54,688 nt of DNA, taken from assembly GCF_005869855.1 (NCBI RefSeq), contig NZ_SZNH01000006.1, forward strand, positions 217,740-272,427, in the 5' to 3' direction. Numbering within the stretch: position 1 is the first letter of the stretch; every line of letters begins with the position of its first letter. This DNA is from Nostoc sp. PA-18-2419. Its GTDB lineage: Bacteria; Cyanobacteriota; Cyanobacteriia; Cyanobacteriales; Nostocaceae. Made by a program: the position numbers and the translations under genes. This document shows, in pieces, positions 1 through 54,688 of the stretch. Below the pieces are notes generated by a model. It was given only the letters and a program-made list of their open reading frames with translations. It searched no databases and was not told where the DNA came from.

Positions 1-2703
1 TCACAGAACGGTTCTGTAAACTTTGTTGACCCTACCAACACAATTAAAACTAACGGAGGAGCAATAAACATTTCCGCAGGTAGCCTATTACTAGGAAATC
101 TAGATACAACTACTAATTTTTCTGGCAATAGCGGTAATGTCACCTTATCTGCAATTGGTGACATAACTGCGGGCAACATTATCGCCAGTGGTCAAGGCTA
201 CTCCGCAGCTAATATTACAGTCCAAAGTACTAGTGGTGGGATTACTTTAAATAACCTCGATACTACTAATAATTTAGGGTTTAATATTAATAATCCGGCT
301 GGAACAGTGAGTTTAACTGCCGCAGGCAATATCCTCACAGGTACGATTAATTCTTCTTCTAATAATGCTACTACCTCAGGTACGGGTGGCAGTGTAGTAG
401 CAACAAGTACAAACGGCAGTATCACCATAGAGGCAATTAACTCGTCTGTAATCAAGGATGGAGGTGGCGATTTTAGTGGCACCGCTGGGGCAGTTACCTT
501 AACTGCCAGAGATAATATCACTGTTAATGATGCCATTAATGCCTCAGCTAGTGCCTTCCAAGTCGATGGGACTGCAAATACTACAGGTGGCAACGTTACT
601 TTACAAACTACTAATACTGCTGGTAGCAATATTCGTTTTACCACCATCGACACTCAGTCCATAGCATCAGATTTTGGTTTTGATAATCAAAATACTACTC
701 AAGGTGGCAATGTGCAAGTGGTAACCAACGGACTGATTCAAGGATCGGGGACGGGTATTACCATCGCAACTGGTGGATATGTTCCTGGTGAAACAGGCTT
801 TGTCGCTCAACCTAATGCGGGAGGTACTGTCAGAATTCAACACGATGGTGGGCCAAATAATGTGCCATTTACCGTAGGTGATGCGAGTGTCAATGGCACA
901 GCAGGGTCAATTAATACAGGCGACAATTCCATCAATCCTTCAAATAGCTTTCCAGTCTTGCCTAATGGCGGAGATGCTAGCGGTACTCCAACTGGTATCA
1001 CCATTACTTCCGTCAACACCCCACCGACATTGACAACAAACACGCTCCTCTCATCCAATGCTCAAATCAATCAAACCTTAAGTTTCACATTTTCTGCCAC
1101 TACTAGCGATGTCAATTTAGATAACACCACCGTTGTCATTGATGCTATCCAAGGGGGAACTTTGAGACGAGGCGATACGGTTTTAGCTGCGGGTGACACA
1201 TTAACTATAGGTGAGACACTAAATTACACACCACCAACTGATAGCACAGGGCTAATCAATGCATTCACAGTTAAAGCTAGCGATGTTGTTTCATCCTCAA
1301 CACCTGTACAGGTAGCAATCAACGTTAGGCCGCCAAACAACAGGACAGATCCTGCCCCTTGCACATTCCAGTGCAATCCACCAAATAAACCGATTAACCC
1401 TGGCTCGAATAATCCTAATATTAATGACCCCGTTCTGAATACCGATGCTACTCCGGAAGATAAATTTACAGATGATTTTGGCGACTATTTAGGCATACGC
1501 AATCCTAAAATAAAAACATTGGATGATGCCAAAGAAATTGCTCGCAAAATTGAGGAGGCTACTGGTGTAAAACCTGCATTTATGTATGTTAGTTTTGTCC
1601 CAGTGGAGATTATACCAGAGAGAACTAAACAGCTAAATACTTTATCAGAACAAAATAGTGACCAATTAGAAATAGTACTAGTTACTGGAAAAGGTGATCC
1701 CATTCGCAAGCGCATAAAAGAAACTACCAGAGCTAAAGTTTTACAAGTGGCTCAAGAATTTCGCGACCAAATTGTTAGTCCACAAAACCGTCGCCGCACT
1801 GGTTATTTGCGTTCATCTCAACAACTTTATCGCTGGCTGATTGCGCCAGTCGAGGCAGATTTACAAGCCAGAGGAATTAACAATTTAGTCTTTCTACCAG
1901 ACATTGGTTTACGTTCAACTCCAATGGCAGCGCTTCACGATGGTAAACAATTTTTGGTGGAAAAATACAGTATTGGCTTGATGCCCAGTCTCAGCTTGAC
2001 TAACACCGTCTATACAGACATTAGAAAATCTCAAATTTTAGCGCTAGGGGTGTCTCAAAGTACTCAAGGGCAAGATCCTTTACCAGCAGTTCCCGTTGAA
2101 ATATCAACACTGGTGTCCAAACTCTGGCAAGGTAAATTATTGTTGGACAAGCAAGCCACCTTAGACAATCTCAAAAATGTCCGTCGTCAACAACCTTTCG
2201 GCATTATTCACATGGCAACCCATGCCGATTTTGCGACTGGCGGCTTGAGCAATTCTTATATTCAATTGTGGGAGGACAAGTTACGCTTGAATCAGTTACG
2301 GCAGTTGCGGTTAAATGAACCCCAAGTAGAGATGATGGTGTTGAGTGCTTGTAGAACAGCCTTAGGGGATGAAGAGTCAGAACTTGGGTTTGCGGGTTTA
2401 GCAGTGCTGGCAGGTGTGAAAACTAGTGTTGCCAGTCTTTGGTCGGTTAACGATTCTGGGACAGCAGCATTGATGACCAAATTTTATGAGAATTTAAGAA
2501 CAGCACCGATTAAGGCAGAAGCTCTGAGACAGGCTCAAGTAGCTATGGCTAAAGGACAAATTTACGTCAAGGATGGTCAAGTCCAAGGTTTGGGAGCAGT
2601 CGGAAATTTGCCTTTGCCTGCTGACAGTATTGATGAACCTGACCAATCACTTATGCATCCTTATTATTGGGCTGGATTTACGATGGTTGGCAATCCTTGG
2701 TGA
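1..2703 (+). CDS. Hemagglutinin-type beta-helix protein with C-terminal CHAT peptidase domain (5' end missing)
   Basis: The frame is open from the first base, so the gene begins upstream; about 900 codons are visible. Codons 1 to about 340 are a Gly/Asn/Thr-rich beta-helix of the filamentous-hemagglutinin kind. Codons about 340-450 resemble a cadherin or Ig-like module ending near TVKASDVVSSS, followed by a Pro/Asn-rich linker. The C-terminal 370 codons form a CHAT (caspase-like) domain. The probable catalytic His is in HMATHADF (codon 741, base 2221) and the catalytic Cys in SACRTA (codon 784, base 2350), followed by the family's GFAGLAVLAGV and ASLWSVNDSGT segments. Cyanobacteria carry many such proteins, usually with a two-partner-secretion N-terminus and therefore probably surface-exposed; that part lies outside the window. 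Both catalytic residues are present, so peptidase activity is plausible. The substrate is unknown. Confidence 0.88.
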   Translation, partial: SQNGSVNFVDPTNTIKTNGGAINISAGSLLLGNLDTTTNFSGNSGNVTLSAIGDITAGNIIASGQGYSAANITVQSTSGGITLNNLDTTNNLGFNINNPAGTVSLTAAGNILTGTINSSSNNATTSGTGGSVVATSTNGSITIEAINSSVIKDGGGDFSGTAGAVTLTARDNITVNDAINASASAFQVDGTANTTGGNVTLQTTNTAGSNIRFTTIDTQSIASDFGFDNQNTTQGGNVQVVTNGLIQGSGTGITIATGGYVPGETGFVAQPNAGGTVRIQHDGGPNNVPFTVGDASVNGTAGSINTGDNSINPSNSFPVLPNGGDASGTPTGITITSVNTPPTLTTNTLLSSNAQINQTLSFTFSATTSDVNLDNTTVVIDAIQGGTLRRGDTVLAAGDTLTIGETLNYTPPTDSTGLINAFTVKASDVVSSSTPVQVAINVRPPNNRTDPAPCTFQCNPPNKPINPGSNNPNINDPVLNTDATPEDKFTDDFGDYLGIRNPKIKTLDDAKEIARKIEEATGVKPAFMYVSFVPVEIIPERTKQLNTLSEQNSDQLEIVLVTGKGDPIRKRIKETTRAKVLQVAQEFRDQIVSPQNRRRTGYLRSSQQLYRWLIAPVEADLQARGINNLVFLPDIGLRSTPMAALHDGKQFLVEKYSIGLMPSLSLTNTVYTDIRKSQILALGVSQSTQGQDPLPAVPVEISTLVSKLWQGKLLLDKQATLDNLKNVRRQQPFGIIHMATHADFATGGLSNSYIQLWEDKLRLNQLRQLRLNEPQVEMMVLSACRTALGDEESELGFAGLAVLAGVKTSVASLWSVNDSGTAALMTKFYENLRTAPIKAEALRQAQVAMAKGQIYVKDGQVQGLGAVGNLPLPADSIDEPDQSLMHPYYWAGFTMVGNPW

Positions 2704-2746
2704 AGCAAGAAAATTAAACCTTTTGGCAATAAAGCAACAAACCTTG

Positions 2747-2763
2747 AGAGGATGTTTGAAAAA
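2747..2763 (+). repeat. Single copy of an AGAGGATGT-type element end
   Basis: AGAGGATGTTTGAAAAA lies between two convergent genes. Its first nine bases match the terminal inverted repeat of the small element at 39176-39295, whose left end reads AGAGGATGTCTGAAAAC. Only one end is visible here, so it is either a relic or chance. Confidence 0.35.
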
Positions 2764-2767
2764 TCTA

Positions 2768-4480
2768 TTATGCAGCTATCTTCTGTATTTGCAGAGAATT
2801 CTGCTTGAGTATATCGGTGATTGTGTCGGCAGGAGCAGGGATACCAAAGTAGAATCCCTGACCTTCTTGACACCCACGCTTTTGTAAATAGTCAAGCTGT
2901 TGTTGAGTTTCTACTCCTTCTGCTGTAATTTTCAACTCAAGGCTTTTAGCTAATGCAATGATGGCATTGGTGACGGCGGCGCTATCAGAATTTGATGTCA
3001 CATCTTGCACAAATGAGCGGTCAATTTTGAGCATGTTCACAGGAAAGCGCTTCAGATAGTTGAGAGAAGAATAACCAGTGCCGAAATCATCCAAAGCTAG
3101 CCATACTCCTAGTTCTCTTAATTGTTTTAGGATTTTAACCGAATGCTGAATATTAGCCATTAAGGAGCTTTCAGTGACTTCCAGTTCTAGGTAAGATGGT
3201 TGCAATCGTGTCTCTTGTAAGATTTGTTTGACAACTTCAACTAAATTTAGTTGCTCAAATTGTCGAGCCGAAAGGTTAACTGACATGCGAATTGGCGGCA
3301 GTCCAGCAAGTTGCCAGTCCCGATTTTGGGCGCAGGCGGTTCGCAACACCCATTCACCGATAGGTATGATTAAACCGTTACATTCGGCAATAGGGATAAA
3401 CTTTGTTGGAGAAACTAAACCTCTGGTAGGATGCTGCCAGCGCAATAGTGCTTCCATTGCTGTGACTTCTCTGGTGTGCAAATCAATCAGCGGTTGGTAA
3501 TAAACTACTAGTTCGCCGCGCTCCAGTGCGCCACGTAATTCATTTTCCAATGCTAATCGCTCTTGCAACTGAGCGTTAATTTCTGGTGAATAAAACTGGT
3601 ATTGACTAGACCCTTGCTGTTTTGCTTGATACAGTGCTATGTGAGCCTTCTGCAATAGTTGCTCGACACTATTACGATCGCCTAAGTCACTAATTCTAAT
3701 ACCTATGCTGGCTGTGATGTGAATCTGCTGACCATCTATAAAGAAGGGTTTAGCTAACGTACTTTGTAGGATTTTTGTTAAACTGACTACATCCTCAAAG
3801 GATAAGATATTTATGTGAGCGATCGCAAACTCATCTTGACTCAAACGTGCGAGGATATCTGTTTTTGCTATACAGCTTGTCAAACGTTGGGCAACTGCTC
3901 TTAATAGGTTATTTGATGTTTCATGGTTTAACCCATGACTGATGGCAGTGAAATTATCAATCGCTAGCGAGAGAATAGCAATCAATTGCTGGGTATTTTG
4001 AGATTGTGACACGTTTTGGTAAAGGCGATCGCCAAATAAATCTCGATTCGGTAACCCAGTCAAATTATCATAATTGCTAATCTGGTTAATCAACTCATCT
4101 AATTTGTGCAGAGTTTGTGAAGTATCTGCCATCAATGTGCCTGCTTCATCGCCAAATTCTGTGGGCAGTTGTGGTAATTCTTTATTTTGCAAATAGTCTC
4201 GCAATGCCACAGATGTCATAATTACCGGAGCAAGTAAATAGTGTAATGCACAAAGAGTAGCTGCTGTCCCTACTAGGGTTGCCAAAAGAGCATTCAGCAG
4301 CACTTGAATTGTGATTTCCCAAGAATAGGAGTTGGAAATCAGGAAATTGAAGATTAAAGTCAAAAGTGGTATGTGAGTTCCCAAAAAAGCCACTACCATA
4401 ATTTTGGTAGTATAACTTTTTTTGAGTAATGGAAGTTCAGCCAGAGAAGAGTATAGAAAAAGTTTCTGATTGAGCTGCAT
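2768..4480 (-). CDS. Membrane-anchored GGDEF/EAL protein, probable c-di-GMP phosphodiesterase
   Basis: About 570 residues. Two hydrophobic segments lie near the N-terminus (starting around [13 protein letters not shown] and [16 protein letters not shown]) and are followed by a short HAMP-like linker. Next is a GGDEF-family domain ([15 protein letters not shown]) whose signature is degenerate, SQDEF in place of GGDEF, so diguanylate cyclase activity is unlikely. The EAL domain looks intact: [27 protein letters not shown] and AEGVETQQQ carry the usual metal-binding and catalytic residues. The likely role is c-di-GMP hydrolysis, with the GGDEF part perhaps regulatory. I chose the ATG at 4480; an in-frame TTG at 4510 would add ten residues. 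It converges with the CHAT gene. Confidence 0.9.
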
Positions 4481-4940
4481 AAATGTTAGTTCAGAATTGA
4501 GAGTCAGCAAATGGTTTACTACTAAATTTTTGGTAATTTAACGAGAAAACGGCAATTTTTGTATAGTTATTGCAAGTTACTCACACTTAAAATTACAATC
4601 GGAAACTCAGTTGGTGTGCTTGGATGTCAGATTGCTCTACTTTAGCTCTTGGTATCTTCTTTTCACAATAGTTATCAATTTATTAAAATAGTTTTTCCGT
4701 CTTCATCGAAAAACTAATTAATTATCCAACTCGTTATAATTACTTAGGTAATTTCAGCAAATAAATTATCTCGTTTGATGTTGATAACCGATGACTAACA
4801 ATTAACTCTTCCCCTCTTCCCCAGTTACCAATGACCTATTATCAATTACCAACAACACCAACCATATCGTAAATAATTAGCCGAACTTGATGTTACTTCT
4901 GAATTGCTGAACTGGTGAATTCACTAATTTTGCTGTAATT
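4481..4940. other. Intergenic region, no gene seen
   Basis: AT-rich spacer of about 460 bases upstream of the EAL gene and downstream of the DUF1345 gene. Around 4785-4860 it has loosely repeated blocks (GATGACTAACAATTAACTC, AGTTACCAATGACC, TCAATTACCAAC) like degraded heptameric repeats. No convincing ORF or RNA gene was found. Confidence 0.5.
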
Positions 4941-5606
4941 TCAAATCAGCGATGCAATGATGTTAATAGTCATGGCTAAAATTGTGGTGTTGAAAAAGAA
5001 AGATAATATGCCATGCAGTAGGGTCAAACGTCTCATATCACTTGATGTCGTCTGCACATCTGAAACTTGGCTAGTCATGCCAATCACAAAAGAATAATAT
5101 AAAAAGTCCCAGTAGTCTGGAGATTCGGTATTGGGAAAATCTAAACCTTTGCTAATTTCTTGATGATTAGAACTAATATCTTGGTAATAAATATGTGCGT
5201 ATTGTTGTGCAAACATAGTATGCACCAATAACCAGGAATCGAGAATCGTCATAATTGAAAGTATGACGTGTATAATAAGGAAAGTTGTTGAGTGCCCTTT
5301 TTTATCAGTTAGCAGAAACACAATGGCTAACACACTAGCACAAGCTGCGGCGATCGCGAACAAGAATATCACTAAACGTCCTTCGTATTCTCTCTCGGCA
5401 TAACGGCGGGTTTTTTCTGGTGTAGCCTCGAGCATCTTCCACCAGGTTAAGGCTAAGAAAAAGTCAGCACCACAGTTCCAAGCACAAAGAATGCGCGTCG
5501 CTAAGTGCAGCCAATGTGGAAGTATTACTGAAACGAATGCAGCGACTCCAACAGCAATCATCAGTCGGGGTCGGTGGTCAATGCGTTTGGAAAATTCAAA
5601 ATTCAA
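4941..5606 (-). CDS. DUF1345 family integral membrane protein
   Basis: 221 residues with about five hydrophobic segments. The family pattern is visible: an RPRL N-terminal start, WNCGADFFLALTWW in the second helix, and a C-terminal half with SPDYWDFLYYSFVIGMTSQVSDV followed by an RRLTLLHGILSFFFNT segment, typical of DUF1345. The function of the family is unknown. The coordinate uses a TTG start (MNFEFSKRIDHRPRL) because an in-frame stop lies just upstream and the RPRL segment is normally part of these proteins. The next ATG (base 5561) would remove 15 residues and cut into the first helix. Confidence 0.8.
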   Translation of the reverse strand: MNFEFSKRIDHRPRLMIAVGVAAFVSVILPHWLHLATRILCAWNCGADFFLALTWWKMLEATPEKTRRYAEREYEGRLVIFLFAIAAACASVLAIVFLLTDKKGHSTTFLIIHVILSIMTILDSWLLVHTMFAQQYAHIYYQDISSNHQEISKGLDFPNTESPDYWDFLYYSFVIGMTSQVSDVQTTSSDMRRLTLLHGILSFFFNTTILAMTINIIASLI

Positions 5607-5768
5607 AATTTAAATCAATTAAATGTAAATATACTGCCAATATACCTTTGTTAGACTGAGTGTAAAACTTTGCGTCATCCTTTCTTAATGGTAAATGGTA
5701 GACTAACTCAACATCGGTGATGCGATCGCTTTATGATGCGGTAAGTATCGTCTAAGCGAAGACAGATT

Positions 5769-6917
5769 ATGACGCCAACAATTTCAATTAACGATTCTGG
5801 GCGCTTGCAACTCTCACCTTTAGAAATCCCATCTCGTTTACTGTTGGGGCCAGGCCCCTCTAATGCTCATCCCACAGTTCTCCAAGCGATGAATACTTCA
5901 CCAGTTGGGCATCTTGACCCCGCTTTTCTCGCACTGATGGATGAAATCCAGTCGTTACTACGCTACGTATGGCAAACAGAAAACCCCCTTACCATTGCAG
6001 TTAGTGGTACGGGAACAGCCGCAATGGAAGCAACCATCGCCAATAGCGTGGAACCTGGTGATGTAGTTTTGATTGGTGTAGCAGGTTACTTTGGTAATCG
6101 CCTTGTGGATATGGCTGGACGTTATGGTGCTGATGTACGAACGATTACCAAGCCTTGGGGACAAGTTTTCAACTTGGAAGAATTACAAACTGCTCTCCAA
6201 ACTCACCGTCCAGCTATTCTAGCTCTGGTTCATGCCGAAACTTCCACAGGCGCACGCCAACCTTTAGAAGGAGTTGCTGATTTGTGTCGTGAATTTGGCA
6301 CTTTGCTACTAGTAGATACCGTAACCAGTCTTGGTGGTGTTCCTATCTTATTGGATGCTTGGGGAGTTGACCTCGCTTATAGTTGTAGCCAAAAAGGCTT
6401 GGGTTGCCCGCCTGGTGCTTCGCCTTTTACCATGAGTCCGCGTGCAGCCGAGAAATTACAACAGCGGCGCACGAAAGTTGCCAATTGGTATTTAGATATG
6501 TCTTTGTTGAGTAAATACTGGGGCAGCGAACGCGTTTATCACCACACAGCACCAATTAATTTATACTATGCATTGCGGGAAGCACTGCGTTTAGTTGCTG
6601 AAGAGGGATTAGCAAACTGCTGGCAGCGTCATCAAAAGAACGTAGAATATCTCTGGCAAGGGTTGGAAGACATAGGATTGAGTATGCACGTTGAGCGGGA
6701 ATATCGACTACCAACCCTTACCACTGTTCGCATTCCCGCAGGAGTTGATGGTAAAGCGATCGCTCGGCAGTTACTCAATGAACATAATATTGAAATTGGC
6801 GGTGGTCTTGGCGAATTAGCTGGTCAAGTCTGGCGCGTGGGACTGATGGGCTTTAATAGTCGTAAGGAAAGTGTTGACCAACTTATAGCAGCACTAGAGC
6901 AAGTTTTACCTAAGTAG
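5769..6917 (+). CDS. Class V PLP-dependent aminotransferase (alanine/serine--glyoxylate type)
   Basis: 382 residues, the normal length for the family. It begins with [18 protein letters not shown], the glyoxylate aminotransferase signature. Other landmarks are [12 protein letters not shown], the PLP-ring aspartate in [11 protein letters not shown], and the Schiff-base lysine in [12 protein letters not shown] (about residue 209). Such enzymes transfer the amino group of Ala or Ser to glyoxylate and in cyanobacteria probably act in photorespiratory glycolate metabolism. Older annotations call them soluble hydrogenase 42-kDa subunit, a name with little functional support. The ATG at 5769 fits the family start. 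The gene stands alone, and a perfect palindrome lies 13 bases after the stop. Confidence 0.93.
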
Positions 6918-6930
6918 TTTCGAGGTGATT

Positions 6931-6959
6931 AGGTGCGTTAACAGTCGCGTAACGCACCT
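6931..6959 (+). terminator. Perfect 10-bp stem hairpin after the aminotransferase
   Basis: AGGTGCGTTA at 6931-6940 and TAACGCACCT at 6950-6959 form a perfect 10-bp stem with a 9-base loop. There is no strong T-run behind it, so it may be a weak terminator or one of the dispersed GGTGCGTTA palindromes common in cyanobacterial genomes. Confidence 0.5.
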
Positions 6960-7309
6960 GAATATTAAAGGTGATCGCGCTAAAATTTATCTATGTTATG
7001 GATATCAGATATTTAGGTAAATGGTATTACTGCGAGAAAAAACCAACAACCACCAGAGGCAAAAGTATTAAGACAGATATAATCAAAACAAGCGTTGCTG
7101 GCTCAATTTTTATTTGGTTATTGTGTGGATCGCGCATTTGGGATTCTCTTAATCAATTAATTATGTTGGCTCATCTGTAAAAATTTTTACTACTTTTTTC
7201 AAGGTCTATTTGATTAATAAATGTAAATATTTTAGCTAGTTGAGTATCTGAAATTTACATCTTTTTTATTTTCAAAACTCTTAATTCTTAAATTCATTGC
7301 CCCATTAGT
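6960..7309. other. Intergenic region, no convincing gene
   Basis: About 350 bases between a plus-strand and a minus-strand gene, AT-rich. A GTG-started 69-codon frame at 6971-7180 exists, but it lacks a Shine-Dalgarno sequence and any family resemblance and is not called. Confidence 0.5.
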
Positions 7310-7417
7310 TTATTTTTTCCAAGGGAGTTTAGTACCCATTTCTGTAAATGCTGAAAAAATCAAATAGAGAATAAGTAACCCTACTCCAGTAAAGAAAGCT
7401 AATAAATCGTTATCCAT
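7310..7417 (-). CDS. 35-residue single-pass membrane peptide
   Basis: The ATG at 7417 opens a 35-codon frame starting MDNDLLAFFTGVGLLILYLI and ending in EMGTKLPWKK, with stop TAA at 7310-7312. One hydrophobic helix (about residues 5-24) is followed by a short basic tail, the shape of the small membrane subunits common in cyanobacteria. It starts 8 bases after the stop of the Slr1339-like gene, so the two are almost certainly cotranscribed. I do not recognise a family. Support comes from the position and the clean helix-plus-basic-tail design; no homology was checked. Confidence 0.55.
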   Translation of the reverse strand: MDNDLLAFFTGVGLLILYLIFSAFTEMGTKLPWKK

Positions 7418-7425
7418 AACTAAAT

Positions 7426-7827
7426 TTAAGTTGATTCGTTGCTTCGTAAATATTCAATTGCGGCCTCTAATTTTGAAGGATAACTTTCAGCAAATCTTTC
7501 AAACCAAAGTCCTTCGGTCAAAAATGGATCTATTTTAGCTAACCATTCTTTTGCCTCTACTTTTAAAGCCTCCATTTGTCTGGCTTTTAGTTGTTCTTGT
7601 CGAGTTCGTTCCTGTTCTAGTTCTTGCTGTCTTTTTAATTCCTCAGTAGCATCTTTTTCTGTGAAATCAGCCTTAACTTCTGCTAAAAGATTATCTATTG
7701 AAGATGCTGATTTTGACGATGGTCGAATCAACGATTTGGCTGTAGTTAATTTTGGAAGCTGCTGTCTAGGTTGCACTTGTTCGTATTCAGTTTTCAGTTC
7801 GGCTAACAGCTTATCAATAGAATCCAT
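7426..7827 (-). CDS. Slr1339-like (salt-stress-annotated) coiled-coil protein
   Basis: 133 residues from the ATG at 7827. An AGGA lies 9 bases upstream, and the family begins at MDSIDKLLAELK; an upstream in-frame start would add 19 unrelated residues. Two related segments, SIDKLLAELKTEYEQ and SIDNLLAEVKADFTE, indicate an internal duplication. A highly charged coiled coil follows (about residues 65-95), then a conserved C-terminal segment LAKIDPFLTEGLWFERFAES. Cyanobacterial proteins with this layout are annotated as salt stress protein, Slr1339 family; their biochemical role is unknown. It precedes the 35-residue membrane peptide and follows two VWA genes on the same strand. Confidence 0.75.
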   Translation of the reverse strand: MDSIDKLLAELKTEYEQVQPRQQLPKLTTAKSLIRPSSKSASSIDNLLAEVKADFTEKDATEELKRQQELEQERTRQEQLKARQMEALKVEAKEWLAKIDPFLTEGLWFERFAESYPSKLEAAIEYLRSNEST

Positions 7828-7974
7828 TTGTACAATTCCTATAAAACGGACAGCTATATTCTCTTTACAATTTTTGAACCACAAAAAAATAATTTTGAAA
7901 GAAAGTTTTAATTTAACTATTATTTTAGATAGTTAAAAACTCTCTATTACCTAATTCTTTTTTACTTAATTTTA

Positions 7975-8580
7975 CTAGTCATTAATTGCATTTAGTAGCA
8001 CTTCTGATAAACTCATATCTTCCATATCTTCCATAGTAACTGTATCACAGATATCAAACTTAGCACCAGCTCCTTGGAGTTCATCATCTAACACTTTGAG
8101 AAAACGGGTAGCTTGCTGATCTGTACCTACTTGAATAAAAGAAATGGCTAATTCTTCATCTCGCTCCATGCGGCGAGAAGCTTCAATAATTACCCTCATA
8201 ACTGCTTTGCGATCGTCTGGTTCACCATCAGTAACCACTAAAATTGTTTCACCATTGGGCTTAGTTTGAGCGGCTCCTTTGCGTTGAAAATAATCATCAG
8301 TTGCATGTTTTAATACGCCTGCTAAGTCAGTTGTACCAGAGGGATCGTTTTCCCGAAAAATTTGTGCTACCTTGCTGGCTGTCACATTTTCGTAGCGCTT
8401 AAATTTACCAGAAAATACATAAATAGTAATCCCATCTGGGTCAAACTGCTCGCATTTACTAGCTAAAGCTAAAGTAGATTCCTGTGCTGCTAGCCATCTG
8501 CTTCTACCACCCTTTTGATCTGGGGTAGCCATGCTGCCACTTTTGTCAATAATTAAGGTGTAATCCCGATTTTCTAACAT
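7975..8580 (-). CDS. VWA domain protein, copy 1
   Basis: 201 residues, essentially one von Willebrand factor A domain. The MIDAS metal site is complete: DKSGS (D12, S14, S16), the Thr in DPSGTTDL and the Asp in VVTDGEPDD. There is no signal peptide or membrane segment, so it is probably cytoplasmic, like TerY- or CoxE-like VWA proteins that bind partners in a metal-dependent way. The ATG at 8580 has GAGGA upstream. It is closely similar to the protein at 8705-9310 throughout, a tandem duplication. Its partner is unknown; no MoxR-type ATPase lies in the window. Confidence 0.88.
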   Translation of the reverse strand: MLENRDYTLIIDKSGSMATPDQKGGRSRWLAAQESTLALASKCEQFDPDGITIYVFSGKFKRYENVTASKVAQIFRENDPSGTTDLAGVLKHATDDYFQRKGAAQTKPNGETILVVTDGEPDDRKAVMRVIIEASRRMERDEELAISFIQVGTDQQATRFLKVLDDELQGAGAKFDICDTVTMEDMEDMSLSEVLLNAIND

Positions 8581-8704
8581 TTATATATTCCTCAAATATT
8601 TCGTCATAAATTCTAATTCTTGAATCAGTTTTTGACCAGATTCAATATCCTCCAAGATGTTCATATCTTCCTTTAGGAGATAAAACTGATAAAATTATCT
8701 TTTT

Positions 8705-9310
8705 TCAGTCGATTATGGCGTTAGTTAATACATCTACAAGGCTCATTTCTTCAAGGTCATCTAAAGTAACTGTATCGCAAATATCAAATTTTGCGCCAAC
8801 ACTTTGTAATTGGTCATCTAAAGCTTTTAGAAATTTAGTTGCTTGGGCATCTGAACCTACTTGAATAATTGAAATTCCTAATTCTTCATCACGCTCCATC
8901 TGACGAGTAGCATGAATAATAACTTCAAACACAGCTTTGCGATCGTCTGGTTCACCATCAGTAATGATTAAAATTGTTTCTCCATTTGGCTTGCTTTTAC
9001 CAGCGGCTTTACGTTGAAAGAAATTATTTATTGCATCTTGGAGTACGCCTGCTAAGTTGGTTGTACCGGCAGGATCGTTTTCGAGATATATCTGTGCGAC
9101 TTTAGCTGAGGTTACATCATCGTAGCGTTTGAATCTACCGGAAAACACGTAAACAGTAATCCCATCTGGGTCAAACTGTTCTGCCTTTCTTGCCAAAGCG
9201 AGTGTAGATTCTTGGGCTATTTCCCATCTAGTTCTACCACCCACCTGGTCGGGTGTGGACATACTACCGCTTTTGTCAATGATTAGTGTATAGTCGCGAT
9301 CGCTCATCAT
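8705..9310 (-). CDS. VWA domain protein, copy 2
   Basis: 201 residues, the same length and layout as its downstream neighbour (copy 1), with the full MIDAS site: DKSGS near residue 13, DPAGTTNL, and IITDGEPDD. Most differences are conservative, so the pair arose by tandem duplication followed by divergence. The ATG at 9310 has AGGA 7 bases upstream; a second ATG follows immediately. A 124-base spacer separates it from copy 1, so the copies may be cotranscribed. Cytoplasmic location is inferred from the absence of a signal sequence. What the pair binds is unknown. Confidence 0.88.
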   Translation of the reverse strand: MMSDRDYTLIIDKSGSMSTPDQVGGRTRWEIAQESTLALARKAEQFDPDGITVYVFSGRFKRYDDVTSAKVAQIYLENDPAGTTNLAGVLQDAINNFFQRKAAGKSKPNGETILIITDGEPDDRKAVFEVIIHATRQMERDEELGISIIQVGSDAQATKFLKALDDQLQSVGAKFDICDTVTLDDLEEMSLVDVLTNAIID

Positions 9311-9700
9311 ATTTATTCCTGTGATTGCCCTGTGGTTCTAGTCTAACTCCGTTTTTTTACTAGTAACCAAGGGTTTTAAGCTTTTGTATCAATTATCTCA
9401 TTTAGCAAAACTGCGTTACAGCTGATTAATAGAGATGAATGCCATTGCCTGGTGTCTTTGTTGGCGAAATTTCCCCAGTAAATGATTATTTGATAATTAT
9501 TAAATAAGTATTAAATTTTAATAAAAAGTATTAGTAAATTATCTCAGTATAAGTGGTGACACATCTGAAAATACCAAAACTTAAAGATTAGCTTATTTGT
9601 TGCAACTGTATTGAGTCTGGGAATAATAAATACTACTTATGCTGACACATAGTTAGCTAAGCAGCTTTTGTTTAGCTTGGTTTTAGACATAAACTCGGGT
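9311..9700. other. Divergent intergenic region
   Basis: About 390 AT-rich bases between the divergent VWA and histidine kinase genes, so both promoters should lie here. I could not single out a convincing promoter or a small gene. Confidence 0.5.
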
Positions 9701-12073
9701 ATGAACCATCCCAGATTCCTAAATAATCGCGCACAAAAACAAAACATTCATCAGCCTCACTTCTCTTTAGCGTTTCTGCATCTGATGATTAATAGCATAC
9801 TTGACCCAATTTTCGTCAAAGACCGTCAACATCACTGGGTACTAATCAACGATAGCTTCTGTGATTTCGTCGGTCACAGCCGAGAAGAATTAATTGGCAA
9901 GTCAGATTATGATTTTTTTCCTCGAACGGAAGCTGATATTATTTGGGAAAAAGATGAACTAATTTTTACTACAAAGATTTTTGATGAAAATCAGCATATT
10001 TGTACTGATGCTGAGGGTAGAACTCATCTCATTTATATAAAAAAGTCTTGCTTTGAAGATGAAACTAGTAATAAATTTCTGGTAGGTAGTATTCGAGACC
10101 TTATTTTGCAAAATAAAGCTAATGAAGCAGGCAACGTTAGTAATATTACTGATACAACAAAACTAACACAAACTTGTGAGATACTTTGGGAAACCGTCGA
10201 AGAACTGCGCCAACAAAACAAAGAACTAACAATCGCTTATCAAACAGCAGAATCAGAACGTCGGCGTTACCAAGATGTGGCGGATAGTTACTTAGTCAAG
10301 GATAGCCAACAGCAAGCCAAATTAGGTGAACGTCAACAAATAGAGCAAGATTTACACCGTATTAATGCTGTGCTGCAAGCCCAGCAAGAAGCTTCGATTG
10401 ACGCAATTTTAATTATTGATGAAAATCGTCAAGTTGCATCATATAATCAGAAATTTTGTCAATTATGGCAAATTCCGCCACAAATTATCCAAACAGGCGA
10501 CGATCACCAACTGCTGGGATGGGTACTAGACCAATTAATCAATCCAGAGGAATTTCTGTCTAAAGTGGAGTTTCTTTATCAACATCCAGAAGAAAGTATC
10601 CGTGATGAAATTTTACTCAAATGTGGAAAAACTTTTGACCGCTATTGTGCGCCTGTATGTAGATATGAAGCCGTAGAAGACTATTACACTAGGATTTTGT
10701 ATTTTCGCGACATTACCGAATATAAGCAAGCAGAAACAGAACTGAAAGCTTCACAGCAAAGACTGGCCTTGCTGATTGAACAAACACCTTTAGCCATTAT
10801 TGAATGGAATACCAACTTTGAAATTCAAACATGGAATCGGGCAGCAGAAAAAATCTTTGGATACAGCCCAGAGGAAATGCTAGGAAATCCTTTTGAGATT
10901 ATAATTCCGGAAAATGTAAGAAAACACGTAAATAAGATTGCTACTGCTTTGTTAACACAAAAAGGAGGCAGTTTTAGTGTTAACGAGAACGTCACTAAAG
11001 ATGGTAAGACAATGGTCTGTGAGTGGTATAACAACCCCTTAGTAGATGCTGATGGTCAGGTGATTGGCGTTGCTTCGATGGTGTTGGATATCACAGAAAG
11101 CAGACGAGCAAAACAAGCCTTACTAGAGTCAGAAGAACAACTACGACAACAAGCTGAAGAACTTCAACAAGCACTTGAGGAACTTCAACGCACCCAAATT
11201 CAGTTGATTCAAAGTGAAAAGATGTCGAGCTTGGGTCAATTAGTTGCAGGAGTGGCACACGAAATTAATAACCCAGTGAATTTTATCTACGGTAACCTCA
11301 ACCCTGCCAATGAATACACCCAAGATTTACTTTCACTTTTGGAACTCTACGAAAAATACTATCCTCAACCCGTGCAAGAAATTCAGAATTTTGTAGAAGC
11401 GATCGAACTCGACTTTTTGAAGTTAGATTTGCCACAAACACTCAACTCCATGAACATTGGTGCAAACAGGATTCGCGAGATTGTGCTTTCTCTGCGAACT
11501 TTTTCCCGCTTAGATGAAGCTGAAATGAAAGCAGTTGACATCCATGAGGGGATCGATAGTACTTTGATGATTTTGCAAAACCGCTTCAAGGCTAACGACC
11601 ACCGCCCAATAATTGAAGTAATCAAAGAATATGGCAAACTACCTTTAGTTGAATGTTACGCTGGGCAGCTAAACCAAGTATTTATCAACATTTTGACAAA
11701 TGCGATCGATGCTTTAGAACAGCGAGTAGAGAATGGGGAGATTATAAAAAACCTTCCCACACCCCCAATGCCCTGTTTACCTACTCTATGCCCAACTCTG
11801 AAGATTCAGATTCGTACCGAATTATTGGAGCAAAATCAGGTAACAATTGTAATTGCCGACAACGGATTGGGAATACAAAAAGATGTACAAAAACAAATAT
11901 TTGATCCGTTTTTTACTACTAAGCCCATCGGCAAAGGTACGGGAATGGGACTTGCTATCAGCTACCAAATTGTTACAGAAAGACATAGTGGTTCCTTACA
12001 ATGTATTTCGCAACCAGGACAAGGAACTGAGTTCATAATTAAAATTCCCTTAAACCAGGGTATGTCAAGATAA
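9701..12073 (+). CDS. Multi-PAS sensor histidine kinase
   Basis: About 790 residues from the ATG at 9701; a TTG at 9668 would add 11. No membrane segment is seen, so it should be soluble. Order of domains: PAS 1 (DPIFVKDRQHHWVLINDSFC, about residues 32-130), a coiled coil, PAS 2 (around DAILIIDENRQVASYNQKF), PAS 3 (ETELKASQQRLALLIEQTPL onward), a second coiled coil, then the phosphoacceptor domain with GVAHEINNPVNF (His about residue 520). The ATPase domain has an N box (NQVFINILTNAIDAL) and G boxes (DNGLGI, GKGTGMGLAIS). All key kinase residues are present. No response regulator lies alongside, so its partner and stimulus are unknown. Confidence 0.93.
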   Translation: MNHPRFLNNRAQKQNIHQPHFSLAFLHLMINSILDPIFVKDRQHHWVLINDSFCDFVGHSREELIGKSDYDFFPRTEADIIWEKDELIFTTKIFDENQHICTDAEGRTHLIYIKKSCFEDETSNKFLVGSIRDLILQNKANEAGNVSNITDTTKLTQTCEILWETVEELRQQNKELTIAYQTAESERRRYQDVADSYLVKDSQQQAKLGERQQIEQDLHRINAVLQAQQEASIDAILIIDENRQVASYNQKFCQLWQIPPQIIQTGDDHQLLGWVLDQLINPEEFLSKVEFLYQHPEESIRDEILLKCGKTFDRYCAPVCRYEAVEDYYTRILYFRDITEYKQAETELKASQQRLALLIEQTPLAIIEWNTNFEIQTWNRAAEKIFGYSPEEMLGNPFEIIIPENVRKHVNKIATALLTQKGGSFSVNENVTKDGKTMVCEWYNNPLVDADGQVIGVASMVLDITESRRAKQALLESEEQLRQQAEELQQALEELQRTQIQLIQSEKMSSLGQLVAGVAHEINNPVNFIYGNLNPANEYTQDLLSLLELYEKYYPQPVQEIQNFVEAIELDFLKLDLPQTLNSMNIGANRIREIVLSLRTFSRLDEAEMKAVDIHEGIDSTLMILQNRFKANDHRPIIEVIKEYGKLPLVECYAGQLNQVFINILTNAIDALEQRVENGEIIKNLPTPPMPCLPTLCPTLKIQIRTELLEQNQVTIVIADNGLGIQKDVQKQIFDPFFTTKPIGKGTGMGLAISYQIVTERHSGSLQCISQPGQGTEFIIKIPLNQGMSR

Positions 12074-12145
12074 TTCGTACTCAATCGGCTAATCTGCCAC
12101 AGGACAAATGACTAATGACAAGTTTAATTATGAATTAGTAATTTT

Positions 12146-13168
12146 CTATACCTCTAATTCTTGAGCAGGTTTGATTTGCTCAAGAATTTCCCAGATTTGC
12201 TGTAACATTGGCTCTAAACCGATGCGGGTAACTGCTGAAATTAAAAAAACCGGGGCGTAGGAGAGATGATTTAGTTGGGTAGCTAATGCCTCCAAATCGA
12301 CAGTTTCGCGATCAACTGCATCAACTTTATTCAACGCCACAATTTGCGATCGCTCTGCTAAACCTCTTCCATAAGCTTTTAATTCTTGCTGAATTGTATT
12401 ATAGTCTCTAACCACATCATCACTGGTGGCATCAATTAAGTGCAGTAGCACCCGTGTGCGCTCGATATGACGCAAAAAATCGTGTCCTAGTCCAGCCCCT
12501 TGGGCAGCTCCTTCAATTAATCCGGGAATGTCAGCGAAAACAGTACCATCGCCAGTAGGTTTTCTGACTACACCCAAATTAGGGATCAGGGTAGTGAATG
12601 GGTAGTCTGCAATTTTTGGACGTGCAGCTGATAAAGATGAAATTAAAGTCGATTTACCAGCATTTGGTAAGCCAATAATCCCGACTTCTGCCAAAAGTTT
12701 CAACTCAAGACGTAATTGCTTTATTTCCCCTGGTAATCCTGGGAGAGCGTATTCGGGGGCGCGATTACGGTTACTTAAAAAATGCTGATTTCCCAGTCCA
12801 CCTTTACCACCTTGAGCAACAAGCAAAGTTTGCTGAGGCTCAATTAAATCCCCGAACAATTCGCCTGTTTGGGCATCATAAACGGCTGTACCACAGGGAA
12901 CTTCAATCATCAAATCTTTGCCATTAGCCCCAGTACAATTATTCGGGCCTCCACGAGTACCGTTTTCGCCTTGAAAGCGGTGATTGTATCTGAAGTCCAG
13001 CAACGTTTGCAGGTTTTGCTCGGCAACAAAAATTACCGAACCACCTCGCCCTCCGTTACCACCAGAGGGGCCACCAGCTGGCACGTACTTCTCGCGCCGG
13101 AAGGCCACAATACCATCGCCGCCCTTGCCAGCTGCAACTTCAATTTCTGCTTGGTCAATAAATTGCAT
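12146..13168 (-). CDS. obgE: GTPase ObgE/CgtA
   Basis: 340 residues. The N-terminal glycine-rich Obg fold starts [19 protein letters not shown]. The central GTPase domain has the P-loop GLPNAGKST, the switch II motif DIPGLIEGA, and NKVD for guanine recognition. The protein ends shortly after the G domain, as in many cyanobacterial and plant Obg proteins, with no long C-terminal extension. Obg binds the large ribosomal subunit and links ribosome maturation to growth and stress. The ATG at 13168 is the family start. The gene is bounded on both sides by heptameric repeats. Confidence 0.97.
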
Positions 13169-13294
13169 AGTTAGTCATTAGTCATTAGTCATTAATCATT
13201 GGTCATTTGGAATATTACCAATTGATAAACCCGTAATTCTCGAAATCTCCTACTTGAGATTATGCTACCTAAGTTAATGACTAATGACCAATGA
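13169..13294. repeat. Inverted heptameric short repeats (TAATGAC family)
   Basis: The left side (13169-13207) has five near-perfect tandem copies of a 7-base unit (AGTCATT, AATCATT, GGTCATT). The right side (13275-13297) has the same unit in the opposite orientation (TAATGAC TAATGAC CAATGAC). The two sides can pair into a hairpin filling the spacer between obgE and the TerB-like gene. A further partial copy lies at 12106-12119. This type of heptameric repeat is characteristic of heterocystous cyanobacteria. Confidence 0.75.
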
Positions 13295-13984
13295 CTAAAT
13301 ATATGGTGAAATATCTTCACCGCATTTATCTGCCAAATAGGAGAGGGCGCGGAAACGTAAGCCTACCAGTTGTTCATACAATGGGTTAATTTTACACATC
13401 GGAGGTATATGCACAATCTTACGTTTAAATAGGGTGACATCGCGTTCAAAGGGGCACTGGGAGGGAATCATTTTACACAAAAAGCGGGCTACTCTTGGGT
13501 CTTGGATATCTAATTGATCGAGCCAGTCGCGCACATGATGTAGTGCATGAATTTGGCGTTTTGTAAGCCCAGTTGCAGGGATGGCGGGGGTAATTTGCTG
13601 TGGATGTTCTAAGGTGTAACGCAGGGCTTGGAGTAAACTCTCTGGCTGTTCTAAGGCTTGGCAAAACTGTTGCAGAACTTTATCTTCACTGGGAGAATAA
13701 GTACCATCTGCGATCGCTACCATCACCGCTGTCCTTAAGAAATTTTCCGCTGCTGTACCTTTACCCAACACTGCGGCTAATTCTTCAGGCGTAATAATCT
13801 CTAATGAGTCCCATTGAATCTTAGGAGCTAATTCATGTTTAGTGATACTGGCAATTATTTGCTGTTCTTGCTCATCAAAATTACCATCAGCCCAAGCAAC
13901 AGTAAGCAGTCCACGTAACCAAGCGGCAATTTGTTCGCTGCTGTAGGGGGATTGAACGGTACTCGTCATAAACTCACGCTTCAC
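13295..13984 (-). CDS. TerB-like protein with Mo-dependent nitrogenase C-terminal domain
   Basis: 229 residues. The N-terminal 130 or so form a TerB-type helical domain (LLTVAWADGNFDEQEQQII, then AVMVAIADGTYSPSEDKVL, two similar acidic halves that suggest metal binding). The C-terminal 80 residues (from about DQLDIQDPRVARFLCKMIP through CPFERDV to YLADKCGEDISPYI) match the domain annotated as Mo-dependent nitrogenase C-terminal in cyanobacteria. Despite the name, this domain occurs in stand-alone proteins, and a nitrogenase role is not shown. The coordinate uses a GTG with GAGG 5 bases upstream; the ATG five codons later (13969) is also possible. It lies 126 bases upstream of obgE on the same strand. 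Confidence 0.8.
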   Translation of the reverse strand: MKREFMTSTVQSPYSSEQIAAWLRGLLTVAWADGNFDEQEQQIIASITKHELAPKIQWDSLEIITPEELAAVLGKGTAAENFLRTAVMVAIADGTYSPSEDKVLQQFCQALEQPESLLQALRYTLEHPQQITPAIPATGLTKRQIHALHHVRDWLDQLDIQDPRVARFLCKMIPSQCPFERDVTLFKRKIVHIPPMCKINPLYEQLVGLRFRALSYLADKCGEDISPYI

Positions 13985-14205
13985 GGTTTCCTCGATTAAT
14001 ACTAAGCTACCTTGGAAGATAGCTAAACTGTTACTACGGTTATACTTTAATGTTCATAGTATAGATGGCTATTTTAGTAACCATTTGGAGCAAAATCAGA
14101 ATATACAAATCCGGTTTGATTTCTGAAAAAAATCCGTACATCTCTAATTCTTTACTTTTGTGTTCCTTATCTCTACGAGTAATTTTAAAAAGTCAGATAC
14201 TAGTC

Positions 14206-16053
14206 TTAGATAAAAGGATTATCGATAGTAACATAAATCGAGTGGGTGGCTAAAGAACTATGCATTTCATCAATGTCATGAAAGCGGGATAAGAGATTGG
14301 CTTTACAACGCCATTGCCGCTGACGAAGCTGATGCAAAAGTTTCGAGCTATCTTGCTCTATATGTGCATATTTGTTTAAAGCAATTTTTACTTCTGCTAA
14401 AAGTACTTGCTCATCTACCAAGCCTCCCACCCCAAAAGCATTAATTAGCCCCAACAAATTATTGTTGAAAAAGTAGTAAGCCAAGCGTTCGTCAGCAGCA
14501 ACAGTATTTTTACACACTGTATGGCTTCTGTTGCTAAAGCCAGGGAGGATGCTATCTAAATGTTCACTAAAAGCTGGGTGACAATAATAATCTTGATTAT
14601 CACGGAAAAAGAAGCGGTAAGGATAACCATCTTGTAGTTGTAAAACACTATTTTGTTGATGCGCTTCTAACCCTATGCCATAGGTGAAGTAAAGCCAAAG
14701 AATCGGCTCTAAGGAAATTGTTAGGTAACGGCGAAACCAATCGCGGCTAACCTCATTTGTGGTGCGTTGTTCGCGCTCTGCGAGTAAGTTGATGATATTT
14801 GTTAAGCGCGAACCATAATTAAGCATAGCATCTTGACATAGGGATATTAAACAAGTTACATCAGTGGCAGGATTGGCTGGGAAAACATTTTCTCGCAATA
14901 GCGAAGCGAAGCCACTACTTGGTTCGCCGTCTATTTTCAAAGTGATGTAGGCAGGCTCTCGGATAATATAAAATTGTGGGAAGCGATCGCTCAGTTGGTT
15001 ACCAACTTCGGTATTCAATAATTGATAAAGTTCTACCGCTCGTTTTAACTCTTTATACGAGATAGCCCGCATCGAGTTAGTTATCTTCACGTTTAAAGAC
15101 AGTTTGAGCATGAACCTTGCATCAGGATGATAAACTGTGCGAATTGAAGAAGTAGGCATAAAATCTCGCCCTTGCAACCCCAAATCTTGCAGTAATCCTT
15201 GATTTAATAACTGCTGCACTACTGCTTGATGGCAGAGAAAATTTGCTTGCCAAGGATGCACCGGTAATAAAGCATATTCATCTTGGCGGCAGTAGTTAAT
15301 CTTGAAATTTTCATCCACCCAGGTATCTGCCAATAGTTCTGCTTTGATCAGTTCTATAGCTGTTTGTGGCAATGCTGAACCAGACTGCACTATCGACTGA
15401 TGGGCGCGAAAGTAGTGCAGAGGAAAACGCCCTTTCAATTCTGGAGAATAAGTAGCTAATTCATTCTGCGTAAAACCTTGATGGCTTTTTGGTGTTGGGT
15501 GTAAAGGATGCCCAAAAACTAGTGCTTGTTCGGTTTCAATAAAATTACTTTTGAAAGCATAAAGAATATCAGCATCCTGTCGCCGCTGCCGAACAAACTG
15601 TTCTATATTCCAACAGCTTTGTACTACTCGCCGTAGCAATTCGTCCTCATGCCCATTGCCACCATCAGCTGAGGCCAATTCTTTTGTCAACAGACCAATT
15701 AAGGTAATGTAATCGACTTCTAAAAGAGTCGTTTTTCCTACTACCTGATAATAAATTGGAAAGTAAAATAAATGGCGTCCAGTTAATGAATAATAGCGTA
15801 AACCAGCCAATATTTGGATGTTTTGACGCTCTAAGTAACAACAGATTAATACCTCTGCTTTGGTACGAGTAAATACCTCATTTATGACATTGTCTATTAC
15901 TTGAGTATCGGCTTTTATGCTTTTGCCCGCCCCAGTTTCTCGCAGGTAACAATTAAAAAAGCTTTGAATTGTTGCTTGTTCAGCAATTTCTTTTTCAGTA
16001 CGATTTATAATTAGTTGTGGCATTGCAGCAGTAATGATGGTTTGCTTTATCAT
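14206..16053 (-). CDS. IucA/IucC-family siderophore synthetase
   Basis: 615 residues, the usual length. Family motifs are clear: GHPLHPTPKSHQGF in the ATP-grasp-like region, SSIRTVYHPDARFMLKLSLN followed by VKITNSMR, and a C-terminal part with GIGLEAHQQNSVL and EHLDSILPGF that resembles the ferric-reductase-like end. These NIS synthetases condense citrate or a similar carboxylate with an amine or hydroxylamine during siderophore assembly. The gene stands alone: no monooxygenase, acetyltransferase or TonB receptor lies within view, so the product cannot be predicted. ATGs at 16053 and 16023 are both possible; neither has a clear Shine-Dalgarno sequence. Confidence 0.9.
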   Translation of the reverse strand: MIKQTIITAAMPQLIINRTEKEIAEQATIQSFFNCYLRETGAGKSIKADTQVIDNVINEVFTRTKAEVLICCYLERQNIQILAGLRYYSLTGRHLFYFPIYYQVVGKTTLLEVDYITLIGLLTKELASADGGNGHEDELLRRVVQSCWNIEQFVRQRRQDADILYAFKSNFIETEQALVFGHPLHPTPKSHQGFTQNELATYSPELKGRFPLHYFRAHQSIVQSGSALPQTAIELIKAELLADTWVDENFKINYCRQDEYALLPVHPWQANFLCHQAVVQQLLNQGLLQDLGLQGRDFMPTSSIRTVYHPDARFMLKLSLNVKITNSMRAISYKELKRAVELYQLLNTEVGNQLSDRFPQFYIIREPAYITLKIDGEPSSGFASLLRENVFPANPATDVTCLISLCQDAMLNYGSRLTNIINLLAEREQRTTNEVSRDWFRRYLTISLEPILWLYFTYGIGLEAHQQNSVLQLQDGYPYRFFFRDNQDYYCHPAFSEHLDSILPGFSNRSHTVCKNTVAADERLAYYFFNNNLLGLINAFGVGGLVDEQVLLAEVKIALNKYAHIEQDSSKLLHQLRQRQWRCKANLLSRFHDIDEMHSSLATHSIYVTIDNPFI

Positions 16054-16511
16054 TTCAATTTTGGCTGTAATTAATTAAGGATTTTTGAGTCCATAACTAA
16101 TACCAATTGAAAAAAATTCGCGATAAATATATTTTGATACAGAAGTATCACTTTGCAAACCAACATTTAGGCATAACTGATATCGTCCTATGACTCTCTC
16201 TAGGAGAATATTCTGGAATCCCTGTTGCAAAATAGTTTACGCAAGAATCAATATTTTAGGTTTGATATGAGAATTTAATGCCCAAATCTCTAACTTTGCC
16301 TTGGTTTGGTGATTTTGTATTTGATTTTTCTTTGATCAGAGTGATGAAACAGAGATATGATGTCCGGCTGAACGCATAAAAGGACAAGGGAAGGGAGAAA
16401 CAAAAACACAAGTCACAAACGCTCTTGCGAACGCCGGAAAGACTTGTTGTAAGTTCTCCCATGAATCATCTTGTCACTTTGCCCTCTTCAATGACTGCTC
16501 CCTAGTCCCTT
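16054..16511. other. Intergenic region, no convincing gene
   Basis: About 460 bases between two minus-strand genes. A 68-codon frame at 16256-16462 (minus) has a Cys/Ser/Phe-rich translation without family resemblance or a ribosome site and is not called. No RNA gene was recognised. Confidence 0.5.
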
Positions 16512-19500
16512 TTAGACAATTCCTCCATCCTGCTGCGATCGCAATTGTGTTTCTGGCTGAATTGAACCAGCAGGCAAAGCTCTATGTCCATCCAAAGTTC
16601 CATTTGGAGAATCTGGAGGATTTGAGCCTCCGCCTCGCCGACGATAAAATATCGCTCTAGCCAAACTCTTAACCAGAATATAGAGAATTGGCACTAAGAA
16701 CAAACTCAAGAATGTCGAAAGCAGTAGCCCTCCAAACAGTGCTGTCCCCAAAGACCAACGACTACTTGCTCCTGCTCCTTCAGAAATCACCAAGGGTAAA
16801 AATCCTAGGAGCGCTGCAAAGGAAGTCATTAAAATCGGTCGCAAACGTTCTTGTCCAGCTTTCACCGCCGCCCGCGTGTAGCTCATGCCCTGCTCGTGCA
16901 GCTGATTGGCAAATTCCACAACTAAAATCGCGTTCTTGGCGGCTAAACCAATTAATGTCACCAGACCTACCTGGCAATAAATATCATCTACTACTTTGGG
17001 AAATAGGCTACCTGCCATGAAAATATTCGATCGCAACCAAATCGCTGTCATTGCTCCCAAAACTGCCAGAGGAACCGTCAACAAAATAATAATTGGGTCA
17101 ATGTAGCTTTCATACTGAGCTGACAGTACCAAAAATACAATCGCGATCGCTAAAGCAAAAATCAGTCCGGTAGCTCCTCCAGATGTCTTTTCTTGGAGAT
17201 AAGTCCCTGTCCACTCGTAGCCAAATCCCTGAGGTAAAACCTCTGCTGCTAGTTGTTCCATCGCTTTAATCGCCTGTCCAGAACTCGCACCAGGAGCAGG
17301 AGCGCCTTGGACTTTGATTGAGCGATACAAGTTATAATGCGAGATTGTTTTCGGCCCCACAAAGGGAGTAACTTTTACCAAATTACTCAGGGGAATCATC
17401 GCCCCAGTTGATGAGCGAACGTATAACTTGCCAATATCATCAGGATTTGACCGGAAAACTCCATCTGCTTGGACATATACCCGGTACTGTCGCTGTCCTT
17501 GAACAAAGTCATTCACATATTGTGACCCCAAGTAAGATTGCAACGACCCAAAGACATCATTAATCTCCACATTCAGAGCTTTGGCTTGATTGCGGTTTAC
17601 CTGAATTTCAAACTGGGGAGTGTCTGCGGTGAACTGAGTAAAGACTCGTTGGAGAGCAGGGTTTTTATTTGCTGCGGCAATGAACTTTTGAGTGGTATCA
17701 ACCAAAGTTTGAATCGGCGCACTGCCCGTGCGGTCTTGAATGATAAACTCAAAACCACCCGTAGTACTTAACCCTCTAACTGGAGGAGCATTCACAGCGA
17801 TCGCTCTAGCTTCGGTAATTGTAGACAGCTTTTTATTTAGCCCCTGAAGTATGCCATAAACAGATTGAGATTGTTCGGCTCTCTCTTTCCAAGGTTTCAA
17901 GTTAGCAAAGGCAATACCTAAATTAGAAGCGTTGCCATCGAAACCAAAGCCACTAATCATAAAACTAGCTCTCACTTGGGGAAGCGCTGTGATTTCCTTG
18001 ACAACCTGGTTCATTACGGATTCTGTATACTTCAAAGAAACCCCGTCAGGCCCTTGGACAATTACAAAGAAGTAGCCTTGGTCTTCCTCTGGAATAAATC
18101 CGGTAGGCACTGTTTTGTACATGAAAACCGTTGCCAGTAAACCAGCGATAAAAACTCCAATCACAACTGCCTTAATATGGGTAAGATAGCTCACAAACCT
18201 GACATATCGGCGGGTGAACCAGCCAAATCCTCGATTAAACTGTGTAAAAAACCAGCCTAAAGGGCCGCGTGGAGTTTGAGCTGGGCGCATCAGGATCGCT
18301 GCCATACTCGGAGAGAAAGTTAAAGCATTGAAAGTCGAAATTCCAATCGAACAAGCAATGGTTAAGGCAAATTGTTTGTAGACAATACCAGTAGTGCCGG
18401 GGATGAATGCAACCGGAATGAATACCGCCATCAATACCAGTGAAGTAGCAATGATTGCTCCCGTCAACTCTTTCATCGCTTCCACCGCTGCATCAAACGG
18501 CTTCAAGCCCTGTTCCAGTTTGACTGCAACAGCTTCCACGACAATGATTGCATCATCAACGACAATACCGATCGCCAAAACGAAACCAAATAAGGTCAGT
18601 GTATTAATTTGAAATCCTAAAACCAAAAGAGCTGCACATGTCCCAATCAAGGACACGGGTATCGCAACAGTAGGAATGATTGTGGTACGCCAGTCTTGTA
18701 AAAAAACAAAAATTACTAAGACCACTAGCACAATCGCCTCAACCAGGGTGTGTAGCACCTCTTCTAAGGAAATTTCCACAAATGGAGTGGTATCAAATGC
18801 TAGCTCGGCTTTGAGTCCTGGTGGAAAACTCTTTGCTAATGTTGCAATTTGTTCTTCAACAGCATGGGCAACTTGTAAAGCATTACTGCCTGGAAGTTGA
18901 TATATCCCTAAACCCACAGCAGGCTTAGGAGCATTTCCTGGAAGGGTGAATTTGGCATCAGCAAGATAGCTCTCTGCTCCTAGTTCAACTCGACCGACAT
19001 CTTTAACTTTAACTAGGGTATTAGTGTTCGCAGTACCACTTTGACCCACCTTCAACACCATCTCCTCAAATTCAGCCGCATCTTTGAATCGACTGCTTGC
19101 TCGTAAAGCAAATTCAAAGCTTTGATTATCTGGGGCTGGTTCCTTACCAATTGCCCCTGCACCTACCTGAATATTTTGTTCTTGCAGGGCAGTTGTCACA
19201 TCTTGAGGAGTTAGTTGATGTTGAGCAAGCTTGTTGGGATCGAGCCAAAGACGCATTGCATATTTGCGTTCTCCAAAAATAGTGGCTTTTCCTACACCAG
19301 GAATTCGTTTAATCTGATCGAGAATAAATAGGTCAACATAATTACTAATAAAAATGTTGTCATATTCGTTATTTTCTGAGAAGAACCCAAATACGAGAAG
19401 CAAACTACTTGATGCTGTTTCAACAGTCACACCAGTTCGTTTAACAGTATCCGGCAATTGAGGATCGGAGAGAGCTTCTTTATTTTGAACGTTTACTTGA

Positions 19501-19811
19501 GCAATATCACTATTAACATTAGTTGGGAAGGAAACAGTTATATTGCTTGAACCATCATTACCCGTATTAGAAGATATATAAGATACATCTTTAACTCCAT
19601 TAATTTGTCGCTCAATAATGTTAGTAACAGTGCTTTCTGTTGTTTGAGCATCTGCACCAATATTATTGGAGCTAACAGTGATTTGCACCGGGGCCAGATC
19701 TGGTAGCTGAGAAATCGGCAGGATAGGAATACAAATGCTTCCTAGCAGCAAAATGATGAATGTACAGACAGTAGTCAGAACTGGGCGTCTGATAAAAGTG
19801 TTGACAAACAT
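16512..19811 (-). CDS. HAE1-type RND efflux pump inner-membrane subunit
   Basis: 1099 residues, slightly longer than AcrB-type pumps. It starts MFVNTFIRRPVLTTVCTFII, the standard RND opening, and has two large periplasmic loops and about 12 transmembrane helices. The proton-relay aspartate pair is in VLAIGIVVDDAIIVVEAV in the fourth helix. GFIPEEDQGYFFVIVQ opens the second periplasmic loop as in AcrB. The last 45 residues are a polar tail (RRRGGGSNPPDSPNGTLDGH). The pump needs a membrane-fusion protein and a TolC-like channel, and neither is encoded beside it. The divergent LysR gene is a likely regulator. Substrates are probably hydrophobic compounds. Confidence 0.95.
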   Translation of the reverse strand: MFVNTFIRRPVLTTVCTFIILLLGSICIPILPISQLPDLAPVQITVSSNNIGADAQTTESTVTNIIERQINGVKDVSYISSNTGNDGSSNITVSFPTNVNSDIAQVNVQNKEALSDPQLPDTVKRTGVTVETASSSLLLVFGFFSENNEYDNIFISNYVDLFILDQIKRIPGVGKATIFGERKYAMRLWLDPNKLAQHQLTPQDVTTALQEQNIQVGAGAIGKEPAPDNQSFEFALRASSRFKDAAEFEEMVLKVGQSGTANTNTLVKVKDVGRVELGAESYLADAKFTLPGNAPKPAVGLGIYQLPGSNALQVAHAVEEQIATLAKSFPPGLKAELAFDTTPFVEISLEEVLHTLVEAIVLVVLVIFVFLQDWRTTIIPTVAIPVSLIGTCAALLVLGFQINTLTLFGFVLAIGIVVDDAIIVVEAVAVKLEQGLKPFDAAVEAMKELTGAIIATSLVLMAVFIPVAFIPGTTGIVYKQFALTIACSIGISTFNALTFSPSMAAILMRPAQTPRGPLGWFFTQFNRGFGWFTRRYVRFVSYLTHIKAVVIGVFIAGLLATVFMYKTVPTGFIPEEDQGYFFVIVQGPDGVSLKYTESVMNQVVKEITALPQVRASFMISGFGFDGNASNLGIAFANLKPWKERAEQSQSVYGILQGLNKKLSTITEARAIAVNAPPVRGLSTTGGFEFIIQDRTGSAPIQTLVDTTQKFIAAANKNPALQRVFTQFTADTPQFEIQVNRNQAKALNVEINDVFGSLQSYLGSQYVNDFVQGQRQYRVYVQADGVFRSNPDDIGKLYVRSSTGAMIPLSNLVKVTPFVGPKTISHYNLYRSIKVQGAPAPGASSGQAIKAMEQLAAEVLPQGFGYEWTGTYLQEKTSGGATGLIFALAIAIVFLVLSAQYESYIDPIIILLTVPLAVLGAMTAIWLRSNIFMAGSLFPKVVDDIYCQVGLVTLIGLAAKNAILVVEFANQLHEQGMSYTRAAVKAGQERLRPILMTSFAALLGFLPLVISEGAGASSRWSLGTALFGGLLLSTFLSLFLVPILYILVKSLARAIFYRRRGGGSNPPDSPNGTLDGHRALPAGSIQPETQLRSQQDGGIV

Positions 19812-19817
19812 AGGCTA

Positions 19818-19982
19818 GGGATTGGGATTGGGGGCTGGGGATTGGGGAATAGGAGCTGGGTAATGGCAAGCAGAGAGTAGAAGAATTGCAGCAAGTCTTT
19901 CCCCAGAACTTTGCACCTGGAGCATCTTGTGCCCAATTCCCAGTCCCCAATTTTCAGTCCCCAATCCCCAATCTCCAATCCC
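19818..19982. promoter_or_regulatory. G-rich short repeats forming a long imperfect inverted repeat in the RND/LysR promoter region
   Basis: Bases 19818-19847 carry five G-runs on the plus strand separated by 2-3 bases (GGG ATT GGG ATT GGGGG CT GGGG ATT GGGG), a textbook G-quadruplex pattern ending 7 bases from the RND start codon. Bases 19931-19982 carry the complementary C-rich form (repeats like CAGTCCCCAA and TCCCCAATC). The two sides can pair over about 45 bases with mismatches. The region lies in the spacer shared by the divergent pump and LysR genes and would fall in the pump's 5' leader. Confidence 0.6.
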
Positions 19983-20073
19983 TGACTTATTAAAAGTTTT
20001 TATCGCAAACTGTCTCAAAAGTCCAAGATATATTGCTATAACCAAAAAGAATAAATAAAAACTATTAAACAGC

Positions 20074-20970
20074 ATGGATGCAGATTTACGCTTGCTTCGT
20101 TACTTTGTTGCCGTGGCTGAAGAGTTGAACTTCACCCGTGCTGCTGAACGCCTATATATCTCACAACCAGCATTATCTAAGCAAATTCGCCAACTAGAGC
20201 GGGAATTGGGCATTGAATTACTGCGCCGTAATAGTCGAGAAGTGAAACTGACTGCTGCTGGTGAAGCACTCTTGCCTTTAGCCGAAGGACTAATCGAAGA
20301 TTGGCAGTTTACTTTATTAAAGCTGCGAGAAGTAGCAGCAAGGGAAACGCAGACATTGCGGGTTGGTTTTATTTGTCGGATTGGCAATGAATTAACAAAA
20401 TCTATCCTTTCACGGTTTCAAGCCCTACAACCAGGATGGAAGGTGGCGATTCGTTTCTTTGAGTTCTCAGATCCTACGGCTGGACTACTTTCTGACAATA
20501 CTGATGTTGCTTTATTATGGTTACCAGTTCCCAAACAAGAAAAATTATTCACTGAAATCTTATTGGTTGAGCCAAGATGGGTTGCTTTATCATCTGAGCA
20601 TCCACTGGCGCAGCGCGAAGTCTTGCAGATAGCTGATTTGGTTAATGAACCGTTTATTTCAGTACCCGCTGAAACAGGAATATGGCGAGATTACTGGTTA
20701 GCAAAAAATGAGCGTGACGGACATCCAATCGTTTTTGGCACGGAAGTAAATAATACTAATGAAGCAATGGAGGCGGTGATTAATAATCAAGGAATAGCAC
20801 TAGTTTCGGAAAGCAGCACACAAGTTTACATGTTGTCCGGACAAACTTTCCGCCGAGTTGAGGATGTCAGCCCCAGTGTGCTAGCTGTGGCGTGGCGACG
20901 AGATTCTTTAAACAGCGTTGTTCAAGACTTTGTGCAAGCTTGTCTTGATGTGAGTCAGCCAAGTAGCTGA
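20074..20970 (+). CDS. LysR-family transcriptional regulator
   Basis: 298 residues. The N-terminal winged helix-turn-helix is classic: LRYFVAVAEELNFTRAAERL, then SQPALSKQIRQLERELG and LLRRNSREVKLTAAGEALL (residues about 6-65). The remainder is a LysR substrate-binding domain (RVGFICRIGNELT to the end). It is transcribed away from the RND pump at a 262-base distance, the usual arrangement for a LysR protein that controls the divergent gene and itself. The ligand is unknown. Shortly after the stop come three copies of a GACTGGT-type heptamer (20975-20995). Confidence 0.93.
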   Translation: MDADLRLLRYFVAVAEELNFTRAAERLYISQPALSKQIRQLERELGIELLRRNSREVKLTAAGEALLPLAEGLIEDWQFTLLKLREVAARETQTLRVGFICRIGNELTKSILSRFQALQPGWKVAIRFFEFSDPTAGLLSDNTDVALLWLPVPKQEKLFTEILLVEPRWVALSSEHPLAQREVLQIADLVNEPFISVPAETGIWRDYWLAKNERDGHPIVFGTEVNNTNEAMEAVINNQGIALVSESSTQVYMLSGQTFRRVEDVSPSVLAVAWRRDSLNSVVQDFVQACLDVSQPSS

Positions 20971-21782
20971 ATGATGACTGGTGACTGGTGACTGATGGCT
21001 GTTGAGTGTGAGCAGGGGAATATTTTTATTTGTCAGTCCCAAAACAGAAGTCACTATAATGTGCAATAAATCACCTATGATATCTCCGTAGCAAGTGAAA
21101 CGACGCAATTATAACGTTTTTGAGACTGCTTCCCTACGATCGCAATCACGGTTATTTGAACGGACATGATATCACCAGCATTGGCTTGGGGCGCTGGTGA
21201 CTTTTGTGCTTGTCCTCTTCGATGACTTGCTTTTTTAATTTGTATGTGATAATTTCTGTTGTTATTAAACTACACTTATTCGACCGAGATAACGTAGTTT
21301 ATAAATTAATACTATAGCTCAATGGGCAATTAAGACGAGAGTGATGGAGTTTAATTTTAGACTTTCATTCTGATCTAGGTAACTAAGAATCAAGAATGGC
21401 AGGCACTTGTCACGCCTAACTGTAGTGAAATTACCAAACTTCAGAAGACGCTTGACTGGATGCAGGAGCAAAAAATTTTACCGCCAAGGGTAGAGGTTGC
21501 TACTGGAATTTATTCTACAGCTAAGTAGAAGTTGAGAAAGCAAGGTAAAAAAGAGCATAATTTTCTCGTTTTTAAAACTTATTCAAAGGAGAGTAGAGGA
21601 ATGATTTTAGCTGTAATTTCGGCAATTAATATCAATAAAGTTTTACAGCAGATTTCAACAAGCCTGAAGTACATTGTCTAGGTCTGGTAGCTAACTACAG
21701 AGCCTATTTTAATTCTGACTTCACCAATTCTAGTGTATTTGCCCTGACTGCTTACTAACTTTATCCTTAAGGAATTTAATAC
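20971..21782. other. 812-base gap holding an ORF relic and possible untranslated RNA upstream of the RRXRR gene
   Basis: No full gene is seen. A 49-codon open stretch on the plus strand at 21379-21528 has protein-like composition (contains QEWQALVTPNCSEITKLQKT and ILPPRVEVATGIYSTAK) and follows an in-frame stop; it looks like the 3' end of a decayed gene that I cannot identify. The 250 bases before 21783 are where IscB loci carry the omega RNA, but I could not recognise such a structure by eye. Confidence 0.35.
21172..21200 (+). terminator. Hairpin downstream of the LysR gene
   Basis: TCACCAGC at 21172-21179 pairs perfectly with GCTGGTGA at 21193-21200 around a 13-base loop, followed by CTTTTGTG. 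It is plausible as a terminator but lies 200 bases after the stop. Confidence 0.4.
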
Positions 21783-21986
21783 ATGACCAAAGTTCTGATT
21801 CTCGATGCCAATCAACAACCGTTATACCCAGTGCGTATCAGCCGTGCTAGGCTGCTATTATCACAAGGTAAAGCTGCCGTATTTCAGCGATATCCCTTTA
21901 CTATCATTCTCAAGGAGCCGTTTTCCCATTTAAAACTTGAGCAACTTGGGTTCAAAATTCACCCTGATGTCAAAAATAAAAAATAA
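21783..21986 (+). pseudogene. RRXRR protein, probable truncated IscB N-terminus
   Basis: 67 residues. The segment LDANQQPLYPVRISRARLLL continues into SQGKAAVFQRYPFTIILK, the RRXRR/PLMP domain that opens IscB proteins, the IS200/IS605-associated RNA-guided nucleases related to Cas9. In IscB this domain leads into the first RuvC motif, which reads roughly LKIDPGSKTTG. Here the matching place reads GFKIHPDVKNKK followed by a stop, so the frame ends just before the catalytic aspartate. No RuvC or HNH sequence follows in any frame that I can see. AAGGA upstream of the ATG could still allow expression as a small RNA-binding-type protein. Stand-alone RRXRR proteins do exist, so decay is an inference. 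Confidence 0.7.
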
Positions 21987-22123
21987 AAATATAGTACTAC
22001 GATCGCCAAAAGTAAAAAATTTCGTCATTAGGTTGGCACAATAAAACGAAAGTATTTAAATAAAGATTAAGTAAGCAACGACGTATATTGACGCCGACTT
22101 ACTTAAATTAATGAGGAATATAG

Positions 22124-22795
22124 ATGACGAACGATACTATTTTAGAACCATTACCAGAAGACCAATGGTTTGTTGAAAGCCCAGAACTGCGATCGCTTGT
22201 GGCAACAGTACGTAAAATTACGGAAGGTGCTACTGGTGTTAGTACACAAACTCTGGCTATATTAGAACCCTATTTTCAAGAGCTACTTACTCAACAGCAA
22301 TGGTTACCAGAAAAATTTGCCCAGGTCAATCCTGAAAGTCAAATGGGCGGTGGTATTGGTCAGTGGCTACTTTATCGCGCTCAAGACCGTTCTTTGTCAG
22401 TATTTAGCTTGGTGATTCCTCCAGGTTCAACCACTCCCGTCCACGACCATTTAGCTTGGGGATTGATTGGTTTATACAAAGGCAATCAACAAGAAACAGT
22501 TTATCAGCGTGTAGATAACGGTAATGCCGCAGGACATGCACAATTACAAGTAACACAAGTGCGCTCGCTTCAAAGGGGAGATATTTACCGCCTCCTACCT
22601 CCAGATGGTGATATCCATGCGGTCAAAACCACATCTGAGAGCGAATCTGTATCTATCCATCTTTTAGGCAATGATACTGGTTGCATCTGGCGTCACCAGT
22701 TTATTCCAGAATCTCACAGCGTCAAATCTTTTCGCTCTGGATATTCCAATGCTCCTTGCAAAGAGGAGGATAAAGAATATGCCCAACTACGATAG
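22124..22795 (+). CDS. Cysteine dioxygenase-like cupin
   Basis: 223 residues, a single cupin of the cysteine-dioxygenase superfamily. The metal ligands are visible in PPGSTTPVHDHLAWGLIG (His-x-His) with the third His probably in PDGDIHAVKTT; Gly-rich turns and HQFIP near the end fit the family. Members oxidise thiols such as cysteine or 3-mercaptopropionate to sulfinates using Fe(II), although many cyanobacterial copies are uncharacterised. GAGGA lies 7 bases before the ATG. The 3' end overlaps the next gene by 17 bases, so translation is probably coupled. With an aldolase and an SsuA-like protein downstream, a role in organosulfur use is likely. Confidence 0.82.
   Translation: MTNDTILEPLPEDQWFVESPELRSLVATVRKITEGATGVSTQTLAILEPYFQELLTQQQWLPEKFAQVNPESQMGGGIGQWLLYRAQDRSLSVFSLVIPPGSTTPVHDHLAWGLIGLYKGNQQETVYQRVDNGNAAGHAQLQVTQVRSLQRGDIYRLLPPDGDIHAVKTTSESESVSIHLLGNDTGCIWRHQFIPESHSVKSFRSGYSNAPCKEEDKEYAQLR
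22764..22770 (+). promoter_or_regulatory. Shine-Dalgarno of the class II aldolase gene, inside the cupin gene
   Basis: AGGAGGA is 8 bases before the ATG at 22779. It fixes the aldolase start there rather than at the much earlier in-frame ATG at 22671. Confidence 0.8.
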
Positions 22796-23537
22796 ACCGC
22801 AACCCCCTGTATTCGAGCAAGTTGAAGATGAACGTCTCCATCGCAAGCAACGCCTAGCCGCTGCTTTTCGCTTGTTTTGTCGCTTCGGCTTCTGTGAAGG
22901 CATTGCAGGTCATATTACAGTACGCGATCCGGAGTTTACAGATCATTTCTGGATCAATCCATTGGGCATATACTTCGGTCATATCCGAGTTTCTGACCTA
23001 ATCTTGGTTAATAAAGAAGGTGAGGTGGTCAAAGGCGATGCTCAGGTCAATCAAGCTGCCTTCGTTATTCATTCTCAGATTCATGAGGCTCGACCTGATG
23101 TGATTGCAGCTGCACACGCTCATTCAATTTATGGCAAAGCTTGGTCGAGTTTGGGTCGTCTGCTTGACCCCTTAACTCAAGATTCTTGTGCCTTTTATGA
23201 AGACCATGCTTTGTTTGAAGATGATACAGGAGTATTAGATACCGAGCAAGGCAAGCGACTTGCACAAGCTTTAAGGGAAAACAAAGCTATCATCCTGCGT
23301 AACCACGGCATTTTAACTGTGGGACATACGGTAGATGAAGCCGCTTTTTGGTACATTAGTCTTGAGCGATCGTGCCAAGCACAATTGTTGGCAGAAGCCG
23401 CAGGTAGACCCAGTATTATTCAACACGAAACAGCCCGTTTAACACACACTCAAGTGGGAGCGCCTACAAGTGGGTGGTTTAGCTTCCAGCCACTTTACGA
23501 AAGGATTGTGCGGGAAGAACCTGATTTGCTCGATTAA
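22779..23537 (+). CDS. Class II aldolase/adducin family protein
   Basis: 252 residues. Family landmarks: GFCEGIAGHITVRDPE near the N-terminus, the zinc-binding HAHSIYGKAWSSLG, and ILRNHGILTVGHTVDEAAF with the third His ligand. Members are zinc-dependent aldolases, epimerases or decarboxylases acting on small sugar phosphates and hydroxy acids; adducin-like members may be non-enzymatic. The metal histidines are kept here. The gene overlaps the cupin gene and shares its orientation with SsuA-like, nitroreductase and SDR genes, which suggests cleavage of a short sulfur-containing or sulfonated carbon compound. That substrate is an inference. Confidence 0.88.
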   Translation: MPNYDRPQPPVFEQVEDERLHRKQRLAAAFRLFCRFGFCEGIAGHITVRDPEFTDHFWINPLGIYFGHIRVSDLILVNKEGEVVKGDAQVNQAAFVIHSQIHEARPDVIAAAHAHSIYGKAWSSLGRLLDPLTQDSCAFYEDHALFEDDTGVLDTEQGKRLAQALRENKAIILRNHGILTVGHTVDEAAFWYISLERSCQAQLLAEAAGRPSIIQHETARLTHTQVGAPTSGWFSFQPLYERIVREEPDLLD

Positions 23538-23552
23538 GATTGTATTTTTCGA

Positions 23553-23696
23553 GTTGTGTTGTAAAAACGAGTAGGGAGTTGAAAAAGGAGACATTATTAC
23601 TCAAATGAAATTTGTTGCTCAAATATTCAGTATTACTGCCTAATTCGTTCTGATTTATCTAGAATTTTTCTCTTCAACAAGTTTTTGCAACACAAC
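23553..23696. repeat. 144-bp element with 16-bp terminal inverted repeats (MITE-like)
   Basis: GTTGTGTTGTAAAAAC at 23553-23568 is repeated inverted at 23681-23696 with one mismatch. Further complementarity continues inward (GAGTTGAAAAAGGAGA against TCTCTTCAAC). It sits in the gap between the aldolase and SsuA-like genes (23538-23906) and holds no ORF. Its size and structure fit a small non-autonomous element, or a large hairpin splitting the transcript. No clear target-site duplication was seen. Confidence 0.5.
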
Positions 23697-23906
23697 CTTA
23701 AACGGTCTGTTCTATAAAAGTGATAATTGATTAACTTTTTTAAGTGTGGGCAAAACCACCCAGGTACAGCAGTTATTACGAGTTTTTAAACAGTCAAAAA
23801 TATTTTTTACTTACGTAGAAGGAGGCTATATAGAAAGAGTTATTTATGTATACTACGGTATACATATAGGTTTATAGTATTTGTATAGATCGGAGAAATC
23901 ATTTTG

Positions 23907-25025
23907 ATGATTAGTTTAATTTTTCGCCTCTTGATTAGAAAGTGGATATCATCGATCCAGTTGAGAAATATCTTATTTAAGAACCAACAGAAATTATTCT
24001 CTTGCTCAGTACCAATTGCGGGAGCTTTTGTTACAGGGCTATGTTTGAGTTTGCTGTTTACCGCCTGCTCATCAACACCAACAGTTACTCCTACTACCAG
24101 TGCTACCTCTGCATCTGTAACTAATTCTACTAACAATAAAGCAACAGTAGTAAAATTTGGTTATCAAAAATCAACGATTTTACTCAGAACCAAGGGTGTT
24201 TTAGAAAAGCGTTTAGCACCAGAAGGTATAACTGTACAGTGGACTGAATTTCAAGCAGGACCCCAACTTTTAGAAGCGATGAATGTGGGTAGTATTGATA
24301 TCGGCCCTGTAGGAGAATCACCACCAATATTTGCTCAAGCAGCAGGAGCATCACTGATTTATGTTGTTGGTACTGCTGCTACTCCAGCCAGTTCAGCAAT
24401 TCTTGTTCCGGAGAATTCATCAATTCAAAAACTTACTGACCTTAAAGGTAAAAAGGTTGCCTTTCAAAAAGGCTCTAGCGCTCACTTATTGTTAGTCCAA
24501 GCATTAGAAAAAGCAGGATTGAAATATACAGACATTGAACCTAAGTATTTGGCACCAGCCGATGCTCGTGCTGCATTTGTTAAGGGTAGTGTAGATGCCT
24601 GGGTGATTTGGGACCCCTTCTATGCAGCAGCTCAAGAGGCAACTAAAGCGAGAGTTTTGATTGATGGTACAGGAATTAATAAACAGGGAGGATATTATTT
24701 AATGAGCCGCAAATTTGTCACGGAAAATTCCCAAACTGTAAAAGTAATACTAGAGGAAATTCAAAATTTAGAAGAATGGTCTAAACAAAATAGAGAAGAA
24801 GTAGCAAAAACTCTAGCACCTGCGTTAGGAATTGACCTAGAAACGATGAGAAAAGCAACTAACAGGCGGACTTTTGGTCTTGTAGCAATTGATGACAATC
24901 TGATAAATTTACAGCAAGGTGTTGCAGATACCTATTATAAATTGAAGTTAATTCCCAAACAGGTGAATGTCAAAGATGCTGTATTGACAAAAGAACAATA
25001 TACTGCGTTATCACCCAAAACTTAG
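23907..25025 (+). CDS. Sulfonate ABC transporter substrate-binding lipoprotein (SsuA-like)
   Basis: About 372 residues. A long basic N-terminus precedes a hydrophobic stretch ending in the lipobox-like LFTAC (Cys near residue 55), then a Thr/Ser linker and the mature domain. The mature part has the SsuA/TauA pattern: VVKFGYQKSTILLRTKGVLE, GSIDIGPVGESPP, LKGKKVAFQKGSSAH, and VDAWVIWDPFYAAA. It should bind an alkanesulfonate or similar oxyanion at the outer face of the inner membrane. No permease or ATPase gene (SsuC, SsuB) lies nearby, so it must use a transporter encoded elsewhere. I chose the ATG at 23907 (GGAG upstream) over the TTG before it. Confidence 0.88.
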   Translation: MISLIFRLLIRKWISSIQLRNILFKNQQKLFSCSVPIAGAFVTGLCLSLLFTACSSTPTVTPTTSATSASVTNSTNNKATVVKFGYQKSTILLRTKGVLEKRLAPEGITVQWTEFQAGPQLLEAMNVGSIDIGPVGESPPIFAQAAGASLIYVVGTAATPASSAILVPENSSIQKLTDLKGKKVAFQKGSSAHLLLVQALEKAGLKYTDIEPKYLAPADARAAFVKGSVDAWVIWDPFYAAAQEATKARVLIDGTGINKQGGYYLMSRKFVTENSQTVKVILEEIQNLEEWSKQNREEVAKTLAPALGIDLETMRKATNRRTFGLVAIDDNLINLQQGVADTYYKLKLIPKQVNVKDAVLTKEQYTALSPKT

Positions 25026-25159
25026 TTTAGAATTAGGAATAAAATTCCAGAATTCAGAAGTTAAAATAATATAAAAATTTAACTCCTAAATTCCCTTTTT
25101 TCGTGGTGAATCATGCCAAACCCACAATTATAAATTTTCAACACCAGTTGCTTGATTTC

Positions 25160-25233
25160 AGGAGCCACTCCGCCCTTGGTGGTTCTAAGAGTTGTAGGAA
25201 GTGGCGTGAAATCCCAAAACCGCACTGGCTCCT
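25160..25233. repeat. Degenerate palindromic element with GGAGCCA ends
   Basis: AGGAGCCA at 25160-25167 pairs with TGGCTCCT at 25226-25233, and a smaller hairpin CCGCC-CTT-GGTGG lies inside. It resembles, from memory, a GGAGCCAGTGCG-type short palindrome dispersed in heterocystous cyanobacterial genomes. It would lie in the leader of the nitroreductase gene. Confidence 0.45.
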
Positions 25234-25298
25234 CCTGAGTACTGAATTCTGACTAAAAAAAACTGACAATTTTGAAATTTGGAATCGGAGAATTAATT

Positions 25299-26120
25299 AT
25301 GACTAATCCTATAGAATTACTGCGATCGCGTTACGGTGAAATTCCCTTCAATCTGGAAATTGCCTGGAATGATTCTCTGACATCACTATTATCTCACCGT
25401 TCGATTCGTGCTTATCTATCCGACCCTTTACCAGCAGGAACCCTGGAGTTGCTAATTGCAGCTGCTCAATCTGCATCTACTTCCTCGAATTTGCAAACTT
25501 GGAGTGTGGTAGCAGTCGAAAATCAACAACGCAAAGATGAGTTATCCAAGCTAGCAGGGGATCAAGCACACATTCGACAAGCACCTTTATTCTTAGTGTG
25601 GTTAGCAGATTTAGCGCGTCTAACTCATGTTGCTGACAGTTGCGGCATATCTCATGATGGTTTGGAATATTTGGAAATGTTTGTCATGTCAACAGTTGAT
25701 GCTACATTGGCGGCGCAAAATGCCACAGTAGCAGCTGAGTCCCTCGGTTTGGGAACAGTATATATCGGTGGAATCCGCAATCGTCCCCAAGAAGTAGCAC
25801 AGATATTGAATTTGCCTGACTCTGTTTATGCTGTATTTGGGTTGTGTGTAGGTTATCCAAATCCAGAAGTGGCTGCTGCAATTAAACCACGGTTACCACA
25901 ATCAGCTGTGCTACACCGGGAAACTTATAAATTAACAGAACAAGACGAAGCGATCGCTCACTACAACGACATCATCAAAGAGTTCTATATTGAACAAAAG
26001 ATGAATATTGCTGGCGATTGGTCAGAACACTCAGCCGGACGCGTCGCAACTGTCGAGTCGCTCAGAGGACGCGATCGCTTGCGAGAAGTTCTAAATAACT
26101 TAGGCTTCAAGTTACTATAA
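25299..26120 (+). CDS. Nitroreductase-family NADPH-dependent flavin oxidoreductase
   Basis: 273 residues from the ATG at 25299 (GGAG 8 bases upstream); an earlier TTG at 25272 has no ribosome site. The FMN-binding start SHRSIRAYLSDPLPAGTLEL and the second motif AAQSASTSSNLQTWSVVAV, plus LGLGTVYIGGIRN and VFGLCVGYPN, place it with NfsA/Frp-type NADPH oxidoreductases. It would reduce flavin, quinone or nitro compounds; in an organosulfur context it could supply reduced flavin to a monooxygenase, although no monooxygenase gene is visible here. It shares its strand with the SsuA-like gene upstream and the SDR gene 65 bases downstream. Confidence 0.87.
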   Translation: MTNPIELLRSRYGEIPFNLEIAWNDSLTSLLSHRSIRAYLSDPLPAGTLELLIAAAQSASTSSNLQTWSVVAVENQQRKDELSKLAGDQAHIRQAPLFLVWLADLARLTHVADSCGISHDGLEYLEMFVMSTVDATLAAQNATVAAESLGLGTVYIGGIRNRPQEVAQILNLPDSVYAVFGLCVGYPNPEVAAAIKPRLPQSAVLHRETYKLTEQDEAIAHYNDIIKEFYIEQKMNIAGDWSEHSAGRVATVESLRGRDRLREVLNNLGFKLL

Positions 26121-26185
26121 GCAGGAATCAGAAATGAAAATTCTGACTCCTGAATTCTGTTCAATAAACAAAAAATATCAAAATT

Positions 26186-26974
26186 ATGGATTTGCAACTC
26201 CGTGGCAAAGTCGCCTTAGTAATAGCTGCTAGTAAAGGTTTAGGCAAAGCTACAGCAAGGCAATTTGCCCGTGAGGGTGCAAAGGTTGCCATTTGCGCCC
26301 GCAGTGAGTTAATTGACAAAACTGCTGCTGAGATTGCGAACGAAACAGATACACAAGTGCTATCTCTGCGTGCAGATGTTACCAACCAAGCAGATATTGA
26401 ACGGGTAATTAATACCACAGTAGAGAAATTTGGCGGGTTGGATATCCTCGTTACTAACGCCGGAGGGCCACCAGCTGGCACTTTTGATGATATCGATTTA
26501 GCAACTTGGGAAACTTCGCTCAATTTAACTTTGCTGAGTGCAGTCCGCTTGGTAAAATACGCTTTACCTCACTTACGCCAGTCAACAGCAGCAGCAATTC
26601 TAACCATCACTTCCACCTCAACCAAACAACCAGTTCAAAATCTTGTATTATCTAATTCTCTTCGCTTAGCTGTGATTGGTTTAACTAAAACTCTCAGCCA
26701 AGAACTGGGTAACGATAAAATTCGCGTCAACAGCATTTTACCAGGTTGGACATATACAGAACGAGTTGAAGAATTAATTAATGCCCAGATTACTAAAACT
26801 GGTGAAACAAAACAAGCAGAAATTACCAAAATCAATGCAAAAGTTCCTTTAGGCCGCATGGGGACACCAGAAGAGTTTGCCAATGTTGCAGTATTTTTGA
26901 GTTCACCAGCAGCCTCATTTGTAAATGGAGTTATGCTGCAAGTAGATGGCGGAATTATTCAAGGAACATTTTAA
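26186..26974 (+). CDS. SDR-family oxidoreductase with atypical active site
   Basis: 262 residues. The Rossmann start is normal apart from GKVALVIAASKGLGKATA in place of TGxxxGxG; DILVTNAGG and the C-terminal LPGWTYTERVEEL and VNGVMLQVDGG fit classical SDRs. The Ser of the catalytic triad may be in ILTITSTSTK, but at the Tyr-x-x-x-Lys position the sequence reads LSNSLRLAVIGLTK, so Tyr and Lys appear replaced by Ser and Arg. A subgroup of 3-oxoacyl reductase-like SDRs has this LSNxLR pattern, and its reaction is unclear. The gene is last in the plus-strand cluster, and its 3' end overlaps the convergent GNAT gene by 60 bases. Confidence 0.87.
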   Translation: MDLQLRGKVALVIAASKGLGKATARQFAREGAKVAICARSELIDKTAAEIANETDTQVLSLRADVTNQADIERVINTTVEKFGGLDILVTNAGGPPAGTFDDIDLATWETSLNLTLLSAVRLVKYALPHLRQSTAAAILTITSTSTKQPVQNLVLSNSLRLAVIGLTKTLSQELGNDKIRVNSILPGWTYTERVEELINAQITKTGETKQAEITKINAKVPLGRMGTPEEFANVAVFLSSPAASFVNGVMLQVDGGIIQGTF

Positions 26975-27460
26975 GGTGTTGTCAAAATATTGAATCGTTC
27001 CTTGGCGATGGGAATCATTAATCGCAATTTCTCTAAATTTTCCTGTTGTGTACTCTGCAATCACACTGCGCCAAAATTTTTGAGCGACTGTATTTGTGTT
27101 AATTTGATAAATCTCCCACTTACCACAAAATCGGTCGAAGACTTGATAAGCAACCAACTTACCAATTCCTTGTTGCCTGTATTTTCGTAAAATAAAAAAC
27201 TCTGCCATAGAATATTGACTGTCTGGAATATATGTGAACTGATTCACTAAAACAAATCCAGCAAGTTTTCCACCTACTCGCACAATGAACGGATAGCGAT
27301 CGCCTTCGATCCAGTAATAGTCTAAATATGGGTATCCAAAATAACCATGTTCGTTGAGATCTTGATTTTCAAATTCTGAAAAGTCATACTGATAAAGCTC
27401 CATCATCTGTTGGATGAGTGGTTTGTCATCAATGGAAGCAGATAGCACCTTTATATACAT
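26915..27460 (-). CDS. GNAT-family N-acetyltransferase
   Basis: 181 residues from the ATG at 27460; the upstream TTG at 27466 adds two. The acetyl-CoA motif is in FFILRKYRQQGIGKLVAYQV. The first half (PLIQQMMELYQYDFSEFE, GYFGYPYLDYYWIEGDRYPF) is typical of a cyanobacterial and firmicute group of predicted acetyltransferases. The substrate is unknown. The final 20 residues (after IQYFDNTLK) are read from DNA that also encodes the C-terminus of the SDR on the other strand, and may be a recent extension through loss of a stop. Confidence 0.83.
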   Translation of the reverse strand: MYIKVLSASIDDKPLIQQMMELYQYDFSEFENQDLNEHGYFGYPYLDYYWIEGDRYPFIVRVGGKLAGFVLVNQFTYIPDSQYSMAEFFILRKYRQQGIGKLVAYQVFDRFCGKWEIYQINTNTVAQKFWRSVIAEYTTGKFREIAINDSHRQGTIQYFDNTLKCSLNNSAIYLQHNSIYK

Positions 27461-27894
27461 AATCAATCAAGCAAAAACAATATTTCTTAATCTGATTCAA
27501 AACTAGTCACCGAAGCGTTTCAGACTTTAGTTGGTGTCAGCTGTAGCGATTGGTTTGCAATTGGACACGATATCAAAGCCTCTATCTGCAATAATAGTGA
27601 TAGTACTTCAAGAAACAATAGACCTCTTGCTATAACCTGAAAACAACATTTTCTCTGATGTTTTGGCTTATCTTGACATAAATCCCAAACTGTGCATTTA
27701 TTTATATTTTACTCAATTAAAAACAGCAATATCGCAATAACTCAAATATTCTTAATAGTAATTGCTTGACTTAAATAAAGTTTAATTATAAATTTTTGAA
27801 TGGTGAAATATCTAATATCTTGTATTTTTGATTAAGCCTGTGTATATTAAGTTGCACTGAGAAAGAGAATAGCATAAATTTAGAGAAAATCTAC
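27461..27894. other. Divergent intergenic region before DAHP synthase
   Basis: About 430 bases, AT-rich. A weak sigma70-like promoter is possible: TTGACT at 27766-27771 and TATAAA at 27787-27792 with a short 15-base spacer. No gene or RNA was recognised. Confidence 0.3.
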
Positions 27895-28941
27895 ATGCAC
27901 AACCACAAATTGTTTAATGCAAACATCGACAACCATCGGGTTCTCTTAACTCCCAAAGAAATTAAATCGAAATTACCATTAACTCAATTAGCAGAACAAA
28001 CAGTTTTAAGGTATAGAGAAGAAATAGAAGGGATTTTGGATTTTCGCGATCGCCGAAAATTCATAGTAGTTGGGCCATGTTCGATCCACGATCCCAAAGC
28101 AGCGATCGAATATTCCCAAAGATTGAAATCATTAGCAGAGCGAGTCCAAAATAAGCTACTACTAATTATGCGAGTCTACTTTGAAAAACCCAGAACAACT
28201 GTAGGCTGGAAAGGATTAATTAATGACCCAGAGATGGATGATTCTTTTCATGTAGAGAATGGTTTATTAATTGCACGCGAACTGTTATTAAAAATTACAG
28301 AATTGGGACTACCTGCTGCCACAGAAGCATTAGATCCAATCATCCCTCAATACATAAGCGAATTGATTACATGGTCTGCCATTGGGGCACGCACAACCGA
28401 ATCACAAACTCATCGGGAAATGGCCAGCGGACTTTCCATGCCTGTTGGTTTTAAAAACGGTACTGACGGCAATATTCAAGTAGCTTTGAATGCCCTACAA
28501 TCAGCTAGAAACCCTCATAATTTTCTAGGAATTAATCAAAACGGACAAGTCAGCGTATTTCAAACCAAAGGTAATGCCTATGGTCACGTTATTTTAAGAG
28601 GTGGTAGTCAGCCCAACTTTGATCCAGTCAGCATCAGTCTCGTAGAAAAGAAATTAAAAGAGGCAAATTTACCACCAAGAATTGTCATCGATTGTAGCCA
28701 CGGCAATACAAATAAAGACTACAAACTACAGTCTGCTGTCTTAGAAAATGTTATTGAGCAAATATTGGATGGCAATACATCAATAGTTGGCATGATGCTG
28801 GAATCGAATATTTATGAAGGTAATCAACCAATTACTGGTAAAAAAGAAGAATTAAAATATGGTGTTTCTGTAACTGACAAATGCATTAACTGGGAAGAAA
28901 CAGAGAAAATTATTTTGGCTGCTCATGAAAAACTGAAGTGA
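27895..28941 (+). CDS. 3-deoxy-7-phosphoheptulonate (DAHP) synthase, class I
   Basis: 348 residues, the AroF/AroG/AroH length. Key motifs are FIVVGPCSIHDPKAA (phosphoenolpyruvate site), MPVGFKNGTDGN (catalytic-lysine region), HVILRGGSQPNFD, and IVIDCSHGNTNKDYKLQ (metal ligand His). It condenses phosphoenolpyruvate and erythrose 4-phosphate in the first step of the shikimate pathway to aromatic amino acids. The type with an N-terminal extension of about 30 residues before KLPLT is usually feedback-inhibited by Tyr or Phe; the inhibitor cannot be told from sequence alone. The gene stands alone and is followed by a strong hairpin. Confidence 0.95.
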   Translation: MHNHKLFNANIDNHRVLLTPKEIKSKLPLTQLAEQTVLRYREEIEGILDFRDRRKFIVVGPCSIHDPKAAIEYSQRLKSLAERVQNKLLLIMRVYFEKPRTTVGWKGLINDPEMDDSFHVENGLLIARELLLKITELGLPAATEALDPIIPQYISELITWSAIGARTTESQTHREMASGLSMPVGFKNGTDGNIQVALNALQSARNPHNFLGINQNGQVSVFQTKGNAYGHVILRGGSQPNFDPVSISLVEKKLKEANLPPRIVIDCSHGNTNKDYKLQSAVLENVIEQILDGNTSIVGMMLESNIYEGNQPITGKKEELKYGVSVTDKCINWEETEKIILAAHEKLK

Positions 28942-28996
28942 CTTATTTGAGAAACTAGAATATTAATTCCGTATTCAAAAATTGTCTTTCTGGGGA

Positions 28997-29033
28997 AGAT
29001 AAGGGAGAAAATACTATCTCTTCTCCCTCATCT
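28997..29033. terminator. Hairpin between convergent DAHP synthase and RTX genes
   Basis: AGATAAGGGAGAA at 28997-29009 pairs with TTCTCCCTCATCT at 29021-29033, 13 bp with one mismatch and an 11-base loop. TTTT follows three bases later on the plus strand. It probably ends the DAHP synthase transcript and may also serve the RTX gene from the other side. Confidence 0.6.
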
Positions 29034-29093
29034 GTTTTAAGAACATCGTAATCCGACAATTTCCTATTTTTCTTTGCTTAGAGTGATAAAGTG

Positions 29094-32000
29094 CTAATAA
29101 CTATAAAAAACCATAAAATTGTTATTGGTTAGTGACAATCCAGGAGATAATTGTGCAAACTGCACCTGAGTAAACGCACCTGCGCTACCATCCACATCAA
29201 AGAACAATCCACCTGTAGTCGAGTTATATATAAATCGCTGACTACTTGTGGTTGCAGATGCTCCGGTTGTAAACTGACTAGCTTTTAGTACACCTGGTGA
29301 TAAGTCGCTAATAAAACCAGCAATTGATATCTCAATTAGTTCATTAGTGGCGTTAAAGTCATAAATGCGCTCAACGCCTTCACTGAAAGTATTGAAAACA
29401 AAGGTATCAGTACCAGCTCCCCCATAAAGGCTATCATTACCGCTGCCACCATTTATGAAGACATCATTACCATTACCACCTTTGAGGGTATCATTACCGC
29501 TGCCACCTGTGAGGGTATCATTGCCATTATTCCCCACAATTAAGTCATCATAGTAAGAACCTGAAATATTTAATCCTTCGATATTCTTGTAGCTAACTAA
29601 TCTCGTACCAGCCGTAATTTCTCCCTTGTTTGTAGTAGCATTGAATGTCGTTGTGATTCCTGCGGTAGCATTTCCAAAATCGACAGATAATAAATCGTTA
29701 CCTGTCCCCCCATCTATTGTATCATTGCCATCATCGCCTGCATCAAGTGTATCGTTTCCATTACTCCCTACAATTAAGTCATTGTTAACTGTACCTGAGA
29801 TATTTAATCCTTCGATATTCTTGTAGCTAATTAGTCTCGTGCCCTGTTTAATTGAGCCAGTATTAGTAGTAGCATTGAAAGTCGTTGTGATTCCTGTGAT
29901 AGTATTATTGAAATAGATAGTTAAGGAATCGTTACCTGTCCCCCCATCTATTGTGTCATTACCACCATAGCCCGTATCAAGTGTATCGTTGCCATTGCTC
30001 CCTACAATCAAGTCATTGTAAACTGTACCTGAGATATTTAATCCTTCGATATTCTTGTAATTAACTAGTCTCGTGTCCTGTTTAATTGAGCCAATATTAG
30101 TAGTAGCATTGAAAGTCGTTGTAATTCCTTGACTAGTATCGTAGTAATTGAAGTACAATAAATCCTCACCCTTACCCCCATCTATTGTGTCATTGCCACC
30201 ATAGCCCGTAGAAAGCGTATCGTTGCCATTGCTTCCCACAACGTTGTCATTATAGCCTGTACCTGAAATATTTAATCTTTCGATATTTTTGTAGCCGACC
30301 CCAGACATGCCCACTGCGATTGAGCCAATGTTAGTAGTGGCATTGAAAGTCGTTGTAATTCCTGTGGTAGGATTGCTGTAATCGACAGACAACAAATCGT
30401 CACCCTTACCCCCATCTATCGTATCTTTGCCACCACTGCCCACAGAGAGAGTATCGTTGCCATTGCTGCCCACAATGTTGTCATCGTAGGCTGTATCTGA
30501 GATATTTAATCTTTCAATATTCTGATAACTGACTCGATACTTGCCTGCTGTCATTGAGCCAATGTTAGTAGTGGTATTAAATGTTGTTGTGATTCCTCCA
30601 GTAGCATCGCTGTAATCAACTCTCAACAAATCGTCACCTTTACCCCCATCTACCGTTTGAGTCACTAAATAAGAGCGGACAGTATCTGGGGATGAGGTGC
30701 TTAGATACAGAGAATCATTGCCATCGCCACCAGAGAGTAAGTTATTGCCTGTTGAAATCTCAGCACGCAATGTATCGTCACCAGTGCCACCGTTGAGAGT
30801 ATTATTGCCAGAGGAGGGATTGTAATAATCTCCACTACTGGTTCCGGTGACAAAGCCAGAGATGGAAAGATCATCATTGCCATCGCCACCAAAGAGTAAG
30901 TTATTACCTGTTGAAATCCCAGCATTTAAGGTATCATCACCAATGCCACCGTTGAGGGTGTTATTGCCTGAGGAGGAAAAATAATAGTCTACTCTATATC
31001 CATCATAGCCAGAGGTGGAAAGATAATCATTCCCATCCTCTCCAGAGAGTAAGCTATTACTTTCTGGAGACTCAGCGCGTAATGTATCGTCACCAGCACC
31101 ACCATCGAGGGTGTTTTTGCCTGAGGAGCCAATGAAGTTGTATATTGTAGGAAGCTCAGAGGCGTTAAGAACATCATTGCCATCCCCGCCAGAGAGTAGG
31201 TTATTGCCTTTTGAAGCTCGAGCATACAATGTATCGTTACCAGCGCCACCATCGAGAGTGTTCTTGCCTGTTGAAGAGTCAACATTCAAAGTATCGTCAC
31301 CAATACCACCAACAAGGGAGTTATTGCCAGTATCATCAATGAGGGTGTCATTCCCTAAGCCACCAATAAGAGTATCATTGCCTGCACCACCCCGTAAAAG
31401 GTCATCACCACTTTTGCCATCAATTTTATCATTGCCCCCTTGACCATTCACCACATCATCTGAGCTGTCTAAAGCAGTAATGTTGTTGTCTAGGTCATTG
31501 AGGAAAGTTACCGTGTTCTTGATGCCGATATTTGTATCAGTAGAGTCGGCATCAAGAACATTAAAATCATCGGTGATGCTAGTTTCCCCACTAAACAAGA
31601 TATTACCAATGGCTGGTCTTGTACCATCCGCTTTGAGGTTCTCCAAATCTTCTAGTTTGAATTTTTGCAGGATGACTGTAAAACTCAAGTCTGCTAAATT
31701 TACAAAGCTGATTTCCAGATTGTTACCGTTCTGAGTGAGCAGCATATTTCTGGCGGAGTCTTCAAATGTGATAGTATCCACCTCGGCAATGACTGCTGCT
31801 GTTGGATTTGTTCCTTTACCTACCCCACCGAAATCGGTGATTGTATAACTACTTTCAGCCGAGTTATAAGTGTCGTAAACAAACGTATCGTTGCCACCGC
31901 TACCCGTTAAAGTATCCTTACCACGACTAGCTCTGATAGTATCGTTGCCATTGCTCCCTACAATGTTGTCATCATAGCGTGTACCTGAGATATCTAATCG

Positions 32001-33065
32001 TTCAATATTTTTATAATTAATCTGAGATGTGCCTACTTTAATCGAGCCAGTATCAGTAGCATGATTAAAAGTCGAAGTGATTCCCTCAGTTGCATTATCG
32101 GAATCGACGGTTAACAAATCGTCACCTGTCCCTCCGTCTACCGTTTGAGTTGCTAAGGAAGAGGGAGCAATATATGGGACAAACAAACTGAACGTATCAT
32201 TGCCATCCCCTCCATTTAGGATGTTGCTACCCTGAACTCCACGGGTGTAAAAGTAATCATTCCCATCTTGTCCTGAAACCGTATTATTGCCAGTAGAATA
32301 GCTTATATCAAGGTAGTCATCCCCTGTATCCCCTGTGAGAATGTTATTTCCAGAGGAATAGGAAGCATCAAGGGTATCATTGCCCAGACCACCAATGAGA
32401 GTATTATTGCCCGTACCACCCCGCAGCAAATCGTCACCACTTAAGCCATTTATTTTGTCATTGCCCCCCTGACCATTCACCACATCATCTGAGTTGTCTA
32501 AACCTGTAATGTTGTTATTCAGGTCATTGAGGAAGGTGACTGTGTTCTTGATACCAATGCTTGTATCGGTAGAGTTGGCATCCAGGACATCAAAACTATC
32601 AGTGATACTAGTTTCCTCAAACCCATTAAACAAGATATTACCTATGGCTGGTCTTGTACCATCCGCTTTCAGGTTATCAAAGTTTTCTAATTTGAAGTTT
32701 TCCAGGATGATTTTTGTGTTATATCCCCCTTCAAAACTGATTTCTAGATTGCTACCATTTTGCGTGAGTAGCAAATTTCGCGCAGTAAATTCAGAATCCA
32801 AGAATTTGATGGTATCGACTTCCGCAATTACTGCTGCTGTTGGATTTGTTCCTTTACCTACACCACTGAAATCAGTGATTATATCAGTGCCGTCATCTGA
32901 GCCATAAAAAACAAATGTATCTTTGCCACCCCCACCCGTTAAAGTATCGTTGGCATAACCACCTGTGATGATATCATCCCCAGCTTTACCGTTAATTATG
33001 TTGGCGTCGTCGTTAGTGCCGTATAGGGTGTCATTGCCATTGGTTCCAATAGTAGTAAATGTCAT
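29094..33065 (-). CDS. Giant RTX (hemolysin-type calcium-binding repeat) protein 1
   Basis: 1323 residues, very Asp/Gly/Asn-rich. Many GGxGNDxL nonapeptides form calcium-binding beta-rolls. Between them lie two other modules: a roughly 150-residue block (from VGKGTNPTAAVIAEVDTI to about TALDSSDDVVNGQGGNDK), present twice, and a 78-residue block with ITTTFNATTN, YKNIERLNISGT and IVGSNGNDTL, present six times. The C-terminal 100 residues (TFVFNTFSEGVERIYDFNAT to the end) are serralysin-like and probably carry the type I secretion signal. There is no Sec signal, as expected. No enzymatic domain was recognised, so a structural or adhesive extracellular role is likely. AGGAG lies 7 bases upstream of the ATG. 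Confidence 0.9.
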   Translation of the reverse strand: MTFTTIGTNGNDTLYGTNDDANIINGKAGDDIITGGYANDTLTGGGGKDTFVFYGSDDGTDIITDFSGVGKGTNPTAAVIAEVDTIKFLDSEFTARNLLLTQNGSNLEISFEGGYNTKIILENFKLENFDNLKADGTRPAIGNILFNGFEETSITDSFDVLDANSTDTSIGIKNTVTFLNDLNNNITGLDNSDDVVNGQGGNDKINGLSGDDLLRGGTGNNTLIGGLGNDTLDASYSSGNNILTGDTGDDYLDISYSTGNNTVSGQDGNDYFYTRGVQGSNILNGGDGNDTFSLFVPYIAPSSLATQTVDGGTGDDLLTVDSDNATEGITSTFNHATDTGSIKVGTSQINYKNIERLDISGTRYDDNIVGSNGNDTIRASRGKDTLTGSGGNDTFVYDTYNSAESSYTITDFGGVGKGTNPTAAVIAEVDTITFEDSARNMLLTQNGNNLEISFVNLADLSFTVILQKFKLEDLENLKADGTRPAIGNILFSGETSITDDFNVLDADSTDTNIGIKNTVTFLNDLDNNITALDSSDDVVNGQGGNDKIDGKSGDDLLRGGAGNDTLIGGLGNDTLIDDTGNNSLVGGIGDDTLNVDSSTGKNTLDGGAGNDTLYARASKGNNLLSGGDGNDVLNASELPTIYNFIGSSGKNTLDGGAGDDTLRAESPESNSLLSGEDGNDYLSTSGYDGYRVDYYFSSSGNNTLNGGIGDDTLNAGISTGNNLLFGGDGNDDLSISGFVTGTSSGDYYNPSSGNNTLNGGTGDDTLRAEISTGNNLLSGGDGNDSLYLSTSSPDTVRSYLVTQTVDGGKGDDLLRVDYSDATGGITTTFNTTTNIGSMTAGKYRVSYQNIERLNISDTAYDDNIVGSNGNDTLSVGSGGKDTIDGGKGDDLLSVDYSNPTTGITTTFNATTNIGSIAVGMSGVGYKNIERLNISGTGYNDNVVGSNGNDTLSTGYGGNDTIDGGKGEDLLYFNYYDTSQGITTTFNATTNIGSIKQDTRLVNYKNIEGLNISGTVYNDLIVGSNGNDTLDTGYGGNDTIDGGTGNDSLTIYFNNTITGITTTFNATTNTGSIKQGTRLISYKNIEGLNISGTVNNDLIVGSNGNDTLDAGDDGNDTIDGGTGNDLLSVDFGNATAGITTTFNATTNKGEITAGTRLVSYKNIEGLNISGSYYDDLIVGNNGNDTLTGGSGNDTLKGGNGNDVFINGGSGNDSLYGGAGTDTFVFNTFSEGVERIYDFNATNELIEISIAGFISDLSPGVLKASQFTTGASATTSSQRFIYNSTTGGLFFDVDGSAGAFTQVQFAQLSPGLSLTNNNFMVFYSY
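29500..30660 (-). repeat. Five tandem 234-bp units inside RTX gene 1
   Basis: The segment encoding YKNIE/YQNIE recurs exactly 234 bases apart: its ATATT anchor is at 29581, 29815, 30049, 30283 and 30517. Each unit encodes 78 residues. The exact spacing shows recent unequal recombination. A sixth, more diverged unit lies apart near 32000. Confidence 0.85.
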
Positions 33066-33942
33066 TATTTTCTCCTTCTTTAATAGATGTTTGGGAGTTA
33101 TTTTGAGTTTTCAACTTTTCGTGTTGGAGGGCACAAAAATTTGCCGAAAGTTGAGGCTTTCGACATACTTTTATCATTGTTGAAGCTTATAAATTTTTGA
33201 TGAATCTTCTCCTTTTAATTAACTTGCAAGTATTACTTATCCAAGCACTTGGGACTATCTAAATCTTAAAGCCGCCTAAAGTTTGTCAGCGTGTAGATTC
33301 ACAAAAAACTAGTTTCAAGCTAATTTCAATCATCCTTTATCAGTCGCATAGGCAAATATCTGCCATAGACATTGATAAACAAGAGTTGAAAAATCGAGTT
33401 GGAATGCTCCAAATTCAAAACTCATAATTTAGTTGTTTTGTCAATGCGTAAGTCTTATTAGTTAGAAAATAGGGAACACTTGATGGGGCTATAGGCAAAG
33501 GAATCTTTGTCCTTCGCCCTTGGGTATTTGGCTTCAAAAAAGGAAATATCTCAATAACATCATAACTAACTCAAGACAGAATATTTACTTACATGTCTAG
33601 ATTGAGATAAATATCTTTGCATATTCTTGATATTATTTTTTAATAAATATATGCATAACTTATGAACTTGGTGTATGCTTTATCTTTTGAAGTCAAAGAA
33701 TTTGCACAATACCAGTAGAAAATATTCTCTGAATAAATAAAAATAGTTGCTAGTTGAACGCTGCAATGTCTAAGGCAGGTAGACATCAGAAGAAAAATAA
33801 ATTATATCTAAGTCAAAATCCCTATTAGTTACCATTGATTACAAACGCACAGATAAATCTAATGCGAGGTGTTTAGAATAGTACCTCGCATTTTCAAGGT
33901 TTATTATCTTACTTGTTACCTGGGCTGAAACCCTAATTACCT
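33066..33942. repeat. Inter-RTX spacer, copy A of a duplicated approximately 870-bp segment
   Basis: 877 bases with no gene. From about 33191 onward it aligns collinearly with 37221-37961 (shared stretches include ATTAACTTGCAAGTATTACT, AACTAGTTTCAAGCTAATTT and GGCAAATATCTGCCATAGAC). It should hold the promoter of RTX 1 and the terminator of RTX 2. Confidence 0.8.
33861..33892. terminator. Hairpin after RTX gene 2
   Basis: AATGCGAGGT (33861-33870) pairs perfectly with ACCTCGCATT (33883-33892) around GTTTAGAATAGT. The duplicate at 37880-37911 has the same loop and a stem kept by two G-T wobbles on the plus strand. Confidence 0.6.
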
Positions 33943-36900
33943 TCAAACAATTACAAAATTGTTGTTAGTTAATGACAAGCCAGTAGATAATTGTGCAAAC
34001 TGTATCTGAGTAAACGCACCTGCACTACCATCAGAGTCGAAGAACAATGCACCTGTAGTCGAGTTATAAATCAACCTTTGAGTACTGGTGGTTGCAGATG
34101 CACCGATTGTAAATTCACTTGTCTTAAGTACACCTGCTGATAAACCGCCACCAAAACCAGTAGCCGATACCTGAATCACTTCATTAGTGGCGTTAAAGTC
34201 ATAAAGTCTATCAACCCCCTCGTTAAAACTACTGAAAACAAAGGTATCAGTACCACCTCCTCCATAAAGGCTATCACTACCTTTGCCACCTGTAAGGGTA
34301 TCATTGCCATTTCCACCTTTGAGGGTGTTCTTACCAAAACCACCAGAAGCTGTGAGAATATCATTGCCATCGCCACCATCTAGGAGGTTATTGCCTGATG
34401 AATTGCTGACATTCAAGTAATCACCACCAGTGCCACCGCTAAGGGTGTTATTGCCTGAGACAGCATAAACTCCGTACAAACTGTATAAAGAATCAGGGTC
34501 GTAAGCAAACAGAGAATCGTTGCCATCACCACCAGAGAGCAGGTTATTACCAGTTGAAAAGTTAGTAACTAAATTATCGTTCCCAGCGCCACCATTGAGG
34601 GTGTTATTGCCAGAAGCATAAGTTACGTTAGCATCATCTCGGTATATAAAGACGCTTCCAGAGGCACTAAGAGAATCATTGCCATCGCCACCATAGAGCA
34701 GGTTATTGTCTGATGAATAGTTATCGCCATTTAAGGTATCGTCACCTGCACCACCGTTAAGGGTATCATTGCCACTACCAGCTCCGTTGAGGAAATCATT
34801 GCCATTACTCCCGACAATCAGGTCATCGTTGGAGGAACCTGAAATATTTAATTGTTCAATATTTTTGTAACTAACCCGATTCGTGCCTGCTGTAATTGAA
34901 CCAGTGTTAGTAGTAGCATTGAATGTTGAAGTGATTCCCCCAGGACCATTGTAGTAACCATAAATGTTCAACAAATCGTCACCTTTGCCACCATCTATCG
35001 TATCATTGCCACCATAGCCTCCACTTATCGTATCGTTGCCATTACTCCCCACAATGTAGTCATTATAGTCGTCTGTACTTGAGATATTTAATCGTTCGAT
35101 ATTCTTGTAGCTAACCCGATTCGTGCCTAGTGTGATTGAGCCAGTGTTAGTAGTAGCATTGAAAGTCGAAGTAATTCTCCCGGTGTAGTAACTAATGGTC
35201 AATAAATCATCACCTTTGCCACCATCTATCGTATCATTGCCACCATAGCCCCCACTTATCGTATCGTTGCCATTGCTCCCCACAATGTAGTCATTGTATT
35301 CTGTACTTGAGGAGATATTTAATCGTTCGATATTCTTATAGCTAACCCGATTCATGCCTACCGCAATAGATCCAGTGTTAGTAGCAGCATTAAAAGTCGA
35401 AGTGATTCCCCCAGTACTATTGTAGTAACCATCAATGCTCAACAAATCGTCACCTGTTCCCCCATCTACTGTTTGTTGAGCCACTAAGGAAGAGGAGGAA
35501 AACCCCAGGTATAACGAATCATTGCCATTCCCCCCATTGAGAACATTATTGCCAACCGTAACCTCACCATTGTTTGTAACAGAGAGAGAATCATTGCCAT
35601 CTCCTCCATTAAGTAGGTTATTACCGATTGAATCGTAAGCACTCAAGGAATCGTCGCCAGTACCACCGTTGAGGGTGTTATTGCCTGAGGCAATGCTGCC
35701 ATTGAAATTGTCGCCAGAGGCACTCAAGGCATCGTCGCCATCCCCTCCATTGAGCAGATTATTACCTTTTGAAGAGTTAGCACTCAACTCATCGTTCCCA
35801 GCATCACCATTGAGGGTGTTATTGCCTGTTGAAGAGTCAGCATTTAAATTATCGTTATCAACACCACCGTTAAGGATATTATCGCTTGTTGAATACTCAA
35901 CACTCAAGTAATCGTAACCAACACCCCCAAAAATCGTATCATTGCCATAACTAGAATCAATGCCACTACTGCCCCCAAAAAGATTATCGTTGCCATTGCT
36001 CCCTACAATCAAGTCACCAAAGGTTGTACCTCGAATCTCTAATTCTTCGATATTCTTGTAGTTAACCTGATATGTACCAGCCGTAATTGAGCCAGTATTA
36101 GTAGCAGGATTGAATGTCGTTGTGATTGCCTCGGGAGCATTGAAACAATATATAGTTAGGTAATCGTCTCCTGTCCCTCCATCTAGCGTTTGAGTTGCTA
36201 AGGAAGAGGGGGCTGTATCTGGGGCGGACAAAACAAACCGATCATTGCCATCCCCTCCATTTAGGATGTTGCTACCTTGTACTTTATCAGCCTGAAAGTA
36301 ATCATCCCCATCTTGTCCTGAAACATTATTGTTACCAGTAGAGTAGCTAATATCAAGGTAGTCATCCCCTGCGTCCCCCGTGAGAACGTTATTTCCAGAA
36401 GAATAGAAAGCCTCTAAGCTATCATTGCCTACACCACCAATGAGAGTATTATTGCCTGAACCACCCCTTAAAACGTCGTCGCCACTTAAGCCATCAATTT
36501 TGTCATTGCCCCCCTGACCATTTATCACATCATCTGAGTTGTCTAAAGCAGTAATGTTGTTGTCTAAGTCATTGAAAAAGGTCACTGTATTTTTAATGCC
36601 AATACTTGTATCAGTAGAGTTGGCATCTAGAACATTAAAGCTATCAGTGATGTTAGTTTCTTCATTAAACAGGATATTACCAATGGCTGGTCTTGTACCA
36701 TTCGCTTTCAGGTTATCTAAGTCTTCTAATTTGAAGTTTTTTAGAATGACTTTGGTATAATTGTTTTCTTCAAAGGTAATTTCCAAATTATTACCATTTT
36801 GGGTGAGTAGCATACTTCGGGCTGTTAAGCCGTAGCCAAGGAATTTAATGGTATCGACTTCGGCAATTACTGCTGCTGTTGGATTTGTGTCTTTACCGAC

Positions 36901-37095
36901 GCCACCAAAATCAGTAATCGTATCAGTGCCGTCATCCAAGTTATAAACAAATGTATCTTTGCCACCACCACCTGTTAAAGTATCGTCGCCATAACCAGCT
37001 GTGATGATATCATTGCCAGCTTTACCATTAATTGTATCGGCACTATCAGTACCCAGTAGGGTGTCATTTGCATTGGTTCCAATGATATTTGCCAT
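33943..37095 (-). CDS. Giant RTX protein 2, tandem paralogue of RTX 1
   Basis: 1050 residues with the same plan as RTX 1: N-terminal RTX block, one copy of the 150-residue VGKDTNPTAAVIAEVDTI module, many GGDGNDSL repeats, four copies of the YKNIE/LNISG module, and the conserved C-terminal region (TFVFSSFNEGVDRLYDFNAT to the end). It has one fewer large module and two fewer 78-residue modules, so the pair differs by repeat number. AGGA lies upstream of the ATG at 37095. Expected to leave the cell by type I secretion; no secretion genes lie nearby. Its upstream and downstream spacers are duplicates of one another. Confidence 0.9.
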   Translation of the reverse strand: MANIIGTNANDTLLGTDSADTINGKAGNDIITAGYGDDTLTGGGGKDTFVYNLDDGTDTITDFGGVGKDTNPTAAVIAEVDTIKFLGYGLTARSMLLTQNGNNLEITFEENNYTKVILKNFKLEDLDNLKANGTRPAIGNILFNEETNITDSFNVLDANSTDTSIGIKNTVTFFNDLDNNITALDNSDDVINGQGGNDKIDGLSGDDVLRGGSGNNTLIGGVGNDSLEAFYSSGNNVLTGDAGDDYLDISYSTGNNNVSGQDGDDYFQADKVQGSNILNGGDGNDRFVLSAPDTAPSSLATQTLDGGTGDDYLTIYCFNAPEAITTTFNPATNTGSITAGTYQVNYKNIEELEIRGTTFGDLIVGSNGNDNLFGGSSGIDSSYGNDTIFGGVGYDYLSVEYSTSDNILNGGVDNDNLNADSSTGNNTLNGDAGNDELSANSSKGNNLLNGGDGDDALSASGDNFNGSIASGNNTLNGGTGDDSLSAYDSIGNNLLNGGDGNDSLSVTNNGEVTVGNNVLNGGNGNDSLYLGFSSSSLVAQQTVDGGTGDDLLSIDGYYNSTGGITSTFNAATNTGSIAVGMNRVSYKNIERLNISSSTEYNDYIVGSNGNDTISGGYGGNDTIDGGKGDDLLTISYYTGRITSTFNATTNTGSITLGTNRVSYKNIERLNISSTDDYNDYIVGSNGNDTISGGYGGNDTIDGGKGDDLLNIYGYYNGPGGITSTFNATTNTGSITAGTNRVSYKNIEQLNISGSSNDDLIVGSNGNDFLNGAGSGNDTLNGGAGDDTLNGDNYSSDNNLLYGGDGNDSLSASGSVFIYRDDANVTYASGNNTLNGGAGNDNLVTNFSTGNNLLSGGDGNDSLFAYDPDSLYSLYGVYAVSGNNTLSGGTGGDYLNVSNSSGNNLLDGGDGNDILTASGGFGKNTLKGGNGNDTLTGGKGSDSLYGGGGTDTFVFSSFNEGVDRLYDFNATNEVIQVSATGFGGGLSAGVLKTSEFTIGASATTSTQRLIYNSTTGALFFDSDGSAGAFTQIQFAQLSTGLSLTNNNFVIV

Positions 37096-37961
37096 AAATT
37101 GTTCCTACCTGAATCAACGTTTGGGAGTAATTTTAGTTCTCAGTTATTAGTGCCTTCAGGCACTAAAGTTAGCTCAAAAGTGAGACTTTCTACATACTTA
37201 AATTCCACCGTTGAGGGTTAAAATTTTTGATGAATCTTCTCCTTTTGATTAACTTGCAAGTATTACTTATCCAAGCACTTAGGACTGTCTAAGTCTTAAG
37301 TCAGTCTAAAATTCATCAGCGTGTAGATTCACAAAAAACTAGTTTCAAGCTAATTTCAATCATCCTTTATCAGTCACATAGGCAAATATCTGCCATAGAC
37401 ATTGCTAAAAAACAGTTGAAAAATCAAGCTTGAATGTCACAAATCCACAACCCATAATTTAGTTGTTTTGTCAATGCGTAAGTCTTACTAATTAGAAAAT
37501 AGAGAACACTTGATGGGCTGTAGCAAAGGAATCTTTATCCCTTCGTCCTTGGGTATTTGGCTTCAAAAAAGGAAATATCTAAATAACATCCTAACTAACT
37601 CAATATAGAATATTTACTTACATATCTCTGCATCTTCTTAATATTCTTTGTTAAAAAAATATACATAACTACTGAATTATGTGTATACTTTATCTTTTGA
37701 AAGTCAAAGTAATTTGCACAAACCACTAGAGAGATATTCTCTGGATAAATAAAAAATAGATATTTTGCTTGTTGAACGCTGCAATGTTTAAGGCAAAGTA
37801 CACATCACAAGAAAAATAAATTGTATGTAAGTCCAAATCGCGATCGCTTGCCATTGATTACAAACGCACAGATGAATGTAATGCGGGGTGTTTAGAATAG
37901 TATCTCGCATTCTCAAGATTTATTATTTTGCTTGCTACCTGCAATCAAACCATAATTACCT
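37096..37961. repeat. Spacer upstream of RTX 2, copy B of the duplicated segment
   Basis: 866 bases, no gene. It matches copy A over most of its length, including the hairpin at 37880-37911 and the last codons of an RTX gene at 37962. The part nearest the ATG of each RTX gene (about 120 bases) is less conserved. Confidence 0.8.
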
Positions 37962-38033
37962 TTAAACAACCACAAAGCGGTATATTTCTTTAGCCTTACC
38001 GTCCTTAAATCCCTCGACTACCATAAATAACAT
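37962..38033 (-). pseudogene. Deletion scar: start of a DUF3303 gene fused to the tail of a lost third RTX gene
   Basis: A 23-codon frame starts MLFMVVEGFKDGKAKEIYR, which looks like the N-terminus of DUF3303 (YciI-like) proteins. It then reads FVVV and stops. RTX 2 ends NFVIV followed by the same downstream spacer, so the last codons here appear to be the end of another RTX gene. The simplest reading is that a third RTX copy once lay here and a deletion joined an upstream DUF3303 gene to its last codons. The DUF3303 recognition rests on 19 residues. Confidence 0.6.
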
Positions 38034-38067
38034 TTTGTCTTTTTGCTGACAATGTAACTAACAGAAT

Positions 38068-39117
38068 TTAAGGAATCATCGCTACTTTAATCACTTGACG
38101 CGCTTTCATCTCATAAAACACTTGTTCTAAATCTTTTAATGGGCGCTGTTCGCTAATAAGTAATTCAAAGGGAATTTTTCGACTAGCTATGAGTGCAAGC
38201 GCCGATCGCACATACTTTGGTGTATTATGAAACACGCCTTTTATTGTTAGTTCGTTATAGTGTAGCTGTTCTGTGTTAACGGTAATTTTAGTATCCCGGG
38301 GACAGCCACCGAATAAGTTGATTGTTGCACCAGGACGGGCTGAGGCGATCGCAGTTTCCCAAACGCTAGGCACACCTGTTACTTCAATCGCCACATCTGC
38401 ACCCCATCCTTGGGTAAGTTCTTTCACCACACTGGGAATATCCGGAATTTGATGATAATTAAAGGTTTGGGCTGCACCCAATTTCTTGCCAATTTCTAAT
38501 CTGTGGTCATTACCTCCCCATAGTAATACCTCAGCAGTATTCGCTAAAACCGCGACAAACATCAACCCGATCGCCCCATCTCCCAAGACGACTACTTTAT
38601 CTTTAAGCTGAATATGAGAACGTGCTACACCATGCAACACACAAGCTAGCGGTTCTGTCATCGCTGCTAATTCCCAAGGCAACTCATCAGGAATCTGCAA
38701 TAAATTATGCTGTACTATTGGTGCAGGAATTTTTAGATATTGGGCAAAAGTTCCATTATTCCATGTTAAATTTGGACACAATGAATACTCTTGGCGTTGA
38801 CAAAAAAAGCAATGGCTGCATGGGGCGGAATTATTCGCGACAACGCGATCGCCAACTTGCCAATGCGTAATGCCTGCTCCCAAGGCAACAATTTGCCCAG
38901 CTGCTTCGTGCCCAAACAGCGTTGGTGGTTTCAACATTTTGGCATGACCACCACGCCGCCAGACTTTCAAATCTGTACCACAAGTTGTTGCTGTCCCCAC
39001 TTGAATTACAACTTCACCAGCCGCAGGAGTAGGATCGGCAACTTCCTCTAGACGTAAATCCTCTTGCCCGTAAAGTAATGCTGCTAACAAAGTTTTAAAC
39101 CTATCAACTAAATCCAT
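38068..39117 (-). CDS. Zinc-dependent medium-chain dehydrogenase
   Basis: 349 residues. The catalytic zinc ligand and start of the fold are in TTCGTDLKVWRRGGH, the second ligand in LFGHEAAGQI, and the structural-zinc cysteines in APCSHCFFCQRQEYSLC. The NAD(P) site is VVLGDGAIGLMFVAVLA. The layout is that of sorbitol/threonine dehydrogenase-type MDR enzymes that oxidise a sugar alcohol or amino alcohol; the substrate is not evident. The start is an ATG at 39117. The gene is directly upstream of the DUF3303/RTX scar on the same strand and unrelated to it functionally as far as I can see. Confidence 0.88.
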   Translation of the reverse strand: MDLVDRFKTLLAALLYGQEDLRLEEVADPTPAAGEVVIQVGTATTCGTDLKVWRRGGHAKMLKPPTLFGHEAAGQIVALGAGITHWQVGDRVVANNSAPCSHCFFCQRQEYSLCPNLTWNNGTFAQYLKIPAPIVQHNLLQIPDELPWELAAMTEPLACVLHGVARSHIQLKDKVVVLGDGAIGLMFVAVLANTAEVLLWGGNDHRLEIGKKLGAAQTFNYHQIPDIPSVVKELTQGWGADVAIEVTGVPSVWETAIASARPGATINLFGGCPRDTKITVNTEQLHYNELTIKGVFHNTPKYVRSALALIASRKIPFELLISEQRPLKDLEQVFYEMKARQVIKVAMIP

Positions 39118-39496
39118 CTGATTTTACCAGTTGAAACTATTTTTGATAGGTCTAAACGAAGGAACTTCCTTTTTAAGAGGATGTCTGAAAACTTTTTGGT
39201 GTTGTATTTGAGACTTGTAGATCGCCCTAAATCCCCCTTTTTAAGGGTGGCGATGGGGAGCAGGCGAAATGTTTAATACTTCTTACACATCCTCTAAGAA
39301 ATATCCCACCGTTCACACTTAACACTCATCAGTCAACAAATTCAAACGGGTTTAGGAGGCAGCAGATAGGAGGCACAATTACCTGCTGCCCTCTGCCTCC
39401 AGCATAGCTGCCTTCTTTTAAGAATTTATTTCTTGGAGTTGCCTAAATCAGTATTGATTTGTAGTAAACTTTTATCAATCGTTAGATGTACAAAAG
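39118..39496. other. Intergenic region with small repeats
   Basis: Holds the inverted-repeat element at 39176-39295 and, at 39355-39400, a second small inverted repeat (GGAGGCAG ... CTGCCTCC) within a purine/pyrimidine-biased block. No gene was seen. Confidence 0.6.
39176..39295. repeat. 120-bp element with 9-bp terminal inverted repeats (MITE-like)
   Basis: AGAGGATGT (39176-39184) and ACATCCTCT (39287-39295) are perfect inverted repeats. The inside contains CTAAATCCCCCTTTTTAAGG, a motif common in cyanobacterial non-autonomous elements. It is too short to encode a transposase. A single related end lies at 2747. Confidence 0.55.
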
Positions 39497-39682
39497 CTAG
39501 GAATTAACAGCTGTTTGGGGAAGGACTCCAGTATTTCGGCTTTCCACATTAGGCAAGCGAGTCATAGTTAACAGTGGTACTTCTTGTCGGCACGACAGGC
39601 AAAACCAATATAGTTCACCATGACGAACATGACGTAGAAGGGAACTGCCGCAGCATGGGCAAGTGTTGGCTCTCGTACTCAT
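39497..39682 (-). CDS. Small zinc-ribbon protein
   Basis: 61 residues. Two cysteine pairs, CPCCGSS and FCLSCRQE, are spaced about 18 residues apart around the beta-hairpin RHVRHGELYWF, which is the plan of a one-zinc ribbon. The Ser/Thr/Asn-rich tail (ESRNTGVLPQTAVNS) looks unstructured. AAGGAAG lies about 8 bases before the ATG. Short ribbon proteins of this kind are frequent in cyanobacteria and their role is unknown; nucleic-acid or protein binding is possible. It lies 58 bases upstream of the glycosyltransferase stop-side spacer and is unlikely to be cotranscribed with the dehydrogenase. Confidence 0.7.
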   Translation of the reverse strand: MSTRANTCPCCGSSLLRHVRHGELYWFCLSCRQEVPLLTMTRLPNVESRNTGVLPQTAVNS

Positions 39683-39740
39683 ACTAATATCTTCCTTGAA
39701 TTAAAAGTTGTTGTTTAAGCTAAGCAAAAAAAGTAATTGA

Positions 39741-40811
39741 TTAAAAACGAATGTTGGCCGCATGAATGTGGCCATTCGATTCTATGCGGTCTTTAATAAT
39801 TTGTCTGTAAACAGCTTCATATCCGTTAACCATTTGGTTAACACTAAACTTGTTTTCTACATACTTTCGACAGGTTTGACGATTGAGTTCCAAAGCTTGT
39901 GGAATCATTGCCGCCATTTGAGCATAGTTTTTGCAGATAAAACCTGTTTTCCCGTGGGCAATCACCTCAGGTACGGAACCTAAATTCATGGCAATTACTG
40001 GTGTACCAGTTGCCATTGATTCAATCATTACTAAGCCAAAAGGTTCTTGCCAGGCGATAGGGAAAAGAGCGATCGCCGCATTGCCCAGAAGTTCAGTCTT
40101 TTCGGCATGGTTTATTTCACCTAAATATTCAATTTGCTGACCATCAATATGGGGGGCAATCTCTTGCTCAAAAAACTTAGAATCTCCTAAGTCAACTTTT
40201 CCAGCCATCTTCAAGTGCCAACCACTTTGCTTGGCAATAGCGATGGCATGTTGTGGCCCTTTCTCTGGCGAAAACCGACCTAAAAATACCAAATATGGAG
40301 GCTCTAACGGTTGAGCTACAAATGGATAATCTGCTAGCTCAATTCCGTTATAAACTGTAGCAATATAATTGAGGTCGATTTGACGCTGGGAGTTACTAAT
40401 GCTGACGTATGGTTGCTTTTGGTGGTAGCTAAATGCGTTACTGTTGTCTTTTGTAAAGTTATTGTGCAGAGTATGTACTGTAGAAGTTGTTGTTATCAAA
40501 CTCGCTAAAGGTAATGCCGAAATCCCTACATGAGAATGGATAATATCGAATTGGGCAGCATGTTGATAAACTTGACTCAGTTCTAGCATTTCGTACACTA
40601 CATACTCTTTGACATTTGGGTCTAAGCGCAATGCACGCGGGTAAACTGCTTCTAATTGAGCCAGAGTTTGAGAATCGCCAGAGGCAAACAAAGTTACCTC
40701 ATGACCACGACGAACAAGTTCATCAGTTAAGCGACTTACTACCAGTTCTATTCCTCCATAACTAGGAGGTGGTACCCTTTCCCATAAGGGGGCAACTTGA
40801 GCGATTTTCAT
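39741..40811 (-). CDS. Glycosyltransferase family 4 (GT-B)
   Basis: 356 residues from the ATG at 40811, where the family start MKIAQVAPLWERVPPPSYGG is found; an upstream TTG adds twelve unrelated residues. The N-terminal acceptor domain has the PPPSYGGIELVV loop. The nucleotide-sugar domain has YLVFLGRFSPEKGPQHAI and the EPFGLVMIESMATGTPVIA motif with the E-x7-E pair. It should transfer a sugar from a nucleotide donor onto a lipid, polysaccharide or small molecule at the cytoplasmic side of the membrane. No exopolysaccharide cluster surrounds it, so the acceptor is unknown. Confidence 0.9.
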   Translation of the reverse strand: MKIAQVAPLWERVPPPSYGGIELVVSRLTDELVRRGHEVTLFASGDSQTLAQLEAVYPRALRLDPNVKEYVVYEMLELSQVYQHAAQFDIIHSHVGISALPLASLITTTSTVHTLHNNFTKDNSNAFSYHQKQPYVSISNSQRQIDLNYIATVYNGIELADYPFVAQPLEPPYLVFLGRFSPEKGPQHAIAIAKQSGWHLKMAGKVDLGDSKFFEQEIAPHIDGQQIEYLGEINHAEKTELLGNAAIALFPIAWQEPFGLVMIESMATGTPVIAMNLGSVPEVIAHGKTGFICKNYAQMAAMIPQALELNRQTCRKYVENKFSVNQMVNGYEAVYRQIIKDRIESNGHIHAANIRF

Positions 40812-41270
40812 AAGTTGTTTCGGTTCAGTCTGTAAATTTGCTCTCAATATAATGAATTACCTCATTATTTTATGAGAACAAAGCATTTATACTTACTTTT
40901 TTGAAATTTAAATTAACCTAATAGGCTACCAAAAGCACAATATTCGGTTAACTGTATCGGAAATTTTCTACTTACAAATCTCTGGACTATTGGCAAAAGT
41001 CAACCCTGAGCTACATTTATAACCTATAGCTAATCAATTACTTGTTGCATCTGTCTTCCGGATCATAATCGAGTAGAATATTTTGTAGCTAAACTAACAA
41101 AAAGGAATATTTTGTAGCTGAAAATACTAAATTCTGAGATGGGATCAACTTGTTCAAGTTTGGTTTAAAGGCAATGAGCAAATAAGATGCATATTGTAAA
41201 TATTAAATAGTTGTAGAAAAATTACATAATTTGTAATTAGTAATTTCTTAAAAATTTTGATAGCCAACTC
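40812..41270. other. Divergent intergenic region with a short direct repeat
   Basis: About 460 bases, AT-rich. GAATATTTTGTAGCT occurs at 41076-41090 and 41105-41119 (29-base period, two helical turns plus), about 150-190 bases before the exonuclease III gene, which could be a regulator site. No gene was seen. Confidence 0.4.
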
Positions 41271-42053
41271 ATGAAAATCGCTACTTGGAACGTCAACTCA
41301 ATTCGGATTCGTCTAGAACAGGTTACTGATTGGTTGACTCATAATTCCGTTGATGTTCTCTGCTTGCAAGAGACCAAAGTTATAGATGCAGAGTTTCCGC
41401 GATCGCCTTTTGAGCAAATGGGCTATCACCTTTATGTCTCAGGACAAAAATCCTATAATGGCGTAGCTATAATCAGCCACCAACCCTTTCTAGACGTAAG
41501 TAGCGGTTTTAGAGCAATTTTGCCAGATTTACCGCCGGAATGGGATGAGCAAAAGCGAGTAATTACAGGTGTAATTGACGGTATTCGGATTGTCAACTTA
41601 TATGTTCCTAACGGTGCAGCAGTAGGAACCGAAAAATATGAATATAAACTGCGTTGGCTAACAGTGCTACGGGAGTACTTGCGATCGCTGCTGCTGTCAC
41701 AACCTGATGTTTGTGTGTGTGGTGACTTCAACATTGCACCATCAGCCAAGGATATTCACGAACAAGTGAGTACAGAAAATCACATTATGGCAACACAAAC
41801 AGAGCGCCAAGCCTTACAAGATATTCTCACCTTGGGATTTGCCGATGCTTTTCGTAAATTTACTAACGAAGGCGGAAATTACAGCTGGTGGGATTATCGC
41901 GCCGCAGCCTTCCGTCGCAACTTGGGTTGGCGGATTGACCATCACTATCTCACACCGATATTGTATGAGCGTGCAAAAAGTTGCATCATCGATATTGAAC
42001 CGAGAAAATTAACTCAACCGAGTGATCATGTACCAGTGATTGTTGAATTATAA
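41271..42053 (+). CDS. xth: Exodeoxyribonuclease III
   Basis: 260 residues, starting MKIATWNVNSIRIRLEQV. Catalytic motifs of the ExoIII/APE1 family are complete: LCLQETKV (metal-binding Glu), LYVPNGAAVG (Tyr and Asn region), VCGDFNIAP (Asp and Asn), GWRIDHHYLTP, and QPSDHVPV (catalytic Asp-His). It cleaves DNA 5' to abasic sites and removes 3' blocking groups in base-excision repair. The start is unambiguous. The gene converges with the HopA1-like gene, with only 26 bases between their stops and no obvious terminator. Confidence 0.96.
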   Translation: MKIATWNVNSIRIRLEQVTDWLTHNSVDVLCLQETKVIDAEFPRSPFEQMGYHLYVSGQKSYNGVAIISHQPFLDVSSGFRAILPDLPPEWDEQKRVITGVIDGIRIVNLYVPNGAAVGTEKYEYKLRWLTVLREYLRSLLLSQPDVCVCGDFNIAPSAKDIHEQVSTENHIMATQTERQALQDILTLGFADAFRKFTNEGGNYSWWDYRAAAFRRNLGWRIDHHYLTPILYERAKSCIIDIEPRKLTQPSDHVPVIVEL

Positions 42054-42079
42054 AGGGGCATTGGGTATGCCCCATCAAA

Positions 42080-43165
42080 TCAATCTAACGGGTAATATAT
42101 ATCTTCAGAACTAGGATTAAGATAAGGATGCTGTAAATCTATTAAGTGCTGCTTAAAGTGTTGGTTAATCACCCTTATCCGTTCTTCCATTGCATTCTTA
42201 CCTTTTTGCCAAGCTTCCAATAAAGCATTAGCGACGATTTGACAACGGTTCATCCCAAAACTTTCTTGTGCGGCAAATTTTTGAGTTGGTTCTTCAGCTA
42301 AACCTAATCCTGGTGCTAAAAATTTGGTAAACAAGGGAATTTCGGGCTGGAAATAAAATTGATTTTCTAGATAAATTGTTTGAAGGATGGTGCGGATTGC
42401 TGGATAGTCGTCGAGTTCAAAGTAGAGTACCCCCGAATCGTAGCGTTCGTATGCACAGGGATTGTGGAGAACCTGAAAGCTAAAGGGAATGGAAGCTGCA
42501 TTTAGATGTAAAGTTAGGCTATTCATTAGAGCGATCGCACCAGATGGTGTCAAGTTAAAGTAGATTCGCCCTGCTCCTAAATTACTGTCTGGATTAGTTT
42601 GCTGTTGTTGTCTGACATTACTAACTGCCATGTAACAACCGTTTTGCAGGCGATTTTTGGGCATCCAGATTGCTACCATGTCACCTACTTTCGTCGATTT
42701 CTTACTGGATTCTAAATGACAGTCTGGCTCAATATAAAGTGTTAAACCACCTTTTGTCACAGCCATACTACCATCAGGTTCTTGCCGCATTACCTGCCAT
42801 TCTGAATCAAAGTAACCTACGCCATGATTACTTTTGTGCAGTTGTTTGTAGAAGTCCCAATCAATCTCGGAAATCGAACTATCTTCTAAATTATGTTTTG
42901 CTCTGTGATTAGTAGTATCAGTGTTGACTGCTAAAGTAGTTTGCAAGGAGCCATTGTAATAGATTCCATAGAGGAAATTTCGCAATAGCAAAGCCAAATA
43001 TTTTTGTTGTAAATCTGCCGGAGTTTGCTGAAATCTGTCGGCTACTTTAGTCGGCAGAGCAAATGGTTGATAATTGGGATGGTAAATACAAAAATTTGAC
43101 TCTATTTGGATATTCCTAGCAATGTCCAACAGAGAAGTCAGCGGTTGATTGGCAGAATATAACAT
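42080..43165 (-). CDS. HopA1-family protein, possible phosphoresidue lyase of a RiPP pathway
   Basis: 361 residues from the ATG at 43165 (a TTG four codons earlier is possible). The protein matches the HopA1 family known from Pseudomonas type III effectors and from many cyanobacteria: conserved stretches include LLRNFLYGIYYNG, GVGYFDSEWQVMRQEPDGSM, GRIYFNLTPSGAIALMNSLT, and PCAYERYDSGVLYFELDDY. In class V lanthipeptides (LxmY) and thioviridamide-type pathways (TvaD), HopA1-like proteins act with an APH-like kinase to dehydrate Ser/Thr; the kinase phosphorylates and the HopA1-like protein eliminates. An APH-like kinase gene lies 424 bases upstream on the same strand. The lyase role here is inferred. 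The C-terminal QNPY-like end is unremarkable. Confidence 0.82.
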   Translation of the reverse strand: MLYSANQPLTSLLDIARNIQIESNFCIYHPNYQPFALPTKVADRFQQTPADLQQKYLALLLRNFLYGIYYNGSLQTTLAVNTDTTNHRAKHNLEDSSISEIDWDFYKQLHKSNHGVGYFDSEWQVMRQEPDGSMAVTKGGLTLYIEPDCHLESSKKSTKVGDMVAIWMPKNRLQNGCYMAVSNVRQQQQTNPDSNLGAGRIYFNLTPSGAIALMNSLTLHLNAASIPFSFQVLHNPCAYERYDSGVLYFELDDYPAIRTILQTIYLENQFYFQPEIPLFTKFLAPGLGLAEEPTQKFAAQESFGMNRCQIVANALLEAWQKGKNAMEERIRVINQHFKQHLIDLQHPYLNPSSEDIYYPLD

Positions 43166-43588
43166 TAATCGATTCAAAACTCAAACAGAGAAAATTCAAA
43201 ATCATCAAACAGGACTCAGAATTGGCGAATTCAGAATCCAGAATACTCCACCCATAAAAAGATGAAATAATAACCCGAAGAACTTTGAGACTTGTTTCGC
43301 CCATAAAAGTATGAGGTTTTAATCTATACTGTTGAGCTACTCGCTTTACCTTTGGCTAAGTTCTGACGACTGACATTTTTGTTCTTCTTTATAAAACTAG
43401 TATGAGGTCAAATCCTCTTAATTTATGATAGGGTAAATAATATGCAGAACAATTTAAAATTTAGTAAAAATTCACCTCCGAAGATTCCGAAGCCAGAATT
43501 GATAACAAGTCTAATCTGAAAACTTCTCTAGATTTTTTAACTATTCTCACTCCGGAATTTTTAATTATTCTTGTTCTGCTCCCTGCCA
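43166..43588. other. Spacer between kinase and HopA1 genes
   Basis: About 420 bases. A plus-strand 25-codon frame at 43442-43519 (MQNNLKFSKNSPPKIPKPEL...) and a minus-strand 62-codon, Ser/Cys-rich frame at 43116-43304 are the only candidates for a precursor peptide; neither is convincing. The minus-strand frame overlaps the HopA1 start. Confidence 0.4.
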
Positions 43589-44827
43589 TTAACAACCACG
43601 GAGTCGAGTTTTTTCGTAATAAATGCGAAGTAACTGCTGCTCTTTTTGAGGCTGAGGAAGTCTATGGATTTTAGCCACAGGGTTGACAATTTCTGATTCG
43701 GAAATCCCGAAAATAGTCAACACAGCTTGCTCTGGCATAGTCAGTAAACTTTTAGCTACTTGCAGCATACAGATATCAGCATTGTTAAAGTTTTTTTGGC
43801 AAGTAATCATATCCTGAATTTGATGAATCAGTGCTAGTCCGGCAAATTGAATAACTCGTAAAATAAAGTCACTACGATATTCTAAAATCATCGGGAAAGC
43901 ACAGAGATAAGACCTAATCAGGGCAATAATTGAAGGTTGTAAAATCTCTAACGGTATCAACGCTAGATGTAGAGATTCTTCTAACTCAATAGTATGGTCT
44001 ACTACTAGGCTCTTGAGCCAAATTTCTAAATAGCTGGCGAGTAAAGTTCCTAAATCAAAAGCTGGATCTCCCCAAGTGCAAGCTTCCCAATCAATTAGTC
44101 GCACTAGGCAATTATCTAATTGCTGCCAGCGAGAATGAACTAAGATGTTGTTCAATTTTAGGTCGTTGTGAGTTAAGCAGCAAGGATTCCAGTCATATGC
44201 CAAATCTGCGATCGCCGATGACAAACTTTCGTATTGTTGATAAAGAACGTAGAATTTCAACGCATCGCTGGGAACAGTACCAAAAATCTCTGGACTAATT
44301 GACCCTAGCCCTTGTGCTGGATTGTAAAAGCCGTAGCGAAACTCTCCTTGGGGAGCAGTTGCCATAAAATCCTTATATTCTCGGCGTTGGAAGGTTGCAC
44401 GATGCAGTCCTGCTAAAGTTGTGCCGATCGCATAGGCAATTTCTGGTGGAAAAATCTCATTATTGTGGTATAATGTCCGAAGCTCAAGATAGTCACTCAG
44501 GTAATTGCGGACGAGGATAGAATTTTCTTCGTCAAAATGTACTACTAATGGTGCGATCGCCGAGACATTGCCTAGAACTGGAAACTGCTGGAGCAATTGG
44601 TGAAACAGCCACTCTTTAAATAATTCATGGGGCAACCCTTCACTGTTAATGATACGTTCTTGTTTGAGGAGCAGTTGGCGATTATCAGCTAGAGTTACAA
44701 GTAAATTGAAATTTTTGCTGCTACTTCTTGGCAAGTCAGATTCATCCGATCTGCCATGTCCTGAGTTACACAGACCTACATCTTGCAGATACTGGATAAC
44801 ATTGTGAGAAGACAGTGATAATACCAT
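43589..44827 (-). CDS. Aminoglycoside-phosphotransferase-like kinase (APH fold)
   Basis: 412 residues. The N-lobe ATP-binding lysine is in RQLLLKQERI (about K55). The catalytic loop is CLTHNDLKLNNILV (H220, D222, N227) and the metal-binding motif is LIDWEACTWGDPAFDLG (D246), so an active phosphotransferase is expected. APH-fold enzymes phosphorylate aminoglycosides, choline, homoserine and other small molecules; LxmK and TvaC, partners of HopA1-like proteins, phosphorylate peptide Ser/Thr. The neighbouring HopA1 gene favours that last role. Alone, antibiotic resistance cannot be ruled out but is less likely. AGTAGGA lies upstream of the ATG. Confidence 0.83.
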   Translation of the reverse strand: MVLSLSSHNVIQYLQDVGLCNSGHGRSDESDLPRSSSKNFNLLVTLADNRQLLLKQERIINSEGLPHELFKEWLFHQLLQQFPVLGNVSAIAPLVVHFDEENSILVRNYLSDYLELRTLYHNNEIFPPEIAYAIGTTLAGLHRATFQRREYKDFMATAPQGEFRYGFYNPAQGLGSISPEIFGTVPSDALKFYVLYQQYESLSSAIADLAYDWNPCCLTHNDLKLNNILVHSRWQQLDNCLVRLIDWEACTWGDPAFDLGTLLASYLEIWLKSLVVDHTIELEESLHLALIPLEILQPSIIALIRSYLCAFPMILEYRSDFILRVIQFAGLALIHQIQDMITCQKNFNNADICMLQVAKSLLTMPEQAVLTIFGISESEIVNPVAKIHRLPQPQKEQQLLRIYYEKTRLRGC

Positions 44828-45484
44828 GTATTATTTCCTACTTCATAAATTATCGTAAATTTATTCGTGTCAAAATTCGCCTAGCTTTAGCAATTTTAGG
44901 TAGATAGTAACTTAGTGTGCGAATAAGAATAAAGATTTGTACAATCTACTAATATCGCATATTTACGATTAAAACCTGCCAAAATGGCACCAAGCTCTTT
45001 ATAATTGCTTTAAAATTGCCTCCATGACCCGTGACACCTTTACACTTGCTCAGCATAGTTACTTAGACACATTTAGAGTAAGTTTTGTGGTAGAGCCTTT
45101 TGATGTAGCTCTGTCTCGTTTGTAGCGGATTAGCATCCTTAGCAAAAGACTGATTGGCGGCAGATGTTGTCAGTAGTCATCCTGAAAGCGGCGAAGAATT
45201 TCAGCAATTCTTCAGGGTACGAAGCATGACTTTCAACGTTATTATTTTTATTTATCATCACAAAGCCAAAAAAACCGGACATTTTGGCTGGTTGGTAATT
45301 ATTTTTTGCTTAAATTCTCATAATTTATACCTGAAAGCCTTGCTAGCAGGTAATTTGTGTCACTTGCAAGTTTTCGGCGCTCCAAACAAAGGTTACATGA
45401 GTGGTTCTTATGAGAGTACTGTTTTGTGAAGCGATCGCCAAGATTTTGAGCATAACTGTTAAATAAATCTATAACGCGAAACAC
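44828..45484. other. Upstream region of the kinase gene
   Basis: About 650 bases without a clear gene. A plus-strand 33-codon frame at 45024-45125 (MTRDTFTLAQHSYLDTFRVS..., ending VEPFDVALSRL) has protein-like composition; a longer 91-codon plus frame at 45154-45429 does not look convincing. On the minus strand a 35-codon frame (MLSKCKGVTGHGGNFKAIIK...) lies near 44951-45056 and could be a leader-less peptide. No ribosome site singles one out. Confidence 0.4.
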
Positions 45485-45513
45485 AAAAAAAGGGATAAGC
45501 CGAAGCCTATCCC
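45485..45513 (-). terminator. Rho-independent terminator of the adenosylhomocysteinase gene
   Basis: On the minus strand GGGATAGGC, a TTCG tetraloop, and GCTTATCCC form a 9-bp stem (one G-T pair), followed by seven T residues. It begins 25 bases after the stop codon and is a textbook intrinsic terminator. Confidence 0.9.
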
Positions 45514-45537
45514 AAAACATTAATTAATCAGTTAACA

Positions 45538-47203
<1,666 letters not shown>

Positions 47204-49033
47204 GTGCGCTTTCAATTTTTGGCGGTCGTGAAGGAAGTTGTGTTGCCCAGCTTTGCTAAAGGTTCAAAGGAACAGATATTTTCAGCAGGAACATACCTCG
47301 GCAACATCAAGCCTGTGCCACATTTGGAGGCTTCCAATCAAGCGTCCCACTTGTTTAAAAAGAATGTGTTACCCAAAGGTCGCTTAGGTGGGAATGTAAT
47401 GATGGCGATCGCCGGTTCAATGGCTATAACCGTTGTATCTGTCCCAAAAGCCACCGCCCAGATTCCTTTTTTACCTCAGTTACAAGCTCCCAGCGCTGTG
47501 GTGAACAATGATTTCAATAACAGAGTTGTTTCCGGCTGGATTTATTTGGATGGTCGTCGCTTATTTCAAATAGCCGCATCAAGAACCAACTTTCCTGAAC
47601 GTTCAGAAGATATCCAAAAGAAATTGGAGACAATCGCCCAAAATTACTTTCAGTCACCAGCAAACAGGCAAGTCAAGGTAGAAGTTCGCAAAGTAAACGA
47701 ATTGCCAGTAGTTTATGTCAACGACCAATATTTGATGACCATTACTTCTGAGGATGCTGGACTGCGACAGGTAGATATATCGACATCGGCAAATCAAATT
47801 GCTGACTCCTTACAAGAAGACTTACAACAGGCAAAACAAGAGAGACGAACTCAATTTTTAATCGACCAAGGTAAAATTGCTGCGGCTAGCGGACTGGCAA
47901 TGATTGTCATAAGTTGCGGAGTATATACCTGGCAGCGACGTTCCAAAAAGAATTTAGATGTTACCCCCCAAGCCGAAAACGGACTCTTAGACTCTCCAAC
48001 TTCCCCAGGAGGGCAACCAATTACAACACAACTAAATCAACGGCAACACCGACATCTGCAAGAAGCCAAGAGGCGATTATTCCAGCTAACTCAAGCAGCA
48101 ATTTGGGCAGGTGGAAGTTTCTTTATCTTGGGTTTATTTCCCTATACGCGAGGATTTCAGGTGGCGATTCTCACTGCTGCCCAATTTCCTTTGCGATTAG
48201 GTTTTGTGGTATTGGTAACTTATGTGGCTATTCGTCTCAGCTATGCCTTGATTGACCGCTTCGCCTCCACTCTGATCAGCAGTGGTGCTTTCTTAACCCC
48301 AGAAGCTTCGGTACGTCTGCAACTGCGAGTTTCCACATTCTCTGGTGTGACCAAAAGCATTGCTACAATTATTTGGGTGGGAATTGGCATCTTACTAGCT
48401 TTGGTTTCTTTGGGCATAGATATCGTTCCTTTACTAGCTGGTGCCAGTTTAGTGGGTGTAGCTGTGTCCTTAGCTTCGCAAAACTTGATTAAAGATGCGA
48501 TTAACGGTTTCTTGATCATCATAGAAGACCAGTACGCTTTAGGCGACGTGATCAGTGTTGGAAACGTCGGAGGCTTAGTAGAAAATTTGAATCTGCGGAT
48601 GACCCAAGTGCGGGATTCTGAAGGGCGCTTAATCACGATTCCCAATAGTGAAATTAAAGTTGTTGCTAATCTTTCTAGTCGTTGGTCGCGAGCTGATTTA
48701 ACAATTCCTATCGCTTACCAAGCTGATACAGAAGAGGCTTTGAAGTTAATTGCAACTGTTGCAGACAAGATGAGTCAAGAACAGCAATGGCAGCCTCAAA
48801 TGTTAGAACCACCCCAAGTTTTGGGAATAGATCAATTTGGCGATCGCGGTTTGATTATTCGTGTGTGGATTAAAACACAGCCCCTTAAGCAATGGGATGT
48901 AGCACGGGAGTTTCGCCGCCGTCTGAAAATCGCCTTAGACGAAGCCGGAATTTCTATTTCCGTACCTCAACAAGCGATTTGGGTCAATGACGATCAGTTC
49001 TTAAATTACCAAGGTAACGGCAAAGGTAATTAG
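47204..49033 (+). CDS. MscS-family mechanosensitive channel with periplasmic N-terminal domain
   Basis: 609 residues, starting at GTG. A hydrophobic segment near residues 65-85 (MMAIAGSMAITVVSVPKATA) ending in an AQ pair looks like a late signal peptide after a 60-residue leader. A periplasmic domain (about 90-220, RVVSGWIYLDGRRLFQIAAS) follows, then a transmembrane segment (AAASGLAMIVISCGVYTW), three or four more helices, and the MscS pore helix with GVAVSLASQNLIKDAINGFL. The C-terminal beta and cage domain starts at IEDQYALGDVISVGNVGG. The protein should release solutes on hypo-osmotic shock. This plan is common in cyanobacteria. A terminator follows. Confidence 0.92.
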   Translation: MRFQFLAVVKEVVLPSFAKGSKEQIFSAGTYLGNIKPVPHLEASNQASHLFKKNVLPKGRLGGNVMMAIAGSMAITVVSVPKATAQIPFLPQLQAPSAVVNNDFNNRVVSGWIYLDGRRLFQIAASRTNFPERSEDIQKKLETIAQNYFQSPANRQVKVEVRKVNELPVVYVNDQYLMTITSEDAGLRQVDISTSANQIADSLQEDLQQAKQERRTQFLIDQGKIAAASGLAMIVISCGVYTWQRRSKKNLDVTPQAENGLLDSPTSPGGQPITTQLNQRQHRHLQEAKRRLFQLTQAAIWAGGSFFILGLFPYTRGFQVAILTAAQFPLRLGFVVLVTYVAIRLSYALIDRFASTLISSGAFLTPEASVRLQLRVSTFSGVTKSIATIIWVGIGILLALVSLGIDIVPLLAGASLVGVAVSLASQNLIKDAINGFLIIIEDQYALGDVISVGNVGGLVENLNLRMTQVRDSEGRLITIPNSEIKVVANLSSRWSRADLTIPIAYQADTEEALKLIATVADKMSQEQQWQPQMLEPPQVLGIDQFGDRGLIIRVWIKTQPLKQWDVAREFRRRLKIALDEAGISISVPQQAIWVNDDQFLNYQGNGKGN

Positions 49034-49053
49034 GAATAAGGAGCAGAGGGACG

Positions 49054-49083
49054 ACAGAGGGGAAAATAAAATAACCCCTCTGT
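49054..49083 (+). terminator. Hairpin after the MscS gene
   Basis: ACAGAGGGG (49054-49062) and CCCCTCTGT (49075-49083) form a perfect 9-bp stem with a 12-base A-rich loop, 21 bases past the stop. No T-run follows, so termination may be weak or Rho-assisted. Confidence 0.6.
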
Positions 49084-49296
49084 AAGGAGATGAGGAGATA
49101 GGGAAGTGTGGGGAGTGTGGGAAGATAGGGGGGAACTTCCCGTGTCAACAGTCAAGACTTCTAATGGTCTTTGTCCTATACCCAATACTAAATTAGTACA
49201 AATATACTATAATATAGATAGCATTCACAAAGCCTAGCTATAAAGCATAATGGCTGCGTGAAAACCTTCCAGAAGATGGGTTAAAGGGTTAGTTCG

Positions 49297-49560
49297 ATGA
49301 TGAAGCATTATATTCTCAACCTCAATTCGACTGCCAAGCATGAATGGGATCGGTGCATATTACGTGACCCACTGACAGCCAAGCGTCCGGATATTGCCAA
49401 ATTAATTGCCGAAGCCGTTGGTGCAGATACAGGTAGTTATTTGGTGAGTGTAAATATCGAAGTTCAAGTATTAGAACAAGCTGCGGTACCTCAAGCCGAA
49501 CAACTCTCGCTTTCATTTCCAGAGGTGAGTGTGCCCTCACAATTGCGAGAAGTGGCTTGA
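49297..49560 (+). CDS. Small conserved-looking hypothetical protein
   Basis: 87 residues with a compact, charged start (MMKHYILNLNSTAKHEWDRC) and a Val/Glu/Pro-rich C-terminal half. There are no membrane segments or recognisable motifs. A second ATG follows the first, and AAAGGG is 10 bases upstream. Composition and codon use look like a genuine coding region, and the reverse frame is poorer. I do not recognise the family. It lies alone, 263 bases after the MscS gene and convergent with the beta-helix gene. Confidence 0.6.
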   Translation: MMKHYILNLNSTAKHEWDRCILRDPLTAKRPDIAKLIAEAVGADTGSYLVSVNIEVQVLEQAAVPQAEQLSLSFPEVSVPSQLREVA

Positions 49561-49684
49561 GGTACAAAGCAGGTCACAATAGACGTTGTTGGGTTATGTT
49601 TGACTTAACCCAACTTTAATTAGGCATTTGTTAAGTTCTAGCAAAACCAAAAATTATAAGAGATTAAATGTAAGTTTCTTGGAA

Positions 49685-52084
49685 TTAGGCTAGCTCAAAT
49701 GCACCGATGTCTACTTTGGAACCTAAGATGCGAGGGAAGCCAACACCCCGCTGGTCAAATGGTATTGGCTCAGTAGTATTACCGTCACTGTCTAAGTCTG
49801 TGGTATCGGGAGGTATATCTTGATTTTTGCCCGCATTGATGGCAGGACTACCAGCAACTAAGGCATGGGTTTTGACTGAACCGCCGTTATTTTGCAACTT
49901 GAGATCTAGAACCTTGGCGATGGGAACCTTTAGCTGTTCGCTAAGATTAAAGCCAGTACTGCCACTGAGACTGCCAATCAAGTTAAAACCGCTGCTAGTA
50001 AAGTTGCCTACTACATCCGGGTCAGTAGAGTTAGTTGCGTTATTGTTATTGCCAGCAATGATGCTGTTTTTAATCGTGGCAGTGCCATAATTGAAGATAC
50101 CACCACCATCGTCATAGAGAATCTTAACCCGATCGAAAGCAGTGTTGAGCGTGATAGTACTGTTGCCGACAGTCAGGGTGCCTTCATTGTATATACCGCC
50201 GCCAAACCATGCGGAATTACCACTGACAGTACTGTTATAAAGTTTGACAATCCCAGTACCATAGTTGTAGATACCACCGCCTAAGCCGTAATTGCCGTAG
50301 TGAAACTCATCGTTCATTTCGCTTGATGCCGAGTTACCACTGATAGTGCTGTTAATGATCGTCAGAGTACCATAGTTGGAGATACCGCCTCCTGAGCTGT
50401 ACATAGCCAGGCGTGTAGTTACTGAGTTATCACTAATAGTGGTATTAATTATTGTAAATGTACCACTATTCAAAATACCACCGCCACTGACGTTGAACTC
50501 GGTTATCACCAAGTTATTAGTGATAGTGCTGTTACTCATAGTTGCAATGCCAGTGTCACTGTTGTAGATCCCCCCGCCGCCTGAGCTTGCAAAGTTACCT
50601 GTGATAATACTTTTACTTACAGTTAGGCTGCCATCATTGTAAATGCCGCCGCCTACAGCGCCATACCGCCCTATCGCTGAATTGTCGCTGATAGTGCTGT
50701 TGCTTACTACGAGGCTGCCAGAGTTGTAAATTGCCCCGCCAGTACCACTTGACTCACCTGATACTGCTGAGTTCTCAGTAATGATGCTGTCGCTAACTGT
50801 AAAGGTGCCACCATTATAGATACCGCCACCGGAGTATGCCGAGTTATCACTGATAGTGCTATTCTTGACGGTAACAAAGCCAGAAGCATTATAAATACCG
50901 CCGCCGTTGTAGTCTGATTCGCTGGCAGAGCTGCCTAGCAAGTTATCACTAATGATGCTGTTTATTACAGTTAAAGTGCCATAACCATTGTAAATACCGC
51001 CGCCTTTTGAAACGTTGTTGTCTCTTGAGGAATTGTTATTAATAATACTGTCAATTAGCGTGAAAGTACCATCATTGTAAATACCTCCTCCTGAGCTGTT
51101 ATCGCGGTAGTTGGAGTCAGATTCTGTCACTGAATTATCACTAATACTGCTGTTCCTCACGGTTAGGGTCCTAGAGTTGTAGATACCGCCTCCCGAGCCA
51201 TTATTTACATTGTTGTTGCTGATAATACTATTGTTCAATATTGTCGCATCGCCAAAGTTGGAGATCCCGCCTCCTGAGCCATTGTTTACAATGTTATTAG
51301 TGATAGTGCTGTTGTTTACCGTCAGAGTGCCATTGTTCTCGATACCGCCGCCGCTTTGTGCAGAGTTACCATTGATAGTGCTGTTACTCACACTCACGAT
51401 GCCAAAGTAATAGTTGTAGATACCGCCGCCGTCATTACTACTGATATTGCTATAACTCACCGTCAGAGTGCCAGAGTTGGAGATGCCGCCGCCAGTGTTA
51501 TTAGTGATTGTGGTACTTACAGTTGCAGTCCCAGAGTTGAACAGACCGCCGCCTTTGTTACCACTAATGGTATTGCCGTTTGCTCCTACATAGAGGGTCC
51601 CAGTGTTGTAGATCCCACCACCATCGTAATTAGCAGTGTTACCAGTAATGATGGTGTTGTTCGTCCTTAGAGTCCCACTGTTGTAGATACCACCACCGTT
51701 GTCAGCAGTGTTACCCCTAATAATGATGCTGTCCAGCGTCAAATTACCGCTGTTCAAAATGGCACCACCTCCTTCTCCTGATTTGTATCTATTGGTAATA
51801 GTCAAACTGGAGATTGTAACACGAACACCACTGCTAATGTCAAAAACACGGTTGGCACTGTCATCATTAATAGTTAGTAAGCTCCGACCTCTGCCTTGAA
51901 TAGTCAGGTTATCTGTAATGCTCAGACTACTTCCAGTCAGAGTTATAGTATCAGCGATGTTATCACTAAACACTCCACTAAAGTTGATAATGTCTCTTCC
52001 TGTAAGGGCATTGGCATCCAGAACTGCTTGCCGCAGCGAACCAGCACCACTATTGTTGGTGTTAGTGACGTTAAATGTAGCCAT
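49685..52084 (-). CDS. Right-handed beta-helix protein with choice-of-anchor Q-like C-terminus, copy 1
   Basis: 799 residues. It starts MATFNVTNTNNSGAGSLRQA, the CSLREAI/SLRQA-type N-terminal motif of secreted polymorphic beta-helix proteins. About 25 helix coils follow, most reading GGGIYNSGTLTVxNSTISxN. The C-terminal 110 residues (NLIGSLSGSTGFNLSEQL, LQNNGGSVKTHALVAGSPAI, DQRGVGFPRILGSKVDIGAF) match the choice-of-anchor Q type domain. There is no Sec signal, so export is by another route or the N-terminus is processed unusually. Probably extracellular or sheath-associated. GGAG lies 8 bases upstream of the ATG. It is a tandem paralogue of the next gene. Confidence 0.88.
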   Translation of the reverse strand: MATFNVTNTNNSGAGSLRQAVLDANALTGRDIINFSGVFSDNIADTITLTGSSLSITDNLTIQGRGRSLLTINDDSANRVFDISSGVRVTISSLTITNRYKSGEGGGAILNSGNLTLDSIIIRGNTADNGGGIYNSGTLRTNNTIITGNTANYDGGGIYNTGTLYVGANGNTISGNKGGGLFNSGTATVSTTITNNTGGGISNSGTLTVSYSNISSNDGGGIYNYYFGIVSVSNSTINGNSAQSGGGIENNGTLTVNNSTITNNIVNNGSGGGISNFGDATILNNSIISNNNVNNGSGGGIYNSRTLTVRNSSISDNSVTESDSNYRDNSSGGGIYNDGTFTLIDSIINNNSSRDNNVSKGGGIYNGYGTLTVINSIISDNLLGSSASESDYNGGGIYNASGFVTVKNSTISDNSAYSGGGIYNGGTFTVSDSIITENSAVSGESSGTGGAIYNSGSLVVSNSTISDNSAIGRYGAVGGGIYNDGSLTVSKSIITGNFASSGGGGIYNSDTGIATMSNSTITNNLVITEFNVSGGGILNSGTFTIINTTISDNSVTTRLAMYSSGGGISNYGTLTIINSTISGNSASSEMNDEFHYGNYGLGGGIYNYGTGIVKLYNSTVSGNSAWFGGGIYNEGTLTVGNSTITLNTAFDRVKILYDDGGGIFNYGTATIKNSIIAGNNNNATNSTDPDVVGNFTSSGFNLIGSLSGSTGFNLSEQLKVPIAKVLDLKLQNNGGSVKTHALVAGSPAINAGKNQDIPPDTTDLDSDGNTTEPIPFDQRGVGFPRILGSKVDIGAFELA

Positions 52085-52128
52085 TCAAATAACTCCGATT
52101 TTGTTTTAGGTGTATGAAGATTGCACTC

Positions 52129-52158
52129 AAGGCTAGTGCTTGCACTGCTACTAGTCTT
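52129..52158. repeat. Inverted repeat between the two beta-helix genes
   Basis: AAGGCTAGT (52129-52137) pairs with ACTAGTCTT (52150-52158) with one G-T pair, in the 144-base spacer. It lies upstream of the second gene and downstream of the first; it could be a terminator or an operator. Confidence 0.4.
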
Positions 52159-52228
52159 GGATTTATTACTAACTAAGCACTTGAAAATGAATTTGAGAAA
52201 TGTAACCTAACGCACCGCACAAAAAAAC

Positions 52229-54676
52229 TTAAAAATGATTAAATGTATGTTTGTTGGATCGAGGTGCCTCAAATGCACCGATGTCAACTTTGCAACCCAA
52301 GATGCGAGGGAAGCCAACACCCCGCTGATCGTAGGGTATTGCCTCAGTGGTATTCCCGTCACCGTCTAAGTCTGTGATATCAGGGGGTATATCTTGATTT
52401 TTACCAGCATTGATCGCAGGGCTACCAGCAACTAAGGCATGGGTTTTGACTGAACCGCCGTTATTTTGCAACTTGAGATCGAGAACCTTGGTGATGGGAA
52501 CCTTTAGCTGTTCGCTAGGATTAAAGCCAGTACTGCCACTGAGACTGCCAATCAAGTTAAAACCGTTGCTAGTAAAGTCGCCTAGTACATCCGGGTCAGT
52601 AGAGTTAGTTGCGTTATTGTTATTACCAGCAATGATACTGTTTTTAATCGTGGCAGTGCCATAATTGAAGATACCACCACCATCGTCATAGAGAATCTTA
52701 ACCCGATCGAAAGCAGTGTTGAGCGTGATAGTGCTGTTGCCGACAGTTAGGGTGCCTTTATTGTAGATACCACCACCAAACCATGCGGAATTACCACTGA
52801 CAGTACTGTTATAAAGTTTGACAATCCCTTTACTCTCATTGTAAATACCACCACCTAAAGCATAATTACCGTAGTCAAACTGATCATTACTGGGGCTTGA
52901 TACCGAGTTATCATTGATAGTGCTATTAATGATCGTCAGAGTACCATAGTTGTAGATACCGCCTCCATAGCTGTACACGTCGCTGTCTGTGCTCACCGTG
53001 TTATCACTGATGGTGCTGTTAATCAGTGTGAGAGTGCCATAATTATAAATACCGCCGCCTGCGGCACTAAAGCCGTTTGATGCCGAGTTATCGCTGATAG
53101 TACTGTTGCTGATAGTTGCAATACCATAGTTGGAGATACCCCCAGCGGCTGATGTTGATAAGTTACCTGTAATGATACTTTTGGTTACAGATAAGGTGCC
53201 AGAGTTAAAAATACCTGTGGACGATGTTGCGAAGTTGTCGCTAATAGTGCTGTTGCTAATTGTGAGACTGCCAGAGTTGTAAATTCCACCGGCAGTGCTG
53301 CCACCCACTGCGTATACCGAGTTCTCAGTAATGATGCTGTCGTTAACTATAAAGGTGCCACTGTTATAGATACCGCCGCCGGAGGATGCCGAGTTATCAC
53401 TGATAGTGCTGCTCTTGACAGTGACAAAGCCAGAAGCATTATAGATACCGCCGCCATCAAAATTTATTTCACTGAAACTACCCAGGGAGTTATCGCTAAT
53501 GGTGCTGTTTATTACAGTTATGGTGCCATAACCATTGTAGATACCGCTACCTTTTGTCAAACTGTAGCTTAGTAAATAATTGTTGTTAATAATACTTTGT
53601 ATTAGCGTGAGAGTCCCATCATTGTAAATACCCCCTCCTTCGCTATTTTTGGGGGAGGTGTAATCCAGATTTTCTACTGAGTTATCACTAATACTACTAT
53701 TTCTCACGATTAGGGTGTGATTAGAAGAGTTATAGATGCCGCCTCCTAAGCCATTGTTTACATCATTGTTGCTGATAATACTATTGCTCAATACTGCCCC
53801 ATCGCTAGAGTTGTAGATGCCGCCTCCTAAGCCGTTGTTTACAATGTTATCAGTGATAGTGCTGTTGTTTGCTGTCAGAGTGCCTTTACTGTAGATCCCG
53901 CCGCCGCTTTGTGCAGAAGAGTTACCATTAATAGTGCTGTTACTCACACTCAGGATGCCAGAGTTAGAGTTATAGATCCCGCCGCCGTCACCGATGTCGG
54001 CATTATTACTACTGATAGTGCTAGAATTCAGCGTCAGAGTACCAAAGTTGGAGATGCCGCCACCATAGTTTGCATTGTTACCAGTAATTGTGTTATATAC
54101 AGTTGCAGTACCAATGTTGTATATCCCACCGCCACCGTTATTAGCATTATTACCACTGATGGTGTTGCCGTTTCCTCCTACATAGAGGATACCAGTGTTG
54201 ATGATCCCACCACCATTGTTATTAGCAGTGTTACCAGTAATGATGGTGTTGTTCAGCCGCACAGTACCAGAGTTGTAGACACCACCGCCGTTGTCAGCAG
54301 TGTTACCGCTAATGGTGATGCTGTCCAGCGTCAGATTGCCACTGTTAGAAATAGCACCGCCTCCTCCTATTGAGTTGAAGCTATTAGTAATAGTCAAGCC
54401 AGAGATTGTAGCATTCACACCACTACCAATGTTAAAAACACGGTTGACACTATTATCATTAATAGTTGGCGATTTGTCATATCTGCCTGCAATAATCAGG
54501 CTATCCGTGATGGTCAGACTACTTCCAGTCAGAGTTATAGTATCAGCGATGTTATCACTAAACACTCCACTAAAGTTGATAATGTCTCTTCCTGTAAGGG
54601 CATTGGCATCCAGAACTGCTTGCCGCAGCGAACCAGCACCACTATTGTTGGTGTTAGTGACGGTAAATGTAGCCAT
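52229..54676 (-). CDS. Right-handed beta-helix protein with choice-of-anchor Q-like C-terminus, copy 2
   Basis: 815 residues, a close tandem paralogue of the previous gene. The first 50 residues are almost identical (MATFTVTNTNNSGAGSLRQA), the middle coils differ by repeat number and sequence, and about 200 C-terminal residues (from the segment NSAWFGGGIYNKGTLTVGNS onward) are nearly identical again. It ends with a 14-residue extension, EAPRSNKHTFNHF, absent from copy 1. GGAG before the ATG is the same as in copy 1, and only 12 bases remain before the window end. The pattern of identical ends and variable middle suggests gene conversion or recombination. No enzymatic domain was seen. Confidence 0.88.
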   Translation of the reverse strand: MATFTVTNTNNSGAGSLRQAVLDANALTGRDIINFSGVFSDNIADTITLTGSSLTITDSLIIAGRYDKSPTINDNSVNRVFNIGSGVNATISGLTITNSFNSIGGGGAISNSGNLTLDSITISGNTADNGGGVYNSGTVRLNNTIITGNTANNNGGGIINTGILYVGGNGNTISGNNANNGGGGIYNIGTATVYNTITGNNANYGGGISNFGTLTLNSSTISSNNADIGDGGGIYNSNSGILSVSNSTINGNSSAQSGGGIYSKGTLTANNSTITDNIVNNGLGGGIYNSSDGAVLSNSIISNNDVNNGLGGGIYNSSNHTLIVRNSSISDNSVENLDYTSPKNSEGGGIYNDGTLTLIQSIINNNYLLSYSLTKGSGIYNGYGTITVINSTISDNSLGSFSEINFDGGGIYNASGFVTVKSSTISDNSASSGGGIYNSGTFIVNDSIITENSVYAVGGSTAGGIYNSGSLTISNSTISDNFATSSTGIFNSGTLSVTKSIITGNLSTSAAGGISNYGIATISNSTISDNSASNGFSAAGGGIYNYGTLTLINSTISDNTVSTDSDVYSYGGGIYNYGTLTIINSTINDNSVSSPSNDQFDYGNYALGGGIYNESKGIVKLYNSTVSGNSAWFGGGIYNKGTLTVGNSTITLNTAFDRVKILYDDGGGIFNYGTATIKNSIIAGNNNNATNSTDPDVLGDFTSNGFNLIGSLSGSTGFNPSEQLKVPITKVLDLKLQNNGGSVKTHALVAGSPAINAGKNQDIPPDITDLDGDGNTTEAIPYDQRGVGFPRILGCKVDIGAFEAPRSNKHTFNHF

Positions 54677-54688
54677 TCAAATGACTCC

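What the first reader, a model, noticed from the sequence alone, without database searches (positions are those of the whole stretch)
42080..44827. HopA1-like protein and APH-like kinase pair: candidate peptide Ser/Thr dehydration system in a cyanobacterium
Seen: two same-strand genes, one HopA1-like and one APH-fold kinase with a complete catalytic loop (HNDLKLNN) and metal motif (DWE). Established: in class V lanthipeptides (LxmK/LxmY) and thioviridamide-type pathways (TvaC/TvaD) this pairing phosphorylates and then eliminates Ser/Thr to make dehydroamino acids. Inference: the pair here could act on a ribosomal peptide or another substrate. No cyclase, decarboxylase or precursor gene is adjacent, so it may work in trans or on a small molecule, which would be new.
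Basis: partly seen in the sequence, partly recalled or inferred. Interest (0 to 1): 0.8.

Follow-up and report, generated by a model that had tools for sequence, protein, structure and literature searches.

The report
Orphan kinase with lysine-less lyase partner
A pair of cyanobacterial genes descended from a peptide-antibiotic-making enzyme has been kept across most of a bacterial family although one half has lost its key chemical residue and no peptide substrate is in sight, so it has probably been taken over for another job.

Summary
In detail: an APH-fold kinase (43589-44827, -) lies directly upstream of a HopA1-family gene (42080-43177, -). But the pair does not look like a working dehydratase. 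HopA1 rows from 109 loci split into two clades. R-type (66) keep the catalytic Lys of CaoY/LxmY in 66 of 66, and 59 of 66 loci have RiPP leader peptides; such clusters are already known (Eyles 2021, Family 1A). The window is W-type (43): Lys lost in 42 of 43 (Gln in the window), leaders at 0 of 110 loci searched. W kinases carry a new C-terminal tail ending T-x-L-R-G-C; 7 of 43 have lost their metal-binding Asp. Both genes stay under purifying selection (median dN/dS 0.14). By profile score the W kinase is in 212 of 217 genomes of the family and in 0 of 343 other cyanobacterial genomes. A related locus outside the family (L241) keeps the Lys, lacks the tail and has a precursor-like ORF beside it. 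Best reading: a domesticated former RiPP dehydratase whose lyase half is a pseudo-enzyme. What it binds or phosphorylates is unknown; all functional steps are inferred.

The parts
43589..44827 (-). W-type APH-fold kinase (412 aa), LanK-like; ATG start
   Evidence: matches the W kinase profile over 1-412, 827.7 bits (profile A2 was built with this sequence in it)
44147..44170 (-). kinase catalytic loop HNDLKLNN (residues 220-227), intact in the window
44084..44092 (-). metal-binding DWE (residues 246-248), intact in the window; Asp replaced by Asn in 7 of 43 W-type kinases
43592..43675 (-). W-specific C-terminal tail of the kinase, ending YYEKTRLRGC
   Evidence: 105 of 107 W-type kinases end in Cys against 0 of 63 R-type (the 107 joins two sets that share genomes); per-position conservation
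42080..43177 (-). W-type HopA1-family protein (365 aa from TTG; in-frame ATG at codon 5), LanY-like, proposed pseudo-lyase
42473..42475 (-). codon of Gln235, the position of the essential Lys219 of CaoY
   Evidence: alignment to 9dk1_B and to 66 R-type proteins; mutant data in PMC9486802 (passages)
42566..42568 (-). Arg204 = CaoY Arg187, kept
42443..42445 (-). Arg245 = CaoY Arg229, kept
42422..42424 (-). Tyr252 = CaoY Tyr236, kept in the window; replaced in 11 of 43 W-type

Best explanation
The pair is the single-copy, vertically kept (W-type) paralogue of the class V-type dehydratases found in cyanobacterial Family 1A RiPP clusters. It came from such an enzyme: the ancestor had a catalytic Lys and, judging by the related locus L241, a precursor gene. 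On the branch to the window's family it lost the precursor and the Lys and gained a C-terminal kinase tail. Today the kinase and the HopA1 protein most likely still form a heterodimer. The HopA1 half no longer eliminates phosphate and serves as scaffold, stabiliser or peptide-binding partner. The kinase half binds nucleotide and in most lineages may still phosphorylate a peptide or protein; the T-x-L-R-G-C tail is a conserved docking or regulatory element. The output would be a phosphorylated or merely bound partner, not a dehydroamino acid. Shown by sequence: kinship, loss of Lys, tail, orphan status, selection. Inferred: order of events, heterodimer, no lyase activity, scaffold role, kinase activity. 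Unknown: partner and physiological role.
For: W and R form two sides of one branch of the HopA1 tree (109 rows, SH-aLRT 99) and of a 33-row concatenated tree built without the Lys column and without the tail (bootstrap/aLRT 100/100). Lys219 position: R Lys 66 of 66; W Gln 40, Glu 2, Lys 1 of 43; none of the 120 closest database proteins has Lys (Gln 104, Glu 12, His 3, Tyr 1). K219A of CaoY abolishes elimination and leaves phosphopeptide (PMC9486802, passages). Spacing R-K-R-Y in LxmY, counted by eye (32, 10, 7), equals that of the CaoY residue numbers, so the mapping is sound. Leader profile at E <= 1e-3: 59 of 66 R loci, 0 of 110 W loci. At least one C39/HlyD/PPIase relative at >= 40% identity: 50 of 66 R, 0 of 43 W. 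L241 groups with W (100/100), keeps Lys, has no tail, and has a leader-bearing ORF divergently upstream (E 1.9e-6). Tail. dN/dS medians 0.144 (kinase) and 0.138 (HopA1); 0.140 and 0.101 in the Asp246Asn group. One W per genome in 43 of 43 genomes. W kinase by score in 212 of 217 family genomes and in none of 343 others. LxmK alone is soluble only with a fused tag, and co-expression with LxmY stabilises both (PMC12141560 section 10), a precedent for a structural role of the lyase half.
Against: No activity or binding was measured. Gln might be rescued by another residue; the HopA1 model (mean pLDDT 60.6) is too weak to judge. One W lineage (G017: L151, same contig as named L050) has Lys at the site, though its kinase has Asn246. 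Arg204, Arg245 and Tyr252 remain in the window, as if a phosphate pocket were still in use. The kinase half is not fully degenerate: Lys55 and His220 are kept in 43 of 43 and Asp222 in 42 of 43, so kinase chemistry may be the conserved function. In G179 the W HopA1 gene is gone while the kinase persists, so the HopA1 half is not always needed. In a HopA1-only tree L241 is left unresolved; its place with W comes from the two proteins together and a midpoint root. Orphan status was tested only within the fetched stretches (mostly about 8-9 kb on each side).
Confidence: 0.62

Rival explanations
1. Working dehydratase in trans: the pair still phosphorylates and eliminates Ser/Thr of RiPP precursors encoded elsewhere in the genome, with a substitute general base.
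For: G000 has 17 leader-profile hits, 15 of them at its three R loci; kinase motifs and three of four lyase residues are intact in the window.
Against: Essential Lys lost in 42 of 43 W proteins; W is kept in genomes with no leader hit at E <= 0.01 (G018, G020, G099) or only weak ones (G003, G156, G197; E 0.0015-0.009); the three R loci of G000 have their own pairs.
Confidence: 0.1
2. Kinase only (a sub-reading of the best explanation): the pair phosphorylates a peptide, protein or small molecule and the phosphate is meant to stay; the HopA1 half only stabilises or presents the substrate.
For: Beta3 Lys 43 of 43, catalytic His 43 of 43, catalytic Asp 42 of 43 in W kinases; a K219A lyase leaves phosphopeptide (PMC9486802).
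Against: Metal-binding Asp is Asn in 7 of 43 W kinases, needing at least 4 changes on the tree, and Gln in L245; the loop Lys is lost in 15 of 43; dN/dS is unchanged in the Asn group. So phosphotransfer can hardly be the conserved function in every lineage.
Confidence: 0.3
3. Pseudo-enzyme pair (the other sub-reading): a non-catalytic peptide-binding regulator, or a kinase-fold cyclase like RosX/LanX, acting through the conserved tail.
For: Erosion of both active sites under purifying selection. Kinase-fold RosX lacks catalytic, Mg- and ATP-binding residues yet is a cyclase (PMC12291118, passages). In L244 a pair with both halves degenerate (kinase D222N, D246N; HopA1 K to Tyr) lies beside an intact HopA1 gene and leader peptides.
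Against: Most W kinases, the window's too, keep the complete kinase motif; no peptide substrate is in sight.
Confidence: 0.3
4. Small-molecule kinase of the aminoglycoside/choline type with a HopA1 neighbour by chance.
For: APH and choline-kinase Pfam models both exceed their cut-offs; 24 of 64 named W loci lie near a thioesterase gene on the same strand.
Against: Best NCBIfam model is LxmK; HopA1 and kinase stay together in 43 of 43 W loci while the flanks change; grouped with RiPP-cluster kinases.
Confidence: 0.06

Closest known systems
Class V lanthipeptide dehydratase LanK/LanY (CaoK/CaoY, LxmK/LxmY; PDB 9dk1-9dk3)
   Different: Essential lyase Lys is Gln; no leader peptide nearby and no decarboxylase among the window ORFs scanned; extra kinase tail; LxmK model score far below cut-off
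Cyanobacterial HopA1/phosphotransferase RiPP clusters, 'Family 1A' of Eyles 2021 (PMC8153245, passages)
   Same: Same gene pair; W is a separate clade beside these enzymes
   Different: Family 1A loci encode double-Gly precursors; W loci have none found, and no C39/HlyD/PPIase relatives at >= 40% identity
Cyanobacterial bacteriocin clusters groups I/II of Wang 2011 (PMC3140520, passages)
   Same: The genome's R-type loci have the kinds of gene described there: C39 ABC exporter with nucleotide-binding domain, HlyD, SurA-like PPIase
   Different: The window pair has none of these; the words HopA1, kinase and phosphotransferase do not occur in that paper's main text
RosX/LanX kinase-fold cyclases (PMC12291118, passages)
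   Same: Kinase fold in the same enzyme setting; some W members also lose kinase residues
   Different: RosX lacks the catalytic, Mg- and ATP-binding residues named there and works beside a LanK/LanY pair and a decarboxylase; the window kinase keeps its motifs
OspF/SpvC phosphothreonine lyases (3bo6) and P. syringae HopA1 (4rsw)
   Different: Encoded in a pair with a kinase; no catalytic Lys

Membership tests
Class V LanK/LanY dehydratase | APH-fold kinase encoded next to a HopA1-family protein | tested here: met
Class V LanK/LanY dehydratase | Kinase reaches the curated LxmK cut-off (NF038156, 315 bits) | tested here: not met
   71.4 bits; three R-type kinases, 62.5-94.4 bits, also fail, so this says 'distant', not 'non-functional'
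Class V LanK/LanY dehydratase | Lyase general-base Lys (CaoY K219) | tested here: not met
   Gln235 in the window; 42 of 43 W lack Lys; 66 of 66 R have it
Class V LanK/LanY dehydratase | Lyase Arg187, Arg229, Tyr236 | tested here: met
   R204, R245, Y252 in the window; His57 of CaoY was not mapped
Class V LanK/LanY dehydratase | Kinase catalytic Asp, loop and metal-binding Asp | tested here: met
   window D222, N227, D246, E248
Class V LanK/LanY dehydratase | Dehydration of Ser/Thr on a substrate peptide | not testable with these tools
   needs in vitro reconstitution
Cyanobacterial Family 1A RiPP cluster | Leader-bearing double-Gly precursor genes nearby | tested here: not met
   0 of 110 W loci including the window; 59 of 66 R loci as positive control
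Cyanobacterial Family 1A RiPP cluster | C39 ABC exporter, HlyD, PPIase in the locus | tested here: not met
   0 of 43 W against 50 of 66 R with at least one at >= 40% identity; some W loci have ABC-type hits near 28-30% identity, see Tried and rejected
RosX/LanX kinase-fold cyclase | Loss of catalytic, Mg- and ATP-binding residues | tested here: not met
   window kinase keeps K55, D222, D246
Aminoglycoside or choline kinase | Closest curated model is a small-molecule kinase | tested here: not met
   best NCBIfam model is LxmK; Pfam APH and choline kinase models are exceeded but general
OspF/SpvC phosphothreonine lyase | Lys104-His106-Lys136 catalytic set (as described in PMC9486802) | tested here: not met
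   the Lys136 equivalent is Gln; the Lys104 equivalent is Arg as in CaoY; His106 not examined

The most novel reading that the evidence does not exclude
The kinase carries its own substrate. Its C-terminal hexapeptide T-x-L-R-G-C is a Thr and a C-terminal Cys with four residues between, the spacing of the Thr8/Cys13 pair that closes the AviMeCys ring of thiostreptamide S4 (PMC8153245, passages); the RosA1 20-25 hexapeptide that forms the AviMeCys ring of rosin A1 has the same length (PMC12291118, passages). After the free precursor gene was lost, a core-like peptide would have become part of the enzyme, so the pair would phosphorylate or cyclise its own tail: a RiPP-type modification turned into a protein-borne regulatory or structural device, comparable to borosins (recalled), where the core is fused to the modifying enzyme.
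Probability: 0.06. Interest if true: 0.92.

Novelty: new variant of a known kind. Interest (0 to 1): 0.62.

Why it matters
RiPP-cluster enzymes are commonly thought of as quickly gained and lost (general knowledge). Here one such pair has become a single-copy feature of a cyanobacterial family (kinase by score in 212 of 217 genomes) while shedding part of its chemistry, and a related locus outside the family still shows the presumable working state. That makes the domestication of a RiPP enzyme testable step by step, warns against annotating every HopA1/kinase pair as a lanthipeptide dehydratase, and gives a defined deletion target in Nostoc and Anabaena (both among the named W loci).

Tried and rejected
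In-trans action on Family 1A precursors as the conserved role: thought unlikely from W-only genomes. I sent 6 of the 7 W-only genomes noticed; G006, a draft of 440 contigs, was left out. Three gave no hit; G003, G156 and G197 gave 1, 2 and 1 weak hits. G197 has a second HopA1 match that is not in the listed part and was not looked at. Further genomes with a single HopA1 match were not tested.

Link to nitrogen fixation: nifH in 12 chosen genomes; G085, which has no W-type kinase, has a full-length nifH, so loss of W does not follow loss of nifH there.

Structures: the kinase model has mean pLDDT 43 and was not used. The HopA1 model is weak and used for fold only. A complex could not be modelled. 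Rescue by the W-specific Lys325/Lys327 could not be tested.

First leader search by motif was too narrow: it missed the L241 precursor. It gave 51 of 66 R and 0 of 42 W; replaced by a profile.

Low-identity exporter hits near W: ABC-type ORFs at 28-29% identity to the C39 queries in L153, L156, L159, L160 and L209 and 30% in L245, and one C39-query hit in named locus L014; taken as unrelated ABC transporters by their short length (about 254 aa where seen), not proven.

Tail: the degenerate DNA pattern for T-x-L-R-G-C-stop gave 8 matches in 4 genomes, 4 of them the W kinase and 4 reading TGG, not a stop; the reversed control gave 11. Tail length is the same in all 77 W kinases with the LQVAK landmark (30 of 107 lack it), but two divergent ones, L245 and L246, differ by a few residues (by eye). 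L248, not in the 63 R kinases, also ends in Cys, as VLLC. Resemblance of RLRGC to the ubiquitin end RLRGG is recalled and taken as chance.

Conserved neighbours: no ORF cluster other than the pair was found in more than 31 of 64 named loci.

Literature. Judged from listings, no paper on a Lys-less or orphan cyanobacterial HopA1/kinase pair.

Rows dropped: L234 (fused, over length) and L239 (fragment) are not in the 109 HopA1 rows; 3 R rows have no kinase row, and in 2 the kinase lies more than 500 bases off. The 66 R rows exclude two non-W proteins without the Lys: L234 and one of L244. L243 keeps Lys but has Ser for Arg187 and Cys for Tyr236. The unnamed (43) and named (64) W sets share genomes, so the 107 and 110 totals count some twice.
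Full report
WHAT IS THERE. The downstream one is a HopA1-family protein (PF17914 E 1e-62), the upstream one an APH-fold kinase (PF01636 E 3.9e-14) whose best NCBIfam model is the class V lanthipeptide kinase LxmK (E 7e-20, 71 bits, cut-off 315). The gap between them is 411 bases in the window; the median over 43 W loci is 98. The window carries no leader-type ORF, and 30 scanned window ORFs give no flavoprotein decarboxylase, LanC or LanM family.

THE GENOME HOLDS FOUR PAIRS. The whole genome has four HopA1 genes, each with a kinase upstream. The three others lie in RiPP-type clusters: arrays of short ORFs with a common leader (consensus over 30 precursors MAxIKISxLxPAGSELFxDSESFLNEL ... GG), a cNMP-binding/C39/ABC exporter (Pfam shown for the L074 copy), HlyD-like and PpiC-type PPIase genes. 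They fit the cyanobacterial Family 1A of Eyles et al. 2021: 570 peptides in 183 clusters, with 96% of HopA1 proteins encoded alongside a phosphotransferase (PMC8153245, passages). The exporter set resembles groups I/II of Wang et al. 2011 (PMC3140520, passages). That part is known.

TWO CLADES. From searches of 39 and 194 genomes (both include G000 and they overlap) I fetched HopA1 loci and kept 109 HopA1 rows; a fused over-length protein and a fragment were dropped, and two places in G082, one in G185 and a weak one in G101 were not fetched. Rows fall into W (43, with the window, from 43 different genomes) and R (66), assigned by best match to the four copies of G000 and borne out by one branch of the tree (SH-aLRT 99). 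At the position of the essential Lys219 of CaoY, R has Lys in 66 of 66; W has Gln 40, Glu 2, Lys 1. Arg187: R 66 of 66, W 40 of 43. Arg229: 66 and 43. Tyr236: R 66 of 66, W 32 of 43. In CaoY, K219A loses elimination and R187A nearly so, while phosphorylation goes on (PMC9486802, passages). The mapping rests on the alignment to LxmY (9dk1_B), where the residue spacing 32-10-7, counted by eye, is that of the CaoY numbers. In 64 named W loci the position reads Gln 56, His 5, Lys 1, Glu 1, Tyr 1; in the 120 closest database proteins Gln 104, Glu 12, His 3, Tyr 1.

THE KINASE. R kinases keep catalytic Asp, loop Lys and DWE Asp in 63 of 63. W kinases keep the beta3 Lys and catalytic His in 43 of 43 and the catalytic Asp in 42, but the loop Lys only in 28 and the DWE Asp only in 36 (7 Asn). 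On a kinase tree the Asp/Asn character needs at least 4 changes and the loop Lys 7. The genes are not decaying: dN/dS medians are 0.144 (kinase, 1192 pairs) and 0.138 (HopA1, 1329 pairs), and 0.140 and 0.101 (28 pairs each) in the group with Asn. The window kinase has intact motifs.

A NEW TAIL. All 77 W kinases with the LQVAK landmark (of 107) run 58 residues from it to the end; the R ones with it run 26-39. The divergent L245 and L246 differ by a few residues. The end ...YYEKTRLRGC is the best kept part of the tail: in the unnamed set Thr, Leu, Arg (position -3) and Cys are 43 of 43; 105 of 107 W end in Cys, 0 of 63 R do. In 4 genomes searched, the W kinase is the only match to T-x-L-R-G-C followed by a true stop.

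ORPHAN STATUS. With a leader profile, 59 of 66 R loci and 0 of 110 W loci have a leader ORF at E <= 1e-3. At >= 40% identity, at least one of C39, HlyD and PPIase relatives is at 50 of 66 R loci and 0 of 43 W loci; weaker ABC-type hits near W are listed under Tried and rejected. The flanks of W differ between genera. In 24 of 64 named loci a thioesterase gene lies downstream on the same strand (median 855 bases between midpoints; Pfam 4HBT shown for the L240 copy), with genes around that look like phylloquinone genes (recalled, not tested). Six genomes with W and no R pair were searched for precursors: none in three, weak hits in three.

DISTRIBUTION. With the W kinase profile, 212 of 217 genomes of the window's family match at E <= 1e-166, a line I drew in the gap between the groups; the tail was not checked in each. 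The exceptions are G085 (R-type only), G360 (1.2e-143), G361, G364 and G291 (54% complete). Among 386 genomes across the phylum, 42 of 43 family rows have a W kinase of >= 587 bits, and none of the 343 others; the best match outside the family is 526 bits. HopA1 itself matches in 216 of 217 family genomes, but W and R were not told apart there genome by genome. In G179 the W kinase is intact and its HopA1 partner is missing, the thioesterase following directly.

A LIKELY ANCESTRAL STATE. That 526-bit match, L241 in a genome of another family of the same order, groups with W in a 33-row tree of both proteins built without the Lys column and the tail (100/100, midpoint root); a HopA1-only tree leaves it unresolved. 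It has the Lys, intact kinase motifs, no RLRGC tail, and a divergent 107-aa ORF with a leader and GG (E 1.9e-6). So a plausible order of events is a small RiPP locus, then loss of precursor and Lys and gain of the tail on the branch to W. In the same genome another pair (L244) has lost residues in both halves (kinase D222N, D246N; HopA1 Arg187 to Ser, Lys219 to Tyr, Tyr236 to Gln) and lies beside an intact HopA1 gene and leader ORFs. A fused kinase-HopA1 protein (L234, 819 aa; HopA1 by Pfam, APH just under its cut-off) reads Gly where the Lys should be (by eye). Lys loss thus seems to have happened more than once.

MECHANISM. LxmK alone is soluble only with a fused tag, co-expression with LxmY stabilises both, and the two form a cavity for the peptide (PMC12141560 section 10). 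In the rosin system the RosK-RosY complex binds the leader better than its parts, and a third kinase-fold protein, RosX, lacks kinase residues and acts as cyclase (PMC12291118, passages). Against this background the likeliest reading is a heterodimer in which the HopA1 half is a pseudo-lyase scaffold and the kinase half binds nucleotide and a partner, with phosphotransfer possible in most but not all lineages. I put 0.62 on 'domesticated former dehydratase without elimination', and split kinase-only and fully non-catalytic about evenly.

LIMITS. No experiment; weak structure models; no complex model; no named role; literature limited to open PMC text, mostly listings and passages.

Noticed in passing
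L073:9636-11491 (such genes at 16 of 66 R loci): An aldo/keto reductase and a second PpiC-type PPIase follow HopA1 in L073; relatives at >= 40% identity are at 16 of 66 R loci each. The reductase could act on dehydroamino acids, which I do not know from other RiPP systems (inference).
   Followed up: partly
L234:9451-11910 (G047): Natural fusion of kinase and HopA1 in one 819-aa protein; by eye the Lys position reads Gly.
   Followed up: partly
L244:8083-12475 (G543): A pair with both active sites degenerate beside an intact HopA1 gene, leader ORFs and an ORF that looks like a luciferase-type oxidoreductase (recalled likeness); candidate non-catalytic partner in a RiPP cluster.
   Followed up: partly
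L240:4504-6281 (G179): W kinase kept, W HopA1 gene absent, next gene is a 4HBT thioesterase.
   Followed up: yes
L074:4458-6219 and L184:12666-14535: Tandem arrays of five and six near-identical precursor genes whose cores as listed have no Cys, so products could be dehydrated without lanthionine rings.
   Followed up: no
G179:C34, G118:C22, G231:C92: nifH is split in two pieces about 6-12 kb apart around codons 136-148, which looks like an insertion element.
   Followed up: no
window 14206-19811: IucA/IucC siderophore-type synthetase next to an AcrB-type RND transporter gene.
   Followed up: no
window 29094-37095: Two large RTX-repeat (HemolysinCabind) proteins in tandem.
   Followed up: no
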